Source of the DNA: an uncultured Erythrobacter sp.
GTDB taxonomy: Bacteria > Pseudomonadota > Alphaproteobacteria > Sphingomonadales > Sphingomonadaceae
NCBI GenBank assembly: GCA_913055155.1
Contig: CAJXJR010000010.1
Location: 1-64,000, forward strand
Length of the DNA stretch: 64,000 nucleotides
Direction: 5' to 3'
In this document: piece by piece, positions 1 to 64,000 of the stretch
How positions within the stretch are numbered: position 1 is the stretch's first letter
How the letters are laid out: each line of letters starts with the position of its first letter
Notes under the pieces: generated by a model
What the model was told of the DNA's origin: nothing
What the model saw: only the letters and a program-made list of their open reading frames with translations
Databases searched by the model: none
Translations under genes and position numbers: made by a program

Positions 1-599
1 AACCGTGGTCACCGCATCGTTGTCGGTGATCCCGTCAGCAAGCTCGTCCTCGTCCACAGAGGCCGTCTCGGTCTCGCCTTCCTCGGCAGGGATGTCGTCC
101 TCGACCACGATATCGAAGCCACCGGTCAGCTCGACCTGGTCGCCATCCTCGTCGGTCGCAACGATCGCACCGGAGAAGTCCAGCGTCAGGGTCTGGTCAT
201 CGTCGTTCTGTGCACCCGTCAGGGTCGCACCAGCACCGCCGGCAACATGGTCCAGCTGGTCCAGCAGCGTGAACGTGTAGGCGCCCGTCTCGGTGTCGGT
301 GATCTCCAGCGTGAACACCAGGCCAGAGGTCGGATTGCCGTCCACGTCAAGCGGCAGGCCATCGCCCGTGTGGCCATACAGCGTATCGCCAACCAGCGTG
401 TAGTTCACCGTCTCGCCGCCGGAGGTCAGCTCCGGAAGCGTCGCATCGGCGACCGCCAGGAACCCGAAGCTGCCAGGCTGGTCAGCACCAAAGTCCACCA
501 GCGCACCCAGCGAACCGCTCGCAACCGTGGTCACCGCATCGTTGTCGGTGATCCCGTCAGCAAGCTCGTCCTCGTCCACAGAGGCCGTCTCGGTCTCGC
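1..599. repeat. Long repeat unit inside the adhesin gene: bases 1-77 identical to 523-599 (522-bp / 174-aa period)
   Basis: Both copies read aaccgtggtcaccgcatcgttgtcggtgatcccgtcagcaagctcgtcctcgtccacagaggccgtctcggtctcgc. Confidence 0.9.
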
Positions 600-3132
600 T
601 CGATTGGCCAGGAACGTCATCAAAAATCTCGACGTCAAAAGTGCCCTCGTCCTGATCGCCATCATCACCGTCAGTTACCTGGAACTCGACACCAATAAGT
701 GAGACACTCGCCTCGCTGTCATCGCCCGGCAGGTTCTGTTCGATCGGCTCGCTCAAAGTCACCGAGTAGGTGTAGTCGACCTCGCCCGGGTTCGCGCCCA
801 GGCTCGCACCAGTCAACGATATCGTGATTACCGGATCAAGGCTCGCAGTCGCACCAACAATGTCACCATTGCTGTCGATTGTGAACGTCACTGGCTCACC
901 ACCAGCAGTCAGCTGGCCGTCTAGGCTTGAGGCGTTGATAAAAGCGATTGAACCAGCAAGATCGCTCGGCACGTCTGCGCCAAAGTCCACCGTCACAGTC
1001 CCACTTGTGTCAGTAAGGCTTTCAGTGGAATCGATTTCCAGAGGATCGCTCTGGTTGTCATCGTCATTCGCGAAGCCAAAACCGTCCTCGTCGACGGTCA
1101 GGTTGGTGGGTGTTCCAATGACGGGCTCGCTGTCATCGGCAAGATTAATCGTCACCGTCGCCCGCGCAGGATCACCATCACCGTCTATGATCGTGTAATC
1201 AAATGTTACCGACCCCACTTCACCATCAGCAGGAGCGTAAGTGAAAGTCCCGTCATTGTTATATTCCAGCGTGCCCGAACCAGTGAGCGTACCTTCAACG
1301 GCGGCGACGTCATTGGCCAGGTCGACCCCATCTGCGCCAGGTGTATCGTTGGCGAAGACATCAATGGTTACCGGTTGGTCTTCTTGGGTCTGGTCACCGC
1401 TATCATCCGCGGCGGCAGGTTCATCGTCGACGATGTCGATGACTAGATCATCTTCCGCTAGGTCGCCATCCAGATCGGTGACAACCACTTCAAAAGAGAC
1501 CGAGGTGTCATCGCCTGAGGTGTTATCACCGAGCGTATATTCGTATGTGATCGAGCCATCGCCAGTCACCGGATCATAAGTGTAGCCTGTAACAACAAGA
1601 GTGCCCGTATCGTCCGAGACTACTGTTTGCGGCAAACCATCAGGGTCGATGGCAACGCCGTCGATGGTCACACTTTCGACGCCATCAGGCGAATTGAACG
1701 TAATTGTCGATCCGGTAGTCTCACTCGTGTCGCTGTTGTTTTCTGGATCGTCGTCGGCGATTTCGCCCGTACCCGGAGGCTGATCGCCACGCGGCGGCAA
1801 GCCACCCTCGTCCACGCTTGTACCTTCACCAATCTCAGGGACCGTGACGGTGTCCTGCGCATCGGCAACCGTGATGGTTAGAGTGGCTGTCGAGGTGCTA
1901 CCGTCCTGATCGACGACTGTGTAATCAAAGCTCTCGGAGACACCGCCGGGCGTGTTGAAATCCCTGACATAAGTGTATGTGCCATTGCCATTCAAAGTCA
2001 GAACGCCGTATTCGCCCTGGAGTGGCTCGCCGGGCGACGCACTTCCGCTGCCGCTGGTAACTTCCGTCACTGCCTGCGCCGTCACCCCCCCAGAGTTCGG
2101 CTGGTTTGATGCGGTAGCTACGGTGTCCAAATCAAAATCGTCAGCGCCAGGTATGTCATTGTCGAGGACGTTCCCACCAATCGGCGCGTGCGATCCTGCT
2201 GGCACGATGTTCGTGTCATCAGCCGCAATTGGTCCGTCATCGATGATATCGATGCGCAGCGTCGCTGTGGCCTGGTCACCGTCGACATCTGTGATGGTGA
2301 CCGAGAAGAAATCGGCGCTGCTCGGATCCAAGGTATTATCTGTCAGCAGATAATCATATCCAATCCGACCATCCTCAATACTCGTGATGGTCAAGACGCC
2401 AAGGTCAGTGGTGAAGCTCTGTCCAACTGCCGTGATCGCGACGCCATTTATCGTGACAGTCTGCGTTCCGTCCGGAGAGTCGAAATTGATAAAGCCGAAG
2501 GTAGCCTCAGAATTCGAAGGCTCGTCAGTCCCCTCGGGCTCGCTGCCACGCTCCGGAAGACCCGCTTCATTGACGACGTCTTCTGCGTTGATGACCGAAA
2601 CCCCGGAATCATCGACTTCAATGTCGATCTCCGGATCTTCATCGACAAGGTCCGGAATAATCTCTTGCTCTTCGTTAGTAGGCTGGGGCAGCTCTGTGTA
2701 AGGCAGCAGGTCGCCAATGTCGTAAGCGGCTTGGATCTCGCCGGGATCGGTCGCAAAATTGCCACCCGAGCTCTGCGTTTCACCAGCGGCGGGCTCAGGC
2801 TCGCTCCCCACCAGAAGCGCCGCGACGTTGGCAGCAGGAATTGGCGTGCCGTCGACGATAAGCTGGGGGACATTAATCGCCCCATCGGGGACCACGATGC
2901 GAGATCCGTCCGAAAGGATTATGACCAAGTCGCGTCCGTCGAATTCAAGGCTGTCGATCAACTGATCGGCGGGAAGAACCACAGTATTGTCGGGGCCGGC
3001 AGGGATTACCTCAGGGGCCGTCGCGTTCGAAGCCTGTTTCGTTGCCTGCGAAGGCTTACTACCGGAATTCGTCTCCGATCCGGTATCGCCGTCCAGCATC
3101 TCGCTGCCGAATTCGTTCAGTTCTTCGCTCAT
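1..3132 (-). CDS. Giant type I-secreted repeat adhesin / RTX-like (VCBS/cadherin-like, T1SS-143-type repeats), N-terminal part, runs off left edge
   Basis: Minus-strand frame open from ATG (CAT at 3130-3132) to base 1, 1044 codons, no stop in the window so not in the ORF track. Reads MSEELNEFGSEMLDGDTGSETNSG... then Asp/Gly/Thr-rich repeats such as GNVLDNDIPGADDFDLDTVATASNQ and ASVDEDELADGITDNDAVTTV. The plus-strand ORFs here are antisense to it. Confidence 0.85.
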   Translation of the reverse strand, partial: MSEELNEFGSEMLDGDTGSETNSGSKPSQATKQASNATAPEVIPAGPDNTVVLPADQLIDSLEFDGRDLVIILSDGSRIVVPDGAINVPQLIVDGTPIPAANVAALLVGSEPEPAAGETQSSGGNFATDPGEIQAAYDIGDLLPYTELPQPTNEEQEIIPDLVDEDPEIDIEVDDSGVSVINAEDVVNEAGLPERGSEPEGTDEPSNSEATFGFINFDSPDGTQTVTINGVAITAVGQSFTTDLGVLTITSIEDGRIGYDYLLTDNTLDPSSADFFSVTITDVDGDQATATLRIDIIDDGPIAADDTNIVPAGSHAPIGGNVLDNDIPGADDFDLDTVATASNQPNSGGVTAQAVTEVTSGSGSASPGEPLQGEYGVLTLNGNGTYTYVRDFNTPGGVSESFDYTVVDQDGSTSTATLTITVADAQDTVTVPEIGEGTSVDEGGLPPRGDQPPGTGEIADDDPENNSDTSETTGSTITFNSPDGVESVTIDGVAIDPDGLPQTVVSDDTGTLVVTGYTYDPVTGDGSITYEYTLGDNTSGDDTSVSFEVVVTDLDGDLAEDDLVIDIVDDEPAAADDSGDQTQEDQPVTIDVFANDTPGADGVDLANDVAAVEGTLTGSGTLEYNNDGTFTYAPADGEVGSVTFDYTIIDGDGDPARATVTINLADDSEPVIGTPTNLTVDEDGFGFANDDDNQSDPLEIDSTESLTDTSGTVTVDFGADVPSDLAGSIAFINASSLDGQLTAGGEPVTFTIDSNGDIVGATASLDPVITISLTGASLGANPGEVDYTYSVTLSEPIEQNLPGDDSEASVSLIGVEFQVTDGDDGDQDEGTFDVEIFDDVPGQSSETETASVDEDELADGITDNDAVTTVASGSLGALVDFGADQPGSFGFLAVADATLPELTSGGETVNYTLVGDTLYGHTGDGLPLDVDGNPTSGLVFTLEITDTETGAYTFTLLDQLDHVAGGAGATLTGAQNDDDQTLTLDFSGAIVATDEDGDQVELTGGFDIVVEDDIPAEEGETETASVDEDELADGITDNDAVTTV

Positions 3133-3494
3133 CTTCCACCCCACTTGCGAATAGAAACCTTGATCAGGCCCCCGGCCGCAGCTTCAACAGGTTGCGACTC
3201 TCGCCAACTGAGCCGCGTTCGGTAGCGAGATGAGACCACCAAAGGCCTTTAATTACAAGGCAATTAACCACATGAGAGGAAACTAAAATCCGCTTAAAAA
3301 GTCCTTTGGCGCAGCGAGCCGACGAGCAAAAACCTGACTCCTATGCAAATTTCCCTTTTCAGCGCGTCCATTCGACATTCAATTTCGCAATTCTCGTAGC
3401 TGAACTGTCCCTTTCTCGCACAATCTAAAAAGGCGTGCGTTAACACTTTTTGCGCCGATTCCGTTGCTCTTTTCCAAGTCCGAGCCGCGTAAAC

Positions 3495-3714
3495 GGTGCT
3501 GTCAGTCTAACGCTAACTCGTCTCCGCTTGGCCGAACTCGCCCTTCCCGCGCCCTGAGTCAGGCCACGAGATTTTGCCCCTCAGCTAGGGAGGCTGAGCC
3601 GCGGGTCTTGTAGGTCTCTCTGTAGATCAGGTGGCGTTCGAGGTTGAAATGGTTGTGGACGTTGGCGTGGATCGAGGCGAATTTCTGACGCGCTTTCAGC
3701 TGACGAAACCGCAG
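3495..3714 (-). pseudogene. 3' remnant of an IS6-family element (transposase C-terminus plus terminal end)
   Basis: Minus strand 3559-3714 translates RFRQLKARQKFASIHANVHNHFNLERHLIYRETYKTRGSASLAEGQNLVA*, homologous to the C-terminus of the intact transposase at 3780-4487. Same 32-bp end GGTGCTGTCAGTCTAACGCTAACTCGTCTCCG as the intact element. Confidence 0.85.
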
Positions 3715-4540
3715 GGTGCTGTCAGTCTAACGCTAACTCGTCTCCGATTTACAGAGCTCGCCCTACCCTCGTTGGCAGTTCAGGCCACGAGGTTCTGCCA
3801 CTCAGCCAAAGCGGCTGAGCGAGCGGCTTTGTAAGTTTGACGATCTACTAGATGGCGATCCAGGTTGAAGTGGTTGTGAATGTTGGCGTGGACGAAGGCA
3901 AACTTCTGTAGCGACTTCATCTGTCGAAATCTGAGCATCACCCTCTCACGTCTTCGAAGCGGAAGGTGCGAATTCTCAGCCCGATTGTTGAGCCACCTCC
4001 CCATCTCGCGACGATCCTCAACGCCTAGATCCGTCATCGCCGCAGGATATGATTTCAGCCCGTCGGTGACGATAGTCGCTGGGCTGCCGTGCCGCTTCAG
4101 CGTCTTCTTGAAGAACCGCAATGCTGCAGATTTGTCCCGCTTCTTAGTAACGTAGCTCTCTAGGATCTCACCTTCATGATCGACGGCGCGCCACAAGTAA
4201 TGGGTCTTGCCATTGATCTTCACAAACACCTCGTCGAGGTGCCATCGCCAGTGTCGGAAGCCACGCATCCGGCTCACCCGCTGGCGACGAATGTCGGCTG
4301 CGAACAGCGGCCCAAAGCGGTTCCACCACAACCGCACGGTTTCGTGACAGATGTCGATACCGCGTTCGAACAGCAGGTCTTCCACGTTCCGCAAGCTCAA
4401 CGGGAAGCGGACGTACATCATCACGACCAGGCGGATCACCTCAGGTGATGAGTTGAAGTAGCGAAACGGGTTGTCGGACTTGCTCATCCAGACCGGCTAG
4501 CATCGCCCTACCCGCTCAGCCAATTTGCTTTGACAGTGCC
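3715..4540 (-). mobile_element. IS6-family insertion sequence (826 bp)
   Basis: Left end GGTGCTGTCA (3715) and right end TGACAGTGCC (rc GGCACTGTCA, ends 4540) form imperfect terminal inverted repeats enclosing one DDE transposase. Confidence 0.8.
3780..4487 (-). CDS. IS6-family (IS26-like) transposase
   Basis: 235 aa with FRYFNSSPEVIRLVVMMYVRFPLSLRNVEDLLFERGIDICHETVRLWWNRFGP...WHLDEVFVKING...RWLNNRAENSH; DDE motifs present. Confidence 0.95.
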   Translation of the reverse strand: MSKSDNPFRYFNSSPEVIRLVVMMYVRFPLSLRNVEDLLFERGIDICHETVRLWWNRFGPLFAADIRRQRVSRMRGFRHWRWHLDEVFVKINGKTHYLWRAVDHEGEILESYVTKKRDKSAALRFFKKTLKRHGSPATIVTDGLKSYPAAMTDLGVEDRREMGRWLNNRAENSHLPLRRRERVMLRFRQMKSLQKFAFVHANIHNHFNLDRHLVDRQTYKAARSAALAEWQNLVA

Positions 4541-4806
4541 GTCGCTCCAATCGGCGAAAAGTCTTCGCTGGACAATTCTGCACCGGTCTTGGCCTGCATC
4601 TCTCTGATGGCAGCCCCGGCGTCAAAGGCTTTATCATTTGCTCCTGTGATGAAGGTGCAACGCGCCTGTGGGTAGGTCTCCAAAACAACGAGGACATTGA
4701 TCAGTTCGCCCAACGGTATGATTCTTTGGGGCGAATAAGGGTCAGCAGCGTGACCGCACCGCGCCGTCACAAGAGTACCGTTTCATAGCTCATTGCTCCA
4801 GACCGG

Positions 4807-5982
4807 TTAAACCGGCAGGCCGACGTAATTTTCGGCAATGCTGGTCTGTGCAGCGCGGCTGTTGGCGATGTAGTCCAGTTCGGCCACCTGCATGGCGCGT
4901 TCGAAGGGGCCGTCTTCGGGGAAGCGGTGCATCAGCTTGGTCAGCGACCAGCTGAACCGCTCGCTCTTCCACACACGGGCCAGCGCCTTGTCCGAATAGC
5001 CGCCGATCGCATCGTTGTCCGCCGCCTTGAAGAAACGCACCAACGCATCTGCCGCGTAGTGCACGTCGCTGGCAGCAAGGTTCAGCCCCTTGGCACCCGT
5101 TGGCGGCACGATGTGCGCCGCATCGCCACAAAGCAACAGCGAGCGGTGGCGCATCGGCGCAAAGACATAGCTGCGCAGCGGGGCGATGCTCTTCTCCAGC
5201 GCCGGACCGCGCGTGATGTTGGCCGCAGCCTCGGGCCCCAGGCGGATAGCCAGCTCGTCCCACAGCCGGTCGTCGGGCCATTCCTCCACCTTGTCGGTCA
5301 GCGGCACGTCGATGTAATAGCGGCTGCGCGTTTCCGAGCGCATCGAGGCGAGCGCGAATCCGCGTTCGTGGTTGGCGTAGATCAATTCATGATTGCACGG
5401 CGGCACGTCGGCCAGGATGCCGAGCCAGCCGAAGGGATATTCGCGCAGGTATTCCTTGCCCACGCTGGCGGGCACGGACTTGCGGCTGGGACCGTGGAAC
5501 CCGTCGCAACCGACGACGAAACGGCAATCGACCTGGTGCTCTTCGTCGCCCAGCGAATAGGTGACACGGGGCGCATCGCCATCCACCTCGTGCAGCGTTA
5601 CGTCCTCCGCCTCGTAGACCACTTCCAGCCCGCGTTCCTCGCGCGCATCCATCAGGTCGCGGGTGACTTCTGTCTGGCCGTAGACCACCACCTGCTGGCC
5701 GGTGAGTTCGGCGATATCGATGCGGATCAGGCGTTCGCCATCGGCAAGGTTGAAGCCATCGTGCGGCAGGCCTTCGGCTTTCATCCTGCTGTCCAGCCCC
5801 AGCCGCTCCAGCAGCGACACGGTTATGTTCTCCAGCACGCCCGCGCGGATACGGCTGAGGACATAGTCGGGAGACCGGCGTTCCAGCACCACGCAATCCA
5901 CGCCTTCCGCACGCAGCAGGTGGCCCAGCAACAAGCCGGCAGGGCCAGCGCCAATGATGCAAACTTGCGTCTGTGTCTTCTT
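4807..5982 (-). CDS. pobA: 4-hydroxybenzoate 3-monooxygenase
   Basis: MKKTQTQVCIIGAGPAGLLLGHLLRAEGVDCVVLERRSPDYVLSRIRAGVLE...LCGDAAHIVPPTGAKGLNLAASDV; FAD GxGxxG, DG and GD motifs, PobA-like throughout. Start chosen at MKKTQ inside ORF 4807-6039. Confidence 0.93.
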   Translation of the reverse strand, partial: KKTQTQVCIIGAGPAGLLLGHLLRAEGVDCVVLERRSPDYVLSRIRAGVLENITVSLLERLGLDSRMKAEGLPHDGFNLADGERLIRIDIAELTGQQVVVYGQTEVTRDLMDAREERGLEVVYEAEDVTLHEVDGDAPRVTYSLGDEEHQVDCRFVVGCDGFHGPSRKSVPASVGKEYLREYPFGWLGILADVPPCNHELIYANHERGFALASMRSETRSRYYIDVPLTDKVEEWPDDRLWDELAIRLGPEAAANITRGPALEKSIAPLRSYVFAPMRHRSLLLCGDAAHIVPPTGAKGLNLAASDVHYAADALVRFFKAADNDAIGGYSDKALARVWKSERFSWSLTKLMHRFPEDGPFERAMQVAELDYIANSRAAQTSIAENYVGLPV

Positions 5983-6088
5983 CATTTCGGAACCTCTGTT
6001 TTCAATTTCTGATGGCGTCTTGCCTGGCTTGTCGGCCACGCACTAGCCGCAGCCCGCCTGCGAGGCGGTACGGTAGCGTGGGCGGGAT

Positions 6089-7774
6089 TCAGTCGGCAGG
6101 GAGATCCAGCGCGAAAGGCACATCCAACCACGAGCCATCCTCGCCGCCCGTGTAGACGGTAAGTGGCAGCACGGGATCGTCGGGATTGACGCGCAGGGTT
6201 ACCGCCAGGCGCAGCCGGTCCCCCGGGCTCAGCTGGCGCGCGATCGGGGACAGCGCAAAAGTGAGGGTTACGGGCTGATCGGCACCCACCGGCAAGGCAT
6301 CGGCTTCACGGTGGGTGGGCCATGGCAACCCGCCCGTGTCGAACGGCGCTTCTCCCAGCTGGCGTCGCGAGGCGAGCAGTTCACCGCGGGAAATCACCTC
6401 GGGCGAGCGCATGGGATTCACATGTTCCAGATAGGCGTTCACGACATAGTCGTCGGCCGGTGCCGAGACGGTCAGGCTGACGACAGGCGTGCCCGCCACC
6501 AGTGCACCGGTACGCACAGCATCGCTGGTGAAGGTGACGCTGAGCGGGTCGATGCCCGAGCGTACGACCGAGAAATTGACGAAAGGAAACAGGTCGTCTG
6601 GCGGAGTGACCGTCAGCTCTCCCGGTGCGGCGGCAGCCTGGCCCATTACGCCGGTTTGCCCTTCCACGCCCAGCACATAGCGGTGGTTCTCGGCCGGCAG
6701 CGGCCAGCCGGGTGCCCCCACCCATTCGTGGCCCGCCTCGCCGCCTTCAAGGTAATAGCGCACGCGCGGTTCCTCGTCGAAGCCATTGGCCACGCCCTTC
6801 AGATAATGATCGAAGAACCGCACCAGATCGGCATTGCGGTCGAAATCCGGGCTCTGGCAATGCGCGCCTCTGCTGATGACAAGGTTGGTGGCGTTGGGAT
6901 AGTTGCGCCAGGCGTTCATCGTCTCGTCGATAAAGGGGTCGTGCCAGCTGCCGTACATGTACATCGGCACGTCGTTGCCGGTGATCTCCTCGAGGTGGGA
7001 ATAGGCGCTGGCAGTAATCCAGTAGGCATCTCCGGTCAGCGGAGAGACGCTGTCGCGGAAGGGGATCGAGCTCCACAGCTCGCCCACCATCAGGTTGGCT
7101 TCCTTGTTCGCCCGCGTGCTGCGCATCATCGATCCGTCGCTGTCCTCGTCCACCGGAACCGCCTGCGCCATGTGCGCATCCACGCCGGCCATCTCGTCGG
7201 ACAGCGGTCGCGTGCGGCGCTGCCCGCCTTCGGTGAAACTGCTCATTTGATCGAACTGGGTGGAGCCGACAGCCACTGCGCCAAGATGCGGAGCGCCGCT
7301 GCGCAGCCCCTCGATAACGGTGGAGCCGAGGTAGGAACAGCCCTGCATCCCGACGCGGCCATTACTCCACGGCTGCACCGCCAGCCATTCGATGATGTCG
7401 TGCACGTCGTTGGTTTCCAGCTGGTCGCTGGGTGCCCCGCGCGACCCGAAGGAGGCACCCTTGCCGCGCACGTCACCGATCGCGACGACATAACCGTGGC
7501 GGGCGAAGTATTCCGCGGTGGCATCCGGCATCACATTGCCATCCGCATCGCGCCGTACGCGTTGGTATGGCGTCATGCTGAGAATGACGGGCACCTGGTC
7601 GAACGCGCCGCTGCCGCCGGTGGGCCGATAGATGTCCACCGCCAGACGCGTGCCATCACGCACCGGCACATAGACGGAACTGCGCTCAACCTCGACTTCC
7701 TGCTGAGCCTGCACTGGCGAAAGCCCCGCGCCGGTCAAGAAGGCCGCGCCCAGAATTGCGATGGTTGCCCGCAT
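6089..7774 (-). CDS. CocE/NonD family hydrolase (X-Pro dipeptidyl-peptidase/cocaine-esterase type), predicted exported
   Basis: Signal peptide MRATIAILGAAFLTGAGLSPVQAQ; YVPVRDGTRLAVDIYRP...GMQGCSYLGSTVIE...C-terminal PepX-like domain. Confidence 0.9.
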   Translation of the reverse strand: MRATIAILGAAFLTGAGLSPVQAQQEVEVERSSVYVPVRDGTRLAVDIYRPTGGSGAFDQVPVILSMTPYQRVRRDADGNVMPDATAEYFARHGYVVAIGDVRGKGASFGSRGAPSDQLETNDVHDIIEWLAVQPWSNGRVGMQGCSYLGSTVIEGLRSGAPHLGAVAVGSTQFDQMSSFTEGGQRRTRPLSDEMAGVDAHMAQAVPVDEDSDGSMMRSTRANKEANLMVGELWSSIPFRDSVSPLTGDAYWITASAYSHLEEITGNDVPMYMYGSWHDPFIDETMNAWRNYPNATNLVISRGAHCQSPDFDRNADLVRFFDHYLKGVANGFDEEPRVRYYLEGGEAGHEWVGAPGWPLPAENHRYVLGVEGQTGVMGQAAAAPGELTVTPPDDLFPFVNFSVVRSGIDPLSVTFTSDAVRTGALVAGTPVVSLTVSAPADDYVVNAYLEHVNPMRSPEVISRGELLASRRQLGEAPFDTGGLPWPTHREADALPVGADQPVTLTFALSPIARQLSPGDRLRLAVTLRVNPDDPVLPLTVYTGGEDGSWLDVPFALDLPAD

Positions 7775-8074
7775 GTCTTCCTCTCCCTCCTACCATCACG
7801 GCGACCCGAAAGCGATGGCGCGCCGGAACCGCCTGCCCTTCTTCCGGGTTTAGTTAATTGCAGGCATTGTCGAGTGACCAATGCGATTCTGCAAACGAAA
7901 AACGCAAATTTCCATCGGGAAGCGTATGGACAAGCCACGGCAACTACCGTTATCGCCGGCAGCGAAGGGGCCACGCAGGCTGTCGAAGGAGGCCAGGCAA
8001 TGATCGTGACCATGTTGATGGCACTGTCCGTAACCGCACCACAGGACGCACAGCAAACACAGGAAGGTACACAG

Positions 8075-8491
8075 ATGGCCAGCGAGATCATGCGCAGGGA
8101 CGAACAGGAAGAGATCGCCGGACCGGCCGAATGGTTCACCGGCGAGGTGACGATACGTGGCATGTTCTCGCGCGAGGCGCCCTCCCGCGTCACCGGGGCA
8201 ATCGTCACCTTCCAGCCGGGGGCACGCACCGCGTGGCACAGCCATCCGCTGGGCCAGACGCTGATCGTTACCGATGGCGTGGGCTGGACCCAGGTAGAAG
8301 GTGGCGAAAGGATCGAGTTCTCCGAAGGCGACATCATGTGGTGCCCCAGGGACATCCCGCACTGGCACGGGGCCACTCCGCATTCCGCCATGACGCATAT
8401 CGCCATCCAGGAATCACTGGACAGCTCGAACGTCACCTGGATGGACCACGTGACGGACGAGGAATACCTCGGCGACAACGAAAGCGAATAG
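8075..8491 (+). CDS. Cupin-domain protein (start uncertain; upstream ATG at 8000 would add a leader)
   Basis: FQPGARTAWHSHPLGQTLIVTDGVGWTQVEGGERIEFSEGDIMWCPRDIPHWHGATPHSAMTHIAI, cupin motifs; in-frame part of ORF 6311-8491. Confidence 0.85.
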   Translation: MASEIMRRDEQEEIAGPAEWFTGEVTIRGMFSREAPSRVTGAIVTFQPGARTAWHSHPLGQTLIVTDGVGWTQVEGGERIEFSEGDIMWCPRDIPHWHGATPHSAMTHIAIQESLDSSNVTWMDHVTDEEYLGDNESE

Positions 8492-8498
8492 CACAACC

Positions 8499-8738
8499 AT
8501 GCCACACGTGATCGTGAAGCTCTGGCCCGGCAATTCGCCAGAGCAGAAGCAGGCTCTTTCCGATGCGATCGCGCACGAAGTAAGCGACAAGCTCGGCTCC
8601 GGCGCGCATTCGATTTCCATCGCGTTCGAGGAAGTCGATCCGCAAGACTGGACGCAACAGGTGTTCGAACCTGAAATCCTCGGCAAGTGGGATCAGCTTG
8701 CCAAGGAACCAGGCTACGGCCCTCGACCGCCAGACTGA
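8499..8738 (+). CDS. 4-oxalocrotonate tautomerase-family protein
   Basis: 79 aa starting MPHVIVKLWPGNSPEQKQALSDAIAHEV; Pro1 tautomerase architecture. Confidence 0.85.
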   Translation: MPHVIVKLWPGNSPEQKQALSDAIAHEVSDKLGSGAHSISIAFEEVDPQDWTQQVFEPEILGKWDQLAKEPGYGPRPPD

Positions 8739-8811
8739 ACAGCGCGCTTTCGCTCCAGCAACAACCTGCCGCGAAACAGCGTGGCCGACACCCCCAGATC
8801 AAGGAAGAATC

Positions 8812-9846
8812 ATGCGCGCAATCACCATGCATAAGGCAGGCGACGTTCGCGTAGAAAATGTTCCGGATGCCGCCATCCAGGAACCCACCGATGCGCTGAT
8901 CCGCGTCACGCGCGCCTGCGTGTGTGGCAGCGACCTGTGGCCTTACAACGACGGCCCCAACAATGCAGGCCAGGTCATGGGCCACGAAGCCATCGGCGTG
9001 GTCGAGGCCATCGGCAGCGACGTACGGACCATCAGGCCGGGCCAGGTCGTCATCATGCCTTTCGCCTTTTCCGACGGCACCTGCATGTTCTGCGACGAAG
9101 GCTTGCAGACCGCCTGCATCCACGGCGGCTTCTTCGGCAATGGCAACGCCGTGGGCGGCGCCCAGGCAGAGGCCCTGCGCGTACCGTTTGCCGATGGCAC
9201 CCTGTTCCCCGTCGACGTCGATGCGGAAGACGCGCTGATGCCTTCGCTGCTGACCCTGTCGGACGTTATGGGCACCGGCCACCACGCCGCAGTCGTCGCC
9301 CAGGTAAAGCCGGGCCACGTTGTCGCCGTCATGGGGGACGGCGCCGTGGGGCTTTGCGGCGTGATCGCGGCAAGGCGGCTGGGTGCAGAGCAGATCATCC
9401 TGATGGGCAGGCACGAGGACCGTCTGGCTTTGGGAAAGGAATTCGGGGCCACCCATTTCGTGCGCGAACGCGGCGACGAAGCCATCGCCAGAGTGAGCGA
9501 ATTAACCGGCGGGCACGGCGCCCATTCGGTGCTGGAATGCGTCGGCAGCGAAAAGGCGATCGAGACCTCGATGGGCATCGTGCGCCCAGGTGGCGCGGTG
9601 GGCCGCGTGGGCGTGCCGCATTACAGCACGATACCCGACGCCCAATCGATGTTCTTCAGCAATGTCACGGTCGGTGGCGGCCCCGCCCCGGTGCGCGCCT
9701 ATATCGCCGAGCTGCTGCCTGAAGTGCTGGAGGGTCGGATAGAGCCCGGCAAGGTATTCGACCGCAAGGTGGATCTCGACGGCGTGCCGGAAGGCTATGA
9801 CGCCATGAACCGGCGCGAGGCGCTGAAAGTGCTCATCAAGCCATGA
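8812..9846 (+). CDS. Zinc-dependent alcohol dehydrogenase (MDR family)
   Basis: MRAITMHKAGDVRVENV...CVCGSDLWPY...GHEAIGVVEAIG...GDGAVGLCGVIAARRLGAEQIILMGRHEDR. Confidence 0.9.
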   Translation: MRAITMHKAGDVRVENVPDAAIQEPTDALIRVTRACVCGSDLWPYNDGPNNAGQVMGHEAIGVVEAIGSDVRTIRPGQVVIMPFAFSDGTCMFCDEGLQTACIHGGFFGNGNAVGGAQAEALRVPFADGTLFPVDVDAEDALMPSLLTLSDVMGTGHHAAVVAQVKPGHVVAVMGDGAVGLCGVIAARRLGAEQIILMGRHEDRLALGKEFGATHFVRERGDEAIARVSELTGGHGAHSVLECVGSEKAIETSMGIVRPGGAVGRVGVPHYSTIPDAQSMFFSNVTVGGGPAPVRAYIAELLPEVLEGRIEPGKVFDRKVDLDGVPEGYDAMNRREALKVLIKP

Positions 9847-9929
9847 GCAGGGGATACTGGCTGGTCGCCGCCGTTGCAGAGTGACCGGCCAGGGTGCCGC
9901 AAGGATGTCGTCCGATCCGGCGGGGAGAG

Positions 9930-11093
9930 TCAGGTTCGCGCCAGCATCAGCGACTGCGGACTGCGGAAGTTGGACGAGGGAACCCAGCTAAGTTCGCGGT
10001 CCATCCGCGTGAATTCCGGAATGACGGTCAGGAATTCCTCGAAGATCACCTGCACCGCCACGCGCGCCAGCATGGCCCCAAGGCACGAGTGGACACCGCC
10101 GCCAAAGCCGAGATGGCGCTTGGGATTACGGGTGATGTCGTAGGTGTCGGCATCGGGGAACATGCGCTCGTCGCGGTTGGCAGAACCATAGCACAGCATC
10201 ACCGCATCGCCCGCCTTCATGGTCTGGCCGTGCAGTTCCACATCCTGCTGCAGCGTGCGCTTGAAGCGCTGGGCAGAGGTGTTGAAGCGCAGCGATTCTT
10301 CCATCGCCAACGGGATCTTTGACGGGTCCGCCACCAGTTGCCGCCGGGCTTCGGGGAAGTCCGCCATGTTCAGCGCGAACATGCCAAGGAAGCCGGAAAG
10401 CGATTCAATGCCCGCCATGATCAGCGTGGTCACCGTCAGTTGCACTTCCTTGTCGAGCAGCTTCTCGCCGTTGATTTCGGCGGTGATGAAATTCGACAGC
10501 AGGTCTTCGCCGGGATTTTTCTTGCGCTCCTGCACAAGGTTCTCGGCATAGTTGGCCATCCAGTGGAAGGCATCGAGGTGCGCCTGGGTCTTCTGGCGGG
10601 TGACCGGGTCGGTCTGCACCATCAGCACGGCGTTGTCGCGCACTTCCTCGGCGTTGTCCTTGGGCATGTTGAACAGGTAGAACAGCAGGTCCACCGTGCA
10701 CCTAGAACCAAGGTCGTTGACGAAGTCGAAGCTGTCGCGACCCTTCACCTCTTCCAGGTGCGTGCGGATGGAGCCGCGCGCCGGTTCCAGCACGTGGTCG
10801 AGCGCGCGCTTAGTCATGGCCGACTGGATTAGGGCGCGCAGGCGATCGTGGCGGGGCGGATCGGTGCTGCCCAGCGTCGCCCCGGCGCGACCGGGAAACT
10901 CGTCGACGAGGTTGCCCTTGGCCGAACTGTAGACTTTCCAGTTGGTCAGGGCGTGGAGGATATCGTCGTAGCGAGAGAGCACCCACATCCCCGCTTCCTC
11001 GCTCCAGAAACACGGATATTCATCGCGCAATGACTTGTAGGCGGGGAACGGATCGGCGTCCGTTGCCGGTGAATAGGGGTCAAAGCGGAACAT
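9930..11093 (-). CDS. Cytochrome P450
   Basis: Heme loop FGGGVHSCLGAMLAR, K-helix EESLR, I-helix MAGIESLSG. Confidence 0.93.
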   Translation of the reverse strand: MFRFDPYSPATDADPFPAYKSLRDEYPCFWSEEAGMWVLSRYDDILHALTNWKVYSSAKGNLVDEFPGRAGATLGSTDPPRHDRLRALIQSAMTKRALDHVLEPARGSIRTHLEEVKGRDSFDFVNDLGSRCTVDLLFYLFNMPKDNAEEVRDNAVLMVQTDPVTRQKTQAHLDAFHWMANYAENLVQERKKNPGEDLLSNFITAEINGEKLLDKEVQLTVTTLIMAGIESLSGFLGMFALNMADFPEARRQLVADPSKIPLAMEESLRFNTSAQRFKRTLQQDVELHGQTMKAGDAVMLCYGSANRDERMFPDADTYDITRNPKRHLGFGGGVHSCLGAMLARVAVQVIFEEFLTVIPEFTRMDRELSWVPSSNFRSPQSLMLART

Positions 11094-11180
11094 GGCTCGC
11101 TGAAGTCCTCTCGGCTGTGTTCTATGCTGGCTGTGTGCCCGTGAACCCGTTTCAGTGCCATTCAATCACCATCCAAAAAC

Positions 11181-12185
11181 TTGGACTTTTCGATCACAAC
11201 CGGGCACAAGGTTCGCATGGCCGATGCAATCGACTTGCAGAAATTCGACCTCTACGGGGAGGAAGCGGGCGGGACCGCGCCCGAATTCCTGCACATCGAA
11301 CCGATCTCGGCCCGATCCCGTCTGCACGAATGGACGATCGCGCCGCACAGTCACCCCGGCATTCACCAGGTGTTGCTGCTGGAAAGCGGTTCGGGGCAGT
11401 TGGTTGTCGACTCGCTGGACATGCAGCTGTGGCCGCGCACGCTGATCGCGATTCCCAGCAGCTGCGTGCATGCCTTCCGCTTCGATCCCGCTTCCGAAGG
11501 CTGGGTATTCTCCTTCGCGGTGGAACTGCTGCACGATCCACGCCTTGCACGCGGACAGGCATCCTCCTGCTTCGAAGGGCGATCAGCCAGCGTCGAGATA
11601 CTGGATAGCAAGGACCCTGCCCTGCAACGCCTGCAATGGCTGCTGGCCGACCTCGCGCGGGAATTCGCCGGACGTACCAGCGCCAATCTCTCCGACCGGC
11701 AGGCGGCCCAAGCCGCTCTCGTGATCGCCAGCGCCGAAGAGACCCTGCGGGCGGCAGACCCCTCTCCCGATAGCGACAGGCAGCGCGTGCTGTCGCTGGC
11801 CTTTCGCAACATGGTAGATGCGAACTACCGCGCAGGCCTGTCGATCGGCGAATATGCCCGGCGCCTGGGCACGACCGTGCCTACGCTAAACCGTGCCTGC
11901 CGCGCCCAGCTGGACAAGGCACCGGGCGAGATCGTGCGTGAACGGGTGCTGCTCGAAGCGATGCGCTACCTCACCTTTACCAGCGCCGGCATCAGCCAGA
12001 TTGCCGACGACCTGGGCTTCTCGGATCCAGCCTATTTCGCTCGCTTCTTCAAACAGCGTACGGGCATTCCCGCCACCCGCTTCCGCAAGGAGCGCGGCTG
12101 GTTTTCACAACGACCAAAAGCCGGCAGCAGGGCTCAGGCCATGCGCAGGCAGGGCCCCGGCACCAGCCGAACCGCAAGTCGGTGA
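11181..12185 (+). CDS. AraC-family transcriptional regulator (PobR-like cupin + HTH layout); start may be 11217
   Basis: N-terminal cupin-like HEWTIAPHSHPGIHQVLLLESGSG and C-terminal AraC HTH ISQIADDLGFSDPAYFARFFKQRTGIPATRFRK. Confidence 0.88.
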   Translation: MDFSITTGHKVRMADAIDLQKFDLYGEEAGGTAPEFLHIEPISARSRLHEWTIAPHSHPGIHQVLLLESGSGQLVVDSLDMQLWPRTLIAIPSSCVHAFRFDPASEGWVFSFAVELLHDPRLARGQASSCFEGRSASVEILDSKDPALQRLQWLLADLAREFAGRTSANLSDRQAAQAALVIASAEETLRAADPSPDSDRQRVLSLAFRNMVDANYRAGLSIGEYARRLGTTVPTLNRACRAQLDKAPGEIVRERVLLEAMRYLTFTSAGISQIADDLGFSDPAYFARFFKQRTGIPATRFRKERGWFSQRPKAGSRAQAMRRQGPGTSRTASR

Positions 12186-12404
12186 CATACGGAAACGGCT
12201 GGCAGGGCAAAGCGGCGAGGGAACCGTGCGAACAGCAGCGGTATCGGCCCGTGATGGGTGGCCCGATTTCGTAGGCGCAGGCACCGCTTTTCCCTTTGCA
12301 AGCGGAAAAAGTAGCCGATTTGGTGATCTCGGCCATATACACGCGCAGCTTTGCGGGCTACTCCGTCAGAAACGCACTCACAATCCACGGCAGTACGGTA
12401 AAGT

Positions 12405-13682
12405 ATGGATACGAGCTCGGGAATTCACGGTTCCGACGGCGCGGAAACCGCCAAGGACTGGCTGGTGGTCGCGACTTCGTTCGTCGGCGTCTTTGTGGGT
12501 GTCTTCTATCTCTATGGCATGGGTGCCTTCATCCTGCCGCTGGAAGAACAATTCGAATGGTCGCGCACCGTCACGACTTCGGGCCTGACGCTCATCAGCA
12601 TCATCGCCATTATCGTTGCACCGCTGGTCGGCTACATGGTCGACCGGTTCGGATCGCGGCGGATCGCCATGATCGGCGTCTGCCTTTTCGGCGCCGCCTT
12701 CGCCGCCATGTCGACCGCCACGGGCTCGGTCTGGAACTGGTGGTTCCTGTGGGGACTGCTGGCGGTTGGCACTGTGCTGATGAAGCCGGTCGTCTGGATC
12801 GCGGCCATCACATCCCGCTTCGACAAGCGGCGAGGCCTGGCCATGGGCATAGCTCTATGCGGAACGGGTGCGGCAGCGTCGATCGTGCCGATCGTCGCAA
12901 CCCTGCTGATCCAGGCGCTGGGGTGGAGAATGGCCTTTGTTGCCCTGGGCCTGGGCGGCGTGCTGCTGCCGCTGCCTCTGCTCGTGCTGTTCTTCCACGA
13001 CGGTGAAAGGCCTGCGACGGGCGATAGGCAGCGGGTGCAGGACAACAAGCCACAAGCCCAAGAACTGCCCGGCCTGACGATCAAACAGGGGCTGAAAGCA
13101 CCGGTTTTCTACAAGCTGGCCTTCAGCAGCATGCTCGTTGCCGGTGGCGTGCTGGGGCTGGTCGTGCATTTCGTGCCGATCATGGTAGCGGGCGGCCTGA
13201 GCGCCGAAGCGGCTGCCACGGTAGCCGGGATTGTCGGCATTTCCTCAATCATCGGACGGATCGGCACCGGTTTCCTGCTCGATCGGTTTCCAGGCTGGCT
13301 GGTCGGCGGAATCGGCAACGGCATTCCGATCCTCGCCTGCCTCGTCCTGCTGTTATCCGACGGGTCCTATGTCGGCGGGGCGGTGGCTGCCGCCATCGTC
13401 GGCTTCTCCGTAGGTGCGGAACTGGATATCGCCGCCTACCTTTCGGGCCGGCATTTCGGCCGCCGCAACTATGCCACCTTGTTTGGGACCCTGGCCGGCA
13501 TGATCTCGCTTGGCATCGGTGTAGGCGCCGTGTTCCTCGGCGCGATGTACGATTTCTTCGGCTCTTACGAGCAGGTGCTCTGGACGCTCATCCCGATGTT
13601 CGCCGTATGCTCGCTGCTGGTCTTCTCAACCGGAAACTATCCCGAATCCTTCCCGGACGAAGCTGACCAGGCACCCGCCTGA
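12405..13682 (+). CDS. MFS transporter
   Basis: 425 aa multi-TM; VDRFGSRRIAMIGVCLFG and LSGRHFGRRNYATLFGTLAGMISLGIGVG typical of the monocarboxylate/oxalate-type MFS. Confidence 0.88.
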   Translation: MDTSSGIHGSDGAETAKDWLVVATSFVGVFVGVFYLYGMGAFILPLEEQFEWSRTVTTSGLTLISIIAIIVAPLVGYMVDRFGSRRIAMIGVCLFGAAFAAMSTATGSVWNWWFLWGLLAVGTVLMKPVVWIAAITSRFDKRRGLAMGIALCGTGAAASIVPIVATLLIQALGWRMAFVALGLGGVLLPLPLLVLFFHDGERPATGDRQRVQDNKPQAQELPGLTIKQGLKAPVFYKLAFSSMLVAGGVLGLVVHFVPIMVAGGLSAEAAATVAGIVGISSIIGRIGTGFLLDRFPGWLVGGIGNGIPILACLVLLLSDGSYVGGAVAAAIVGFSVGAELDIAAYLSGRHFGRRNYATLFGTLAGMISLGIGVGAVFLGAMYDFFGSYEQVLWTLIPMFAVCSLLVFSTGNYPESFPDEADQAPA

Positions 13683-13685
13683 CAA

Positions 13686-13726
13686 GCAAATGGCGGTCGC
13701 ACCCGGAAGGGTACGACCGCCATTGC
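13686..13726. terminator. Probable bidirectional terminator hairpin between convergent MFS and ALDH genes
   Basis: gcaaaTGGCGGTCGcACCCggaaGGGTaCGACCGCCAttgc, near-perfect stem with GGAA loop. Confidence 0.6.
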
Positions 13727-13754
13727 TGCAATTGCGCCCGTCCCGGGCGAACCG

Positions 13755-15158
13755 TCAGATCGGGTAGTGTCCCGGTTCGGTTTCGAAGGTGATCCAGCGC
13801 AGTTCGGTGAAGGCGTCGATCCCGGCCTTGCCGCCGAAGCGGCCATAGCCCGATGCCTTCATCCCGCCGAACGGCATCTGCGGCTCGTCCGACACGGTGC
13901 TGGCGTTGACGTGGCAGATGCCCGCCTGGATCTGGCGTGCCACCTTCAGGCCGCGCGCGGTATCCTTGGTGAACACCGCCGACGACAGGCCGTATTCGGT
14001 ATCGTTCGCCAGCTCGATGGCATGGGCCTCGTCCCGCGCGCGGGCAATGCCGACGACCGGGCCGAAGCTCTCGTCGCGGAACAGCTTCATGTCGGGCGTC
14101 ACCTTGTCGACGAGGTGCGCAGGCATGACCACGTTCATCGTGGTCTCGCCGCCAACTAGCAGCTCTGCGCCCTTGGACGTTGCATCCTCGATCAGCGCCA
14201 TGCACTTTTCGACCGTATGCGCATCCACCACTGCGCCCAGCGGCGTGTTGCCCGCCTTGGGATCGCCTGCGGGCATGGTTTCAACCTTGGCCTTGAACTT
14301 CGCGGCAAATTCGTCCGCCACGCTGTCGACCACGATGATCCGCTCGGTGCTCATGCAGATCTGGCCCTGGTTCATGTAGGCACCGAAGGCCGCCGCCTTC
14401 ACCGCCTCGTCAAGGTCGGCATCTTCCAGCACCACCATCGGCGCTTTACCGCCCAGTTCCAGCAGCACCGGCTTCAGGTGTTCGGCCGCACGCTTGGCGA
14501 TGATCTTGCCGACCGCTGTCGAACCGGTGAAGTTGATGCGCTTCACTTCCGGCGCATCGATCAGCGCGCCCACCACTTCGGCGGCATCCTCGGGCGCGTT
14601 GGTGACGACGTTCACCACGCCGTCCGGAAAGCCTGCCTCGGCAAAGGCCTCGATGATCAGCGCATGGGTGCGCGGGCAGGTTTCGCTGGCCTTCAGGATC
14701 ACGCTGTTCCCGCAAGCCAGTGGCACGGCGATGGCGCGCACGCCCAGGATGATCGGCGCGTTCCAAGGGGCGATACCCAGCAGCACGCCCACCGGCTCAC
14801 GCAGGCCCATGGCGACGGTGCCTTCGTGGTCGGAGGGGATGACTTCGCCGGAAATCTGCGTGGTGATGGCCGCCGCTTCGCGCACCATGCCCGCGGCCAG
14901 GCCAAGGTTGAACATGGCCCAGCCCGCGGTTGCGCCGATCTCGCCCATCATGGCGGCGACAAAGTCGTCCTTCTTCGCCATCAGCGCGTCTGCGGCCTTG
15001 TTCAGCACCGCCCTGCGCGCATTGGGGCCCATCTTCGACCACTCGGCAAAGCCCGCCTGTGCCTTGGCCGCGATGGCGGGAATGTCATCGGGCTGCATCG
15101 CCTCGGCACTGGAGGCCACTTCTCCGGTCATCGGATTCAGGCGGGTGAAGGTGGTCAT
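13755..15158 (-). CDS. NAD(P)-dependent aldehyde dehydrogenase (benzaldehyde/vanillin/salicylaldehyde dehydrogenase-like)
   Basis: LLELGGKAPMVVLEDADLDEAV, NQGQICMSTERI, FGGMKASGYGRFGGKAGIDAFTELRWITFE. Confidence 0.92.
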   Translation of the reverse strand: MTTFTRLNPMTGEVASSAEAMQPDDIPAIAAKAQAGFAEWSKMGPNARRAVLNKAADALMAKKDDFVAAMMGEIGATAGWAMFNLGLAAGMVREAAAITTQISGEVIPSDHEGTVAMGLREPVGVLLGIAPWNAPIILGVRAIAVPLACGNSVILKASETCPRTHALIIEAFAEAGFPDGVVNVVTNAPEDAAEVVGALIDAPEVKRINFTGSTAVGKIIAKRAAEHLKPVLLELGGKAPMVVLEDADLDEAVKAAAFGAYMNQGQICMSTERIIVVDSVADEFAAKFKAKVETMPAGDPKAGNTPLGAVVDAHTVEKCMALIEDATSKGAELLVGGETTMNVVMPAHLVDKVTPDMKLFRDESFGPVVGIARARDEAHAIELANDTEYGLSSAVFTKDTARGLKVARQIQAGICHVNASTVSDEPQMPFGGMKASGYGRFGGKAGIDAFTELRWITFETEPGHYPI

Positions 15159-15234
15159 AGTCTGTCCTTTCCAAGTTCACTGCATTCGGATGCTATTTGC
15201 GCAAAAGTAGCTCGTCGACCGCTTTCGGGAAGCC

Positions 15235-16395
15235 TCAGGATCCCCCTGCGAGCCAGGCGAGAATTTCCTCGCGGTCTTCATCCAGCCGCGGCGGCGCCTT
15301 GCTGGTTCCCGGCTGTCCCGGCTGCATGCGGAAACCGGCGTTGGGCACCCGCGTGCCGGCGCCGTCGGGCAGCCCTTCTATGTCAAGGTCGAGCAGCGCG
15401 CCCTCGCCAGCCAGTTCCACCGCTTCACCCACATGGCGGATCTTGCCGCAAGGGATGCCAGCGTCGCTCAGCTCGCGCTCCCAGTCCGCAGAATCGCGCG
15501 TGGCGAAAACTGCGGCGAGCTCGTTGTAGATGTCATCGAAATTGGCACGGCGCGCGTCGTTGGTGGAATAGCGCGCGTCCTCCAGCCACTCCGCCTTGCC
15601 AAGTATCGTGGCCAGCTTGGCAAACTGGTTTTCCTGCACCACGCCCAGCGAAATATGGCGTCCGTCGCCCGCCTCGAACAGGCCCGATGTCGGCAGCGCG
15701 CTGTAGCCGGTGTTGCCCAGCCGTTTCATCGTCTTGCCGGTAATCAGGTAGGGCGTCAGGGCCGAGGTCATGAAAGCCATGCTTGCATCGAGCATGGAAA
15801 CGTCGATCAGCGCGCCCTCGCCTGTCTGCATGCGCTGCACGAGTGCCCCGAGAATGGCAATGGCAGCTGTCTGCGCTGTCAGCGTATCGACGATGGGAAA
15901 GCCCACGCGCACCGGCGGATCGCCTTCAGCGCCGCTCAGCATCATCATGCCGCTGGTGGCCTGCACGATATTGTCGATGGCGGGCCAGTCGCGCTGCGGG
16001 CTGTCCTGGCCGTATCCCGATACCGAGCAGAAGATGATATCGGGCCGCAGCTTCTTCACCTCTTCATAGCCGAAGCCGAGGCGAGCGATCACGCCTGGGC
16101 GGAAGTTCTCGAGCAGCACGTCGCTGCGTTGCACGATCTTGCGGGCGATCTCCACGTCGGCAGGATCCTTCAGGTCGAGCGCAATGCTCTTCTTGCCGAC
16201 GTTGGCGGCGATGAAGGCAGGACTCATCCCGTCATAGGCGCGGTCAGCCCCGTAATTGCGGAAATGGTCGCCGTTCTTCGGCTCTATCTTGATGATTTCC
16301 GCGCCCATGAGCCGCATCAGGTGACTGGCGAAAGGGCCTGCCATGACATGGCTGAAATCGGCGACACGAATACCTTCGAGGGGCTGCTGACTCAC
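15235..16395 (-). CDS. CaiB/BaiF family CoA-transferase (start GTG at 16395 overlapping upstream stop)
   Basis: LEGIRVADFSHVMAGPFASHLMRLMGAEIIKIEPKNGDHFRNYG...IDNIVQATSGMM; candidate catalytic Asp in PIVDTLT. Confidence 0.9.
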   Translation of the reverse strand: MSQQPLEGIRVADFSHVMAGPFASHLMRLMGAEIIKIEPKNGDHFRNYGADRAYDGMSPAFIAANVGKKSIALDLKDPADVEIARKIVQRSDVLLENFRPGVIARLGFGYEEVKKLRPDIIFCSVSGYGQDSPQRDWPAIDNIVQATSGMMMLSGAEGDPPVRVGFPIVDTLTAQTAAIAILGALVQRMQTGEGALIDVSMLDASMAFMTSALTPYLITGKTMKRLGNTGYSALPTSGLFEAGDGRHISLGVVQENQFAKLATILGKAEWLEDARYSTNDARRANFDDIYNELAAVFATRDSADWERELSDAGIPCGKIRHVGEAVELAGEGALLDLDIEGLPDGAGTRVPNAGFRMQPGQPGTSKAPPRLDEDREEILAWLAGGS

Positions 16396-16396
16396 T

Positions 16397-17416
16397 TCAA
16401 ACTCCACATTCAACCTGGTTTCGCGCGACCAGGCTGTCGCGCGCAATCCGGAAAGCTTCCGTGCCGTCTATACCGAAGCGGGACAGGGCATTGGCCCTCT
16501 GTTCCGCCAGGCGAAGGTAGACGGCATCGAATTCGGCCTGGTCCCCTGCGCTGGGCCGGCTGACGGTTATCACGCCTTCGCCAGCGTCGCTTCCGGCTTC
16601 CGCCGCCGCTAGGTTTTCCGCCATGATCGCATCGTTCCACACCGCTATGCTCTCATCGATCACTGCCTGGTGCTGCGGGCTGAGGGCATCGAACACGTCC
16701 TGGTCTATGGCTCGGGCAGGATAGGCGCCGCGGGCGATCTGCAATTCGAAGAAATGGTCGGTGACTTCGGCGAAATGCATCGAGCGCAGCGTATCGCGCG
16801 ATGCCACCACCCCGTCGATCACGCCTTTTGCCAGCGCGCTGTAAACCTCGCCCATGGGCATATCGACCGGGTCCGCGCCGAACGAATGCAGCACCGGCAG
16901 CAGTTCGGACGGGGCACGGATGCGCAACCCATCAAGGTCTGCAAGACTATTCACCTCGCGCCCGCGTACCAGTATACCGGGCAGCACCCCGCCCTGCACG
17001 GCGAGCACTTTCAGCCCTTCCAGTTCGCGTGCGAACTGCGGCACCTGCGCCACCATGCAGCGGTAGAACTCCAGCTGCGCTTCCTGCGTATCGACCCCGC
17101 TGTAAAAGCCTGTTTGCGTGCGCAGCAGGTGCGCACCGCCGCGCGCATAGATCGGCGTGATCAGGCCGACATCGGCCACGCCGTGGCGGATCTCTTCCAT
17201 CGACATGTCGGCAGAGAGCAGCGCACCAGACCAGATCGGGCGGATCATCAACGTGCCGCCAGAGGCCTGCTCGACATAGTCGATCCAGCGCTGGTCGGCC
17301 CGGCTGAAGGGGTGGCCCGGGGGATAGGGGGAGGCATAGGTCAGTTCGGTCACGCCCTCGGGCAGCGGCCTTTCGCAGCCAGCCAGCAGCAGCAGGAGGG
17401 CGGCAAGCAGCCTCAT
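16397..17416 (-). CDS. TRAP transporter solute-binding protein (DctP family), lipoprotein-type signal
   Basis: MRLLAALLLLLAGCERP lipobox; SGALLSADMSMEEIRHGVADVGLITPIYA; SLADLDGLRIRAPS; PMGEVYSALAKGVIDGVV. Confidence 0.9.
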   Translation of the reverse strand: MRLLAALLLLLAGCERPLPEGVTELTYASPYPPGHPFSRADQRWIDYVEQASGGTLMIRPIWSGALLSADMSMEEIRHGVADVGLITPIYARGGAHLLRTQTGFYSGVDTQEAQLEFYRCMVAQVPQFARELEGLKVLAVQGGVLPGILVRGREVNSLADLDGLRIRAPSELLPVLHSFGADPVDMPMGEVYSALAKGVIDGVVASRDTLRSMHFAEVTDHFFELQIARGAYPARAIDQDVFDALSPQHQAVIDESIAVWNDAIMAENLAAAEAGSDAGEGVITVSRPSAGDQAEFDAVYLRLAEQRANALSRFGIDGTEAFRIARDSLVARNQVECGV

Positions 17417-18699
17417 CCGATCACCCGTTCCCGCACGAAGCCCTCCACCATGGCCACCATCCTGTCGTGGTCCCAGATGTTGGCGTTGACCATGTCGGCA
17501 TCGATCTTGAGCACCGGCACGCCCGCCTCTTCCAGAGCCAGTGCGGTGAGGTTGGTGCCCGATTGCGACAGGCGGTTGTCGGGCGGCAGCAGCATCACGC
17601 AACCGTCGATACCGCAGCGCTCTGCCTCCGATGTCATCCAGCCGTTCATCCACGGCGGCAGGTGCAGCTGTTCGTTGATGGCGCAGATGCGACTGGCCAG
17701 CGCATCCAGCGGCTTGTCCTTAAGGTCGCGCAGGTACGCAGGTCCGGCAAAGGGCATGTACATCGACCATACGAACACCGCGCCAAGGTTGTCCTCCAGC
17801 GCCTGGTAGAAGCCCGGATCGTGCCACACGCCCGCGCCGATCCACATCAGGCGAATCTTCTCGTTTTCCGATGCTCCCTCGCCCCGTTCGATCCGCTCCA
17901 GCACCTGGTCGCGGAACTTCTTGGCATGGGCCACCGCCCAGTCTGAGCCGCGGTGCCATTGCGGGATCATGGTGTTTGGCATCTGTTCGGCAATAGAGAT
18001 CGGGCTGGGCCGTGCCTTGCCGATGGCCTGGGCTGCCTCCCAGACATAGCCTTCCTGTTCATTGATCCGTTCCATCAGCCGTACGAATCTCGCCATGTCG
18101 AAGTCACGCCCGGTGCGTTCCTCCAGCAGTGCGATCAGTTCCTGTGTCTCGGCAGCCATGTGGGCGATCCGGTCCGGCTGGTAGACGCGCTCCCATTCAG
18201 TGCGGGAATGGGCATACCAGTCCAGCTCCTTGTGCTCCCATGCGGGTGCCTCCATCGCGAACAGTTCGCTGCCCAGTTCCTTCGCCCACATGCCGAACAC
18301 GTTCTGGATGCAGTCACAAGTAAGCCGCGCCACCATGATCGCCGGGCTGGGCAAGCCGCCCCATGGCGCGTTCTCAGGGTCATTCGCCAAGGTGCAGGCC
18401 AGACCCAGCGAGCAATACTTGCAGCCGTTGGAGGGATAGCCCTTGGCCACCATGGCATCGAAATACGCGCCCGAAAGCTGCTTTGCCGAGATGTAGGCAG
18501 ACCACCACTGGTTGGTGACGATGGGGATGTCCATCGCATGGAAAATCTCGTGCGGCACATCGGCCTGCACGATCGCATAGGGTTCCCTGTCATCAACGAC
18601 GCGCTTTTTCAGGCGCTTGCCGAACCCCTTCTGGTAGGCGGTGGCCTCGGCAGTGCAGGACAGCATCTTGCGGCTGCGCTGGTTGGCTGACCGGCTCAT
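17413..18699 (-). CDS. 2-hydroxyacyl-CoA dehydratase / benzoyl-CoA reductase family subunit (HgdB/BcrC-like), long subunit
   Basis: 428 aa: VPHEIFHAMDIPIVTNQWWSAYISAK...SNGCKYCSLGLACTLANDPENAPWGGLPSP...LTCDCIQNVFGMWAKELG...GVPVLKIDADMVNANIWD. Confidence 0.85.
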   Translation of the reverse strand: MSRSANQRSRKMLSCTAEATAYQKGFGKRLKKRVVDDREPYAIVQADVPHEIFHAMDIPIVTNQWWSAYISAKQLSGAYFDAMVAKGYPSNGCKYCSLGLACTLANDPENAPWGGLPSPAIMVARLTCDCIQNVFGMWAKELGSELFAMEAPAWEHKELDWYAHSRTEWERVYQPDRIAHMAAETQELIALLEERTGRDFDMARFVRLMERINEQEGYVWEAAQAIGKARPSPISIAEQMPNTMIPQWHRGSDWAVAHAKKFRDQVLERIERGEGASENEKIRLMWIGAGVWHDPGFYQALEDNLGAVFVWSMYMPFAGPAYLRDLKDKPLDALASRICAINEQLHLPPWMNGWMTSEAERCGIDGCVMLLPPDNRLSQSGTNLTALALEEAGVPVLKIDADMVNANIWDHDRMVAMVEGFVRERVIG

Positions 18700-19571
18700 C
18701 CCTGCACCTCCTTCAGGAATTCGGTGATTTCATCGATGGCACCATCGCGGGCCAGCCAGTCGCGGCGCGTCAGCACAAGGCCGGGGATTCCGGCGGCGTC
18801 GATGGCGGCGCGTTCGGCCGGGAGGTGCCAGCCCTGGTCCTCGTCCTCCTCCACGCGCCAAAGGATCACCGCCTTCGCTGCATGCTCCTTGATCACCCGG
18901 GTCAGCATTTCGCCACGATCGGCCATGCTGCGGCTGCTTGGCGCGTGGTGCAGCTTGCGGCCCAGCGCGGCAAAGGGATCGCCAGTGCCTTGCTCGACAT
19001 GCTCGCCCAAAGAAAGCCATTCCTCGACCACGGTCTGGCCAAGCGTGGCGAACCCCGTAGCGCCGATCGCATCACGCAGCCGGTGATCGGGCGCCGCAGT
19101 GCCCGACAGCACGCAGACCGGCCGCGGATCGTCAGCGACAGGCTCGGCCCGTTTCGCATTCGCCTTTGCGATTCCCGCTTCCAAAGCATCCTCGCCCACG
19201 CCCAGCCTTTCGCCCAGTTCGCGCAGTTTCATGATCGTGCGGTCACGGCTGAGTTCGCGCGGGATCTTGGCGATGTCGAGGATCATCGGTTCCGGGCCGG
19301 CGATAAGTCCGCGCCGCTGCAATTCGCAGGCATAGTAATACAGCCGCTGCGATGTGTCGTCGGCACGGCTGAACAACACCTGGTCGAGGTGATCGTATTC
19401 GCCCGCCGCCCAGGCTTCGATCACCGGGTGTGCCCACGGCAGGAACTTGTTCTCCACCCATTGCGAGGCAACCGGCGTCTCACGCTGCGGATCGAAGGGC
19501 ACGGCCCCGGCGAAGCGGCCGGTGGCTTCGAGCAATTCGAGTGGCAGGTTGGGTCCGGCAATTGCAATCAT
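18696..19571 (-). CDS. 2-hydroxyacyl-CoA dehydratase-family partner subunit, short (291 aa), cysteine-poor
   Basis: PLELLEATGRFAGAVPF...WAAGEYDHLDQVLFSRADDTSQRLYYYACELQRRG...DAAGIPGLVLTRRDW; 4-bp overlap with the long subunit. Confidence 0.78.
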   Translation of the reverse strand: MIAIAGPNLPLELLEATGRFAGAVPFDPQRETPVASQWVENKFLPWAHPVIEAWAAGEYDHLDQVLFSRADDTSQRLYYYACELQRRGLIAGPEPMILDIAKIPRELSRDRTIMKLRELGERLGVGEDALEAGIAKANAKRAEPVADDPRPVCVLSGTAAPDHRLRDAIGATGFATLGQTVVEEWLSLGEHVEQGTGDPFAALGRKLHHAPSSRSMADRGEMLTRVIKEHAAKAVILWRVEEDEDQGWHLPAERAAIDAAGIPGLVLTRRDWLARDGAIDEITEFLKEVQG

Positions 19572-19574
19572 GGG

Positions 19575-20882
19575 TCAGTTTCCAAGCACTTCGGGCAGCC
19601 ACAGGACCATGGCCGGGAACAGGATGATAAGCAGCAGGTGCACAAAATCGCTGGCCAGGAACGGCAGCACGCCGCGGAAGATATTCGTTATCGAGATATC
19701 CTTCGCCATGCCCTGCATGACGTAGAGATTGATGCCCAGCGGTGGGGTGAGGAACCCCACCTCCATCGCCCGCACGAGGAACACGCCGAACCAGATCGCC
19801 GTCATTCCCGTGCCTTCAACGATCGGCAGCAGGATCGGGGTCATCAGTAGCATCAGGCCTAGGCCGTCCAGCACCGTGCCGAGCAGCAGCAGGACGAAGC
19901 CGACCAGCACCAGGGTGAGGAACGGCCCCACTCCAAGGTCGTTGACGAAGGCGCCAGCCGCATCGGCCAGGCCGGTGACCCCGACGAAGACCGAAAAGAG
20001 CAGCGCGCCGATGATGATGAGGTAGATGAGACCGGTGGTGCGAAGCGTTTCGTGGAAGGCCGTGAACAGGCTTTCCGTGTTCAACTTGCCGCGCGCGGCG
20101 GCGATCAGCAGCGCGCCCGCAGACCCCACGGCTGCCGCTTCGGGCGGGCTGATCCAACCCAAGGCAATGCCGCCGATGACGAACCCGATCAGCGCCAGGA
20201 TTTCCCAGATCTTGCCCAGCGCCTTCCACCGCTCGCTCCACGGGGCGCGCTCGCCCGGTGGGGCAAGTTGAGGGCGCCAACGCACCAGCAGGAACACCAC
20301 CAGCACGTAAAGCAGTGCCTGCGTAAGGCCGGGAATGATGGCGCCGGTGAACAGTTGGCCGATCGATTGTTCGGCAATGATGCCATAGACGATCAGCGCG
20401 CCCGAGGGTGGGATCATCTGGCCCAGCGTGCCACCCGCGGCGATAGTGGCGGTCGATAGTTTGTCGTCATAACCGCGCCGCTTCATTTCCGGATAGGCGA
20501 CCAAGCCAACGGTCGCCGTGGTGGCAAGGCTCGATCCGTTGATCGCCCCGAATCCCCCGCAACCGGCAATACCGGCATATGCGAGCCCGCCCCGGCGATG
20601 GCCGAGAAACTTCGCAGCTGCATCGAACAGGTCGCGGCTCGCATCCACCGAGAAGAACACGTGCGCCATGAACAGGAACAGCGGCAGCGTGCCCAGTTCG
20701 TAGCGGGTGAGCGTGTCGACCACGACGACGCCGGCCTTGATGAGAGCGGCCTCCGGCCCGAGGATCAGTGCCAGACCGCCGAAGCCGGTAAGGCCGAGCA
20801 CGGCCCCGATGCGCCCGCCGGCCAGCAGCAGGGCGAACAGTACGACAATGCCGATCAGGCCGGTACCTGCGGTATCAATCAT
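19575..20882 (-). CDS. TRAP transporter large permease (DctM)
   Basis: GHRRGGLAYAGIAGCGGFGAINGSSLATTATVGLVAYPEMKRRGYDDKLSTATIAAGGTLGQMIPPSGALIVYG; start by 4-bp overlap with DctQ. Confidence 0.93.
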   Translation of the reverse strand: MIDTAGTGLIGIVVLFALLLAGGRIGAVLGLTGFGGLALILGPEAALIKAGVVVVDTLTRYELGTLPLFLFMAHVFFSVDASRDLFDAAAKFLGHRRGGLAYAGIAGCGGFGAINGSSLATTATVGLVAYPEMKRRGYDDKLSTATIAAGGTLGQMIPPSGALIVYGIIAEQSIGQLFTGAIIPGLTQALLYVLVVFLLVRWRPQLAPPGERAPWSERWKALGKIWEILALIGFVIGGIALGWISPPEAAAVGSAGALLIAAARGKLNTESLFTAFHETLRTTGLIYLIIIGALLFSVFVGVTGLADAAGAFVNDLGVGPFLTLVLVGFVLLLLGTVLDGLGLMLLMTPILLPIVEGTGMTAIWFGVFLVRAMEVGFLTPPLGINLYVMQGMAKDISITNIFRGVLPFLASDFVHLLLIILFPAMVLWLPEVLGN

Positions 20883-21331
20883 TCGCCCGCCTTCCGAAAC
20901 AAGCGGACCAGCAGGTATCCGCAAGTCAGCAGCAGCGCGGCGTTGACCACCAGCCGCAGGTAACGCCACGGCACGCCCAGCACTTCGCTGACCTCGTGCG
21001 AAGCCCACAGGTCGGCGGCAATCCAGGCAGAGCCGATCAGCAAGGACAGGGCAAAGACCAGGGTCAGCGCATCGGAAAACCTGTCCGCGACCTTGCGCCA
21101 GCCAGGCGAAAGCCGATCGACCAGCAGGACGACGCGGGCGTGGGTATTGGCCACCGTGGCGATGACCAGGCCAACCGACCCGGAGACTACGACAGCAGCC
21201 TGCATCAGTTCGATCGAACCGGTCAGCGGCAAGCCGACATAGCGACCGATCACGGCAAGCGTATCGATCGCGGTGGCGGCGAGCAATGCGATGCCGCCGA
21301 TCCAGATGGCGAGTTTCATGGATCGAGTCAT
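20879..21331 (-). CDS. TRAP transporter small permease (DctQ)
   Basis: 150 aa, 4 TM; YVGLPLTGSIELMQAAVVVSGSVGLVIATVANTHARVVLLVDRL. Confidence 0.88.
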   Translation of the reverse strand: MTRSMKLAIWIGGIALLAATAIDTLAVIGRYVGLPLTGSIELMQAAVVVSGSVGLVIATVANTHARVVLLVDRLSPGWRKVADRFSDALTLVFALSLLIGSAWIAADLWASHEVSEVLGVPWRYLRLVVNAALLLTCGYLLVRLFRKAGE

Positions 21332-22437
21332 GCCGCTGCCTGCACCTTGCCATCTGCGGCAATGGTAATCGGCGGCAAGCCTGCTGCCTGCGTTATGCTC
21401 TCCAGGTAATCGGCGATTTCCCGCCCGCGCTGCGCAGTAGCCAGCACCGGGCGCCCCGGAGCCTCCACATGCACCGGCACGATGGCGGCGGTCGGCGGGC
21501 GGCCCTTGCGCAGCACGAGCTGGCCGATGAAGGCATTGATTGCTTCGGGGTGAAAAGGTGCGAGCCTATAGGCTGGGTCCGGTTCGAAACCGAACAGTTC
21601 CTTGCGCCGCCGGGCCCATTCTTTTCGGGCGGGGTGATCCTGGTCGGGTGAAAGCGCACTTGTCACCACGCAGCCGTTGCCAAGGCCGTGGAAGATCGGT
21701 CGCTCGCGATGGAACTCGATCCCGCGCACGATATGCGCGTGGTGCGAGATAACGGTGTCGGCTCCGCAATCGATAGCGGCACGGGCAACCTCCCGCTCGT
21801 AATCCGCGACGAAGGCCGGTGTATGCACCCTGCCCTTGTGCAGCGCAACGATCACGTGGTCGGCATCCGCACGCGCAGCGGCAATGCCGGCCTGCAGGAT
21901 GGCTCGCGTCTCCGGCGTGATGCCGGTAAAGTCGAACAGCGGTGTGACCGGTCCATCCTCCTCAGCTGTCAGGGGCAGCCATGCACAACCGGCGCGGTCT
22001 TCGCCAGCCCAGCTCAGTTCGGGGCCAACGCAATTGTAGCTGAGCAGGGCAATCGACTGGCCACCAATCCTTGCGACCGCATGTCGGCTGGCCTGCGCCA
22101 GATCCTTGCCTGCTCCTGCATGGAGAATGCCCAGCCGATCAAGCTCGGCAGTCGTGTCGGCAATGCCCTGCGCACCGCAATCGGCAATATGGTTACCGGC
22201 CAGGCTGAGCATGCCGAAACCCGCTTCCGCCAGCGCGGCGAGGTTTTCCAGCGGCGCGCCGGGAGCGGGAACGTCGCCTTCGACCTCGAATGCGCTGTCG
22301 GTATGCGGGACCTCGAGATGTCCGATAGTGAAATCGGCTTTCCGAAGAGCGGGTGCGATCCCCGCAAGCCAGTAACCGGGATCGGGTTCATCGAGAACCA
22401 GATCCCCGGTTACGGCCACGGTGATCACATCCGCCAT
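21328..22437 (-). CDS. CapA-family (PGA_cap) metallophosphatase-fold protein, no evident signal peptide
   Basis: VAVTGDLVLDEPDP...IGHLEVPHTD...LSLAGNHIADCGAQGI...ISHHAHIVRGIEF. Confidence 0.85.
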   Translation of the reverse strand: MADVITVAVTGDLVLDEPDPGYWLAGIAPALRKADFTIGHLEVPHTDSAFEVEGDVPAPGAPLENLAALAEAGFGMLSLAGNHIADCGAQGIADTTAELDRLGILHAGAGKDLAQASRHAVARIGGQSIALLSYNCVGPELSWAGEDRAGCAWLPLTAEEDGPVTPLFDFTGITPETRAILQAGIAAARADADHVIVALHKGRVHTPAFVADYEREVARAAIDCGADTVISHHAHIVRGIEFHRERPIFHGLGNGCVVTSALSPDQDHPARKEWARRRKELFGFEPDPAYRLAPFHPEAINAFIGQLVLRKGRPPTAAIVPVHVEAPGRPVLATAQRGREIADYLESITQAAGLPPITIAADGKVQAAA

Positions 22438-22462
22438 GGCTCGGAAAACCTCCGTCGGTCGA

Positions 22463-25138
22463 TCAGAAGCGGACGCGCGCCCCGACAGCGAACTGACGGC
22501 CGATCGGGCTGGCAGCCGAACCATCGTAACCGCCGAAGCCGTTCGCGGACGGCGCCAGGTTCACGAAGGGCGGATCGGTGTCGAACAGGTTGATCGCTTC
22601 AAGCGTCAGTTCCAGACCTTCCATCGGCAGGCTCGGCACGCTTTCCGCGACACGCCAGGTGACCGTGAGATCGACCGGGGTGTAGGAGTCCACCTGCTCC
22701 GGCGTGGCGATGGCATCGTTGGTGTAGCCACCGACATGCGTCACCAGCACGCGGGTGCTGAACGGACCGTGATCCCAGTTGGCGATGAAGCGAGCGCGGA
22801 ACTCCAGCGGATCGAAGATCGTGTTGAGCTGGTCGATCAGCGGAGCGCCCTGAACCACGGCCGTCTTGTAGTCGGTCAGGTAGGTGCCGTTCAGCGCCAG
22901 GCGCAGCGTGTCGTTGGGGCCAAGATCGGTCCACCACGTCACGTTGAAGTCGATGCCTTTCATCTGCGACGACCCCAGGTTCAGCTGGCGACCGTCGACG
23001 AACAGATCGACATTATCCAGACTGCCGCCCGGATACGGGCGGAACAGCGGAGTGCTGTTCACCCCTTGGGCGACGAGCTCCGCAATACGATCGCGGGCAG
23101 CCTGACCACGCAGGATGATGCCGGTCCCATCGTACAACGCCGCGTCCGAAAGGATCGTCAGGTTCGAAAGCAGGGCATTGACCTGGTTGGTGTACTCGAT
23201 GTCGAAGTAGGTCAGCGAGATCGTCAGGCTGTCGGTCGGCTCGATATCGACACCGGCAGTCCAGGTCGTGCTTTCTTCAGGCGAAAGCTGAAGGTTCGGC
23301 CCCGACAGCGTGACGCCGTAAATCGGCGCGCCACCTGCGGGATCCTGATACAGCTGACCATAGTTCGTCAGACGACCGGTGTTGCCATAGATTTCGGTGA
23401 AGCCCGGCGCACGGAAGGCCGTGCCGTAGGTACCGCGCAGGGTCAGGAAATCGGTGACTTCCCAATCCACGCCGAATTGCGGGTTGGTGGTGTTGCCAAC
23501 GTCGCTGTACTTGTCGTGGCGGATGGCCGCCGTCACATCTAGACCGTCGATCACTGGCAGCAGGATTTCACCGTAGAACGAGTCGACCGAACGGTCATAG
23601 ACGAAGCCACGGCGCGCACCGGTGGCGGGGCCACGGATGCTGCCCAGGTCCAGTTCGAACTCCTGGCGTTCATAGCCCACAGCAACCATGACGTCGCCAC
23701 CCGGCAGGGCAAACAGCGGACCGTTTGCGCCTGCTTCGTAGACGGTCAACTGACCAGCGGTATCGGTGATGAACACGTCACCGAAGATGCTGTCCATGGT
23801 CGCATCGCTGGTGCGATAGAGGCCATAGGGATCGAAGGCCGTGGCCGGATCGCTGCTGGCCAGCGCGGCAGCAAGGCCACCGCGGCTGAGGTTGCCGATG
23901 TCGCGCGACATCTCGTCGGTTTCACCGTAGCTGAGCTGCGCTTCCACTTCCCAATCGAAGGGCAGACGCAAACGCAGACCCGGCGAAACCTGCCAGATCT
24001 CGTAATAGCCCGTACCCGGCTGCTGACCGCGCGGATCGCCCGCGAAGTTGTACTCGATGTTGTAGCTGGTGCCGGTAAAGCCCGGCGGACGCACGAAAAA
24101 GGCGTTGGTTTCGGGCACGGTCAGCGTTGTTGCCACGCCCGGACGCTGACGCACGAATTCGCGCCGCGAATAGAAGCCGTCGGCGAAGAATTCGAAATTG
24201 TCGGTAAACTCGAACGTCGCCGTAGCGTTGACGTTGTCATAGGTCTGCGACGGGAACAGGTCCTGTCCGATCTGGCTGTCGCACAGGTTGGCGGTGTTCG
24301 GCACCAGCGAACCTGCATTGGACTGCTGGTAGATCGCCGGCAGCGCATAGCTGACACCATCAATGATGGCTGTGCCCGGATCGCAGGCGGTGACGCGATA
24401 GTCGTTGCCGCCAAACGGCGTCAGGTCATTGGTGTAGAAGTCACGGTCAAGGCCGTTCAGGTTCGAACGGTCGACGTGTTCATAGGCGATCATCACCTGG
24501 CCGCGGTCAAATACCACGCCCGCAGCGATGCCCGCCGTCCACTGGTCGAAGGCACCATCATCGGAGATGTTGTAGCGCGCGCTCGCCTCGATACCGTCAA
24601 GGCTGCGGCGCGGGATCAGGTTGACCACGCCGGCGATTGCATCCGAACCGTAGATGGCCGAGGCGCCGTTGGCGACGACTTCCACGCGCTCGAGGCCCAG
24701 GGTCGGCAGGCCCGACGGGTCGACCGAGCGACCGTTGCTGACAACGCGGTGACCGTCGACGAGGACGAGCGTTGCATAGGGACCGATACCGCGCAGGTTG
24801 ACGGCGTTACCGTACACGATGTTGCCGGCGCCGCCGCTCTGCGAACGCGAGCTGTCCGTCACGCCCAGGTTGAAGACCTGCGGCAGCTCCTTGACCAGCT
24901 GATCGACCGTGGTGGCCGCCGATGCCGCGATTTCTTCGCGACCAAGCACGGTGGCCGTCGCCCCGACCGGGGCATCGCCCGTACTCACGCGACTGCCGGT
25001 AACAACGATTGCCGGCTGGTCATCACCCTCATCAGCGTCCTGCGCCATAGCCACGCCAGGCACGCACAGCGTTGCCAGCGACACGCCCGCAAGAAGGGAT
25101 TTGCCGGAAATATGACGGAAAAAGCCTTTGGTCTGCAC
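22463..25138 (-). CDS. TonB-dependent outer-membrane receptor
   Basis: Signal peptide, TonB box/plug (AIVVTGSRVSTGDAPVGATATVLGREEIAASAATTVDQLVKELPQVF), terminal beta strand GRQFAVGARVRF. Confidence 0.95.
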   Translation of the reverse strand: MQTKGFFRHISGKSLLAGVSLATLCVPGVAMAQDADEGDDQPAIVVTGSRVSTGDAPVGATATVLGREEIAASAATTVDQLVKELPQVFNLGVTDSSRSQSGGAGNIVYGNAVNLRGIGPYATLVLVDGHRVVSNGRSVDPSGLPTLGLERVEVVANGASAIYGSDAIAGVVNLIPRRSLDGIEASARYNISDDGAFDQWTAGIAAGVVFDRGQVMIAYEHVDRSNLNGLDRDFYTNDLTPFGGNDYRVTACDPGTAIIDGVSYALPAIYQQSNAGSLVPNTANLCDSQIGQDLFPSQTYDNVNATATFEFTDNFEFFADGFYSRREFVRQRPGVATTLTVPETNAFFVRPPGFTGTSYNIEYNFAGDPRGQQPGTGYYEIWQVSPGLRLRLPFDWEVEAQLSYGETDEMSRDIGNLSRGGLAAALASSDPATAFDPYGLYRTSDATMDSIFGDVFITDTAGQLTVYEAGANGPLFALPGGDVMVAVGYERQEFELDLGSIRGPATGARRGFVYDRSVDSFYGEILLPVIDGLDVTAAIRHDKYSDVGNTTNPQFGVDWEVTDFLTLRGTYGTAFRAPGFTEIYGNTGRLTNYGQLYQDPAGGAPIYGVTLSGPNLQLSPEESTTWTAGVDIEPTDSLTISLTYFDIEYTNQVNALLSNLTILSDAALYDGTGIILRGQAARDRIAELVAQGVNSTPLFRPYPGGSLDNVDLFVDGRQLNLGSSQMKGIDFNVTWWTDLGPNDTLRLALNGTYLTDYKTAVVQGAPLIDQLNTIFDPLEFRARFIANWDHGPFSTRVLVTHVGGYTNDAIATPEQVDSYTPVDLTVTWRVAESVPSLPMEGLELTLEAINLFDTDPPFVNLAPSANGFGGYDGSAASPIGRQFAVGARVRF

Positions 25139-25207
25139 CTTGATCCTCCCAAGAATTGGCTCGAGTCATTAATCGCTCGATACGCTTATCCACCACATGG
25201 ATAGCCA

Positions 25208-25221
25208 ATACGGTAGCGTAT
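25208..25221. promoter_or_regulatory. Dyad ATACG-GTAG-CGTAT (candidate operator)
   Basis: Perfect 5+5 inverted repeat with 4-nt spacer, same motif as at 33387 and 41606. Confidence 0.55.
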
Positions 25222-25244
25222 GCAAGAGAAATTTGGCCGACAAA

Positions 25245-25256
25245 ATTGTTGACAAT
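25245..25256. promoter_or_regulatory. Candidate GntR/FCD operator ATTGT-TG-ACAAT
   Basis: Perfect inverted repeat in the TonB-receptor/GntR divergent intergenic region. Confidence 0.5.
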
Positions 25257-25283
25257 CGGCATGTGGCATCGGAACCACAGCAA

Positions 25284-25961
25284 ATGAAACCAAGTGAACA
25301 GTCGGTGCCCCTGCAAAATGCCAGCACAGGCGAAATAGCGGACTGGATTCGCGCGCAAATACGCGCCAACCGCATGGTGCCCGGCCAGCGCCTCGTCGAA
25401 GCCGACCTGATCCGCCAGACCGGAAGCAGCCGCTTCAAGGTCCGCGAAGCGCTCCAACGCCTTGCCGCGGAGGGCCTGGTCGTGATCGAGGAATTCCGTG
25501 GCGCATCGGTGCGCGAAGCCTCGATGGAAGAGATCCACCAGCTCTACCGTGCCCGCGCCGCGCTGGAGGGAATGTGTACCGCGGATTTCGTCCGGCTCGC
25601 CACACCGCAGGAGAAGCAGCGCCTTTACGACCTTGCCGACGAGATCGAGGCCTGCATCGACGAAGACCTGTCGGAGGAATTCGGCACCCTAAACAACCGC
25701 TGGCACCGCCAGATCATGCAGGTCTCCGGCAACACCGTCCTGGCCGCGCTGGTGACACGGCTGCATACGCCGGTTCAAAGGCTGCAATTTGCCAACTTCT
25801 ATCGCGGCGATCGCCTGAGCAGCGCGGTGGAGGATCACCGCGCTATCGTGGCAGCCATAAAGAAGGGCGATGCCGAGGCGGCCGAAGCGGCCATGCGCCA
25901 GCATATCGAAAACGGCCTGCGTTACCTGACCGCGGTCGACAAGGCCGTTCGTAACGACTAG
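25284..25961 (+). CDS. GntR-family (FCD subfamily) transcriptional regulator
   Basis: ADWIRAQIRANRMVPGQRLVEADLIRQTGSSRFKVREALQRLAAEGLVVIEEFRGASVREASMEEIHQLYRARAALEG. ORF also open from 25197. Confidence 0.92.
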   Translation: MKPSEQSVPLQNASTGEIADWIRAQIRANRMVPGQRLVEADLIRQTGSSRFKVREALQRLAAEGLVVIEEFRGASVREASMEEIHQLYRARAALEGMCTADFVRLATPQEKQRLYDLADEIEACIDEDLSEEFGTLNNRWHRQIMQVSGNTVLAALVTRLHTPVQRLQFANFYRGDRLSSAVEDHRAIVAAIKKGDAEAAEAAMRQHIENGLRYLTAVDKAVRND

Positions 25962-25979
25962 CGCGGCCCGCCCGCTACG

Positions 25980-26903
25980 CTAGGCATCGGGCAGAAGTCC
26001 GCGCGCGCGAATTGCCGTATCGATCCATTCGTGGACCGGCACCCGTAACCCGCTCTCGCCCGCCAGTCGAAGCACGGCACCGGGCAAGGCATCGTATTCC
26101 GAAGGGCGCCCGGCCTCCAGATCGCGCTGCAGCGAGCTGGTGGCATCGGACGGGAAAGTCGCGATAAAGTCGAGCGCGCGAGCGACGAGGCCGTCAGGCA
26201 GGACGACCCCGCGGACCTTCGCCAAGGCAACAATCTCGCGCATCGCACCTGACAACAGTCTGCCGCCTTCGCCCTGGCCGAGGATCGCGCCGGCAGGAAC
26301 GCCAAGCGCCGTGCCGACCCCACCGATAGCGGCGGCGAGCAGGAATTTCTCCCACAGGTCGCGTTCGATGTTGTCGCTGACGGGGGCTGACAGGCCCGCG
26401 CGTTCCAGCATGCTGGAGACCTGTTGCACGCTGGCATCCGGGCAGCCGTCGATCGCGCCAAGGAGAAAAGTCGGCTCCACCCCGACATGGCGCACGGCAT
26501 GGCCATCCATTTCGAAGAAGCCATGCACCCGCGCCGCGACCACATGCGCTTGCGACAAGGCCTTGGCCACCAGGCGCGGCGCCTCCACTCCGTTCTGCAC
26601 CGTCACCACCCGCGTAGCACTTGCGACCCGGCCAGCCACGGCAGCAAGCGCTTGCGGCAAACCGGTGGTCTTCATGCAAAGAAAAACGGTGTCCGCAGGC
26701 AGGAACGCCTCCGCATCGTCAGACAGCTCGATATCGGCATGTGACTCCACGCCATCGCGCACCAGCACGGCGCCATACCGTTCCAGCGCGCGCAAACGCT
26801 CACCGCGGGCGACCAGTCCGACGTCTTGCCCGGCACGTGCGAGATGGAACGCCAGGCAAGTACCCATGGCACCTCCACCAACGATTGCGACTTCACGGGC
26901 CAT
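25980..26903 (-). CDS. Ketopantoate reductase (2-dehydropantoate 2-reductase) family protein
   Basis: MAREVAIVGGGAMGTCLAFHLARAGQDVGLVARGERL...VVTVQNGVEAP. Confidence 0.88.
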   Translation of the reverse strand: MAREVAIVGGGAMGTCLAFHLARAGQDVGLVARGERLRALERYGAVLVRDGVESHADIELSDDAEAFLPADTVFLCMKTTGLPQALAAVAGRVASATRVVTVQNGVEAPRLVAKALSQAHVVAARVHGFFEMDGHAVRHVGVEPTFLLGAIDGCPDASVQQVSSMLERAGLSAPVSDNIERDLWEKFLLAAAIGGVGTALGVPAGAILGQGEGGRLLSGAMREIVALAKVRGVVLPDGLVARALDFIATFPSDATSSLQRDLEAGRPSEYDALPGAVLRLAGESGLRVPVHEWIDTAIRARGLLPDA

Positions 26904-26968
26904 GGGGTTCGATCAGATACACTGCTTCAGGATCGGCCTTGCCGGGTGAACGCCGTTGCAGGCTCACC

Positions 26969-28714
26969 TCAGTCGACCGGGATCACCGGAAGCGAGATCG
27001 ACGAGGCCCGCTCGCCCCCCGTCAACACGGCAATATCGCCATCCGCCCCGCCGGGGTTGGCGAAGCTGATCACCAGCCGTACGCGATGCCCTGCAGGGAA
27101 ATTGTACGACATCGGCAGCATGGCGAATTCCAGTTCTGCCGGAGTTCCCGGAACCAGCGGTCGGATATCGGCTTCGCGGTGAGTGTGGAAGGGCAAGCCA
27201 AGGTTGTTGTAGGGCGCTTCTCCCTGCTGGCGGTGCGAGGCGCGCAGGCGACCGACCATCTCGTAAGTCCGGGTGGATCCATCAGGCGCCACATCGAGCA
27301 GCTGCGCCGTGGCGTCGACATCGGCGGTCTCGGCTTCGATCCACAGGTTGACGACCGGATAGCCGGTCACCTGCATGTCCTGTTCCAGCGGCTCCGTTTC
27401 GAACACCAAGCCGCCTTCGGGCGGTTCGATGGTGACCGAGGTCACCACGGGCGCTGCGCCGGTCTGTGTCACCACCTGCCCGCCAGCGGGTGCGGACATT
27501 GACAGGCTGCCATCCGACAGGAAGTAGGTGGTGCGTTGCTCGTTCGCCAAGGGCCAGTTGTTGGCCTGCTGCCACTCGCGGCCCTCCGGCGCGTTGTAGG
27601 TGTAGTAGGTGACGGCAGGCTCATCCATCACCCCATTGTCGATGCCCTTCAACCAGTAGTCGAAGAAGCGCAGTTGTTCGGTCGTGATGGAAAGGCCCGT
27701 TTCCTCTTCCACCACATTCCAGCGGCAGTGTTCGGCCGGGCCATAGATCAGCTTGCCGCGCCCTTCGGGCATGTTGGCAAACATCAGCCCGGGTGCGATC
27801 TTGGTGCCCGCCTCGTCCCAGTTGCCGCCGCTGTAGACTGCAACGCCCGAGGCCTCGACCTCGTCGTGGTAGGTATACATGCTTGACCGGCCCCACCAGT
27901 CGCCCAGCGCCTCGCTCACGCTGTCGCGATAGGGCAGTTCGCCCGAGCGGATGCTGGCAGGATCATCGATATGCTCGGCCTTGGCCTGTTCCAGCAGCGC
28001 TTCGCCGTCCGGCCCGTCCACGGGGGAGGCTGCCACGTCGCGTTCGGCGGAAGTCACCGGGTCGTAGGGGGCGATCGACGGAATGCCGCCGAAGTTGACG
28101 AAATCGTAGGTGTCGTAGGCCGGGCTGAGCGCCATGATGGCTTTCAACGAGGGGGGCTGCGTCACCATTGCCTGGTGCTGGCTGCCCCCCGTCGCGGAAC
28201 ATCCCCACATGCCGATATTGCCGTTACTCCAAGGCTGCTCGGCCAGCCATTCGGTGATGTCATAGGCATCGGTCCAGGCGGGTTCCAGGAAGTTGCCGAA
28301 GTTGAACAACCGGTTCTGCCCGAACGACGCGTAGAGGCCGCGAAAGTCGGCAACAGCCACGACATAGCCGTGCTCCACCAGTTCGATCGGCCCGCTGGGA
28401 TAGGTGATGGCGGCGCTTTCTTCCCCGCGCGCACGGCGGTTGTAGGGCGTATGCATCCATACGACCGGCAGCGGGTCTTGCACCACTTCACCGTTCATCG
28501 TGGGACGGATGATGTCCACGGCCAGCCGCGTGCCATCGCGAACCGGAACGTAAAGCGATGACAGTTCCCAGCCATCGTAAAGCACCGGCGAGTAGCCTTC
28601 ATACTCGCCGGGACCGGAGACACGGCCATCCTCTGCAGGGCTGGTGCAGGATGCAAGTGTCATGCCGATGGTGGCCAGTGCCGCCAGTGCGGTTCCCAGT
28701 GTCGAACGCATCAT
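26969..28714 (-). CDS. CocE/NonD family hydrolase, predicted lipoprotein
   Basis: MMRSTLGTALAALATIGMTLASCTSP lipobox; LYVPVRDGTRLAVDIIRP...GMWGCSATGGSQHQAM. Confidence 0.9.
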   Translation of the reverse strand: MMRSTLGTALAALATIGMTLASCTSPAEDGRVSGPGEYEGYSPVLYDGWELSSLYVPVRDGTRLAVDIIRPTMNGEVVQDPLPVVWMHTPYNRRARGEESAAITYPSGPIELVEHGYVVAVADFRGLYASFGQNRLFNFGNFLEPAWTDAYDITEWLAEQPWSNGNIGMWGCSATGGSQHQAMVTQPPSLKAIMALSPAYDTYDFVNFGGIPSIAPYDPVTSAERDVAASPVDGPDGEALLEQAKAEHIDDPASIRSGELPYRDSVSEALGDWWGRSSMYTYHDEVEASGVAVYSGGNWDEAGTKIAPGLMFANMPEGRGKLIYGPAEHCRWNVVEEETGLSITTEQLRFFDYWLKGIDNGVMDEPAVTYYTYNAPEGREWQQANNWPLANEQRTTYFLSDGSLSMSAPAGGQVVTQTGAAPVVTSVTIEPPEGGLVFETEPLEQDMQVTGYPVVNLWIEAETADVDATAQLLDVAPDGSTRTYEMVGRLRASHRQQGEAPYNNLGLPFHTHREADIRPLVPGTPAELEFAMLPMSYNFPAGHRVRLVISFANPGGADGDIAVLTGGERASSISLPVIPVD

Positions 28715-28779
28715 TTTCCCCTCCACTATTTCAAGACTTCGGCGCCACCTGACATTTCGGCAGCGCGGGTGCCGTGCTC

Positions 28780-30330
28780 CTATTCCGCAGCTTCTGCCGC
28801 GGGCTCGACTTCCACCGCTTCTGCCGGAACATGCGAGACGACGATCGCAGGCACGATATAGTCGCCAACGAGTTCCCACGGCTCGGTGTTGGTCGAGGTG
28901 ACCACCACCACGATATTTTCGTCCGGGATCACCGCGATCAACTGGCCCAGCGCGCCGATTGCCATGTAGGCATCGGCCCCCAGGAAGCGCGGTCCTTCCT
29001 CGGCATCATTGAGGTGCCAGTAGAAGCCGTACGCGTAGTCCCCGGCGGCAGTCTGCCGGCGAGTCGATTCCTGCACCCATTCTTCGGAAACAATACGCCG
29101 CCCCTGCCATGTGCCGCCATCCAGCATCATCTGGCCGATCCGCGCGAAGTCCACCGGGCGGATAAAGAACCCGCCCGCCGCATTGGGGGAACCGTCGGCA
29201 AAGTAGGTCCAGCGGACATTCTCGATACCCAGCGGGCGGAGCAGGTGGTCCTCGGCATACCGGTCGTAGGGAACGCCGGTCACTTCCTCCACCAGCTGCG
29301 CTGCCAGGACAGGCAGGCCGTTGTCGTAGTTGTAGTGCAGTGCCGGGGCATGCTCGAGCGGCTGGCTGAACATGAAGTCGACAACGTCCGGCGCGGTGCC
29401 CAGGTCCGCCGGATTGGGAATATGCGCGCCCGATGTCATCGACAGCATCTGTCGCACGGAAACCGGATAGTGCCCGCGCGCCCACATGCTGCCAGCCTGT
29501 TCGGGGAAATAGCTGGTGACCGTGCGATCCAGCTCAAAAGCGTCGTTGTCCCACGCGATGCCCGCCACGGTGGCGGTAATGCTCTTTACCACGGACCATG
29601 TCTGGTGCGCGTCCTCGGGTCCGTTGCCCCAGAAATATTCGGCCAGCACCAGCTTGCCCTCTCGCAGAACCAGTACGCTTTCGGTCTTCGACATGGGCGA
29701 TTGCTGCAGGATGGAATTTACCATCGCCTCCAGCTGAGCCCGGTCCAGCCCGGCCTGTTCTGGGGTTACGCTGACGAAGGTGCCGGTGCCATCCACCGGC
29801 AGGCGATAGGTATAGCTGGTTACCGGCTCGCCCTGCCCGTCAACGCGCGCATGGCGAAAGGCGCTTTCCGCGACCGTGTCCCCTTGTGTCAGCGTTGCCT
29901 GGCGCACGTCCTCGATCCGGCCCGAAAGGCCGGCAGCCCTCGTGATGGCGGCAATGCTTTCGCCGTCGGCGGACAAGGTGCCTTCGACCTGCGCACGGAT
30001 CACGCGGCTGGAGCCGAGCGTGATGGCGGTTTCAAAGGCGAAGTCGCGACCGTCTAGCGCAACGGGATATGCGGTGTCGCCGGGCAGCGCGTGATCGACC
30101 GCCACCAGCGTGCCGTCTTCCGCCTCGCGAAACTCGATGTCGATCAGCGAAGGCAGGCGCACATCGGTGTCCTGGATCAGGCCCACGCCGCTCCATCGCC
30201 CCGCCAGTTCGGCAGCGACCGATGCCGGCGCGGCAGCCTCTTGAGCTTGCGATGCCGCCTGCGGAACGACGGCGAGCGGCACGGCCAGCATCAGTGCTGC
30301 GGCGGTTTGGAAAGTCCACTTTTTCGGCAT
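28780..30330 (-). CDS. Exported serine hydrolase, beta-lactamase/class C-like family
   Basis: Signal peptide; TWSVVKSITATVAGIAW (SxxK), LHYNYDNGLPVLAAQLVEEVTG. Confidence 0.88.
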   Translation of the reverse strand: MPKKWTFQTAAALMLAVPLAVVPQAASQAQEAAAPASVAAELAGRWSGVGLIQDTDVRLPSLIDIEFREAEDGTLVAVDHALPGDTAYPVALDGRDFAFETAITLGSSRVIRAQVEGTLSADGESIAAITRAAGLSGRIEDVRQATLTQGDTVAESAFRHARVDGQGEPVTSYTYRLPVDGTGTFVSVTPEQAGLDRAQLEAMVNSILQQSPMSKTESVLVLREGKLVLAEYFWGNGPEDAHQTWSVVKSITATVAGIAWDNDAFELDRTVTSYFPEQAGSMWARGHYPVSVRQMLSMTSGAHIPNPADLGTAPDVVDFMFSQPLEHAPALHYNYDNGLPVLAAQLVEEVTGVPYDRYAEDHLLRPLGIENVRWTYFADGSPNAAGGFFIRPVDFARIGQMMLDGGTWQGRRIVSEEWVQESTRRQTAAGDYAYGFYWHLNDAEEGPRFLGADAYMAIGALGQLIAVIPDENIVVVVTSTNTEPWELVGDYIVPAIVVSHVPAEAVEVEPAAEAAE

Positions 30331-30360
30331 GCGACAAGGTTCCCGTGAATGCTCGGCTTG

Positions 30361-31815
30361 CTACCCGCCTAGCGGCTCGCGCCGGGCCTGAGCCAGGTAG
30401 GCAGCGACCTGATAGTGATCGATATAGCCACCCGCCTCTGCGGCATGGGTCGCTTCGGTCACGCTGGCGACATAGTCCGCGCGCGTCGGATAGAGTTCGC
30501 GCAGCCGCTCTGCGGAGAACGGCTCGGTCGAACCGCGCAGTCCTGCGGTGGCATTCAACCCCTGGATGGCCGCGGTGTACCTTGCTGTCGGAACTTCCAT
30601 CTCGGGCAGGCGCACGCCGCCACGGGCATTGCCGTATTCGTCTCGCACAACCTGTGGGCGACCGTCTGCCATTTCGATTTCGATGAACTCGGCCCGCGGC
30701 GGCTGCGTGCCCCGCATCATCCAGCCAACCATGTGCTGCAGTGCCGCGTCAGAACTCGGCTCCCACATCACCCGGCTGCCGTATTCAAGATCGTCGCCCG
30801 TCAGCCCGTCCCGTTCGCGCAAGCGCGCAAGGTAGGCGTCGAAAGCCTGTGGTACGTGCGAGGCGCCTGCCACCTCCCAGTACCGGAAACGATCCGTATC
30901 GGGCTGGCGGCTGCGGTAGTACATCAGCGCCTCTGTCTCGGAATTGACGGCGAACACCGGTACATCGAGATCGTCGCGAAAGCGGCTGGGGATGAAGACC
31001 CGGTCGGGCGATGGCGTGCCGGCACTGGGATCGAGCACGCCGTCTCCGAAGCCGAAGCCCAGGCCGAAACCGATCGTCGGATGATAGCCGTCGAATACCC
31101 TTGCGATCGGATGCACGGCATTGATGTAGGAAAGAAGCCGTCCGGCTGACTGCGAAGCGCCGGTGGCTATGATCTTGCGGACGTCGAGCCCTTGCCACGG
31201 GTCGATACCATCGCGCGGACGCTGCGGGCCGAGCGCACGGCCCGCCTGGCTCAGGATGTCGTACGACAGGCCGTCACCGGGAATGGATAGCGTGCCGTAG
31301 CGTTCCGGATCCCAAGCCCTCAGCGCCTGCGGGGCGACCTGCGTGCCGTGCACGCCAACCTGCTGGCAAGTGACGAATGCCAGCGCGAAACCTTCATTGT
31401 AAAGCGCATCCGACAGCTGCCCGATTGTGGAGGTGTCATAGCCTGCCGTGACATTCAGCCATTCCAGGATCACGACGCCGTTGAACCTGGCCGGATCGAC
31501 AGGGCGGCGGATCAGCATGCGCGTCTTGTAAGGAGAGCTTTCACCCGGCTCGACAGTCCACTTGCCGTCGGGTGTAGTCTCGCCAATGGGGCGGTAGCGC
31601 GTTGCCGTGCCTTCCAGGAAGTATTCCTCCTCGACATAGCCCAGATCGCAGATGTCGCCCAGGCAGGCGGTAAACGGATGGCCGCGCCAACCACCGGTGA
31701 CCGGGCCGGTCACTGTCGGCACGTGGTGCGCTGCCATTGCCGGTGCGATGCCGCCCATAGCTGAAATACCTGCGCTCACCGCGATCCCTTCCAGTACGTT
31801 GCGCCTGCTGACCAT
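30361..31815 (-). CDS. Alpha/beta-hydrolase domain protein, Tat-type signal
   Basis: MVSRRNVLEGIAVSAGISAMGGIAPAMAAH; KIIATGASQSAGRLLSYINAVHP (GxSxSxG). Confidence 0.82.
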   Translation of the reverse strand: MVSRRNVLEGIAVSAGISAMGGIAPAMAAHHVPTVTGPVTGGWRGHPFTACLGDICDLGYVEEEYFLEGTATRYRPIGETTPDGKWTVEPGESSPYKTRMLIRRPVDPARFNGVVILEWLNVTAGYDTSTIGQLSDALYNEGFALAFVTCQQVGVHGTQVAPQALRAWDPERYGTLSIPGDGLSYDILSQAGRALGPQRPRDGIDPWQGLDVRKIIATGASQSAGRLLSYINAVHPIARVFDGYHPTIGFGLGFGFGDGVLDPSAGTPSPDRVFIPSRFRDDLDVPVFAVNSETEALMYYRSRQPDTDRFRYWEVAGASHVPQAFDAYLARLRERDGLTGDDLEYGSRVMWEPSSDAALQHMVGWMMRGTQPPRAEFIEIEMADGRPQVVRDEYGNARGGVRLPEMEVPTARYTAAIQGLNATAGLRGSTEPFSAERLRELYPTRADYVASVTEATHAAEAGGYIDHYQVAAYLAQARREPLGG

Positions 31816-31846
31816 GACACTTGCTCCCTTCACCTGTCGCTACGGA

Positions 31847-32719
31847 TCAGTCGTCCGCGAGCAGGTGTTTTGTTTCGACAACCGACCAGACGTCAGCAGC
31901 GCAGGTCGAACAGATTTCCTCGTGCAGCCGTTCGATGGCGCGCCGGTCTCCGCGCAGCGTACCGTCGAACCAGCTTTCCGCCATTTCGGAGACGGTCCGC
32001 ACGACGCTGGGCGTGATCGAGACGAAACCGTGGTCGCCGGCGAAGCGGCCCACCACCAGCATCGGAACGCCTTCGGGGATCAGCGAGAAATCCTGGCTGG
32101 CCGGCGCACGCGCCATGTCCTCTTCCCCGCCCACGACGTACATCAGCGGAGCTGTGATAGTGCCCATGATCGCCGCCTTGTCTTGCATGCTTGCCACCGG
32201 CCCGATGCTGCCGCCGCTGAGAATGAAAATCGCGGCGATGCGATCATCGCGCGATGCCAGCGCAGTGGAAGTGATTCCACCGCAAGAGTTGCCCGCAAGC
32301 GCAATTCGCTCGCCGTCCAGCTGGCCGGCGTAGCGGCCCTGCCGATCGGCTGCGGCAGCAGCTGCCCAGTCGACCGCCCGCTCCAGGTCATCGTCGGTAT
32401 AGTGTGGGCTCTGGTCCCCAGGCCGCCTGGATACCCAGCTGCCTGCCGCCTCGCCCGTCGCGATCACCACGTAGCCGTCTGCCGCCAGCCGTTCGATGAT
32501 CGGCAGCCACGGCGTGTGGTTCATCGCGCAAGCACCATTGCCCCAGATCACGACCGGGGCAGGACCCGCGTCCGTTGCGGCCGGACGATAGATCGTGAAG
32601 CCGGGCAGGCCCTCATCGGTCTCCGATAGGATGACGGCTGCCTCGTGGGCCGCGGCTGGCTGAACGGACACCAGGCTCGCTAGCATGGCTGCGGTGACGG
32701 AAAGAAGCGTGTTCTTCAT
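31847..32719 (-). CDS. Exported alpha/beta hydrolase (dienelactone hydrolase-like)
   Basis: Signal peptide MKNTLLSVTAAMLASLVSVQPAAAHEA; ALAGNSCGGITSTALASRDDRIAAIFILSGG; FAGDHGFVS. Confidence 0.82.
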   Translation of the reverse strand: MKNTLLSVTAAMLASLVSVQPAAAHEAAVILSETDEGLPGFTIYRPAATDAGPAPVVIWGNGACAMNHTPWLPIIERLAADGYVVIATGEAAGSWVSRRPGDQSPHYTDDDLERAVDWAAAAAADRQGRYAGQLDGERIALAGNSCGGITSTALASRDDRIAAIFILSGGSIGPVASMQDKAAIMGTITAPLMYVVGGEEDMARAPASQDFSLIPEGVPMLVVGRFAGDHGFVSITPSVVRTVSEMAESWFDGTLRGDRRAIERLHEEICSTCAADVWSVVETKHLLADD

Positions 32720-32739
32720 GCAATTTCTCCAGCGCTGGA

Positions 32740-33324
32740 TCAGGCGGGGGGCAGGTCCTGCCCGAAGATCACCGCTTCACACTGCGCCATCAGCGCCTCG
32801 TTCTGGGCGTCCACCAGCGTGGGCGCGACGCGGATGTAGGAGTAGGCGACGACGGCGCGCGCCTCAGCCTCGGCCTGCGGCACGCCAGAGGCGGTGATCA
32901 GCTGCTGGAGATATTCCAGCCGCAGGCGGTCGACTTCTTCCAGCGCCGCCTTGGCGCGATCGTCGCGGCGTCCCCACAAGCGGACGGAAAGCTCTACCTC
33001 GGCCGCCTGGTTCGCCTTGCGTCCGGCAAAGGGAACACGCAGCAGCTTCTCCAGCCGCGCACGCGGATCGCCCTTGCGCTCCAGCCGGTCGATAAGGTCC
33101 AGCGTTGCGCGCTTGCGCCACAGTTCTAGTATGGCACCGTAGAGCTCGTCACGATCCTGGAAGTGCCAGTAGAAGCTGCCCTTGGTTACGCCCAACTTGG
33201 CAGCCAGTTGCTCAACCCGGACGCTTTCGATGCCATGTTCCGCCAGTTGCCTCAACGCGGCATTTATCCAGGCCTCACGATCCAATCGCGTGCTGGTACT
33301 GCGCTTCTTCGTCGCCGCCGGCAT
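32740..33324 (-). CDS. TetR-family transcriptional regulator
   Basis: DREAWINAALRQLAEHGIESVRVEQLAAKLGVTKGSFYWHFQDRDELYGAILELWRKRATLDLIDRLE. Confidence 0.92.
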   Translation of the reverse strand: MPAATKKRSTSTRLDREAWINAALRQLAEHGIESVRVEQLAAKLGVTKGSFYWHFQDRDELYGAILELWRKRATLDLIDRLERKGDPRARLEKLLRVPFAGRKANQAAEVELSVRLWGRRDDRAKAALEEVDRLRLEYLQQLITASGVPQAEAEARAVVAYSYIRVAPTLVDAQNEALMAQCEAVIFGQDLPPA

Positions 33325-33386
33325 ATGCACTCCCCTCTTCGTCTTGCCGGGAGCATAACACCATGCTTGCGGCTGTCCATTCAACA

Positions 33387-33400
33387 ATACGTTGTCGTAT
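33387..33400. promoter_or_regulatory. Dyad ATACG-TTGT-CGTAT (candidate TetR operator)
   Basis: Perfect inverted repeat about 63 bp upstream of the likely TetR start, in the divergent region with the HgdB operon. Confidence 0.6.
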
Positions 33401-33481
33401 GTGATAAATTGTCACCATCCATGAGCGGTTCGTCCGCGTGCGTTGCTCCAAAAGGGGGATGGTGGGCCGATGCGTAAAAAC

Positions 33482-33495
33482 ATTCGCTAGCGTAT
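33482..33495. promoter_or_regulatory. Dyad ATTCG-CTAG-CGTAT (one mismatch; second candidate operator)
   Basis: Same motif architecture, upstream of the HgdB operon at 33605. Confidence 0.5.
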
Positions 33496-33604
33496 CTTGA
33501 CCAGCCCGCCTTACCAAATCTATTGGGAGAAAGACCACGAAACCCGAGGCCCAACACGCGCAAACTGCGCGCAGGCCTTAAAGGAATACGCCAAGGGGAG
33601 CAGG

Positions 33605-34759
33605 ATGGCAGACACGATTATCGAGCGCTTCCACGATGCCTTTGCGAATCCGCATCAGGCGGCGCACGAGTGGAAATCCCATACGGGTGGGAAGGTTGTC
33701 GGCTGTATCGGCGCGGATGTCCCGTTCGAGATGATAGCTGCCGCCGGCATGCTGCCCGTGCGCATCATCGGCCGCCCCCAGGACCCTACCGATCGTATTG
33801 CCCCTTATGTCGGCGAAGGCGTGGATCCGGGCGCGCGCTCGATTGCGGAACGACTGATCGACGGGACATACGACTATGTCGATCACGTCGTCATCTGCTC
33901 CAAGCCGGAACTTTACGGATCGCTCTATGAATTCATGCTCGAATCGCGCCGCGTACATGGTGATGTCGGCCTGCCGATCCCCACGCTGTTCGACTTCTTC
34001 CGCTCCACCAAGCTGACCGCCAGCCTGTTCGATCGCGAGACTCTGAGGCGCTTCCGGCGGCAACTCGCAGACTGGTCGGGCAACGAGGTTGGCGATGCCG
34101 CGCTGGAAGAGGCCATCGCCGGATACAACGAGGCGCGCGCGCTGCTTGCCAAGGTCAACGCCCTGCGCTGCGGTGATACGCCCCGGCTTAGCGGGACCGA
34201 TGGCCTCGCCGTCAACGCCAGCCACTGCCTGATCCCGCGGGAAGACCATGTCGCCATGATGCGCGAACTGCTGCAATCGGCAGAAAGCCTGCCGGTTCGC
34301 AGGGGAATCCCGGTTATCTATTCCGGAACGGCCACGGAGCGGACCGAGATCTATGCCGCCATCGAAGCCGGCGGCGCACAGATCGTGGCGGACGATCAGG
34401 AATTCGGCTCCAGCGCGGTCGAGACGATGGCCGATCCCGATGCCCCCAGCCCGATCGACGCCTTGTGCGATCGCATCCAGCTTGGTGCGCCACGCGCCCT
34501 TGGCAGTCTGGTCCATCACCGCGCCGACTATGTCGCCGGATTGGCCGGGCGGACCGGCGCAAGCGCCGTGCTGTTCCATATCCTCGCCATCGACCATCCC
34601 TCGGCGCTGGACTATCCGCGTCTGCGCGACCGGCTGGCCGCGGCAGGTATTCCGTCCACCGAATACGGCCCACGCCTGTATAACGATGCGGACTTCGCGC
34701 CGCTGACCGAGCAGACGCAGGAATTCCTTGCCACCCTTGGCGAGCACGCCCCGGCCTGA
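33605..34759 (+). CDS. 2-hydroxyacyl-CoA dehydratase-family subunit (HgdB-like), atypical cysteine pattern
   Basis: MADTIIERFHDAFANPHQAAHEWKSHTGGKVVGCIGADVPFEMIAAAGMLPVRIIG...YDYVDHVVICSKPELYGSLYEFMLE...ALDYPRLRDRLAAAGIPSTEYG. Confidence 0.85.
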   Translation: MADTIIERFHDAFANPHQAAHEWKSHTGGKVVGCIGADVPFEMIAAAGMLPVRIIGRPQDPTDRIAPYVGEGVDPGARSIAERLIDGTYDYVDHVVICSKPELYGSLYEFMLESRRVHGDVGLPIPTLFDFFRSTKLTASLFDRETLRRFRRQLADWSGNEVGDAALEEAIAGYNEARALLAKVNALRCGDTPRLSGTDGLAVNASHCLIPREDHVAMMRELLQSAESLPVRRGIPVIYSGTATERTEIYAAIEAGGAQIVADDQEFGSSAVETMADPDAPSPIDALCDRIQLGAPRALGSLVHHRADYVAGLAGRTGASAVLFHILAIDHPSALDYPRLRDRLAAAGIPSTEYGPRLYNDADFAPLTEQTQEFLATLGEHAPA

Positions 34760-34769
34760 GGAAAAAGAC

Positions 34770-36110
34770 ATGACTGACGCAGCCAACACCGCCGCCAAGC
34801 CTTTGGCCAACCCCAGTTCGAGCCAGGAGTTCGCCAAGGACAACGCTCGCTATAACCGCGCCTGGTTTGCCGACCTGCAAAAGCGCGTCGCCGCCGGTGA
34901 GCCCTTCGCGTACGTGCATATCAACGTGCCGCTGGAAATTTTCCGCGCCATGGGCATCCACGTGGTCGTCAACCAGTGGTGGTCATCCGTGGTCGGCGCC
35001 AAGCGCAAGACGCTGCGGTACAAGAACATGCTGAAAGAGCGCGGCTATCGTGACAACATGTGCGACTATTGCTCCAGCGGCCTCGCCTCGCTGATGGAGA
35101 CCGACCCGGAGGAAGCGCCGTGGGGCGGCCTGCCGCGTCCGAATGTGATTGTATCGGGCAATGCCTGTCCCGGCATCGAGAAGATTTTCGACCTGTTCTC
35201 TGAAGAATACGGCATTCCGCATTTCTCGATCGATCCGGCAACCAGCCCGGTAAGCATTTCCGATGTCGTGTCCGACCTCTCGGAAAACTGGGACAAGCAT
35301 TACGACGACCGCATGATCGACACTTATGTCGAACAGTATCGCGGCCTGATAGCCTTCCTCGAGCAGGAAACGGGGCAAACGTTAGACTACACCAAGTTCC
35401 GCGAGATCATGGCGCTAGCGGACGAACACGAGACCTACTATCAGAAGACTCGCGATCTGATCATCCAGTCGCGCCCCACCCCGCTGAACATTGCCGACCA
35501 GTTACCCGCCACGGTCATTCCGCAATGGCATCGTGGCACCGAATGGGGCCGCGATCGTGCCAAGGTCTTCTACGAGAACACCAGGGCACTAGTGGACGCC
35601 GGACATGTCGCCTGCGAAAACGAGAAATACCGCCTCATGTGGCTCGGCGTGGGCCTGTGGCAGAACCTGGGATTCTACAACTATTTCGCCGAAAAATATG
35701 GCGCGGTGTTTTCGTGGAACGAATACCTGGCGCTGGCTGCCGACGGCTACCGCGTGGCCGACAAGGGCGATCCGCTGGAGACCGTGGCCGCGCGCATGGT
35801 CAACGTGATGACCGTGGTTCGCAACGATCAGTGGTATCTCGATCAGGCGATTGCCGCCGAACTTGATGGCGTGGTGCTGATGGGCATCGGCGCCTCCGAC
35901 GAAGGCGGCACCTGCGGCTACAGCTTCTCGCGCCCTTCCACCACGATTGCCCTGCTGCGCCGCGCCGGTATTCCGGTTTGCGAGATCCAGGGCGATCCCG
36001 TGAACCCTGCACGCTTCGATGAAGAGGGTATCAAGGCGCAGATCGGCAAGTTCCTGGAAGACGAAGTTGCCCCCTGGCAGGCCGCTGGCCGGCCGCTAAA
36101 CAAGATCTAA
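34770..36110 (+). CDS. 2-hydroxyacyl-CoA dehydratase-family subunit (HgdB/BcrC-like), cysteines largely retained
   Basis: VPLEIFRAMGIHVVVNQWWSSVVGAK...DNMCDYCSSGLASLMETDPEEAPWGGLPRPNVIVSGNACPGIEKIFDLFSEEYG...GIPVCEIQGDPVNPARFDEEGIKAQIGKFLE. Confidence 0.88.
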   Translation: MTDAANTAAKPLANPSSSQEFAKDNARYNRAWFADLQKRVAAGEPFAYVHINVPLEIFRAMGIHVVVNQWWSSVVGAKRKTLRYKNMLKERGYRDNMCDYCSSGLASLMETDPEEAPWGGLPRPNVIVSGNACPGIEKIFDLFSEEYGIPHFSIDPATSPVSISDVVSDLSENWDKHYDDRMIDTYVEQYRGLIAFLEQETGQTLDYTKFREIMALADEHETYYQKTRDLIIQSRPTPLNIADQLPATVIPQWHRGTEWGRDRAKVFYENTRALVDAGHVACENEKYRLMWLGVGLWQNLGFYNYFAEKYGAVFSWNEYLALAADGYRVADKGDPLETVAARMVNVMTVVRNDQWYLDQAIAAELDGVVLMGIGASDEGGTCGYSFSRPSTTIALLRRAGIPVCEIQGDPVNPARFDEEGIKAQIGKFLEDEVAPWQAAGRPLNKI

Positions 36111-36121
36111 GAGGATATCTC

Positions 36122-37333
36122 ATGCCAAAGGCACTAGACGGCGTTCGCATCGTAGAATTCGGCCACGTTTTCGCCGGCCCCTTTGCCACCTTCTATCTCG
36201 CCTCGCTCGGGGCAGAGGTCATCAAGGTCGAAGCGACGCAGGGTGGTGACGCCATGCGCTATTACGGCAATGATCGCCGCTATGACGGCATGGCCCCGCA
36301 CTTCATCGCGGCGAACGCCGGCAAGAAAGCAATCAGCATAGACCTGAAATCGCCGGAAGGCATGGAGGTGGCAAAGAAGCTGATTGCCAGCGCCGACGTC
36401 GTTGTCGAGAATTACCGCCCCGGTTCGATGCGCCGTCTCGGTCTTGGCTACGAACAGGCGAAGGAACTGCGGTCAGACATCATCTATTGTTCGGTCTCCG
36501 GCTACGGCCAGACTGGCACTGATCGTGACAATGCCGCGATCGACAACATCGTGCAGGCCACCAGCGGCATGATGCAGTTGAACGGCGGCGACGAGGATCC
36601 GCACCTCACCACCTTCACCGTGGTCGACAGCTACACGGCAACGCTTGCGGCCATGTCGATCCTCACCGCGCTGCTGCAGCGCCAGAAAGATGGTATGCCG
36701 CAATATATCGACGTGGCCATGCGCGATTCCGCCATTACGCTGATGGCCAGCGCCGCCGGTCCGCTGCTGGTAACGGGCGAAATGCCCACGGTTTCGAAGG
36801 GTCGTGGCATTTCCAATTCGCCGGGCACGGGCCTGTTCAAGACGAAGGATGGCCGCTTCCTCTCACTCGGTATCGTGCAGGATGGCCAGTTCAGGGGCTT
36901 CTGCAAGGTGCTGGGGCGCGACGATCTGCTGAATAATCCGGCGTACGAAACACGCGTTGGCCGTGCCGAGAACCGCGACTACCTTGTTGGGGAAATCACC
37001 AAGGAAGTTGCCGCGCGCGATGCCGACGAGCTCGAGAAGCTGCTGAACGATGCGCAGCTGGCCGCCGGCGTCGTGCGCCGCCTTGACGAGGTGGTGGCCA
37101 ACGGAGAGCTGAAGGAACGTGGCCTGATCCAGTCGATGAACTTCCCCGGCCTGCCGGATAGCGAAGACATTGAGGTCATCAACATCGGCTTCAAGTTCGA
37201 ACACGACGGCCCCGAAGTGACAGGCCCTGCCCCGTGGAAGGGCGAGCACAGCCTCGCCGTCCTGGAGGAGCTTGGATATTCCGAGGACGAACGCGCGAAG
37301 CTGGTGGAAACCGGCGCGATTGCCCAGAAGTAA
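36122..37333 (+). CDS. CaiB/BaiF family CoA-transferase
   Basis: MPKALDGVRIVEFGHVFAGPFATFYLASLGAEVIKVEATQGGDAMRYYG; candidate Asp in TVVDSYT. Confidence 0.93.
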   Translation: MPKALDGVRIVEFGHVFAGPFATFYLASLGAEVIKVEATQGGDAMRYYGNDRRYDGMAPHFIAANAGKKAISIDLKSPEGMEVAKKLIASADVVVENYRPGSMRRLGLGYEQAKELRSDIIYCSVSGYGQTGTDRDNAAIDNIVQATSGMMQLNGGDEDPHLTTFTVVDSYTATLAAMSILTALLQRQKDGMPQYIDVAMRDSAITLMASAAGPLLVTGEMPTVSKGRGISNSPGTGLFKTKDGRFLSLGIVQDGQFRGFCKVLGRDDLLNNPAYETRVGRAENRDYLVGEITKEVAARDADELEKLLNDAQLAAGVVRRLDEVVANGELKERGLIQSMNFPGLPDSEDIEVINIGFKFEHDGPEVTGPAPWKGEHSLAVLEELGYSEDERAKLVETGAIAQK

Positions 37334-37353
37334 GCAAGGTTCAGGAGCACGAG

Positions 37354-38142
37354 ATGGCAGACTACAGCGAATTTGCGGGCAAGACGGTTTTCGTCGCCGG
37401 CGGCACCAGCGGCATCAACCTGGGGATTGCGCAGCAATATGCCGCAGCCGGCGCGAAGGTTGCCGTACTCAGCCGCAACCCGGAAAAGGTAGATGCGGCA
37501 GTGCAGGGCCTGCTTGAACTGTCCGATGGCCATATCGGTTTTGCCGCCGACGTGCGTGATCGCGAGGCGGTGGACAAGGCGCTGGACGGGGCGTCCGAAG
37601 CCTTCGGCAAGCTCGACATCGTGATTTCGGGCGCGGCGGGCAATTTCATCGTCTCGGCCGAGGATATCTCCGCCAACGGGTTCAAGACCGTGGTCGATAT
37701 CGACCTGATCGGGACCTTCAACGTGTTCCACTCCGCCTTCAAGCACATGAACACGCCCGGTGCCTCGATGATCGCCATCTCCGCCCCGCAAGCTTACAGC
37801 CCGCAGTGGGGCCAGGTGCATGTCTGCGCGGCCAAGGCAGGGGTGAACATGCTGGTGAAGTGCCTGGCGCTGGAATGGGGCCACAAGGGCATTCGCGTGA
37901 ACGGCATCTCACCGGGCCTGATCGGGGACACAGAAGGTCGCAAGCGCCTGTTCCCTTCCGAGGAGATCGAGAAGCGTTTCCTGAACGATCTTCCCGCCGG
38001 TCGACTGGGCCTGAAGTCCGATATCGCCAATGCCGCCATGTACATGTCGAGCGCGGCGGGCAATTTCGTGAACGGGATCATCATGGATTGCGACGGCGGC
38101 CTGTCGCTTGTCCAGGGCGGCTACACCTTCCGCGAGGAATAG
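37354..38142 (+). CDS. SDR-family oxidoreductase (2,4-dienoyl-CoA reductase-like)
   Basis: GKTVFVAGGTSGINLGIAQQYAAAGAKVAVLSRNPEK...GAAGNFIVSAEDISANGFKTVVDIDLIGTFNV. Confidence 0.88.
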   Translation: MADYSEFAGKTVFVAGGTSGINLGIAQQYAAAGAKVAVLSRNPEKVDAAVQGLLELSDGHIGFAADVRDREAVDKALDGASEAFGKLDIVISGAAGNFIVSAEDISANGFKTVVDIDLIGTFNVFHSAFKHMNTPGASMIAISAPQAYSPQWGQVHVCAAKAGVNMLVKCLALEWGHKGIRVNGISPGLIGDTEGRKRLFPSEEIEKRFLNDLPAGRLGLKSDIANAAMYMSSAAGNFVNGIIMDCDGGLSLVQGGYTFREE

Positions 38143-38151
38143 ATCACCACC

Positions 38152-39858
38152 ATGTCCCACCGCACTCCCTTCCCGCCCGCCGATACGGCGATCATTCTGG
38201 CCCAGCTGCAATCTTCCTATGGCTGGGACGAACTGCTGGCCCTGAACGAGGCCCTTGCCGACGGTGCGGAAAGCGCCGACGGCATTATCGAGGAAAGCGC
38301 GAAGTTCGCTACCGGCGTGCTGGAAGACCTCAATGGCTCGATGGATGCGGTGGGCGCGAAAGTGGTCGATGGCCGCGTGAAGACCGCGCCGGGGCACCAG
38401 GAAGCATGGCGCCAACTTGCCGAGGCAGGCTGGATCGGGCTCGGCCATCCGGCAGAATACGGCGGGCACGAAGTGCCGCTATCGGTATGGGCGGCGATGC
38501 AGGGGCTGATGGACCGCAGTTGCATGGCGATGATGCTGCCCGCGCTGATGATTTCCGCCAGCAAGCTGATCCATGCTTGGGCAGAGCAGGAGATCAAGGA
38601 GGAGTGGCTGCCCAAGATCGCCGCTGGTGAATGGGGCGCAACCATCTGCCTGTCGGAGCCCGATGCCGGGTCGGACCTCGGCGCCATCCGCACCCGCGCG
38701 GTGAAGGATGACAACGGCGACTGGCGCATTACCGGCGAGAAGATCTGGATCACCTATGGCGACCAAGACCTGACCGACCGCATCGGCCACTGCGTGCTGG
38801 CGCGCGATCCCGACCTACCGCCGGGCAGCGCAGGCCTGAGCCTGTTCCTCGTGCCCACCAAGCTGGAAGGAGAGCCGGACCGTAACGGCGTGTTCACCCG
38901 CCGGGTGGAGGAAAAGATGGGCCTTAAAGGCTCCCCTACATGCGCCATCGGGTTCGAGAACGCCAAGGGTTTCCTGATGGGCGAACCGGGCCGAGGCCTG
39001 TCGCAGATGTTCGTGATGATCACCAACATGCGCCTTGCCGTGGCCATCCACGGCCTTGGCCTGGCCAGCGGCGCAACCGATACCGCATGGGAGTATGCCG
39101 CAGAGCGCAAGCAGGGCGGCCCGCCCGGATCGCCCGTGCCGATCATCGAACACGCCGATGTGAAACGCATGTTGCTGGACATGCGCGGGCGCACCGAAGC
39201 CTTGCGCGCGCTGATCTTCGCACAGGCCAATGTTGTCGATATTGCCGCTCACACGAAAGACGAAGCGCAGAAGGCCGAAGCCGAAGCGCTTGCCAGCTGG
39301 TTGTTGCCGATCGTGAAGACCGCTGGCGGGGAAGCTGCCTTCGATGTCTCCAGCATGGGCGTGCAGGTGCTGGGCGGCGCGGGCTACACTAGGGAATGGC
39401 CGATCGAACAGAACGTGCGCGATGCCCGTGTACTGCCGGTGTTCGAAGGCACCACGGGCATGCAGGCGCTGGACCTTGTCCACCGCCGCGTGCGCAAGAG
39501 CGATGGTGCCGGTCTGCGGGCTTTCCTGCAAGTGGCGCGCGAGGCGGCCGAGGCCAGCCCGGTGGAGGAAGCGAGACACCTCTCGGTCGCGCTCGACCTG
39601 CTGGAAGACGGTGCCAGCAGGCTGCGCAACATGTCCGGGACAGATGCCAATGCGGGGGCGACAGAGTTCCTCAGCCTCGCCATTGCCACCGCGCAAGGCT
39701 GGGTCGCTGCACGCCTCACTGCCGCCGATATGGACGGCGAAACCGGCGAACAATTGAAGGAGGCCGCGCGCTTCGTGCTTAGCAACGTGGAACGGCTTGC
39801 GCGGTATCACTATGATGGCGCTCTGGCTGGCAGTGCTCGCCTGTCGGCCACCGCTTGA
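38152..39858 (+). CDS. Acyl-CoA dehydrogenase
   Basis: ICLSEPDAGSDLGAIRTRAVKDDNGDWRITGEKIWITYGDQDLT...LGGAGYTREWPIEQNVRDARVLPVFEGTTGMQALDLV. Confidence 0.95.
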   Translation: MSHRTPFPPADTAIILAQLQSSYGWDELLALNEALADGAESADGIIEESAKFATGVLEDLNGSMDAVGAKVVDGRVKTAPGHQEAWRQLAEAGWIGLGHPAEYGGHEVPLSVWAAMQGLMDRSCMAMMLPALMISASKLIHAWAEQEIKEEWLPKIAAGEWGATICLSEPDAGSDLGAIRTRAVKDDNGDWRITGEKIWITYGDQDLTDRIGHCVLARDPDLPPGSAGLSLFLVPTKLEGEPDRNGVFTRRVEEKMGLKGSPTCAIGFENAKGFLMGEPGRGLSQMFVMITNMRLAVAIHGLGLASGATDTAWEYAAERKQGGPPGSPVPIIEHADVKRMLLDMRGRTEALRALIFAQANVVDIAAHTKDEAQKAEAEALASWLLPIVKTAGGEAAFDVSSMGVQVLGGAGYTREWPIEQNVRDARVLPVFEGTTGMQALDLVHRRVRKSDGAGLRAFLQVAREAAEASPVEEARHLSVALDLLEDGASRLRNMSGTDANAGATEFLSLAIATAQGWVAARLTAADMDGETGEQLKEAARFVLSNVERLARYHYDGALAGSARLSATA

Positions 39859-40811
39859 TGCACAAGGTGCAAATCAAGCCCGAGTGGCAGCCGGGGGACT
39901 ACATCCTCGCGCCCTTTGACGGTGAACGCCCGCCCATGAAGGCATGGGTGAAGGAGACTCTGCACCACGAGCCCGAGCGTTCGAGCTTCGAACTGGATGG
40001 CGCCGAGATCGAGCTCCTGACCTGGGGTGAAATCGGCAAACCCGGCTTGCTGCTGCTGCACGGCGCGGGCGCACAGGCCGACTGGTGGGACATTATCGCC
40101 CCCTATTTCGCGAACGGGTATCGCGTGGCCGCCATCAGTTGGTCAGGCATGGGCCGATCCAGCTGGCGCGAGGCCTATCGCTTCGAGCAATGGGCGCGTG
40201 AGGCCCTGGGGGCGATCGAGATCGCGGAACTGGATCGCACCGGACCGCCTGTCGTCATCGCGCATTCGCTGGGCGGATCGGGCCTGATGACGCTGGCCGC
40301 CGGGCACCCCAAAAAGATTGCCGCAGGGATTCTTGTCGACAGCTTCGTGCCGCGCCTGCGTCGCGGCCAGAAGCCCCCCAGTTCCAGGCCGTTGCCGCGC
40401 TATGCCACGGTCGAGCAGGCTTTGTCCCGTTATCGCTTCGTTCCCGAGCAGGGCACCGACTATCCCGAAATCGTGGACCATATCGCCCGGCATGGCCTGC
40501 GCGCGGTCGCTGCTGACGAGAATGGCCCTGCCGGGTACACCTGGCGCTTCGACCCCAAAGTGCTGACATCGCTCGACATCGGCAGCATCGAGGCGCTGCC
40601 GGCGCAGATCGCGGTGCCCTTCGCCTTCATCGCGGGAGAAAAATCAAACCTGTCGCGCAACACCAAGCTTGCCGACGTGCTCGAAGCCTTTCCGAAGATC
40701 GAGATCGCCTTCACCATCCCGGAAGCGCGGCACCACATCATGGTGGACCAGCCGCTGGCTCTCGTGGCGGCATTGCGCGCTACATTGCAAGCTCTCGAAC
40801 ACAGCGGCTAG
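39858..40811 (+). CDS. Alpha/beta-fold hydrolase
   Basis: LLLLHGAGAQADWWDIIAPYFANGYRVAAISWSGMGRSSW...VVIAHSLGGSGLMTLAAGHP; start overlaps the ACAD stop (TGATG). Confidence 0.9.
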   Translation: MHKVQIKPEWQPGDYILAPFDGERPPMKAWVKETLHHEPERSSFELDGAEIELLTWGEIGKPGLLLLHGAGAQADWWDIIAPYFANGYRVAAISWSGMGRSSWREAYRFEQWAREALGAIEIAELDRTGPPVVIAHSLGGSGLMTLAAGHPKKIAAGILVDSFVPRLRRGQKPPSSRPLPRYATVEQALSRYRFVPEQGTDYPEIVDHIARHGLRAVAADENGPAGYTWRFDPKVLTSLDIGSIEALPAQIAVPFAFIAGEKSNLSRNTKLADVLEAFPKIEIAFTIPEARHHIMVDQPLALVAALRATLQALEHSG

Positions 40812-40837
40812 GGCCGCCGCCAACTGGTGCTTGCCGC

Positions 40838-41533
40838 TTACCAGCCGCCACTCTCCAGCCACTGGAATGCCTGGTCCAGCCGGTCGCTGCCCCAGAACAT
40901 CTCTCCGTCCACCACGATGGTCGGCGAGCCGAAGATGCCCGCCTCGATCATGCTTTCGACGTCGCGGCGAACCTCGGCCTTGATGGCCGGATCGTTCAAC
41001 CCCTCCGCCAGGGCATGGGCATCGATTCCCGCCGTTTCCGCCACGGCCAGAACTCCCTCGGGACTGGCGATTTCCTCACCGTCACGCATCCACCGGCGAT
41101 AGAGCGCGAGCACTAGCTGCTCGACCTGGTCGGGCGCATGATGGCGCGCCCACACAACCGCGCGGGCAGGCACGATGGAAGCAAATATCCGGCTGACGTT
41201 TTCATGCAGCTTCAGGCCATAGAACCGGGCCTGGCGCTCTGCATCGTGCAACAGGTACGGCCCCTTCAGCGGGGTATCGAGCACCGGCCCCATGCCCATC
41301 GCATCCACTACCGTGGCCTTCAGCAGGAAGGGGCGCCAGTTGATCGTGCAATCGCGCGCACGGGCCATGTCGCCGATACGCTCAGCAGCAATCCAGCCAA
41401 ACGGCGAGATGAAATCGAAATAGAAATCCACCTGGCACGACCCGGCAGCAGCTTGCGGCGCAGAAAGAGCCTGGTCGCTATCGCTCGCGGCGATTTCGCG
41501 CTCAGCCATCGTGCCTGGAGAAGTTTCGATCAT
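40838..41533 (-). CDS. 2-hydroxychromene-2-carboxylate isomerase / DsbA-fold (kappa-GST-like) protein
   Basis: VDFYFDFISPFGWIAAERIGDMARARDCTINWRPFLLKATV...EAGIFGSPTIVVDGEMFWGSDRLDQAFQWL. ORF open from 41605; start uncertain (41533 or 41509). Confidence 0.88.
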   Translation of the reverse strand: MIETSPGTMAEREIAASDSDQALSAPQAAAGSCQVDFYFDFISPFGWIAAERIGDMARARDCTINWRPFLLKATVVDAMGMGPVLDTPLKGPYLLHDAERQARFYGLKLHENVSRIFASIVPARAVVWARHHAPDQVEQLVLALYRRWMRDGEEIASPEGVLAVAETAGIDAHALAEGLNDPAIKAEVRRDVESMIEAGIFGSPTIVVDGEMFWGSDRLDQAFQWLESGGW

Positions 41534-41605
41534 GCCGTCCCGCGAACTGTCAGAGTGTTGCAGGAAGCTCTCCCGAGACTTCCCAAGTGGCGAAACAGCT
41601 TCCAC

Positions 41606-41619
41606 ATACGCAAACGTAT
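41606..41619. promoter_or_regulatory. Dyad ATACG-CAAA-CGTAT (7-bp arms if extended: ACATACG...CGTATGT)
   Basis: Perfect inverted repeat upstream of the isomerase gene; same motif as in the TetR/HgdB divergent region. Confidence 0.6.
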
Positions 41620-41645
41620 GTCAAGCGCTTGGCTGGACCGCACCC

Positions 41646-42872
41646 TTAGCCGATCGGTGAAGCCGCTTGTGCCCTGCCTGCCCGTTCCTGCGAAAGGGCG
41701 ACCCAGACCAGCAGTGCCGCACCACAGGCGAAAAGGGCCGCAGCAAGGAAGCCGATAGGCGTGTAATCCTGTGAATTGCCGAGAATGAACCCGGTGAGCA
41801 TGGGCCCGATCGTGCCCCCGATGCCGATGAAGACCACCAGGCTGGCGGCTACCCCTCCCGAAGGATCGTGGCGCGCCGCTGTGCCATAGACATACGGATT
41901 CGTACCGCGATAGGCGGTGGCCATGCCGACCACGGCGATGGCGTAGAGCAGATAGCTGGAAGCGGTGCCGAGCAGCAGTGCGGAAAGCGCCAGGATCGCC
42001 CCCAGCAGCATCAACGGCCGCGCCTGGCCAAACCGTGCCGCAACGAAGATGATTATGAGGTTCGCGGTGGTGCCTCCGATGTAGGCCATCGACTGCACCG
42101 TGCCGAATTGCGCGGTGGAAAGGCCGATCTGCGATCCGATGATCGTAGAAAAGCCGAAGATCGAATTGTTCGCCAGGCCCAGCAACATGATGCCGATCAG
42201 GATGGCCAGCCCCTTGGCGCTGCCCATGGCCGCACGCAGGTTGGCGACGAAGCCGCCCTTGCGCTTGCCGCGCTCAGCCTCCGGCAGGGTATGGGTTGGC
42301 AGGAACCACAGCGTCGGCAGGATCAGCAGGCCCAGCACGATCATGGCGCCGAAGAAGATATCCGGTCCGAATTCGTCCAGCGTCTGCCCCAGAGCAAATG
42401 TGCCGATTGACGTACTGAGGCCGGTCGCCACACTGCAGATGGCCCAGTTGCGGGTGTTCTTGCTGCTGCGGGCCAGCACGGCATTGGCTGATGACAGCAA
42501 CATGGCATCGCCCACCGCGCTCATGCCGCGCGCCAGCAGGATGCCCTCCCAGACCCCGGCCAGCAGGGCTACGACATTGCCGCTGATGTGCACCAGCATG
42601 CCCAGCATGGCGGTGGTGCGCAGGTTCAGGCGGTAGGCATTGGAGCCCACTGCCAGTGCGGTGACCGAGGAACACGCGAGACCGATCGAAAGCATGACGC
42701 CGATCGAAGCCTGGCCTACATCGAACGCCTTCATCAACGCGGGTGCAGCCATCACGTAGAGTGCCAATGGCACGACGGTGACGATATGCGCCAGCACGTT
42801 GGCAATGATGGCGCTGGGCGCATCGAACTTGCTGGGCAGTGCGCTTCCCCCGCCACCCTCGGCTGTGCTCAT
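41646..42872 (-). CDS. MFS transporter
   Basis: About 408 aa multi-TM; MKAFDVGQASIGVMLSIGLACSSVTALAVGSNAYRLNLRTTAMLGMLVH. Confidence 0.88.
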   Translation of the reverse strand: MSTAEGGGGSALPSKFDAPSAIIANVLAHIVTVVPLALYVMAAPALMKAFDVGQASIGVMLSIGLACSSVTALAVGSNAYRLNLRTTAMLGMLVHISGNVVALLAGVWEGILLARGMSAVGDAMLLSSANAVLARSSKNTRNWAICSVATGLSTSIGTFALGQTLDEFGPDIFFGAMIVLGLLILPTLWFLPTHTLPEAERGKRKGGFVANLRAAMGSAKGLAILIGIMLLGLANNSIFGFSTIIGSQIGLSTAQFGTVQSMAYIGGTTANLIIIFVAARFGQARPLMLLGAILALSALLLGTASSYLLYAIAVVGMATAYRGTNPYVYGTAARHDPSGGVAASLVVFIGIGGTIGPMLTGFILGNSQDYTPIGFLAAALFACGAALLVWVALSQERAGRAQAASPIG

Positions 42873-43066
42873 TATCTCTCTCCGGCCGCGGCCCGCGGCT
42901 TTACCGTGCCGCCACGACACAAGCCATACCGTTCGGAATGTCCAATGTCGACGATACTGGCCCTCGTCGGCACCGCTCCCCTTAATGCAGCTCGTCCGAA
43001 AGCAAGGCCCACCATCGACCGGCGACCATTGCTAAGCGTATGGCGAGTAGGCATAGGATGGCGGCG

Positions 43067-44125
43067 ATGACAAAGATGGACGCCCCCTCGCCGACCAAAC
43101 CCGCCTACATCGACCTCGATGCCCCCGAAGCCGGCAACGGCAAGGCGGTGGAAGTCGGCCCCGGCGTCCACTGGCTGCGCATGCCGCTGTTCGGGGGCGA
43201 CTTCGTGATCAATTGTTGGGCGCTGGAAGACAGCGACGAATGGGCGATCGTCGACACGGGCCTGAAGTCGCAGCAATGCGAAGCGGCCTGGGCCATCGCT
43301 GCCGAGGAGCTGTTGGATAGCCGCCGGATCGGCCGCGTCTTCGCCACCCACATGCACCCCGATCACGCCGGCATGGCTGGCTGGCTGACGCGGCTGCATG
43401 GCGGCACGCTGCACATGACCCGGCTCGAATATCTCACCTTTCTGATGTTCGAGGCAGGTGGCGAAGCAGCGGTGCAGGAAGAGCGCGAATTCCACCGCAA
43501 GGGTGGCATGCCCGAAGACTGGTTTGCCGATTTCCGAGCCCGGTCCGCCAATTTCGCCAATGTCATCTCCGAAGTTCCCCGCGCCTATCGTCCGATGCAG
43601 GACGGCGATCGCATCGCCATCGGCGGGCGAGAATGGCAGGTCGTGGTCGGCCACGGGCATTCACCCGAGCATGCCTGCCTGTGGAATCGCCAGGACCGGC
43701 TGCTGATCAGCGGCGACCAGATCCTTCCGGAAATCTCGTCCAACGTATCGGTCGTGGCTCACGAGCCGGATGGCGATCCGCTGAGCGACTGGATCACCTC
43801 GCTGGCGCGCATCAAGGCCGTGGTGAGCGACGACGTGCTGGTGCTGCCCGCGCATGGCCAGCCCTTCCACGGCCTGCACAACCGGATCGATGCGCTGCTG
43901 GCAGGACACGAACGCAAGCTGGACAGACTGGCTGGCGCGCTGGGAGCCGCTCCAAGGCCTGCGACCGACTTCTATTCGGTGCTGTTCCGCAATGTCGAAG
44001 ATAGCTTCTGGAGTCGCAGCCTGGCCCTGGGAGAAGCGCTGTCGCACCTCGCCTGCCTGCGCCAGCGCGGCATCGCCGTCAGCGGCGAGGATACCGAAGG
44101 GGTGATCCGCTGGGCGAAGGCCTGA
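43067..44125 (+). CDS. MBL-fold metallo-hydrolase
   Basis: EWAIVDTGLK...VFATHMHPDHAGMAGWL (HxHxDH)...VVGHGHSPEHACLW. Confidence 0.93.
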   Translation: MTKMDAPSPTKPAYIDLDAPEAGNGKAVEVGPGVHWLRMPLFGGDFVINCWALEDSDEWAIVDTGLKSQQCEAAWAIAAEELLDSRRIGRVFATHMHPDHAGMAGWLTRLHGGTLHMTRLEYLTFLMFEAGGEAAVQEEREFHRKGGMPEDWFADFRARSANFANVISEVPRAYRPMQDGDRIAIGGREWQVVVGHGHSPEHACLWNRQDRLLISGDQILPEISSNVSVVAHEPDGDPLSDWITSLARIKAVVSDDVLVLPAHGQPFHGLHNRIDALLAGHERKLDRLAGALGAAPRPATDFYSVLFRNVEDSFWSRSLALGEALSHLACLRQRGIAVSGEDTEGVIRWAKA

Positions 44126-44135
44126 GGCCAGGCCG

Positions 44136-45383
44136 CTAGTCGACCTTGCCGAACACGCCCTGTTCGCGCAGCCGTTCGAAATCCCCGGCGCTGAAACCCA
44201 GCATCTCGCGGCAGATCATCTCGGTGTGCTCGCCCAATCCGGGCGCGGGGAACATGCGCCCTGGCGTCTTCGTCAGTTCGACGGGCGTGCGCTCGTGATC
44301 GAAGGTGCCGATCACCTTGTGCTCCACGGGCCGGAAATGACGGCGATGGGCGATCTGCGGATCGCGGTCCATCACGTCCGCAATATGTTGCACGGCGCCG
44401 GCGGGCACGCCTGCCGCCTGCAGTTCCATCATCGTGTCGTAGCGATCCCGCACGCGGGTGTAATCGGCAACGATTGCCTCCAGTTCGTCCTCGTTAGCCT
44501 TGCGTGCGGCCAAGGTGGCGAAGCGTTCGTCGCGCGCCAGCTCGGGCCGGTCCATCATCTGGCACAGGCTGGCGAACTGCGCGTCGGTCTCCACCGCGAT
44601 CGCAATCCACATGTCCTCGCCGCTGGCCGGAAAAACGCCATGCGGGCTCATCCGGGGGGAGCGGTTGCCGGTGCGCGGAAGGCGCTCGTCCTCGCCCGCA
44701 TCGCGGCGGTGCTGCGCTTCCAGGATATAGGGCAGCATCTGCTGGCCCAGCGCCTCCACCATGGCAGCGTCGATGCGGCAGCCCTCACCCGTCCGGTCAC
44801 GGTTTTCCAGCGCTGCGATCACGGCGGTCGCCAGCAGGAAAGGCGTTACGCTGTCGCCATAGGTAAGCCCTGGCAGGTTCGGCGGACGATCCGCTTCGCC
44901 GGTCATGAACACGCGGCCCGACCAGGCGCTGCCGCTGACTTCGGAACCGCCTAGCGAGCCGAGCGGCCCGGTCTGGCCGAAAATGCTGCCGCTGGCCATG
45001 ATGATCGAAGGCTTGCGCGCCCGCAGCGCGTCCCAGCCGACGCCCAGCTTGTCCATCGTGCCCGGCGAGAAGTTTTCCAGCACCAGATCCGCCCAGTCGA
45101 TGATGGCATCCACCACCTCGCGCGAGGCAGGGTTGCGCATGTCCAGCGTCAGGCTGAACTTGGAGGTGGCGAGGTTGGCGAACCACGGATTGTCGTTAGG
45201 CGGCGCAACGGGAACGTTCTTCACCGGGCGCGACATGCGTTCCAGGCTGGCGCGGCCGGGGTTTTCGATCTTGAGCATGTCGGCGCCCAGGTCGCCCAGC
45301 ATCTTGGCGCAGGTGTTGCCCACCACTGCCCAAGAGAAATCCATCACCTTTACGCCGGCGAGCGGAAGCTTGCTGTCGCTCAT
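44136..45383 (-). CDS. CaiB/BaiF family CoA-transferase (pair partner A)
   Basis: LPLAGVKVMDFSWAVVGNTCAKMLGDLGADMLKIENPGRASLERM; GLTYGDSVTPF; GEGCRIDAAMVEAL. Confidence 0.92.
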   Translation of the reverse strand: MSDSKLPLAGVKVMDFSWAVVGNTCAKMLGDLGADMLKIENPGRASLERMSRPVKNVPVAPPNDNPWFANLATSKFSLTLDMRNPASREVVDAIIDWADLVLENFSPGTMDKLGVGWDALRARKPSIIMASGSIFGQTGPLGSLGGSEVSGSAWSGRVFMTGEADRPPNLPGLTYGDSVTPFLLATAVIAALENRDRTGEGCRIDAAMVEALGQQMLPYILEAQHRRDAGEDERLPRTGNRSPRMSPHGVFPASGEDMWIAIAVETDAQFASLCQMMDRPELARDERFATLAARKANEDELEAIVADYTRVRDRYDTMMELQAAGVPAGAVQHIADVMDRDPQIAHRRHFRPVEHKVIGTFDHERTPVELTKTPGRMFPAPGLGEHTEMICREMLGFSAGDFERLREQGVFGKVD

Positions 45384-46516
45384 CGCACCTCTCCTTCGCT
45401 GGCGATTGCTGCGATATCGGCAAGGCTGCTGACTGCCACCGGCGCACCCGGCAGGTTGACGCGGGTCTGGTCCATCTTGTCGGTCTTCACAAAGAATTCG
45501 GGAAACACCGAAGGCCCGTCTCCCTCGCGCTTCTGCAGGAAGCCGCGATCGGCCAGATGTTCGTCATCCAGTAGGTGGCGCGGTTCGTTCACCGGCAGAA
45601 TACCGGTGTCGATAGTCAGGGCCTTTTCGATCACTTCTTCGCGCTCGCGCGTTTCGAGGAAATCCGAAAGCGCTGGCAGCCACTTCGCCACAAGCTCAGG
45701 GTCAGGCCGGAAGGGGTTGGCCTCCACCCCCTCGATCGGGTTGGGGAAGCCCTCTTCCTTCATCCACATGGCTGCCGCCTTCTGCCCTGGCGAGCCCGGC
45801 GCCATCAGCGATGCGACCGCATGGCCTTCCTTAAGGTCCCAGATGCCGCGCGTGGGACCGCGCCCGGAATCCATCATGATGCCGATGCGGCCGCGCTCGT
45901 TCTTGTCGAACTGATATTGCATGGAAGAAATGGTGTTGCGGATCTGCGCGACTTCCTGGGCGGATACGTCTACCTGCTGTCCCTCTCCGGTCAGCCGCGC
46001 ATGTCGCAGGGCAGCCATACCGCCCGCTGCCGCCACCATGGCTGCGTGGTAGAACAACGCATCGCCCGCTTCCTTGACCGGTGCCCGGTCGGGATAACCG
46101 CTCATCGAGAGCGAACCGCTCATCGCCGAAACCACCAGTTCGCTGCCCAGCAAATTGGCGTAGGGGCCGGTCTGGCCGAACGGGGTTATAGACACGGTGA
46201 CAAGCCGCGGGTTCGCGGCAAGCAGCGCCTCATGGCCCAAGCCAAGTTCGTCCATGTGCCCCGGCGTGAAGCTTTCGATCACCATTGCGCTGCCCGCGAT
46301 CAGTTCGCGCAGCAGCGGCAGGCCATCGCCTTCGTAGTCTATGGCAACGCAATGCTTGTCCGCCTGACCGATCGACCAGTCCTCGCCAGTGTCCGCGCCG
46401 GGCAGGTCCACCCGGATCACCTCGGCACCAAGCGAGGCGAGGAAACGACCGCAATCCCACCCCTCGCGCGTGGTCAGATCGACGATGCGCACCGATTCCA
46501 GAAGCGTGCTTTTCAT
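45380..46516 (-). CDS. CaiB/BaiF family CoA-transferase (pair partner B)
   Basis: VRIVDLTTREGWDCGRFLASLGAEVIRVDLPGADTGEDW...VSITPFGQTGPYANLLGSELVVSAMSG; 4-bp overlap with 44136-45383. Confidence 0.9.
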   Translation of the reverse strand: MKSTLLESVRIVDLTTREGWDCGRFLASLGAEVIRVDLPGADTGEDWSIGQADKHCVAIDYEGDGLPLLRELIAGSAMVIESFTPGHMDELGLGHEALLAANPRLVTVSITPFGQTGPYANLLGSELVVSAMSGSLSMSGYPDRAPVKEAGDALFYHAAMVAAAGGMAALRHARLTGEGQQVDVSAQEVAQIRNTISSMQYQFDKNERGRIGIMMDSGRGPTRGIWDLKEGHAVASLMAPGSPGQKAAAMWMKEEGFPNPIEGVEANPFRPDPELVAKWLPALSDFLETREREEVIEKALTIDTGILPVNEPRHLLDDEHLADRGFLQKREGDGPSVFPEFFVKTDKMDQTRVNLPGAPVAVSSLADIAAIASEGEVR

Positions 46517-46718
46517 TGGCCTTCCCCTGGCAGCGAGCCTTTTCCCAAACTCCAGACCCTCCCGTATGATACTCTATGCGCCCGCGATAGGTTTACCTCA
46601 AGGCGTTTGCAACAGCCGTTGACGATACAAAACATACTTGTCGGTACGGTAATAATGCCCCACCATCAGCAGCAGGCCACAGCAATGGTGGCAACGATTT
46701 CCAGGTAGAGGCAAGACC

Positions 46719-48458
46719 ATGGCTTATCCCGACGATCCCCTGTTCCCCCGCCTGCTCGACATGCTGGAAGCGGTGGCAGCGCGGCAGCCCGATGCGCCCG
46801 CGCTGGTCCACCTTGCCCATCCCGACGATACCGATCCGCGCGTGGTCACCTTCGGTGAACTGGTGCGACAGATCCACGCTCTGGCATCCAGCCTGCGTGA
46901 TGCCGGCGTGGAGCCAGCCGATTCGGTCGCCATCCTTTCCCCGACCACGCCCGATACCCTGATCGCCTTTGTCGCGGCGGCCACGGTGGCCAGCGCCTTC
47001 CCCGTCAACCCGCTGCTGACGCCGCAAGCACTGGCGCAACAGTTATCGCTGGCGCGCTCCACCGCTGTCGTCGTGCACGGCCCTGATGCCCTGATGCCCG
47101 TACGCGACAAGCTGCTCGCGACGCTGCAGCATGCCAATCCGGTTCGCACCGTGGTGGAAATCGACACCGCGAACGCGGCCGAGACGCCCTGGCCCGATAC
47201 CATCAGGCAGCTTGCGTGGCGCGACCTGGTCAGCGGCACGGCAAGCGTGCCCGCAACCGCCCCTGAACCGCGCCGCGTCGCCGCGTTGTTCCACACCGGC
47301 GGGACTTCGGGCAATCCCAAGCTGGCCGAACTCGGCGAAAGTGCGCTGGCCGCCGGTCCGCAACTGGCCGCTGTCGCCTGCAACTGGCTAGCGGATGATC
47401 GCGTACTCAGCCTGCTGCCGCATTTCCATGTCGGCGGCACGCTGTGCATCGGTCTTGCCGCGCTATCTGTGGGCGCCAGTGTCTATTCCTGCGGCGTGCT
47501 GGGCGGGCGCGATCCGGCGCTGATCGAGAACCTGTGGGAAATCTGTTACCAGCACAGGATAACCTTGCCGACCATGGTGCCGACCAGCTGGTCTGCCGTG
47601 CTTGACACCGCAACCGGCCCTGCCCCGCCATCCCTGCGCGGCGTGATGACCGGCGGCGCAGCCGCGCCGGTCGATGTCGTCCAGCGCGTGGAGCGCTATA
47701 CCTTCCTGCCGATGAGCCAAGTGTTCGGCATGACCGAGCTTTCTGGCATCTGCACCGCGCAGCCGGTGGACGGCACGTTCCGCCCACATGCCGTGGGCTA
47801 TGCGCCTGCCGGGATGGAACTCGAGTTGGAGCCGGTCGGGAACGGCCTGAGCGAGGTGAAGCTGAAAGGGCCCAACATGTTCCTTGGTTATCGCACGGCA
47901 GAGGGCCGCGTTGGTGAACTAGGCGAATGGCTGCGAAGCGGAGACCTGGGCATGTACGACGAAGAAGGCCAGCTATGCCTGCTGGGTCGTTCGAAGGATG
48001 TCATCATCCGCAGCGGCCACAATATCGACCCGCTGACGATTGAGGAGCCAGCCTACGCACACCCCGGCGTTGCCGAGGCCGTGGCCGTGGGTTTCCCCGA
48101 TGCCTATGCCGGGGACGTGCCGGTGCTGTTTGTGGTACCCGCCGGTGACGACGACCTGTCGGGCCTGGAAGAGTTGCTGGCAGAGACGATCCTCGAACCC
48201 CCTGCCCGGCCCAAGCGCATCATCCCCATCGACGCCCTGCCGCTTACCCCGGTCGGCAAGGTGGAGCGGTACAAGCTGCGCCAGCGCGCGGCGGAAATCT
48301 GCACCGAGGAATTGCTGGAAGACATGCGGCCTGCCAGCATCGCATGCAGCGACCCCGCCGCCCGCGCGATCACGCTGGAATGGGCAGATGGCACAGATGA
48401 TGCCGCGAAGGCCGAGGCCTCGAAAAGGCTGCAGCAAGTTGGCTTACACCTTGTCTGA
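46719..48458 (+). CDS. AMP-dependent acyl-CoA synthetase/ligase
   Basis: VAALFHTGGTSGNPKLAELG, FLPMSQVFGMTELSG, LLGRSKDVIIRSGHNIDPLTIEE, LTPVGKVERYKLRQ. Confidence 0.95.
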   Translation: MAYPDDPLFPRLLDMLEAVAARQPDAPALVHLAHPDDTDPRVVTFGELVRQIHALASSLRDAGVEPADSVAILSPTTPDTLIAFVAAATVASAFPVNPLLTPQALAQQLSLARSTAVVVHGPDALMPVRDKLLATLQHANPVRTVVEIDTANAAETPWPDTIRQLAWRDLVSGTASVPATAPEPRRVAALFHTGGTSGNPKLAELGESALAAGPQLAAVACNWLADDRVLSLLPHFHVGGTLCIGLAALSVGASVYSCGVLGGRDPALIENLWEICYQHRITLPTMVPTSWSAVLDTATGPAPPSLRGVMTGGAAAPVDVVQRVERYTFLPMSQVFGMTELSGICTAQPVDGTFRPHAVGYAPAGMELELEPVGNGLSEVKLKGPNMFLGYRTAEGRVGELGEWLRSGDLGMYDEEGQLCLLGRSKDVIIRSGHNIDPLTIEEPAYAHPGVAEAVAVGFPDAYAGDVPVLFVVPAGDDDLSGLEELLAETILEPPARPKRIIPIDALPLTPVGKVERYKLRQRAAEICTEELLEDMRPASIACSDPAARAITLEWADGTDDAAKAEASKRLQQVGLHLV

Positions 48459-48472
48459 AACCGATTTCACAA
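48459..48472. promoter_or_regulatory. Recurrent motif AACCGATTTCACAA
   Basis: Immediately after the ligase stop and 29 bp before the P450 start; related copies at 52112, 53019, 55869, 59736. Confidence 0.4.
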
Positions 48473-48500
48473 ATAGACCGGGGACGAAGGAGATTTGATC

Positions 48501-49694
48501 ATGGCTACCAACCCGGCCCCTCACGAATACGATTGCTTTGTCAAGGAGACCTTCGACAGCCCGCACGAGGAATTCGCCCGTCTACGCAAGGAATGCCCGG
48601 TTGCGCACAGCAACGATTTCGGCGGGTTCTGGATCGCCACGCGCTACGACGACGTGGTGCAGATGCTAGAGGACGGTGACAACTACATCACCTCCGTGCG
48701 CAACATCGTTCCCGCAAGCTCCAGCACCGCCCGTACCCCGCCGCTGCATTTCGATCCCCCGCAGCACACGCCCTATCGCAAGGCACTGGAACGCGCACTC
48801 AGTCGCGGGCGGATTTCCTCGCTCGTCCCCTCGATCCACAAGCACTCTAACGAGTTGATCGATGCCTTCATCGAGCGTGGCGAGGGCGATTTCGTGGAGC
48901 ACGTAGGCAGCTGGTTGCCCACCCTCGTGTTCGGCGACTGGATGGGCCTGAAGGAAGAGCAGACCAAGCACCTCTGGTGGCTTGCCCGCACCTACATCCG
49001 CGCCTGGGTGAATTGGGACAAGGACCGGGTGATGGAGATGCTCGACGGCATGTTCGAGATGGCCAGGGAAGTCGTCGCCGACCGCCGCGCCAATCCGCGC
49101 GATCCCAATGTCGACCCTACCTCCTCGCTGCTGGCTACAGTGCTGGATGACGGCAGCAAGATTCCCGATAACCTGCTCGAGAGCTGCACCCGGCAGGTAC
49201 TGATCATCGGCCTGACCGCGCCGCCCATGGTCTTCAGTTCGATGGCGATTTACCTGTCGCGCAATCCGGAGCTTTACGCCAAGCTGCACGCCGATCCCTC
49301 GCTCGCGCCCGATGCAATGGAGGAATTCCTCCGCCTGTTCACACCCTATCGCGGCTTTGCCCGCACCTCGAAGAAGCCCGTCGACTGGTATGGCCGCACG
49401 ATCCAGCCGGGAGAGCCGATCTGCCTTGCCTTCGCCTCCGCCAATCGCGACGAGACGAAGTTCGAGGATCCGCACGAGTTCAAGCTGAAGCGCCCCAACA
49501 TCAACGATCACGTCGCCTTCGGTCTGGGCGCCCATCGCTGCGTCGGCATGCCAGTTGCACGCCTGCAGATGGGCATTGCCCTGCAGACGCTGCTCAAGAA
49601 GGTGAAGAAGATCGAACCAGCAGGTGAGATCGTCATGAGTGGCATGCCAGAGCTTGGCCCGGTCACGGCGCCGATCCGTGTAACCCCGGCCTGA
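48501..49694 (+). CDS. Cytochrome P450
   Basis: Heme loop VAFGLGAHRCVGMPVARLQ, K-helix EEFLR, I-helix IIGLTAPPMVF. Confidence 0.94.
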   Translation: MATNPAPHEYDCFVKETFDSPHEEFARLRKECPVAHSNDFGGFWIATRYDDVVQMLEDGDNYITSVRNIVPASSSTARTPPLHFDPPQHTPYRKALERALSRGRISSLVPSIHKHSNELIDAFIERGEGDFVEHVGSWLPTLVFGDWMGLKEEQTKHLWWLARTYIRAWVNWDKDRVMEMLDGMFEMAREVVADRRANPRDPNVDPTSSLLATVLDDGSKIPDNLLESCTRQVLIIGLTAPPMVFSSMAIYLSRNPELYAKLHADPSLAPDAMEEFLRLFTPYRGFARTSKKPVDWYGRTIQPGEPICLAFASANRDETKFEDPHEFKLKRPNINDHVAFGLGAHRCVGMPVARLQMGIALQTLLKKVKKIEPAGEIVMSGMPELGPVTAPIRVTPA

Positions 49695-49828
49695 CCGACC
49701 GGGCGCGCTACGGCGCACGGCTGCCGGCCCAGGGGGCGTCGAAGCCGTGCGTCCGGCGCGCGCGATCCAGGACTTGCAGGCGTGGCCTTGCCGAGAGCCC
49801 TGCCCGACCCTGAAGACGGCGCGATCCG

Positions 49829-51046
49829 CTAGCGGAACGTTCCTGCCGCCTCCAGCGCGTCGATCTCGGCATCGCTCATTCCCAGGATGTCCTTGCAGAC
49901 CGAGCGGTTGTGCTCGCCCAGCAGCGGCGCGCGGAACATCACCTGGCTGTCGGCCCGTTCCAGCGTGATCGGAGAACGCTGGTGACCGAAGTCGCCCAAC
50001 ACCGGGTGATGCAGGTCAGTCAGGAAGCCACGTTCACGCAGCTGCGGATCGCGCTCGACAATGTCCGAATTGGTCTGCACCGCCCCCGCCGCCACGCCCT
50101 GTTCCTGCAGTTGCGCCATCAGTGCGCGGGCGTCGTGCGGTCGGGTGAGGTCACCGATCATTGCATCGAGGGCATCCTCATTGGCCTTGCGCGCGGCCAG
50201 TGTGGCAAAGCGGGCATCGTGCGCCAGCTCGGGCTGCCCCAGCGCGGTGCAAAGCGCCGCCCATTCCGCATCGCTCCACACCTCGATGGCGATCCACCGG
50301 TCTTCGCCAGCTGCCGGGTAGACATTGTGCGGTGCCGTATCCGGGTGGCGATTGCCGGTGCGCCAGCAGGCCTGGTCACCCTGCAGCACCCGATCGATCA
50401 GCGGCCACATCTGGTGCGCGATCACTTCCTGCATCGAGCCATCGATGCGGCAGCCCTTCCCCGTCCGGTCGCGCTCTCGCAGCGCGGCCAGCATGGCAGA
50501 GGCGATGAAGAACGGCAGCAGGCTGTCACCATAAAGGTGCGAGGGGATCAGCGGCGGACCGTCGGGATATCCGCTGGCGTCGATACGCCCCGCCCGGGCC
50601 GCGCCGGTAGCATCGACGCCCGGCAACCTGGCCAGCGGCCCGGTTTGGCCGAAGATGCTGCCGCTGGCCATGATGATGCCGGGATTGATGGCCTTCAGCG
50701 CCTCGTAGCCGAAGCCCATCCGCTCGATCGTGCCGGGGGAGAAATTCTCCATCACGACGTCGGCATCGCGGATCAGGTCGAACACGATCTTGCGACCTTC
50801 CTCCGTTTTCAGGTTCGCGGTCACGCTTTTCTTGGAGCTGGCGATATGAGCAAACCAGTGCTTGTTGTCGGGCGACGTCGGATCTTCGGTTGGAATGATC
50901 GGCCTACTGCGTTCGCCCGAGCGCCTTTGCCAACCTTCGATTTTTATCACCTCTGCCCCGAAATCGCCCAGCAGTTTGGTGGTGACGTTGCCCACCACCA
51001 CCCAGGAGAAATCGACGACGCGAAGACCTGCAAGCGGACCGCTCAT
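49829..51046 (-). CDS. CaiB/BaiF family CoA-transferase (pair partner A)
   Basis: LAGLRVVDFSWVVVGNVTTKLLGDFGAEVIKIEGWQRRSG; SHLYGDSLLPFF; GKGCRIDGSMQEVI. Confidence 0.92.
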   Translation of the reverse strand: MSGPLAGLRVVDFSWVVVGNVTTKLLGDFGAEVIKIEGWQRRSGERSRPIIPTEDPTSPDNKHWFAHIASSKKSVTANLKTEEGRKIVFDLIRDADVVMENFSPGTIERMGFGYEALKAINPGIIMASGSIFGQTGPLARLPGVDATGAARAGRIDASGYPDGPPLIPSHLYGDSLLPFFIASAMLAALRERDRTGKGCRIDGSMQEVIAHQMWPLIDRVLQGDQACWRTGNRHPDTAPHNVYPAAGEDRWIAIEVWSDAEWAALCTALGQPELAHDARFATLAARKANEDALDAMIGDLTRPHDARALMAQLQEQGVAAGAVQTNSDIVERDPQLRERGFLTDLHHPVLGDFGHQRSPITLERADSQVMFRAPLLGEHNRSVCKDILGMSDAEIDALEAAGTFR

Positions 51047-52086
51047 GCGCCTCTTCCTGCGTCCTGCGTGATGGCGAGGTAGCGCCGCGGCATCTGCTGA
51101 CCTGCATGCTCCACGAAGAACTCACGCGCCGTCAGTTGCGGGTCTTCGGCCACTCCGCGAGGTCCTGTTACCGGCATGATCCGCACGTCGCGCGGCGCGG
51201 CCTGGGCGATCACATCCTTGACGCTGAGCGTGGCGAGAAACCGCTCTGCCGCAGCCAGGTCGCCGCTCTCGTAAACCTCGCCCGTGACCTCGGCGATCCA
51301 GTCGGCAAGGGCCCTTTCCAGCGGAGAGCCAGGTGGCGGCAGCTGGAAAAAGGCGTAGCCATCCGCCAGGGCCCAGACCGCGCGCGAGCCACCCCAGCCG
51401 AGGTCAATCGTCTGCCCCAGCCGCTGAGATGTCCGGCCACCGGCAAACTGGTGCTGCAGGATCCACAGCGTGTTGCGCCCGGCGCCCATTTCCTGCGCAG
51501 AGATATCGACCAGCTGGCCGCGTCCCGTCTGCTGCCGTTCGCGTTCGGCCAGCAGCGCCCCGAACACCCCGGCAGCGCAGGCATGGAAGAAGTTCGCCTC
51601 TCCCGGTTCGCGCACCGGTGGCCTGTCGGCATCGCCCATTTGCCACAGGTTGCTGGCCAGTGCGGACACCACCAGTTCGCTACCCCTGTAGTGGCGATAA
51701 GGGGCCTGCTGGCCAAAGGGGGTGATCGAAACCTGGATCAATCGCGGATTGACCGCACGCAGGTCGTCGAATCCCAAACCGAACTTCGCCAGGTGGCCCG
51801 GCAGGAAGGATTCCACCAGGATATCGCTCTTGGCGACGAGTTTGAGAAAGGCGTCGCGTGCGTCGCCCGTATAATCCAGATGCATCGACTGCTTGCCGAT
51901 ATTGCCGATCGCCCATCGGCGCTTGTCCTGCGCAGGTTCCGCGTCGATGCGGATGACCGCGGCACCCAGGCTCGCCATGAACTTGGCGCAATCATAGGCC
52001 TGCGGAAGAGCGATATCGACAACGCGCAAGTCTGAAAGCAGGCTGGCACGATGGTCCGGCGGCGGAGTGTTTGCTTGCGTTTTCAC
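51043..52086 (-). CDS. CaiB/BaiF family CoA-transferase (pair partner B, divergent); GTG start proposed
   Basis: LRVVDIALPQAYDCAKFMASLGAAVIRIDAEPAQDKRRW...VSITPFGQQAPYRHYRGSELVVSALAS; 4-bp overlap with partner A. Confidence 0.87.
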   Translation of the reverse strand: MKTQANTPPPDHRASLLSDLRVVDIALPQAYDCAKFMASLGAAVIRIDAEPAQDKRRWAIGNIGKQSMHLDYTGDARDAFLKLVAKSDILVESFLPGHLAKFGLGFDDLRAVNPRLIQVSITPFGQQAPYRHYRGSELVVSALASNLWQMGDADRPPVREPGEANFFHACAAGVFGALLAERERQQTGRGQLVDISAQEMGAGRNTLWILQHQFAGGRTSQRLGQTIDLGWGGSRAVWALADGYAFFQLPPPGSPLERALADWIAEVTGEVYESGDLAAAERFLATLSVKDVIAQAAPRDVRIMPVTGPRGVAEDPQLTAREFFVEHAGQQMPRRYLAITQDAGRGA

Positions 52087-52111
52087 TCCATCCCCATATG
52101 ACACGAGCAAA

Positions 52112-52125
52112 TTGTGGAAGCCGTT
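52112..52125 (-). promoter_or_regulatory. Recurrent motif AACGGCTTCCACAA (minus orientation)
   Basis: In the divergent region between the CaiB pair and the TIGR03084-like gene. Confidence 0.35.
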
Positions 52126-52195
52126 TCATATGAAGGCCGATTTGGTCTGTCAATCGAAGCAGGGCGACCAGACGCAAAGTGAGGAAGGCAGGCAC

Positions 52196-52981
52196 ATGAA
52201 CCCGGAAGTCGTCGATTTCATCGAGGAGAACAAGGCCATAGAGACACTTGTTCGCGGGCTGTCCGAAGAGCAGTTGACCGAACCCACCGCCTTCAAGGAG
52301 TGGACCACCGAACATATCCTGAAACACCTTGCCAGCGGCAACCTGGGCGCCGTCATGTCGCTGACCGATCCGGAACGGTTCATGGCGGAATTGAAAGCCC
52401 GGCAGGCGGCCGGCAAGCGCGGCATGCCTTCGAAATACGACGACATGAGCGGGACCGAACTGATCGACGGCTGGATGGAAACCGTCGACGATATCGTTGC
52501 CCATTTCGGCGAGGCAGACCTGTCGCAGCGCGTGCCCTGGGCCAAGAAGATGAGCGCGCGTTCCTCCCTGTCTGCCAGGATGATGGAAAGCTGGTCCCAT
52601 GCCCAGGCGATCTATGACCAGTTCGGGGTGGAGCGGCAGGATACCGACCGCCTGAAGCACGTGGCCATCCTCTGCGTGAACACCTACGGCTGGACCTTCG
52701 AGAACGCGAAGAAACCGATCCCCGAGCCCAAGCCCTATGTCGAACTGACTGCGCCCTCTGGCGATACCTGGAGCTTTGGCGAGAAGAGCGATAGCGAATT
52801 GGTCCGCGGCTCGGCTACCGAGTTCTGCCAGGTCTGCACGCAGACGCGCAACGTGGCTGATACTGCGCTGCAAGTCGTCGGCCCGAACGCCACGGCCTGG
52901 ATGGCCAGCGCGCAGTGTTTCGCCGGACCGCCACACCCGCCGCCCGCACCCGGCACGCGCAAGATCAACCGCAACCGATAG
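52196..52981 (+). CDS. TIGR03084-like / DinB-fold metal-binding (maleylpyruvate isomerase N-terminal-like) protein
   Basis: LVRGLSEEQLTEPTAFKEWTTEHILKHLASGNLGAVMSL...WSHAQAIYDQFGVERQDTDRLKHVAILCVNTYGWTFENAKKPIPEPKPYVELTAPSGDTW. Confidence 0.8.
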   Translation: MNPEVVDFIEENKAIETLVRGLSEEQLTEPTAFKEWTTEHILKHLASGNLGAVMSLTDPERFMAELKARQAAGKRGMPSKYDDMSGTELIDGWMETVDDIVAHFGEADLSQRVPWAKKMSARSSLSARMMESWSHAQAIYDQFGVERQDTDRLKHVAILCVNTYGWTFENAKKPIPEPKPYVELTAPSGDTWSFGEKSDSELVRGSATEFCQVCTQTRNVADTALQVVGPNATAWMASAQCFAGPPHPPPAPGTRKINRNR

Positions 52982-53018
52982 TAAGATCTGCGAGTTTCTC
53001 GCAATTTCGGCTGGCAAA

Positions 53019-53033
53019 TTGGTGAAAACGGTT
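53019..53033 (-). promoter_or_regulatory. Recurrent motif AACCGTTTTCACCAA (minus orientation), overlapping dyad CGGTT-ACATG-AACCG (53029-53043)
   Basis: Upstream of the MFS gene at 53101. Confidence 0.35.
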
Positions 53034-53100
53034 ACATGAACCGTCGAGGGATTCGCGATCTGTCGCAAGACCGACGGCGAGCTCTTGTGGGAGGAACGCA

Positions 53101-54423
53101 TTGAAAAATTCGGCAGCTGCCTTGCCGCAATCCGAAGTGGAAGAAACGATCGGCCGCAAGGTTCTGCGACGCCTCGTTTTTCCGTCTGCCCTGTTCGTCC
53201 TGCTAAGCTCGATAGACCGCAACAACATCAGCTTTGCAGCTCTGTACATGAACGCCGACCTTGGCTTGTCCGAGACGCAATATGGCTTTGCCGCGGGCGT
53301 GCTGTTCGTTGGCTTCATGCTGGCCAAGTATCCCAGTGTCCTGCTGATGGAACGCGTGGGCTTTCGCGCATGGCTCGCCGTCATCACCATTATCTGGTCG
53401 GTGTCCGCTTTCGCGATGGGACTGATCCGCAACGAATGGGATCTCTACATTCTCCGGGTCATCCTGGGCTTTGCCGAAGGCGGACTATCGTCCGGCTTGA
53501 TGATCTACCTGACGCACTGGGCGTCAGAGCGGTTCCGGGCTTCCGTGCTGTCCATTCCGCTTATCGCCGTCTCGCTGGCGCAGGTGATCGGTGCGCCGAT
53601 TGCCGGCCTGCTGCTCGATCTCGACCAGCCCTTCGGCATTTCCAGCTGGCGGTTCATGTTCTTCGTCGAAGCAGCCCCGGCCCTGTTGCTCGGGATCTGG
53701 GCGCTTTACTGGTTCCCCGACCGTCCAGCCAAGGCCAAGTGGCTATCGGAAAAGGAAAAAAGCTGGCTGCTGGAAAACGTGGTTGGTGCAAAGTCGGGCA
53801 AGGAAGCGGGATCGCCGAAACAGCGTTGGGCCGCGCTCACCACGCCCGTGGGATGGACCTGCGCCATGATCTGGTTCTGCCTGCTGTCGGCCAATTACGG
53901 GATCATATTCTGGCTGCCGCAGATCCTGCAGGGCATGTCCGACCTTACCCCGACCCAGATCGGCGTGGTCATCGCCCTGCCCAATGCAGCCGCAATCGTC
54001 GCGCTGATCCTCAACGCCCGCCATTCGGACAAGACAGGCGAGCGTATCCTCCATGTCGCCATCCCGGCCTTGCTGGGGGGTACGAGCCTGCTGGTCGCCT
54101 ACCTCCTTGGCGCCGGCATTCCCGGCCTGCTGGCGCTGATCTTCGGGGGTGCCATGACGGGATGCACGGTTGCCGCGTTCTGGGCCATCCCGACCAAGCT
54201 GCTTCCGCCGGAAAGCCAGGCGATGGGCGTGGTGATGATCAACCTGCTTGGCGGACTTGCAGGATTGATCATCCCGGCAGCCATGGGCGCATTGCGGGAA
54301 AGTACGGGTTCGTTCCTGGCGCCGCTGCTGCTGATTTTCGCGCTCGCGGTGGTCTGTGCAGGACTGTGCCTGTTCGCCGGTGCGCAGATGCGGCGGATGG
54401 AAGCGCGTCAGGCCGCAGCCTGA
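53101..54423 (+). CDS. MFS transporter (ACS/tartrate-type), TTG start
   Basis: LSSIDRNNISFAALYMNADLGLSETQYGFAAGVLFVGFMLAKYPSVLLMERVGFRAWLAVITIIWSVSAFAMG; GGAGG upstream. Confidence 0.92.
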   Translation: MKNSAAALPQSEVEETIGRKVLRRLVFPSALFVLLSSIDRNNISFAALYMNADLGLSETQYGFAAGVLFVGFMLAKYPSVLLMERVGFRAWLAVITIIWSVSAFAMGLIRNEWDLYILRVILGFAEGGLSSGLMIYLTHWASERFRASVLSIPLIAVSLAQVIGAPIAGLLLDLDQPFGISSWRFMFFVEAAPALLLGIWALYWFPDRPAKAKWLSEKEKSWLLENVVGAKSGKEAGSPKQRWAALTTPVGWTCAMIWFCLLSANYGIIFWLPQILQGMSDLTPTQIGVVIALPNAAAIVALILNARHSDKTGERILHVAIPALLGGTSLLVAYLLGAGIPGLLALIFGGAMTGCTVAAFWAIPTKLLPPESQAMGVVMINLLGGLAGLIIPAAMGALRESTGSFLAPLLLIFALAVVCAGLCLFAGAQMRRMEARQAAA

Positions 54424-54435
54424 TCGCGAGGCAGG

Positions 54436-55812
54436 CTACCAGCGGAAAAGCGCCCCCACATCGTCGCAGTCCTCCAGCGCGAGGATGGTCTGCGCGAGGT
54501 CGCTCGCCGCTGCCGTCCCAAGCGGTACGTCTGCCTTGCCGACACACTCGATGAACTTGTCGACCAATTGCCCCGCGCTGAGCGGGTTGTCCGGATTGCC
54601 AAGAGCATCGTCCTGACCGGCTGACAGCCGACGCCCGTCGGCAAGCGTTATTTCCAGCCGGCCGCCTGCCCCCATCGACCAGGGCGCCTGCGGATCGAGG
54701 CGATGGCTCATCTTGCTGGCCATCTGCGTGATTTCCGGATCGCCCAACTCCGAAGGTTCGAAATCGTCCAACCCCAGCTTTCCGCGGCGCAAGGCCACGG
54801 CGGTGCAATAGGGGATGGAGAACTTGGCATCAATCGGCACCTGCGGCGCCGCCTTGCGATCCAGCGGCTCTATCAGCATGGCCTGGAAACCGTCGTGGAC
54901 CAGTTCGATCGCGGTAATCTCCTCAGGTGCGATACCGTGCCGGTCGCGCAAGGCCAGGGCCATCTCCACGAAACTGTGTGTCGCGCGGCAACTCGGCCAG
55001 GGCTTGTAGGTCAGGTCCTCGATGAAGAAGTGCTGGCCAAGCCTGTCCAGCATCCGCACGCGATCGGCCTTGCCGCCTGCAAACAGCGCGTAGAAACCGC
55101 CCTTGCCTTCCAGCGGCTCCTCGAAGCCTGCCACCCCGGCCTGCGCCAGTTGCGCAGAAAGGACCGCCGCCTGTGCCGGGAAACCTTCCCTCACCGCGCG
55201 CAGCACGGTGCCGCGGCTGTACTTGATCTCTCCTGGCATGGTTGACTGGCACAGGATCAGCGAGAGCGCATCGCGCGTCGCACCGGCATCAAGGTCCAGC
55301 AGCCTTGCCGCACCTGCGGCCGCCCCGATGGAGGCGATGACCGGCGGCGCATACCAGCCCAGCTGGTCGATTGGGCGTTCAAGCCCAAGGCCCACGCGAC
55401 AGGAAAGGTCGGAGCCAACGGCGAGAGCAGTCAGGAATCGCTTGCCGCTGACAGGTTCGCCTGCCTGCGCCAGCGCGATCAGTGCAGGTACCAGGCTGGC
55501 ATTCGGGTGGCCCGGTACCGGGCCGAAGGCATCTTCGTAATCCAGCGCATGGGCCATCGCCCCGTTGGCCAGCGCGGCCATGCCGGGTGTCACGCGGTGT
55601 GGCGTGCCGAGAATGGAGCATTGACCGCCCCCGGCGGCGCGCGCCACCGCGATAAAGGCCTGCACCTCGTCAGCCATGGCACTGGCGGCGATCATCACGC
55701 CGCTGGCATCCAACAACACCTGCTTCGCAGCCGCCACCGTGTCCGTCGGCAGGGCGGCGAACGAGGCCCCTGCCACGTGGCTACAAATCGTGTCGCTAAG
55801 CCCGTCAGCCAT
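54436..55812 (-). CDS. MmgE/PrpD family protein
   Basis: GTPHRVTPGMAALANGAMAHALDYEDAFGPVPGHPNASLVPALIALA...KPWPSCRATHSFVEMALALRDRHG. Confidence 0.92.
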   Translation of the reverse strand: MADGLSDTICSHVAGASFAALPTDTVAAAKQVLLDASGVMIAASAMADEVQAFIAVARAAGGGQCSILGTPHRVTPGMAALANGAMAHALDYEDAFGPVPGHPNASLVPALIALAQAGEPVSGKRFLTALAVGSDLSCRVGLGLERPIDQLGWYAPPVIASIGAAAGAARLLDLDAGATRDALSLILCQSTMPGEIKYSRGTVLRAVREGFPAQAAVLSAQLAQAGVAGFEEPLEGKGGFYALFAGGKADRVRMLDRLGQHFFIEDLTYKPWPSCRATHSFVEMALALRDRHGIAPEEITAIELVHDGFQAMLIEPLDRKAAPQVPIDAKFSIPYCTAVALRRGKLGLDDFEPSELGDPEITQMASKMSHRLDPQAPWSMGAGGRLEITLADGRRLSAGQDDALGNPDNPLSAGQLVDKFIECVGKADVPLGTAAASDLAQTILALEDCDDVGALFRW

Positions 55813-55868
55813 GTCCGGCCCTCCTCCCCGTTTCCGCTCCAGACCCTAACGCAAGCGGCAGTTCTTGC

Positions 55869-55882
55869 AACCGCTTCCACAC
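55869..55882 (+). promoter_or_regulatory. Recurrent motif AACCGCTTCCACAC
   Basis: Centre of the divergent PrpD/CapA intergenic region. Confidence 0.35.
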
Positions 55883-55925
55883 CTTGTTAGCCCGCTGGAC
55901 AGCGAAGCGAGGGAGACCGGAAAAC

Positions 55926-57038
55926 ATGCGTATTTGCGCCGTCGGCGACGTGGCACCTTGCAGGGAGGATCCGGCCGGAATTTTTGCCAGCGTTGCAGAC
56001 AGCCTGCGCGCGGCAGACCTGTGCTTCGGGCAGATGGAATGCATCGTCTCCGACCGGGGTACACCATCGCCCAATGCACGCCTCGCCATGCGAACCTCGC
56101 CCGCAGTGGCCCCGGTGCTGCGCGACGCAGGCTTCGATGTCATGTCGGTCGCCGGCAACCATGCGATGGATTACGGCGCGCAGGCGCTGGCCGATACGCT
56201 GGACAACCTCACCACGGCAGGCATCGCCTGGTCGGGTGCAGGGCCGACGATCACGCAAGCGCGCGAGCCCGCCGTCGTCGAGGCAGCAGGACGCAAGGTC
56301 GCCCTGCTTTCCTATTCCTCGATCCTGCCGGAGGGCTATGCCGCCGAAGGCAACCGGCCCGGCTGCGCGCCGCTGCGCGCGCATACGCATTACGAGATGG
56401 TGGAGCACGACCAGCCCGGCACCCCGCCGCGCGTACATACCTATGCCGTGCAGGGCGATGTCGCCGCCATGACAGAGGCCATTCGCACCGCTCGCAAGGA
56501 GGCGGAGATCGTGCTCGTCTCGGTCCATTGGGGTATCCATTTCGTGCGCGCCGATATCGCCGAATACCAGAAGGAAATTGCGCAGACCGCCATCGCAGCA
56601 GGCGCCGATGCCATCCTTGGCCACCACCCGCACCTGCTGAAGGGGATAGACTTCATCTCGGGCAAGCCGGTGATCTATTCGATGGGCAATTTCGCCATCG
56701 ACCAGCCGTGGGCCTTCAGCCAGAATATCTGGCAGGATGCCTCGCTCGAACACCTGCAAACGCTGAATGCGGGCTGGGCGCTGGAGAAGAAGTACATGGC
56801 CCCGCCGGAGACGCGGCACACGCTGATCGCGTGGCTTGATTTCGACACGCCGGACGCACCGGCACTAACGCTCCAGCCCTGCCGGATCGACGACTATTCC
56901 ATACCTCGCCCGCTCTCCCCAGGCATGCCGGAAATGGACGAGTGGATGGACTACGTAACAGCGATCACCGCAGAGGCCGGCCTGAACGCCGCCTATCGCC
57001 TGCGAGAAGATGGCATGGTGGAGTGCACCAAGGCATGA
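55926..57038 (+). CDS. CapA-family (PGA_cap) metallophosphatase-fold protein, no signal peptide
   Basis: MRICAVGDVAPCRED...CFGQMECIVSDRG...SVAGNHAMDYGAQAL...LVSVHWGIHFVRA...ILGHHPHLLKGIDF. Confidence 0.9.
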   Translation: MRICAVGDVAPCREDPAGIFASVADSLRAADLCFGQMECIVSDRGTPSPNARLAMRTSPAVAPVLRDAGFDVMSVAGNHAMDYGAQALADTLDNLTTAGIAWSGAGPTITQAREPAVVEAAGRKVALLSYSSILPEGYAAEGNRPGCAPLRAHTHYEMVEHDQPGTPPRVHTYAVQGDVAAMTEAIRTARKEAEIVLVSVHWGIHFVRADIAEYQKEIAQTAIAAGADAILGHHPHLLKGIDFISGKPVIYSMGNFAIDQPWAFSQNIWQDASLEHLQTLNAGWALEKKYMAPPETRHTLIAWLDFDTPDAPALTLQPCRIDDYSIPRPLSPGMPEMDEWMDYVTAITAEAGLNAAYRLREDGMVECTKA

Positions 57039-58450
57039 CCGGCCGCCACGAGGTGTTCGAACGACTCTGGCAGGAGGCCGGTCTCGGCGCTGATGACCGC
57101 GCGGGCGAAGTGACCATGAGGGGCGACGATCCCGTAGTCCCAAGCAAGCACCGTCTTGGCACGGCCAGCGCCATCGGCCTTGCCCTGCATGGCGCGAGCA
57201 CGGCGGCGGTCTGGAAGGCGCGCAGCGGCAAAGGGCAGGATGTGTCGGTCGACGTCGCGCTCGCCGCCGTGCCGGGCCTGCAGACGATCAATTTCACTCG
57301 CATCGGCCCCCACCCGATGACGGTCGGCCAGATCGTGGACGAGGAAGTCAACTTCTTCCCCACGCGCGACGACCGGCGCATCTTCCTGTGGCGCTTGCCG
57401 ATTTATCCGCACCTCACCCGCCGCCTCTTGCGGGAACTGGATTGCTCCATCCTGCCCTCCTCCATCGCGCGCGCCGTGGCGCAACGCGACGGGGAGGAAC
57501 TGGAAGATGCGATCGCCAGGGCGGGGGCGATCGCTGCCGTGTGCCGCCGCGCGGACGAATGGCGCGTGCACCCGCAAGGCGCATGGCTGCAAAGCCGTCC
57601 AGTAATCGATGTGGTCAAGACCGGCGAGAGCGATCCGGTGCCCCTTACTGCCAGCCCGGCACGCCCACTATCGGGCGTGCGCGTGCTGGATTGCACCCAC
57701 GTGATTGCCGGCCCCACCACCAGCGCTTTGCTTGCCGGCGACGGCGCGGACGTTCTGCGCATTACAAAGCCATGGGCGGACGAGCATCCCGCGCTGACTT
57801 TGGGCACAGGTATGGGCAAGCGCAACGCGGTGCTCGATTACGACCGGGAGGACGACGCAGAGACTTTGCGAGAACTGGCGCGCACCGGCGATGTGCTGGT
57901 GCAATCGTGGCGGCCCGGATCGCTCGATGCCAAGGGCCTCGGCGCCGAGCAGCTGGCCGAAGCTGCGCCAGGGCTGATATATGTCTCGGTCAGCTGCTAT
58001 GGCTCGGAAGGTCCGTGGGCAGGCCGTCGGGGGTTCGAGCAACTGGGCCAGACAGCCTGCGGCCTTGCCGGAGAAGAAGGCACGCCGGAAAAGCCGCGCC
58101 TTGCATCCACCGGGACACTGAATGACTACCTCGTCGCCTATTTTGCCGCCAGCGGCGTAAAGGCCGCGCTGCTGCGCCGCGCCCGCGAAGGGGGTAGCTA
58201 CCACGTTCGCGTCAGCCTGGCGCGCAGTTCGATGTTCGTGCAGGAACTTGGCCCGCTCGATGCAGCGCAGCAGGCAGAGGCACCGGACAAGCTGCCGATG
58301 CCCCCTGCATCTGCATTCTACCAGATGGATTCGATGTACGGACGCCTCACGCTGGCGCGTCCGCCGGTGGAGCTGTCGACAACACCGGCGCATTGGGATT
58401 TGCCCCCGGTCGTGCCGGGCTTCCACCAGCCGGTCTGGCTGGAGCGCTAG
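57035..58450 (+). CDS. CaiB/BaiF-like CoA-transferase with apparently permuted domain order
   Basis: GLALHGASTAAVWKARSGKGQDVSVDVALAA in the N-terminal half and LSGVRVLDCTHVIAGPTTSALLAGDGADVLRITKP from about residue 200; ATGA overlap with CapA. Confidence 0.85.
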   Translation: MTGRHEVFERLWQEAGLGADDRAGEVTMRGDDPVVPSKHRLGTASAIGLALHGASTAAVWKARSGKGQDVSVDVALAAVPGLQTINFTRIGPHPMTVGQIVDEEVNFFPTRDDRRIFLWRLPIYPHLTRRLLRELDCSILPSSIARAVAQRDGEELEDAIARAGAIAAVCRRADEWRVHPQGAWLQSRPVIDVVKTGESDPVPLTASPARPLSGVRVLDCTHVIAGPTTSALLAGDGADVLRITKPWADEHPALTLGTGMGKRNAVLDYDREDDAETLRELARTGDVLVQSWRPGSLDAKGLGAEQLAEAAPGLIYVSVSCYGSEGPWAGRRGFEQLGQTACGLAGEEGTPEKPRLASTGTLNDYLVAYFAASGVKAALLRRAREGGSYHVRVSLARSSMFVQELGPLDAAQQAEAPDKLPMPPASAFYQMDSMYGRLTLARPPVELSTTPAHWDLPPVVPGFHQPVWLER

Positions 58451-58456
58451 CTCCGC

Positions 58457-59659
58457 TCAGGCTGGCGTGACCTTAACCGGCACCGAGGTCGGCCCCAGTT
58501 CGGGCATCATGCCCATCTCGATCTCGCCGGTCAGTTCCACGTGCTTCACCTTCTCCACGAACAGCCGCAGGAAGGTGAGCAGTTCGAAACGCGCGATCGG
58601 CTGGCCGGCGCAGCGGTGCGGACCGCGTCCGAAGGCGATGTGCTTGGAGATGTTGGGCCGTTTGAGGATGAACTCGTCGGGGTCCTCGAACACCGTCTCG
58701 TCGCGATTCGCGGAGGAGTAGAACAACGCAATCGCTTCGCCCGGTCGGATGGTGCGGCCGTGCATCTCGATCTCGGTGTAGCTCGACCGGGCAAAGCCGC
58801 GATAGGGCGTATACATGCGGATGAATTCCTCCGCCGCATGCGGGATCAGCTTGGGGTCGGCGCGCAGCTGCTGCAGCAGATCGGGATCGCGGGCAAGGTG
58901 AACCACCATTGCACCGGTCAGGATCGGTGGCGCCAGCAGCCCGATAACCAGCAGCTGCTGCAGGCAGCCGGTCAGCTTGTCGACATCCAGTTGCTCGCCA
59001 TCGATGGTCTTCGAGGCGAGCAGCGAACTGACCGGGTCGGTCGTGGGATCGCGCGGGTTCTCGGTACGGTCGATGAGGATTTCGCGGCCCAGTTCGCCGA
59101 GATCGCGCGAGATACCCATCAGCACTTCCCGATCGCGGCTCTTGAAGCTTTCGGCATAGATCTGCGCCATGTCGGCCAAGCGCACGATCTGGTCTTCCGT
59201 CATGCCGAACCATTCGCCAAACACATAGCAGGGCAGCGGATTGCCAACATCCACCGTGTAGTCACCGCCGCCCTTGGCAACGAAGGCATCGAGCAGCTTG
59301 TGCGTATGCGCCTCGATGATCGGTTCCAGCTCGGCCACGCGCCGCCCGGAAACCGCGCGTTCCAGCGCCTTGCGATAGGGGGTGTGCTGCGGCGGATCGT
59401 AATGCAACGGCGGGCGGCGCGCGGTGGAGGCGTTGCCCGGCACGATGTTGCGCACGGTCGTGGTGAAGTTCGGATCCTCCAGGATGTTAACGATATCGTC
59501 ATAGCGGGTGGCGACCCAGAAACCGTCGTAGGCATCGCTGTGGGCCATGGGGCATTTCGCCCGCAGCTCACGGAAAAGCGGGTAGGAACTGTCGAAGGTC
59601 TCGGGCTGCAGGGGATCGTATTCGTTGCCGAGATCCTCGGCATATTTGGTTTCACTCAT
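58457..59659 (-). CDS. Cytochrome P450
   Basis: Heme loop IAFGRGPHRCAGQPIARFE, K-helix EEFIR, I-helix VIGLLAPPIL. Confidence 0.94.
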   Translation of the reverse strand: MSETKYAEDLGNEYDPLQPETFDSSYPLFRELRAKCPMAHSDAYDGFWVATRYDDIVNILEDPNFTTTVRNIVPGNASTARRPPLHYDPPQHTPYRKALERAVSGRRVAELEPIIEAHTHKLLDAFVAKGGGDYTVDVGNPLPCYVFGEWFGMTEDQIVRLADMAQIYAESFKSRDREVLMGISRDLGELGREILIDRTENPRDPTTDPVSSLLASKTIDGEQLDVDKLTGCLQQLLVIGLLAPPILTGAMVVHLARDPDLLQQLRADPKLIPHAAEEFIRMYTPYRGFARSSYTEIEMHGRTIRPGEAIALFYSSANRDETVFEDPDEFILKRPNISKHIAFGRGPHRCAGQPIARFELLTFLRLFVEKVKHVELTGEIEMGMMPELGPTSVPVKVTPA

Positions 59660-59735
59660 GTCTTGCTACCTTGCGTTTTCCGTCGCGATCGGCGGACTGC
59701 GCGAATCCGCGCGCCGGTTGACTAGCCTGCTGTGT

Positions 59736-59749
59736 AACCGCATTCACAA
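59736..59749 (+). promoter_or_regulatory. Recurrent motif AACCGCATTCACAA, overlapping palindrome CAACCGGTTG (59747-59756)
   Basis: In the divergent P450/P450 intergenic region. Confidence 0.4.
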
Positions 59750-59938
59750 CCGGTTGAAAGGGGGCACAAGGGCACCGAGAAGGCCAAAAAGCGGGGCCAA
59801 GCCAGTCATGGGGCTGCATTCTTGCCGGCCAGAACTCCCTCGGCGAAGGGGAAAGGCCTTGCCGTAGGAAAGCGCTTTCACTAGCGTGCCGCAAATTCGT
59901 AACCCGACAGCATTCAACCGCATAGTACTGGGGCCGAG

Positions 59939-61147
59939 ATGAGCGACACGCGGACAGCCGATGAATTCGATACCCGGGCCGACTGGGAACCGGTGCGCGC
60001 AGGCCAGGAAGACCCCGTCGATGTCTATGCCCGTTTGCGCGCCGAACACTCGGTCGCCCGCAACGAAGCGTCGCAGGGGCACTGCAACTGGTACGCCTTC
60101 GATGCCGGCGATGTCGCTAGGGTCCTCACAGATTACGAGACCTTCTCCAACGCCGGTCTCGAAGGGGCGGACAGTAAGGGCCGGTATGGCATACCGCTGA
60201 TTCCGATCGAGACAGATCCGCCGCAGCACACCGCCTACAAGGCGCTGCTGTCCAAGATGCTCGCCCCGCGCCGACTGATGCAATACGAGGCGGTGGTGCA
60301 GGCCCATGTCGAGGAAGGGCTGGCCTCGCTGGTTGCCGATGGCGGCGGAGATATCGTCCCGCTCACCACGCAGATCCCGCTCAAGATCTTCTCCCTGCTG
60401 ATGGGAGAGGAGGACATGACCTTCTATGAACTGGCCAGCAAATGGCGCCGCGACCGTGGCGATTCCAGGCTGGGCGATCTGGGGGAGGAAGCCGCGGCAA
60501 ACCGCGTGAACACGCTGGAGCCGCTGAAGGAATTCTGCCGCCAGCGCATCGCCGACGTGCGCAAGAACCCTGGCGAGAACCTCGCCACCGACATCGCCTT
60601 TGGCGAAGTAGACGGCAGGCCCCTGACGGAAGAGGAAATCCTCTCCACCGTCATGTTCATCTTCATCGCTGGACAGCGCACCACCACGGCCGGCATGCAC
60701 GCCGCGATTACCTGTCTGGCCCGCGACCAGGATGCGCAGGAGGTGCTGCGCGCCAACCCGCGCAAGATACCCGGCGCGATCGAGGAATGCCTGCGCCTGC
60801 AGACACCGTTCCATTCGCTGCCGCGCCATTGCACTCGCGATACGAAGCTGGGCGGGCGGCAGTTGCACCGCGGCGACCAGGTCTTCCCGGTCTATGGCGC
60901 GGCCAATGTCGACCCGGCGGCTTTCCCCGAACCGGGCAAGTTCGACATCGACAGGAAGCCCGTTCACTTCGCCTTCGGTCGCGGCCACCACATGTGCGCT
61001 GGCGCCCCGCTGGCGCGGATGGAAATCCGCGTGCTGGTGCAGGAACTGCTGTCCCGCACGAAAAGCTTTTCCATCGCCGAGCCGCCGGTGCGCATGCACT
61101 GGCCGGAGAACGGCTGCGAAGTCCTCAAGATCACCTGCGAAAGTTGA
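59939..61147 (+). CDS. Cytochrome P450
   Basis: Heme loop FAFGRGHHMCAGAPLARME, K-helix EECLR, I-helix FIAGQRTTTAG. Confidence 0.94.
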   Translation: MSDTRTADEFDTRADWEPVRAGQEDPVDVYARLRAEHSVARNEASQGHCNWYAFDAGDVARVLTDYETFSNAGLEGADSKGRYGIPLIPIETDPPQHTAYKALLSKMLAPRRLMQYEAVVQAHVEEGLASLVADGGGDIVPLTTQIPLKIFSLLMGEEDMTFYELASKWRRDRGDSRLGDLGEEAAANRVNTLEPLKEFCRQRIADVRKNPGENLATDIAFGEVDGRPLTEEEILSTVMFIFIAGQRTTTAGMHAAITCLARDQDAQEVLRANPRKIPGAIEECLRLQTPFHSLPRHCTRDTKLGGRQLHRGDQVFPVYGAANVDPAAFPEPGKFDIDRKPVHFAFGRGHHMCAGAPLARMEIRVLVQELLSRTKSFSIAEPPVRMHWPENGCEVLKITCES

Positions 61148-61149
61148 CC

Positions 61150-62346
61150 ATGTCCGCAACCGAAATCACCAAGACCGCCGAATTCAATGCAGCCCAGGCA
61201 TGGGCGCCGGTAAGGGACGGCAGCGCCACCGCTACCGAGGTCTATGCCGAATTGCGTAACCGCTGCCCGGTCGCCCGTGCGCCGGGGGAGGAAAAGCACG
61301 ACATCTGGTACAGCTTCGCCGCTGCCGACGTCGCCCGCATCCTGACCGATCCGGAAACCTTCGCCAGTTCCAGCGAGGTAAAGCGGTTCGGCATGGCGCT
61401 GATCCCGATCGAGACCGATCCGCCCGAACACACCGGCTACAAGGCGCTGTTCAAGGACATGCTGGCGCCGCGCCGCCTGATGAAGTTCGAACAGACGGTC
61501 CGCGATCACGTGGGCAGGGAACTAGACCGATTGATCCCGCTGGGCACGTTCGACATCGCCCCACTGACCGAGGCGGTGCCGCTGCAGATCTTCTCGCAAT
61601 TGCTGGGCGAAGAGAACCTGACCTTCCACGAAATCGATGCCAGGCGGCGCGAGGAGCGTGGTGCGTCCGAACTGGGCAAGCTGGATGGTGAAGCCGCCGA
61701 ACGACGGCGCAATTCGCTCGAGCCGCTGCTGAATTTCTGCCGCGAACGCCTGGCCGCCGTGCGTGAGAATCCCGGCGAGAACCTGGCGACCGATATTGCC
61801 TTCGGCAAGATCGACGGGCGACCCTTGAGCGACCAGGAAATCCTGTCGATCTACATCATGGTCTATATTGCCGGGCATCGCACCACCACCGGCGGATTGC
61901 AGGCGGCGATCCTGCAACTGGGCCAGCACCCGGAAGCGCAAGACGAACTGCGCGCCAACACGCGCAAGATTCCGGCAGCGATCGAGGAGGCCCTGCGCCT
62001 GGAAACGCCGTTTCATGCCCTGCCCCGCCACTGCACGGCCGATACCACGGTTGGCGGACAGGCGATCAGGAAGGGGGACCAGATGTTCCCCTGCTATGGC
62101 GCGGCAAACCTCGATCCGGCGGCTTTCCCTGACCCCGGAAAATTCGATATCGACCGCAAGCCTGCCCACTTCGCCTTCGGCCGCGGCATCCACATGTGCG
62201 CCGGCGCTCCGCTGGCGCGCATGGAAATCCGCGTGCTGGTGGAAGAACTGCTGAAGCGCACGCAGCGCTTCGAACTGGCCGGGCAGCCAGAGCGGCTGGA
62301 ATGGCCCGACAACGGCTGCTCGAGACTGGAAATCACGGTCTCGTAA
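61150..62346 (+). CDS. Cytochrome P450 (tandem paralogue of the preceding gene)
   Basis: MSATEITKTAEFNAAQAWAPVRDG...; heme loop FAFGRGIHMCAGAPLARME, I-helix YIAGHRTTTGG. In frame with ORF 60442-62346, whose upstream part is spurious. Confidence 0.93.
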   Translation: MSATEITKTAEFNAAQAWAPVRDGSATATEVYAELRNRCPVARAPGEEKHDIWYSFAAADVARILTDPETFASSSEVKRFGMALIPIETDPPEHTGYKALFKDMLAPRRLMKFEQTVRDHVGRELDRLIPLGTFDIAPLTEAVPLQIFSQLLGEENLTFHEIDARRREERGASELGKLDGEAAERRRNSLEPLLNFCRERLAAVRENPGENLATDIAFGKIDGRPLSDQEILSIYIMVYIAGHRTTTGGLQAAILQLGQHPEAQDELRANTRKIPAAIEEALRLETPFHALPRHCTADTTVGGQAIRKGDQMFPCYGAANLDPAAFPDPGKFDIDRKPAHFAFGRGIHMCAGAPLARMEIRVLVEELLKRTQRFELAGQPERLEWPDNGCSRLEITVS

Positions 62347-62385
62347 TCGAAGCCCGCAAAGGGTTCATTGAGAGGATCACAAGCA

Positions 62386-63510
62386 ATGACAGGTGTAGTG
62401 CTCGCCACCGGCGACCTGGCGATGGACCGGCCCGATCCGGACACGATCTACGACACCACGCGCGACGTGCTGAGCGCGGCGGACATCACCTTCGGGCAGC
62501 TGGAAATAAACTACGCCAGCCAGGGCACCCGCTTCCCCCAGGCGCGCCATGCGCTGCTGGGCAAGCCGGACGATATCAAGGCCATCGGCCGGGCGGGTTT
62601 CGACGTGATCTCGTTCGCCTCCAACCATTGCATGGATTACGGCAACGAAGCGCTGCTGGAAACGGTCGAGAACCTGGAAGTGCAGGACATTGCCGTTGTC
62701 GGCGCGGGCGAGAACATCGACCGCGCCCGCAAGGCCGCACACTTCACGCTGGAGGACGGCAGCAAGGTCGCCTTCCTCGCCTATTGCTCCATCCTGCCAC
62801 AGGATTACTGGGCGACCGAGCGCCGCCCCGGCTGCGCCCCGATGCGCGCCTTCACCGTCTATGAGCAGGTGGAGCACGACCAACCCGGCACGCCCGCGCG
62901 CATCCACACCTATGCCCACCGCGAGGACCTGGCGGCGATGGAGGCCGACATTCGCGCTGCCAAGGAAGAGGCGGACGTCGTGTTCGTCTCGCATCACTGG
63001 GGCATCCACTTCGTGCAGGCACAATTGGCCGACTACCAGCGCGAAGTCGCCCGCGCGGCGATTGCCGCCGGGGCCGACTGCATCCTTGGCCATCACGCGC
63101 ATATCCTGAAGGGCGCGGAAGTGATCGACGGCAAGCCGGTGTTCTATTCGCTGTGCAACTTCGCGGTGGACCTGCGCATGCCGCCAGACCTGGTGAAATC
63201 GAAGGGATTCCAGGAAATCTTCGTGCTCAATCCGAAGTGGCATCCTTCGGCCGACAAGACCTACAACTTCCCCGACGATTCCCGCCATTCGATGATCGCC
63301 CGCTTCGAGATCGAGAACGGCGAACTCACGCGCGCCGGTTTCCTGCCGATCTTCATTGGCGGAGACTCCGTGCCGCACATCCTGCCCAAGGAAGACCCGC
63401 GCCACGGCGAAGTGGTCGACTACATGGAACTGATTACCGGGGAAGCAGGCCTCAACGCGAAATACCGCAAGGCCGCGGATGGCATGGTGGAGGTTTACGC
63501 GGAGGGCTAG
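62386..63510 (+). CDS. CapA-family (PGA_cap) metallophosphatase-fold protein, no signal peptide
   Basis: MTGVVLATGDLAMDRPDP...TFGQLEINYASQGTRFPQ...ASNHCMDYGNEAL...VSHHWGIHFVQA...ILGHHAHILKGAEV. Confidence 0.9.
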   Translation: MTGVVLATGDLAMDRPDPDTIYDTTRDVLSAADITFGQLEINYASQGTRFPQARHALLGKPDDIKAIGRAGFDVISFASNHCMDYGNEALLETVENLEVQDIAVVGAGENIDRARKAAHFTLEDGSKVAFLAYCSILPQDYWATERRPGCAPMRAFTVYEQVEHDQPGTPARIHTYAHREDLAAMEADIRAAKEEADVVFVSHHWGIHFVQAQLADYQREVARAAIAAGADCILGHHAHILKGAEVIDGKPVFYSLCNFAVDLRMPPDLVKSKGFQEIFVLNPKWHPSADKTYNFPDDSRHSMIARFEIENGELTRAGFLPIFIGGDSVPHILPKEDPRHGEVVDYMELITGEAGLNAKYRKAADGMVEVYAEG

Positions 63511-63532
63511 GCTCCGCCCCAGACCCGCCACG

Positions 63533-64000
63533 TCAGGCGGCGGTCACTCGGATGGGAACGGCAATCGGGCCGATTTCCGGCATCGACGACATCTTCAACT
63601 CGCCCGCCAGTTCCATCGTCCCCACCTTTTCGAGCAGGGTTTCCAGCCCGATAGTCATCTGCAGCCGCGCAATCGGCATCCCTGCGCACTGGTGCGCGCC
63701 CGCCCCGAAGGCGAGGTGCTTGCGGATATTCGGGCGGTCGAGGATGAATTCGTCGGGATTCTCGAACATGCGTTCGTCGCGGTTGGCGCTGGCGAAGGAA
63801 AGGGCAATGGCCTCTCCCGGCACGATCTTGCGGCCATGCCATTCCACCTCGGTCTTCGAGCTGCGGGCGAAGCCGCGATAGGGCGTGTAGAGCCGGACGA
63901 ATTCCTCCATCGCCCGGGCCGATACGGTCGGGTCTTCGCGGTACATGGTGCGCAACCGGTCGAACAGTTCGGGGTGCTCACACAGGTGCACGATCATGCT
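63533..64000 (-). CDS. Cytochrome P450, C-terminal part, runs off right edge
   Basis: EEFVRLYTPYRGFARSSKTEVEWHGR...ANRDERMFENPDEFILDRPNIRKHLAFGAGAHQCAGMPIARLQMTIGLETL. Confidence 0.92.
   Translation of the reverse strand, partial: SMIVHLCEHPELFDRLRTMYREDPTVSARAMEEFVRLYTPYRGFARSSKTEVEWHGRKIVPGEAIALSFASANRDERMFENPDEFILDRPNIRKHLAFGAGAHQCAGMPIARLQMTIGLETLLEKVGTMELAGELKMSSMPEIGPIAVPIRVTAA

Follow-up and report, generated by a model that had tools for sequence, protein, structure and literature searches.

A TRAP transporter operon in an uncultured Erythrobacter encodes an HAD/BCR-fold subunit pair predicted to act without an archerase

The window analysed here, a 64,000 nt stretch of DNA from an uncultured Erythrobacter sp., carries an operon that encodes two subunits of the HAD/BCR fold, HgdS and HgdL (together HgdSL), along with a TRAP transporter, a CaiB-type CoA-transferase, a CapA-like protein and a TonB-dependent receptor. 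Enzymes of this fold are models of extreme oxygen-sensitive radical chemistry, which needs an ATP-driven electron gun. Judged by sequence, the HgdSL pair is neither a 2-hydroxyacyl-CoA dehydratase nor a benzoyl-CoA reductase of the normal type. The reading we favour, and consider reasonably likely, is organic-acid uptake with CoA-dependent processing, in which HgdSL would be non-radical and archerase-independent. HgdSL appears to do without ATP-driven radical chemistry because there is no beta electron relay, one of the three catalytic cluster ligands is gone and no archerase gene is adjacent.

The eight-gene operon is real. All eight genes are found on the minus strand, and both domain searches and reading of the DNA bear out the families and junctions given in the initial annotation. 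The TonB-dependent receptor (22463..25138, 891 aa, Pfam PF07715 and PF00593), a probable outer-membrane entry point, is followed by the CapA-like (PGA_cap) protein (21328..22437, 369 aa, Pfam PF09587, 1.2e-51). The TRAP small permease DctQ (20879..21331) shows only a weak match, to NCBIfam YiaM, and is assigned from its position, 4-bp overlaps and synteny (45/45). The large permease DctM (19575..20882, 435 aa) displays Pfam PF06808 and the same synteny (45/45). Next are the small, beta-like subunit HgdS (18696..19571, 291 aa) and the large, alpha-like subunit HgdL (17413..18699, 428 aa). The binding protein DctP (16397..17416, Pfam PF03480, 3.3e-24) has a lipoprotein-type signal, and a CaiB-type class III CoA-transferase (15235..16407, Pfam PF02515, 2.9e-108) ends the operon.

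Overlaps of 4 bp, each reading ATGA, join CapA/DctQ, DctQ/DctM, HgdS/HgdL and HgdL/DctP; DctM and HgdS are separated by 3 bp and the TonB receptor and CapA by 25 bp. Candidate CaiB starts flank the DctP stop, with ATG at position 16407 and GTG at 16395. The GTG start reported initially is present, but the start is probably the ATG at 16407, and the start of DctM is corrected to 20882. A divergent GntR-type regulator is found on the plus strand (25374..25961), with 62.6% identity to the GntR gene adjoining the related operon L013. It is present in 22/45 relatives and likely controls the operon.

The gene neighbourhood was compared in 45 well-flanked relatives among the alpha- and gammaproteobacteria, with HgdL at least 61% identical. 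The core DctQ-DctM-HgdS-HgdL-DctP is found together in all 45, which rules out chance adjacency of the genes. CapA is kept upstream of DctQ in 41/45 and CaiB is kept in 43/45; the TonB receptor is syntenic in 33/45. The initial annotation had named neighbourhood analysis as the evidence that could overturn it; what is found is that the HgdB pair is conserved with the TRAP, CapA and CaiB genes. It had also not recognised the gene set as a described pathway, and a narrow search of the open-access literature for HAD/HgdB-type genes combined with TRAP, CaiB, TonB, P450 or sphingomonads likewise gave nothing on the operon. The operon is recurrent and suggests a catabolic route for which no description was found in that literature.

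A ninth gene, missed by the initial annotation, is found in every well-flanked relative (45/45). It encodes a fused tandem CaiB CoA-transferase of about 700 aa (694–727 aa) and lies between HgdS and HgdL. In the window this site is the HgdS/HgdL junction (18696..18699, ATGA, minus strand), and the gene is absent. A frameshift or gene remnant is ruled out, as there is no residue of tandem CaiB and the ATGA junction is clean like the others. A search of the 21-contig assembly showed no orthologue elsewhere in the genome, and the contig carries only split paralogues. By comparison with its relatives, the window copy has lost the tandem CaiB. The best match in its own genome is a split CaiB pair (44136..46516, minus strand, 415 and 378 aa), which blastp shows to be 42–44% identical to the halves of the tandem CaiB in L013; this makes it the nearest candidate substitute. 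Because the tandem CaiB is absent, the window operon could be degenerate or rewired.

HgdS and HgdL show the two-subunit HGD-D fold of the HAD/BCR enzymes; profile searches and Foldseek both match them to HadBC, BzdNO and MbdNO. HgdL matches PF06050 with 172.8 bits (1.9e-50). HgdS scores 25.5 bits against PF06050, below the cut-off of 28.4, and its membership is confirmed by profile and fold, e.g. profile matches to BzdN (6.8e-27) and HadC (4.3e-23) and an AF2 model (pLDDT 96) with a Foldseek match to 3o3n_B. HgdL gives profile matches to BzdO, HadB and MbdO, and its AF2 model (pLDDT 90) gives Foldseek matches to BzdO, MbdO and HadB. The pair is assumed here to form a heterodimer. Four further cysteine-poor HgdB-type pairs, also missed initially, are found on the same contig.

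The cluster ligands of BzdO are Cys95, Cys128 and Cys380 (PMC11971306), which align with C93, C128 and R376 of HgdL. Thus the core clade keeps two of the three alpha cysteines of the [4Fe-4S] cluster, and Arg376 occupies the third position (67/67 core and 11/12 outgroup sequences). HgdL displays the cysteines C93xxC96, C102 and C128xC130. On the beta side, none of the six BzdN cluster cysteine positions is Cys in HgdS (0/6), so that neither a [4Fe-4S] nor an [8Fe-9S] relay is predicted. The thioester-binding Tyr97 and Tyr298 of BzdO align with HgdL Y95 (39/41) and Y314 (41/41).

The HgdL cysteines are almost invariable in the core clade (C93, C96, C102 and C128 in 67/67 sequences, C130 in 66/67), and for this reason HgdL probably still holds a metal or Fe-S site, which could be catalytic, either through Lewis acidity or by using a different electron donor. 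A stronger form of this idea is that HgdSL is still an Fe-S enzyme, in which C93, C96, C128 and C130 hold a rebuilt [4Fe-4S] cluster in the HgdL N-terminal domain, serving as an aconitase-like Lewis acid or receiving electrons from an unlinked donor. The alignment of C93 and C128 with genuine BzdO ligands agrees with it. However, the beta-subunit relay is missing. In addition, the sister clade of Devosia, Aquamicrobium, Nitratireductor and others lacks every one of these HgdL cysteines, which were replaced together, yet keeps H249, R250 and R376, with one outgroup exception at R376. The shared chemistry therefore appears independent of the cysteines, and we regard an Fe-S enzyme of this kind as unlikely, though it is the best of the alternatives.

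Polar and aromatic residues of HgdL (H249, R250, E280, R283, R376 and many Trp) are strongly conserved in relatives down to about 47% identity. This pattern is active-site-like and argues against HgdSL being a non-catalytic CoA-thioester binder or channelling partner of CoA-transferases, e.g. one that relays a CoA ester from the tandem CaiB. Such a role would fit the position of the tandem CaiB exactly between HgdS and HgdL, and also the erosion of the redox residues with retention of the fold and the thioester tyrosines. But the window copy retains HgdSL without the tandem CaiB, and a purely channelling role seems quite improbable.

An archerase is an ATPase partner, not a dehydratase/reductase subunit pair, and the initial description of HgdS-HgdL as an "archerase-like pair" does not hold. 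A profile search showed no PF01869 (archerase/BcrAD-type ATPase) in the host genome, though it would miss activators that belong to unrelated ATPase families. PF01869 is likewise not found above the cut-off in 25/34 operon-carrying genomes, and in the other nine none lies beside the operon. In the host's taxonomic order, canonical HGD-D genomes show an archerase 30–80 bp away in 8/8, whereas 0/13 genomes have one adjacent to an HgdSL-type pair (Fisher p = 5e-6, uncorrected for relatedness). The radical reduction or dehydration proposed in the initial annotation is unsupported, with no archerase, no beta relay cysteines and an invariant Arg at the third alpha ligand. A classical ATP-dependent radical dehydratase or reductase of the Had/Fld/BCR type with its archerase encoded elsewhere, as that annotation implied, shares the fold and, from knowledge of the family, the combination of a CaiB-type CoA-transferase with two dehydratase subunits as in Had/Fld, but it is rejected as very improbable on the missing ligands and the missing archerase.

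The other gene products are consistent with carboxylate import and activation. DctP, DctQ and DctM are encoded together. DctP has the lipobox LLAGC (a lipobox pattern is found in 57/60 relatives), its Arg165 and Arg167 are conserved columns, and it keeps the RxRxP region, presumably used for carboxylates as in the TRAP family. CaiB displays the CoA_transf_3 fold and the catalytic Asp145, which is found in 66/72 aligned sequences, including every core relative; the exceptions are all outgroup. Most of the NCBIfam families closest to it are dicarboxylate CoA-transferases. A single import-to-activation unit, as first suggested, gains support from the carboxylate-type binding protein, the catalytic Asp and the synteny. 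In the CapA-like protein, a PGA_cap/CapA metallophosphatase-like sequence by PF09587, the putative metal-site residues D12, N82, H83, H200, H232, H233 and H235 are conserved (54 sequences).

From these family memberships the TonB receptor would bring a compound across the outer membrane and DctPQM would import a carboxylate. CaiB, normally with the second, tandem CaiB that is lost here, would place CoA on the carboxylate, and the HgdS-HgdL heterodimer would act on the CoA thioester formed. The CapA-like protein would act somewhere earlier or later than the HgdSL step. HgdSL may act on the thioester by a polar mechanism, be it hydration, dehydration, isomerisation, decarboxylation or C-C cleavage. 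Perhaps the substrate is a dicarboxylic mono-CoA ester whose other acidic group is gripped by Arg376, which occupies the former catalytic cluster ligand site. Contig C10 carries oxygenases, extradiol dioxygenases, P450s and a feruloyl-CoA-synthase-like ligase, a context that hints at aromatic catabolism; this pathway context gave no substrate for the operon.

The HgdSL chemistry is probably new and oxygen-tolerant because the iron-sulphur wiring and the ATP-driven activator have been lost. More broadly, we put forward, as a proposition about evenly balanced, that HgdSL is a widespread alpha- and gammaproteobacterial HAD/BCR-fold heterodimer family that has abandoned archerase radical chemistry for a new polar CoA-thioester reaction, some clades apparently without cluster cysteines, and that the TRAP-CapA-tandem CaiB-HgdSL-CaiB operon is a dedicated import and activation pathway. 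Given a large clade that has the fold and the substrate-holding tyrosines without cluster ligands or activator, the scaffold seems to have been put to another use in bacteria whose catabolism is rich in oxygenases. The operon parts should express easily.

Compared with known systems, the operon has all three parts of TRAP (DctPQM) transporters but places two enzyme genes between permease and binding protein, and its DctP looks lipid-anchored. CaiB shares the fold and catalytic Asp of the class III CoA-transferases (succinate-glutarate, oxalate and mesaconate types) but scores far below every equivalog cut-off, and the usual operon adds the fused tandem form. As in HadBC with HadA (class III CoA-transferase) and HadI (archerase), and FldBC with FldA and FldI, two PF06050-fold subunits are encoded with a CaiB-type CoA-transferase; by profile and fold HgdL matches HadB and HgdS matches HadC of the (R)-2-hydroxyisocaproyl-CoA dehydratase. 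Unlike in that enzyme and the phenyllactyl-CoA dehydratase Fld, there is no activator gene, the beta cluster ligands are absent and the third alpha ligand is Arg; the host has oxygenase-rich catabolism, and the partners are TRAP, CapA and TonB. Relative to class I benzoyl-CoA reductase (BzdNO/MbdNO), there is no BzdPQ-type ATPase, HgdS has nothing equivalent to the six double-cubane cysteines of BzdN, and HgdL differs from BzdO at Glu65 (Gln64), His131 (Ile131) and Cys380 (Arg376), whereas the fold and the two thioester-binding tyrosines (Y95 and Y314) are shared.

The 3.1-Mb genome, rated 100% complete, consists of 21 contigs, and the window spans positions 1–64,000 of the 144-kb contig C10 (CAJXJR010000010.1). 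Annotation, domain searches and a reading of the DNA agree with the initial annotation on strand, order and tight junctions of the eight operon genes (window 15235–25138, minus strand). DctM starts at 20882 and CaiB probably at 16407; the DctP start lies at 17416, and its product carries a lipoprotein signal.

A scan for relatives of HgdL, the large HgdB-like subunit, with one genome per species gave 325 confirmed stretches. From the best 80 of these, 45 fully flanked loci were counted in a core clade with an HgdL identity of 61% or more (Aurantiacibacter, Novosphingobium, Altererythrobacter, Croceibacterium, Sphingobium, Asticcacaulis, Sphingosinicella, Steroidobacter and unclassified gammaproteobacteria). 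Each of the 45 loci contains DctQ, DctM, HgdS (the small subunit) and DctP; CaiB is found downstream in 43, CapA is kept in 41, and the TonB receptor and GntR are found in 33 and 22, respectively. The HgdB pair thus stays with the TRAP, CapA and CaiB genes in the core clade, which favors a single unit, and this established synteny bears out the import-activation operon initially claimed. Devosia, Aquamicrobium, Nitratireductor and relatives display an alternative layout of like parts (HgdS-HgdL, several CaiB, DctP, DctM); some other relatives show HgdL followed by CapA and CaiB.

A ninth gene, a fused tandem CaiB, is situated between HgdS and HgdL in all 45 core-clade loci. In four completely read loci its product has 694–727 aa; the gene overlaps HgdL and usually HgdS in relatives, and a GVDGTG motif is found in 49/49 sequences. 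The window operon has no tandem CaiB between HgdS and HgdL and is therefore an atypical, reduced form. The closest matches in this genome are minus-strand split pairs, paralogues of the tandem CaiB, all on C10 (window 44136–46516 and 49829–51978; C10 105493–107540). Along their length, the second halves of these pairs are 42–44% identical to it, and shorter segments reach as much as 50%; the pairs may or may not substitute for the missing gene.

The operon CaiB is most like dicarboxylate CoA-transferases, yet scores far under equivalog cut-offs; its catalytic Asp is present in all core relatives. In the DctP family an arginine region binds carboxylates, and the operon DctP keeps this region. 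Putative metal-site residues are conserved in CapA-like proteins. Two more CapA-like genes, approximately 33% identical, are found in the same catabolic region (window 56106–57038 and 62386–63510, plus strand), which suggests a recurring role in such pathways.

Just upstream of the operon are four consecutive esterase-type hydrolases (CocE/S15-like, beta-lactamase-like, Abhydrolase_10 and PETase-like; window 26969–32719, minus strand), and many relatives likewise show flanking S15-like and small alpha/beta hydrolases. A two-gene cassette recurs at C10 79667–81996, 84762–87046, 90490–92777 and 112604–114867, and adjoins the operon in relatives as well, e.g. at 17218–19640 of the fetched stretch L017. 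Its first gene (~500 aa) gives a weak cytochrome-c-like match in copies scanned; the second (230–270 aa) has an FxxCP start and no Pfam family.

Profile searches, together with AlphaFold2 models (pLDDT 90 for HgdL, 96 for HgdS) and Foldseek, establish the fold: HgdL groups with BzdO, MbdO and HadB; HgdS groups with HadC and BzdN. Cluster ligands and catalytic residues were mapped from the BzdNO crystal structure (PMC11971306). By sequence-profile alignments at ~19% identity, BzdO Cys95 and Cys128 correspond to HgdL C93 and C128, Cys380 to R376, His131 to I131 and Glu65 to Q64, the last via HadB and MbdO as BzdO itself is not in that alignment. Thioester-binding Tyr97 and Tyr298 are retained as Y95 and Y314, likewise by profile alignment at this low identity. 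R376 is found in 67/67 core and 11/12 outgroup sequences. By profile alignment and cysteine listing, HgdS retains no counterpart to any of the six cluster cysteines of BzdN. Alongside the two retained ligands, core-clade HgdL conserves three further cysteines, C96, C102 and C130, which suggest a remodelled metal site. In a sister clade C93, C96, C102, C128 and C130 are lost together; H249 and R250 stay, as does R376 with the one outgroup exception.

No protein of PF01869, the archerase (ATPase activator) family, is found in this genome. PF06050 occurs in 34/34 operon-bearing genomes and a PF01869 match over cut-off in only nine, in none of which it lies beside the operon. In an order-level sample of 301 genomes, canonical, high-scoring PF06050 genomes have a PF01869 gene 30–80 bp away in 8/8 cases, versus 0/13 adjacent for the window's HgdB family. 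This contrast weighs most heavily against the classical mechanism, although the genomes compared share ancestry and an activator of unrelated origin is possible. With redox residues lost and the activator absent, the archerase-type radical chemistry initially proposed is not upheld.

C10 carries five HgdB-type pairs. The other four, approximately 20–34% identical to HgdS-HgdL (window 33605–36110, plus strand; C10 72119–74513, 101170–103571 and 110214–112597), all lack a complete Fe-S ligand cysteine set. Beta-like paralogues at C10 72119–73285 (12119–13285 of fetched stretch L009) and 101170–102324 (1170–2324 of L011) keep LCDN/MCDN, EDHCWGAR and PACS motifs resembling BzdN Cys36, Cys263 and Cys293; the other three cysteines are missing, as if half a double-cubane site had been retained. 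C10 also contains two HcaE-like ring-hydroxylating dioxygenases, two BphC-like extradiol dioxygenases, one BphD/HsaD-like hydrolase, several P450s and esterases, and a presumably feruloyl-CoA-synthase-like ligase (assigned through PRK12582). This content and the absent archerase fit oxygen-dependent catabolism.

In the proposed route a carboxylate would be imported, CoA would be transferred onto it, and the thioester would then be converted by non-radical chemistry. Compared with the HAD/BCR radical enzymes, i.e. 2-hydroxyacyl-CoA dehydratases and class I benzoyl-CoA reductases, HgdS-HgdL fails the defining tests, but its scaffold is a known one, common to both.
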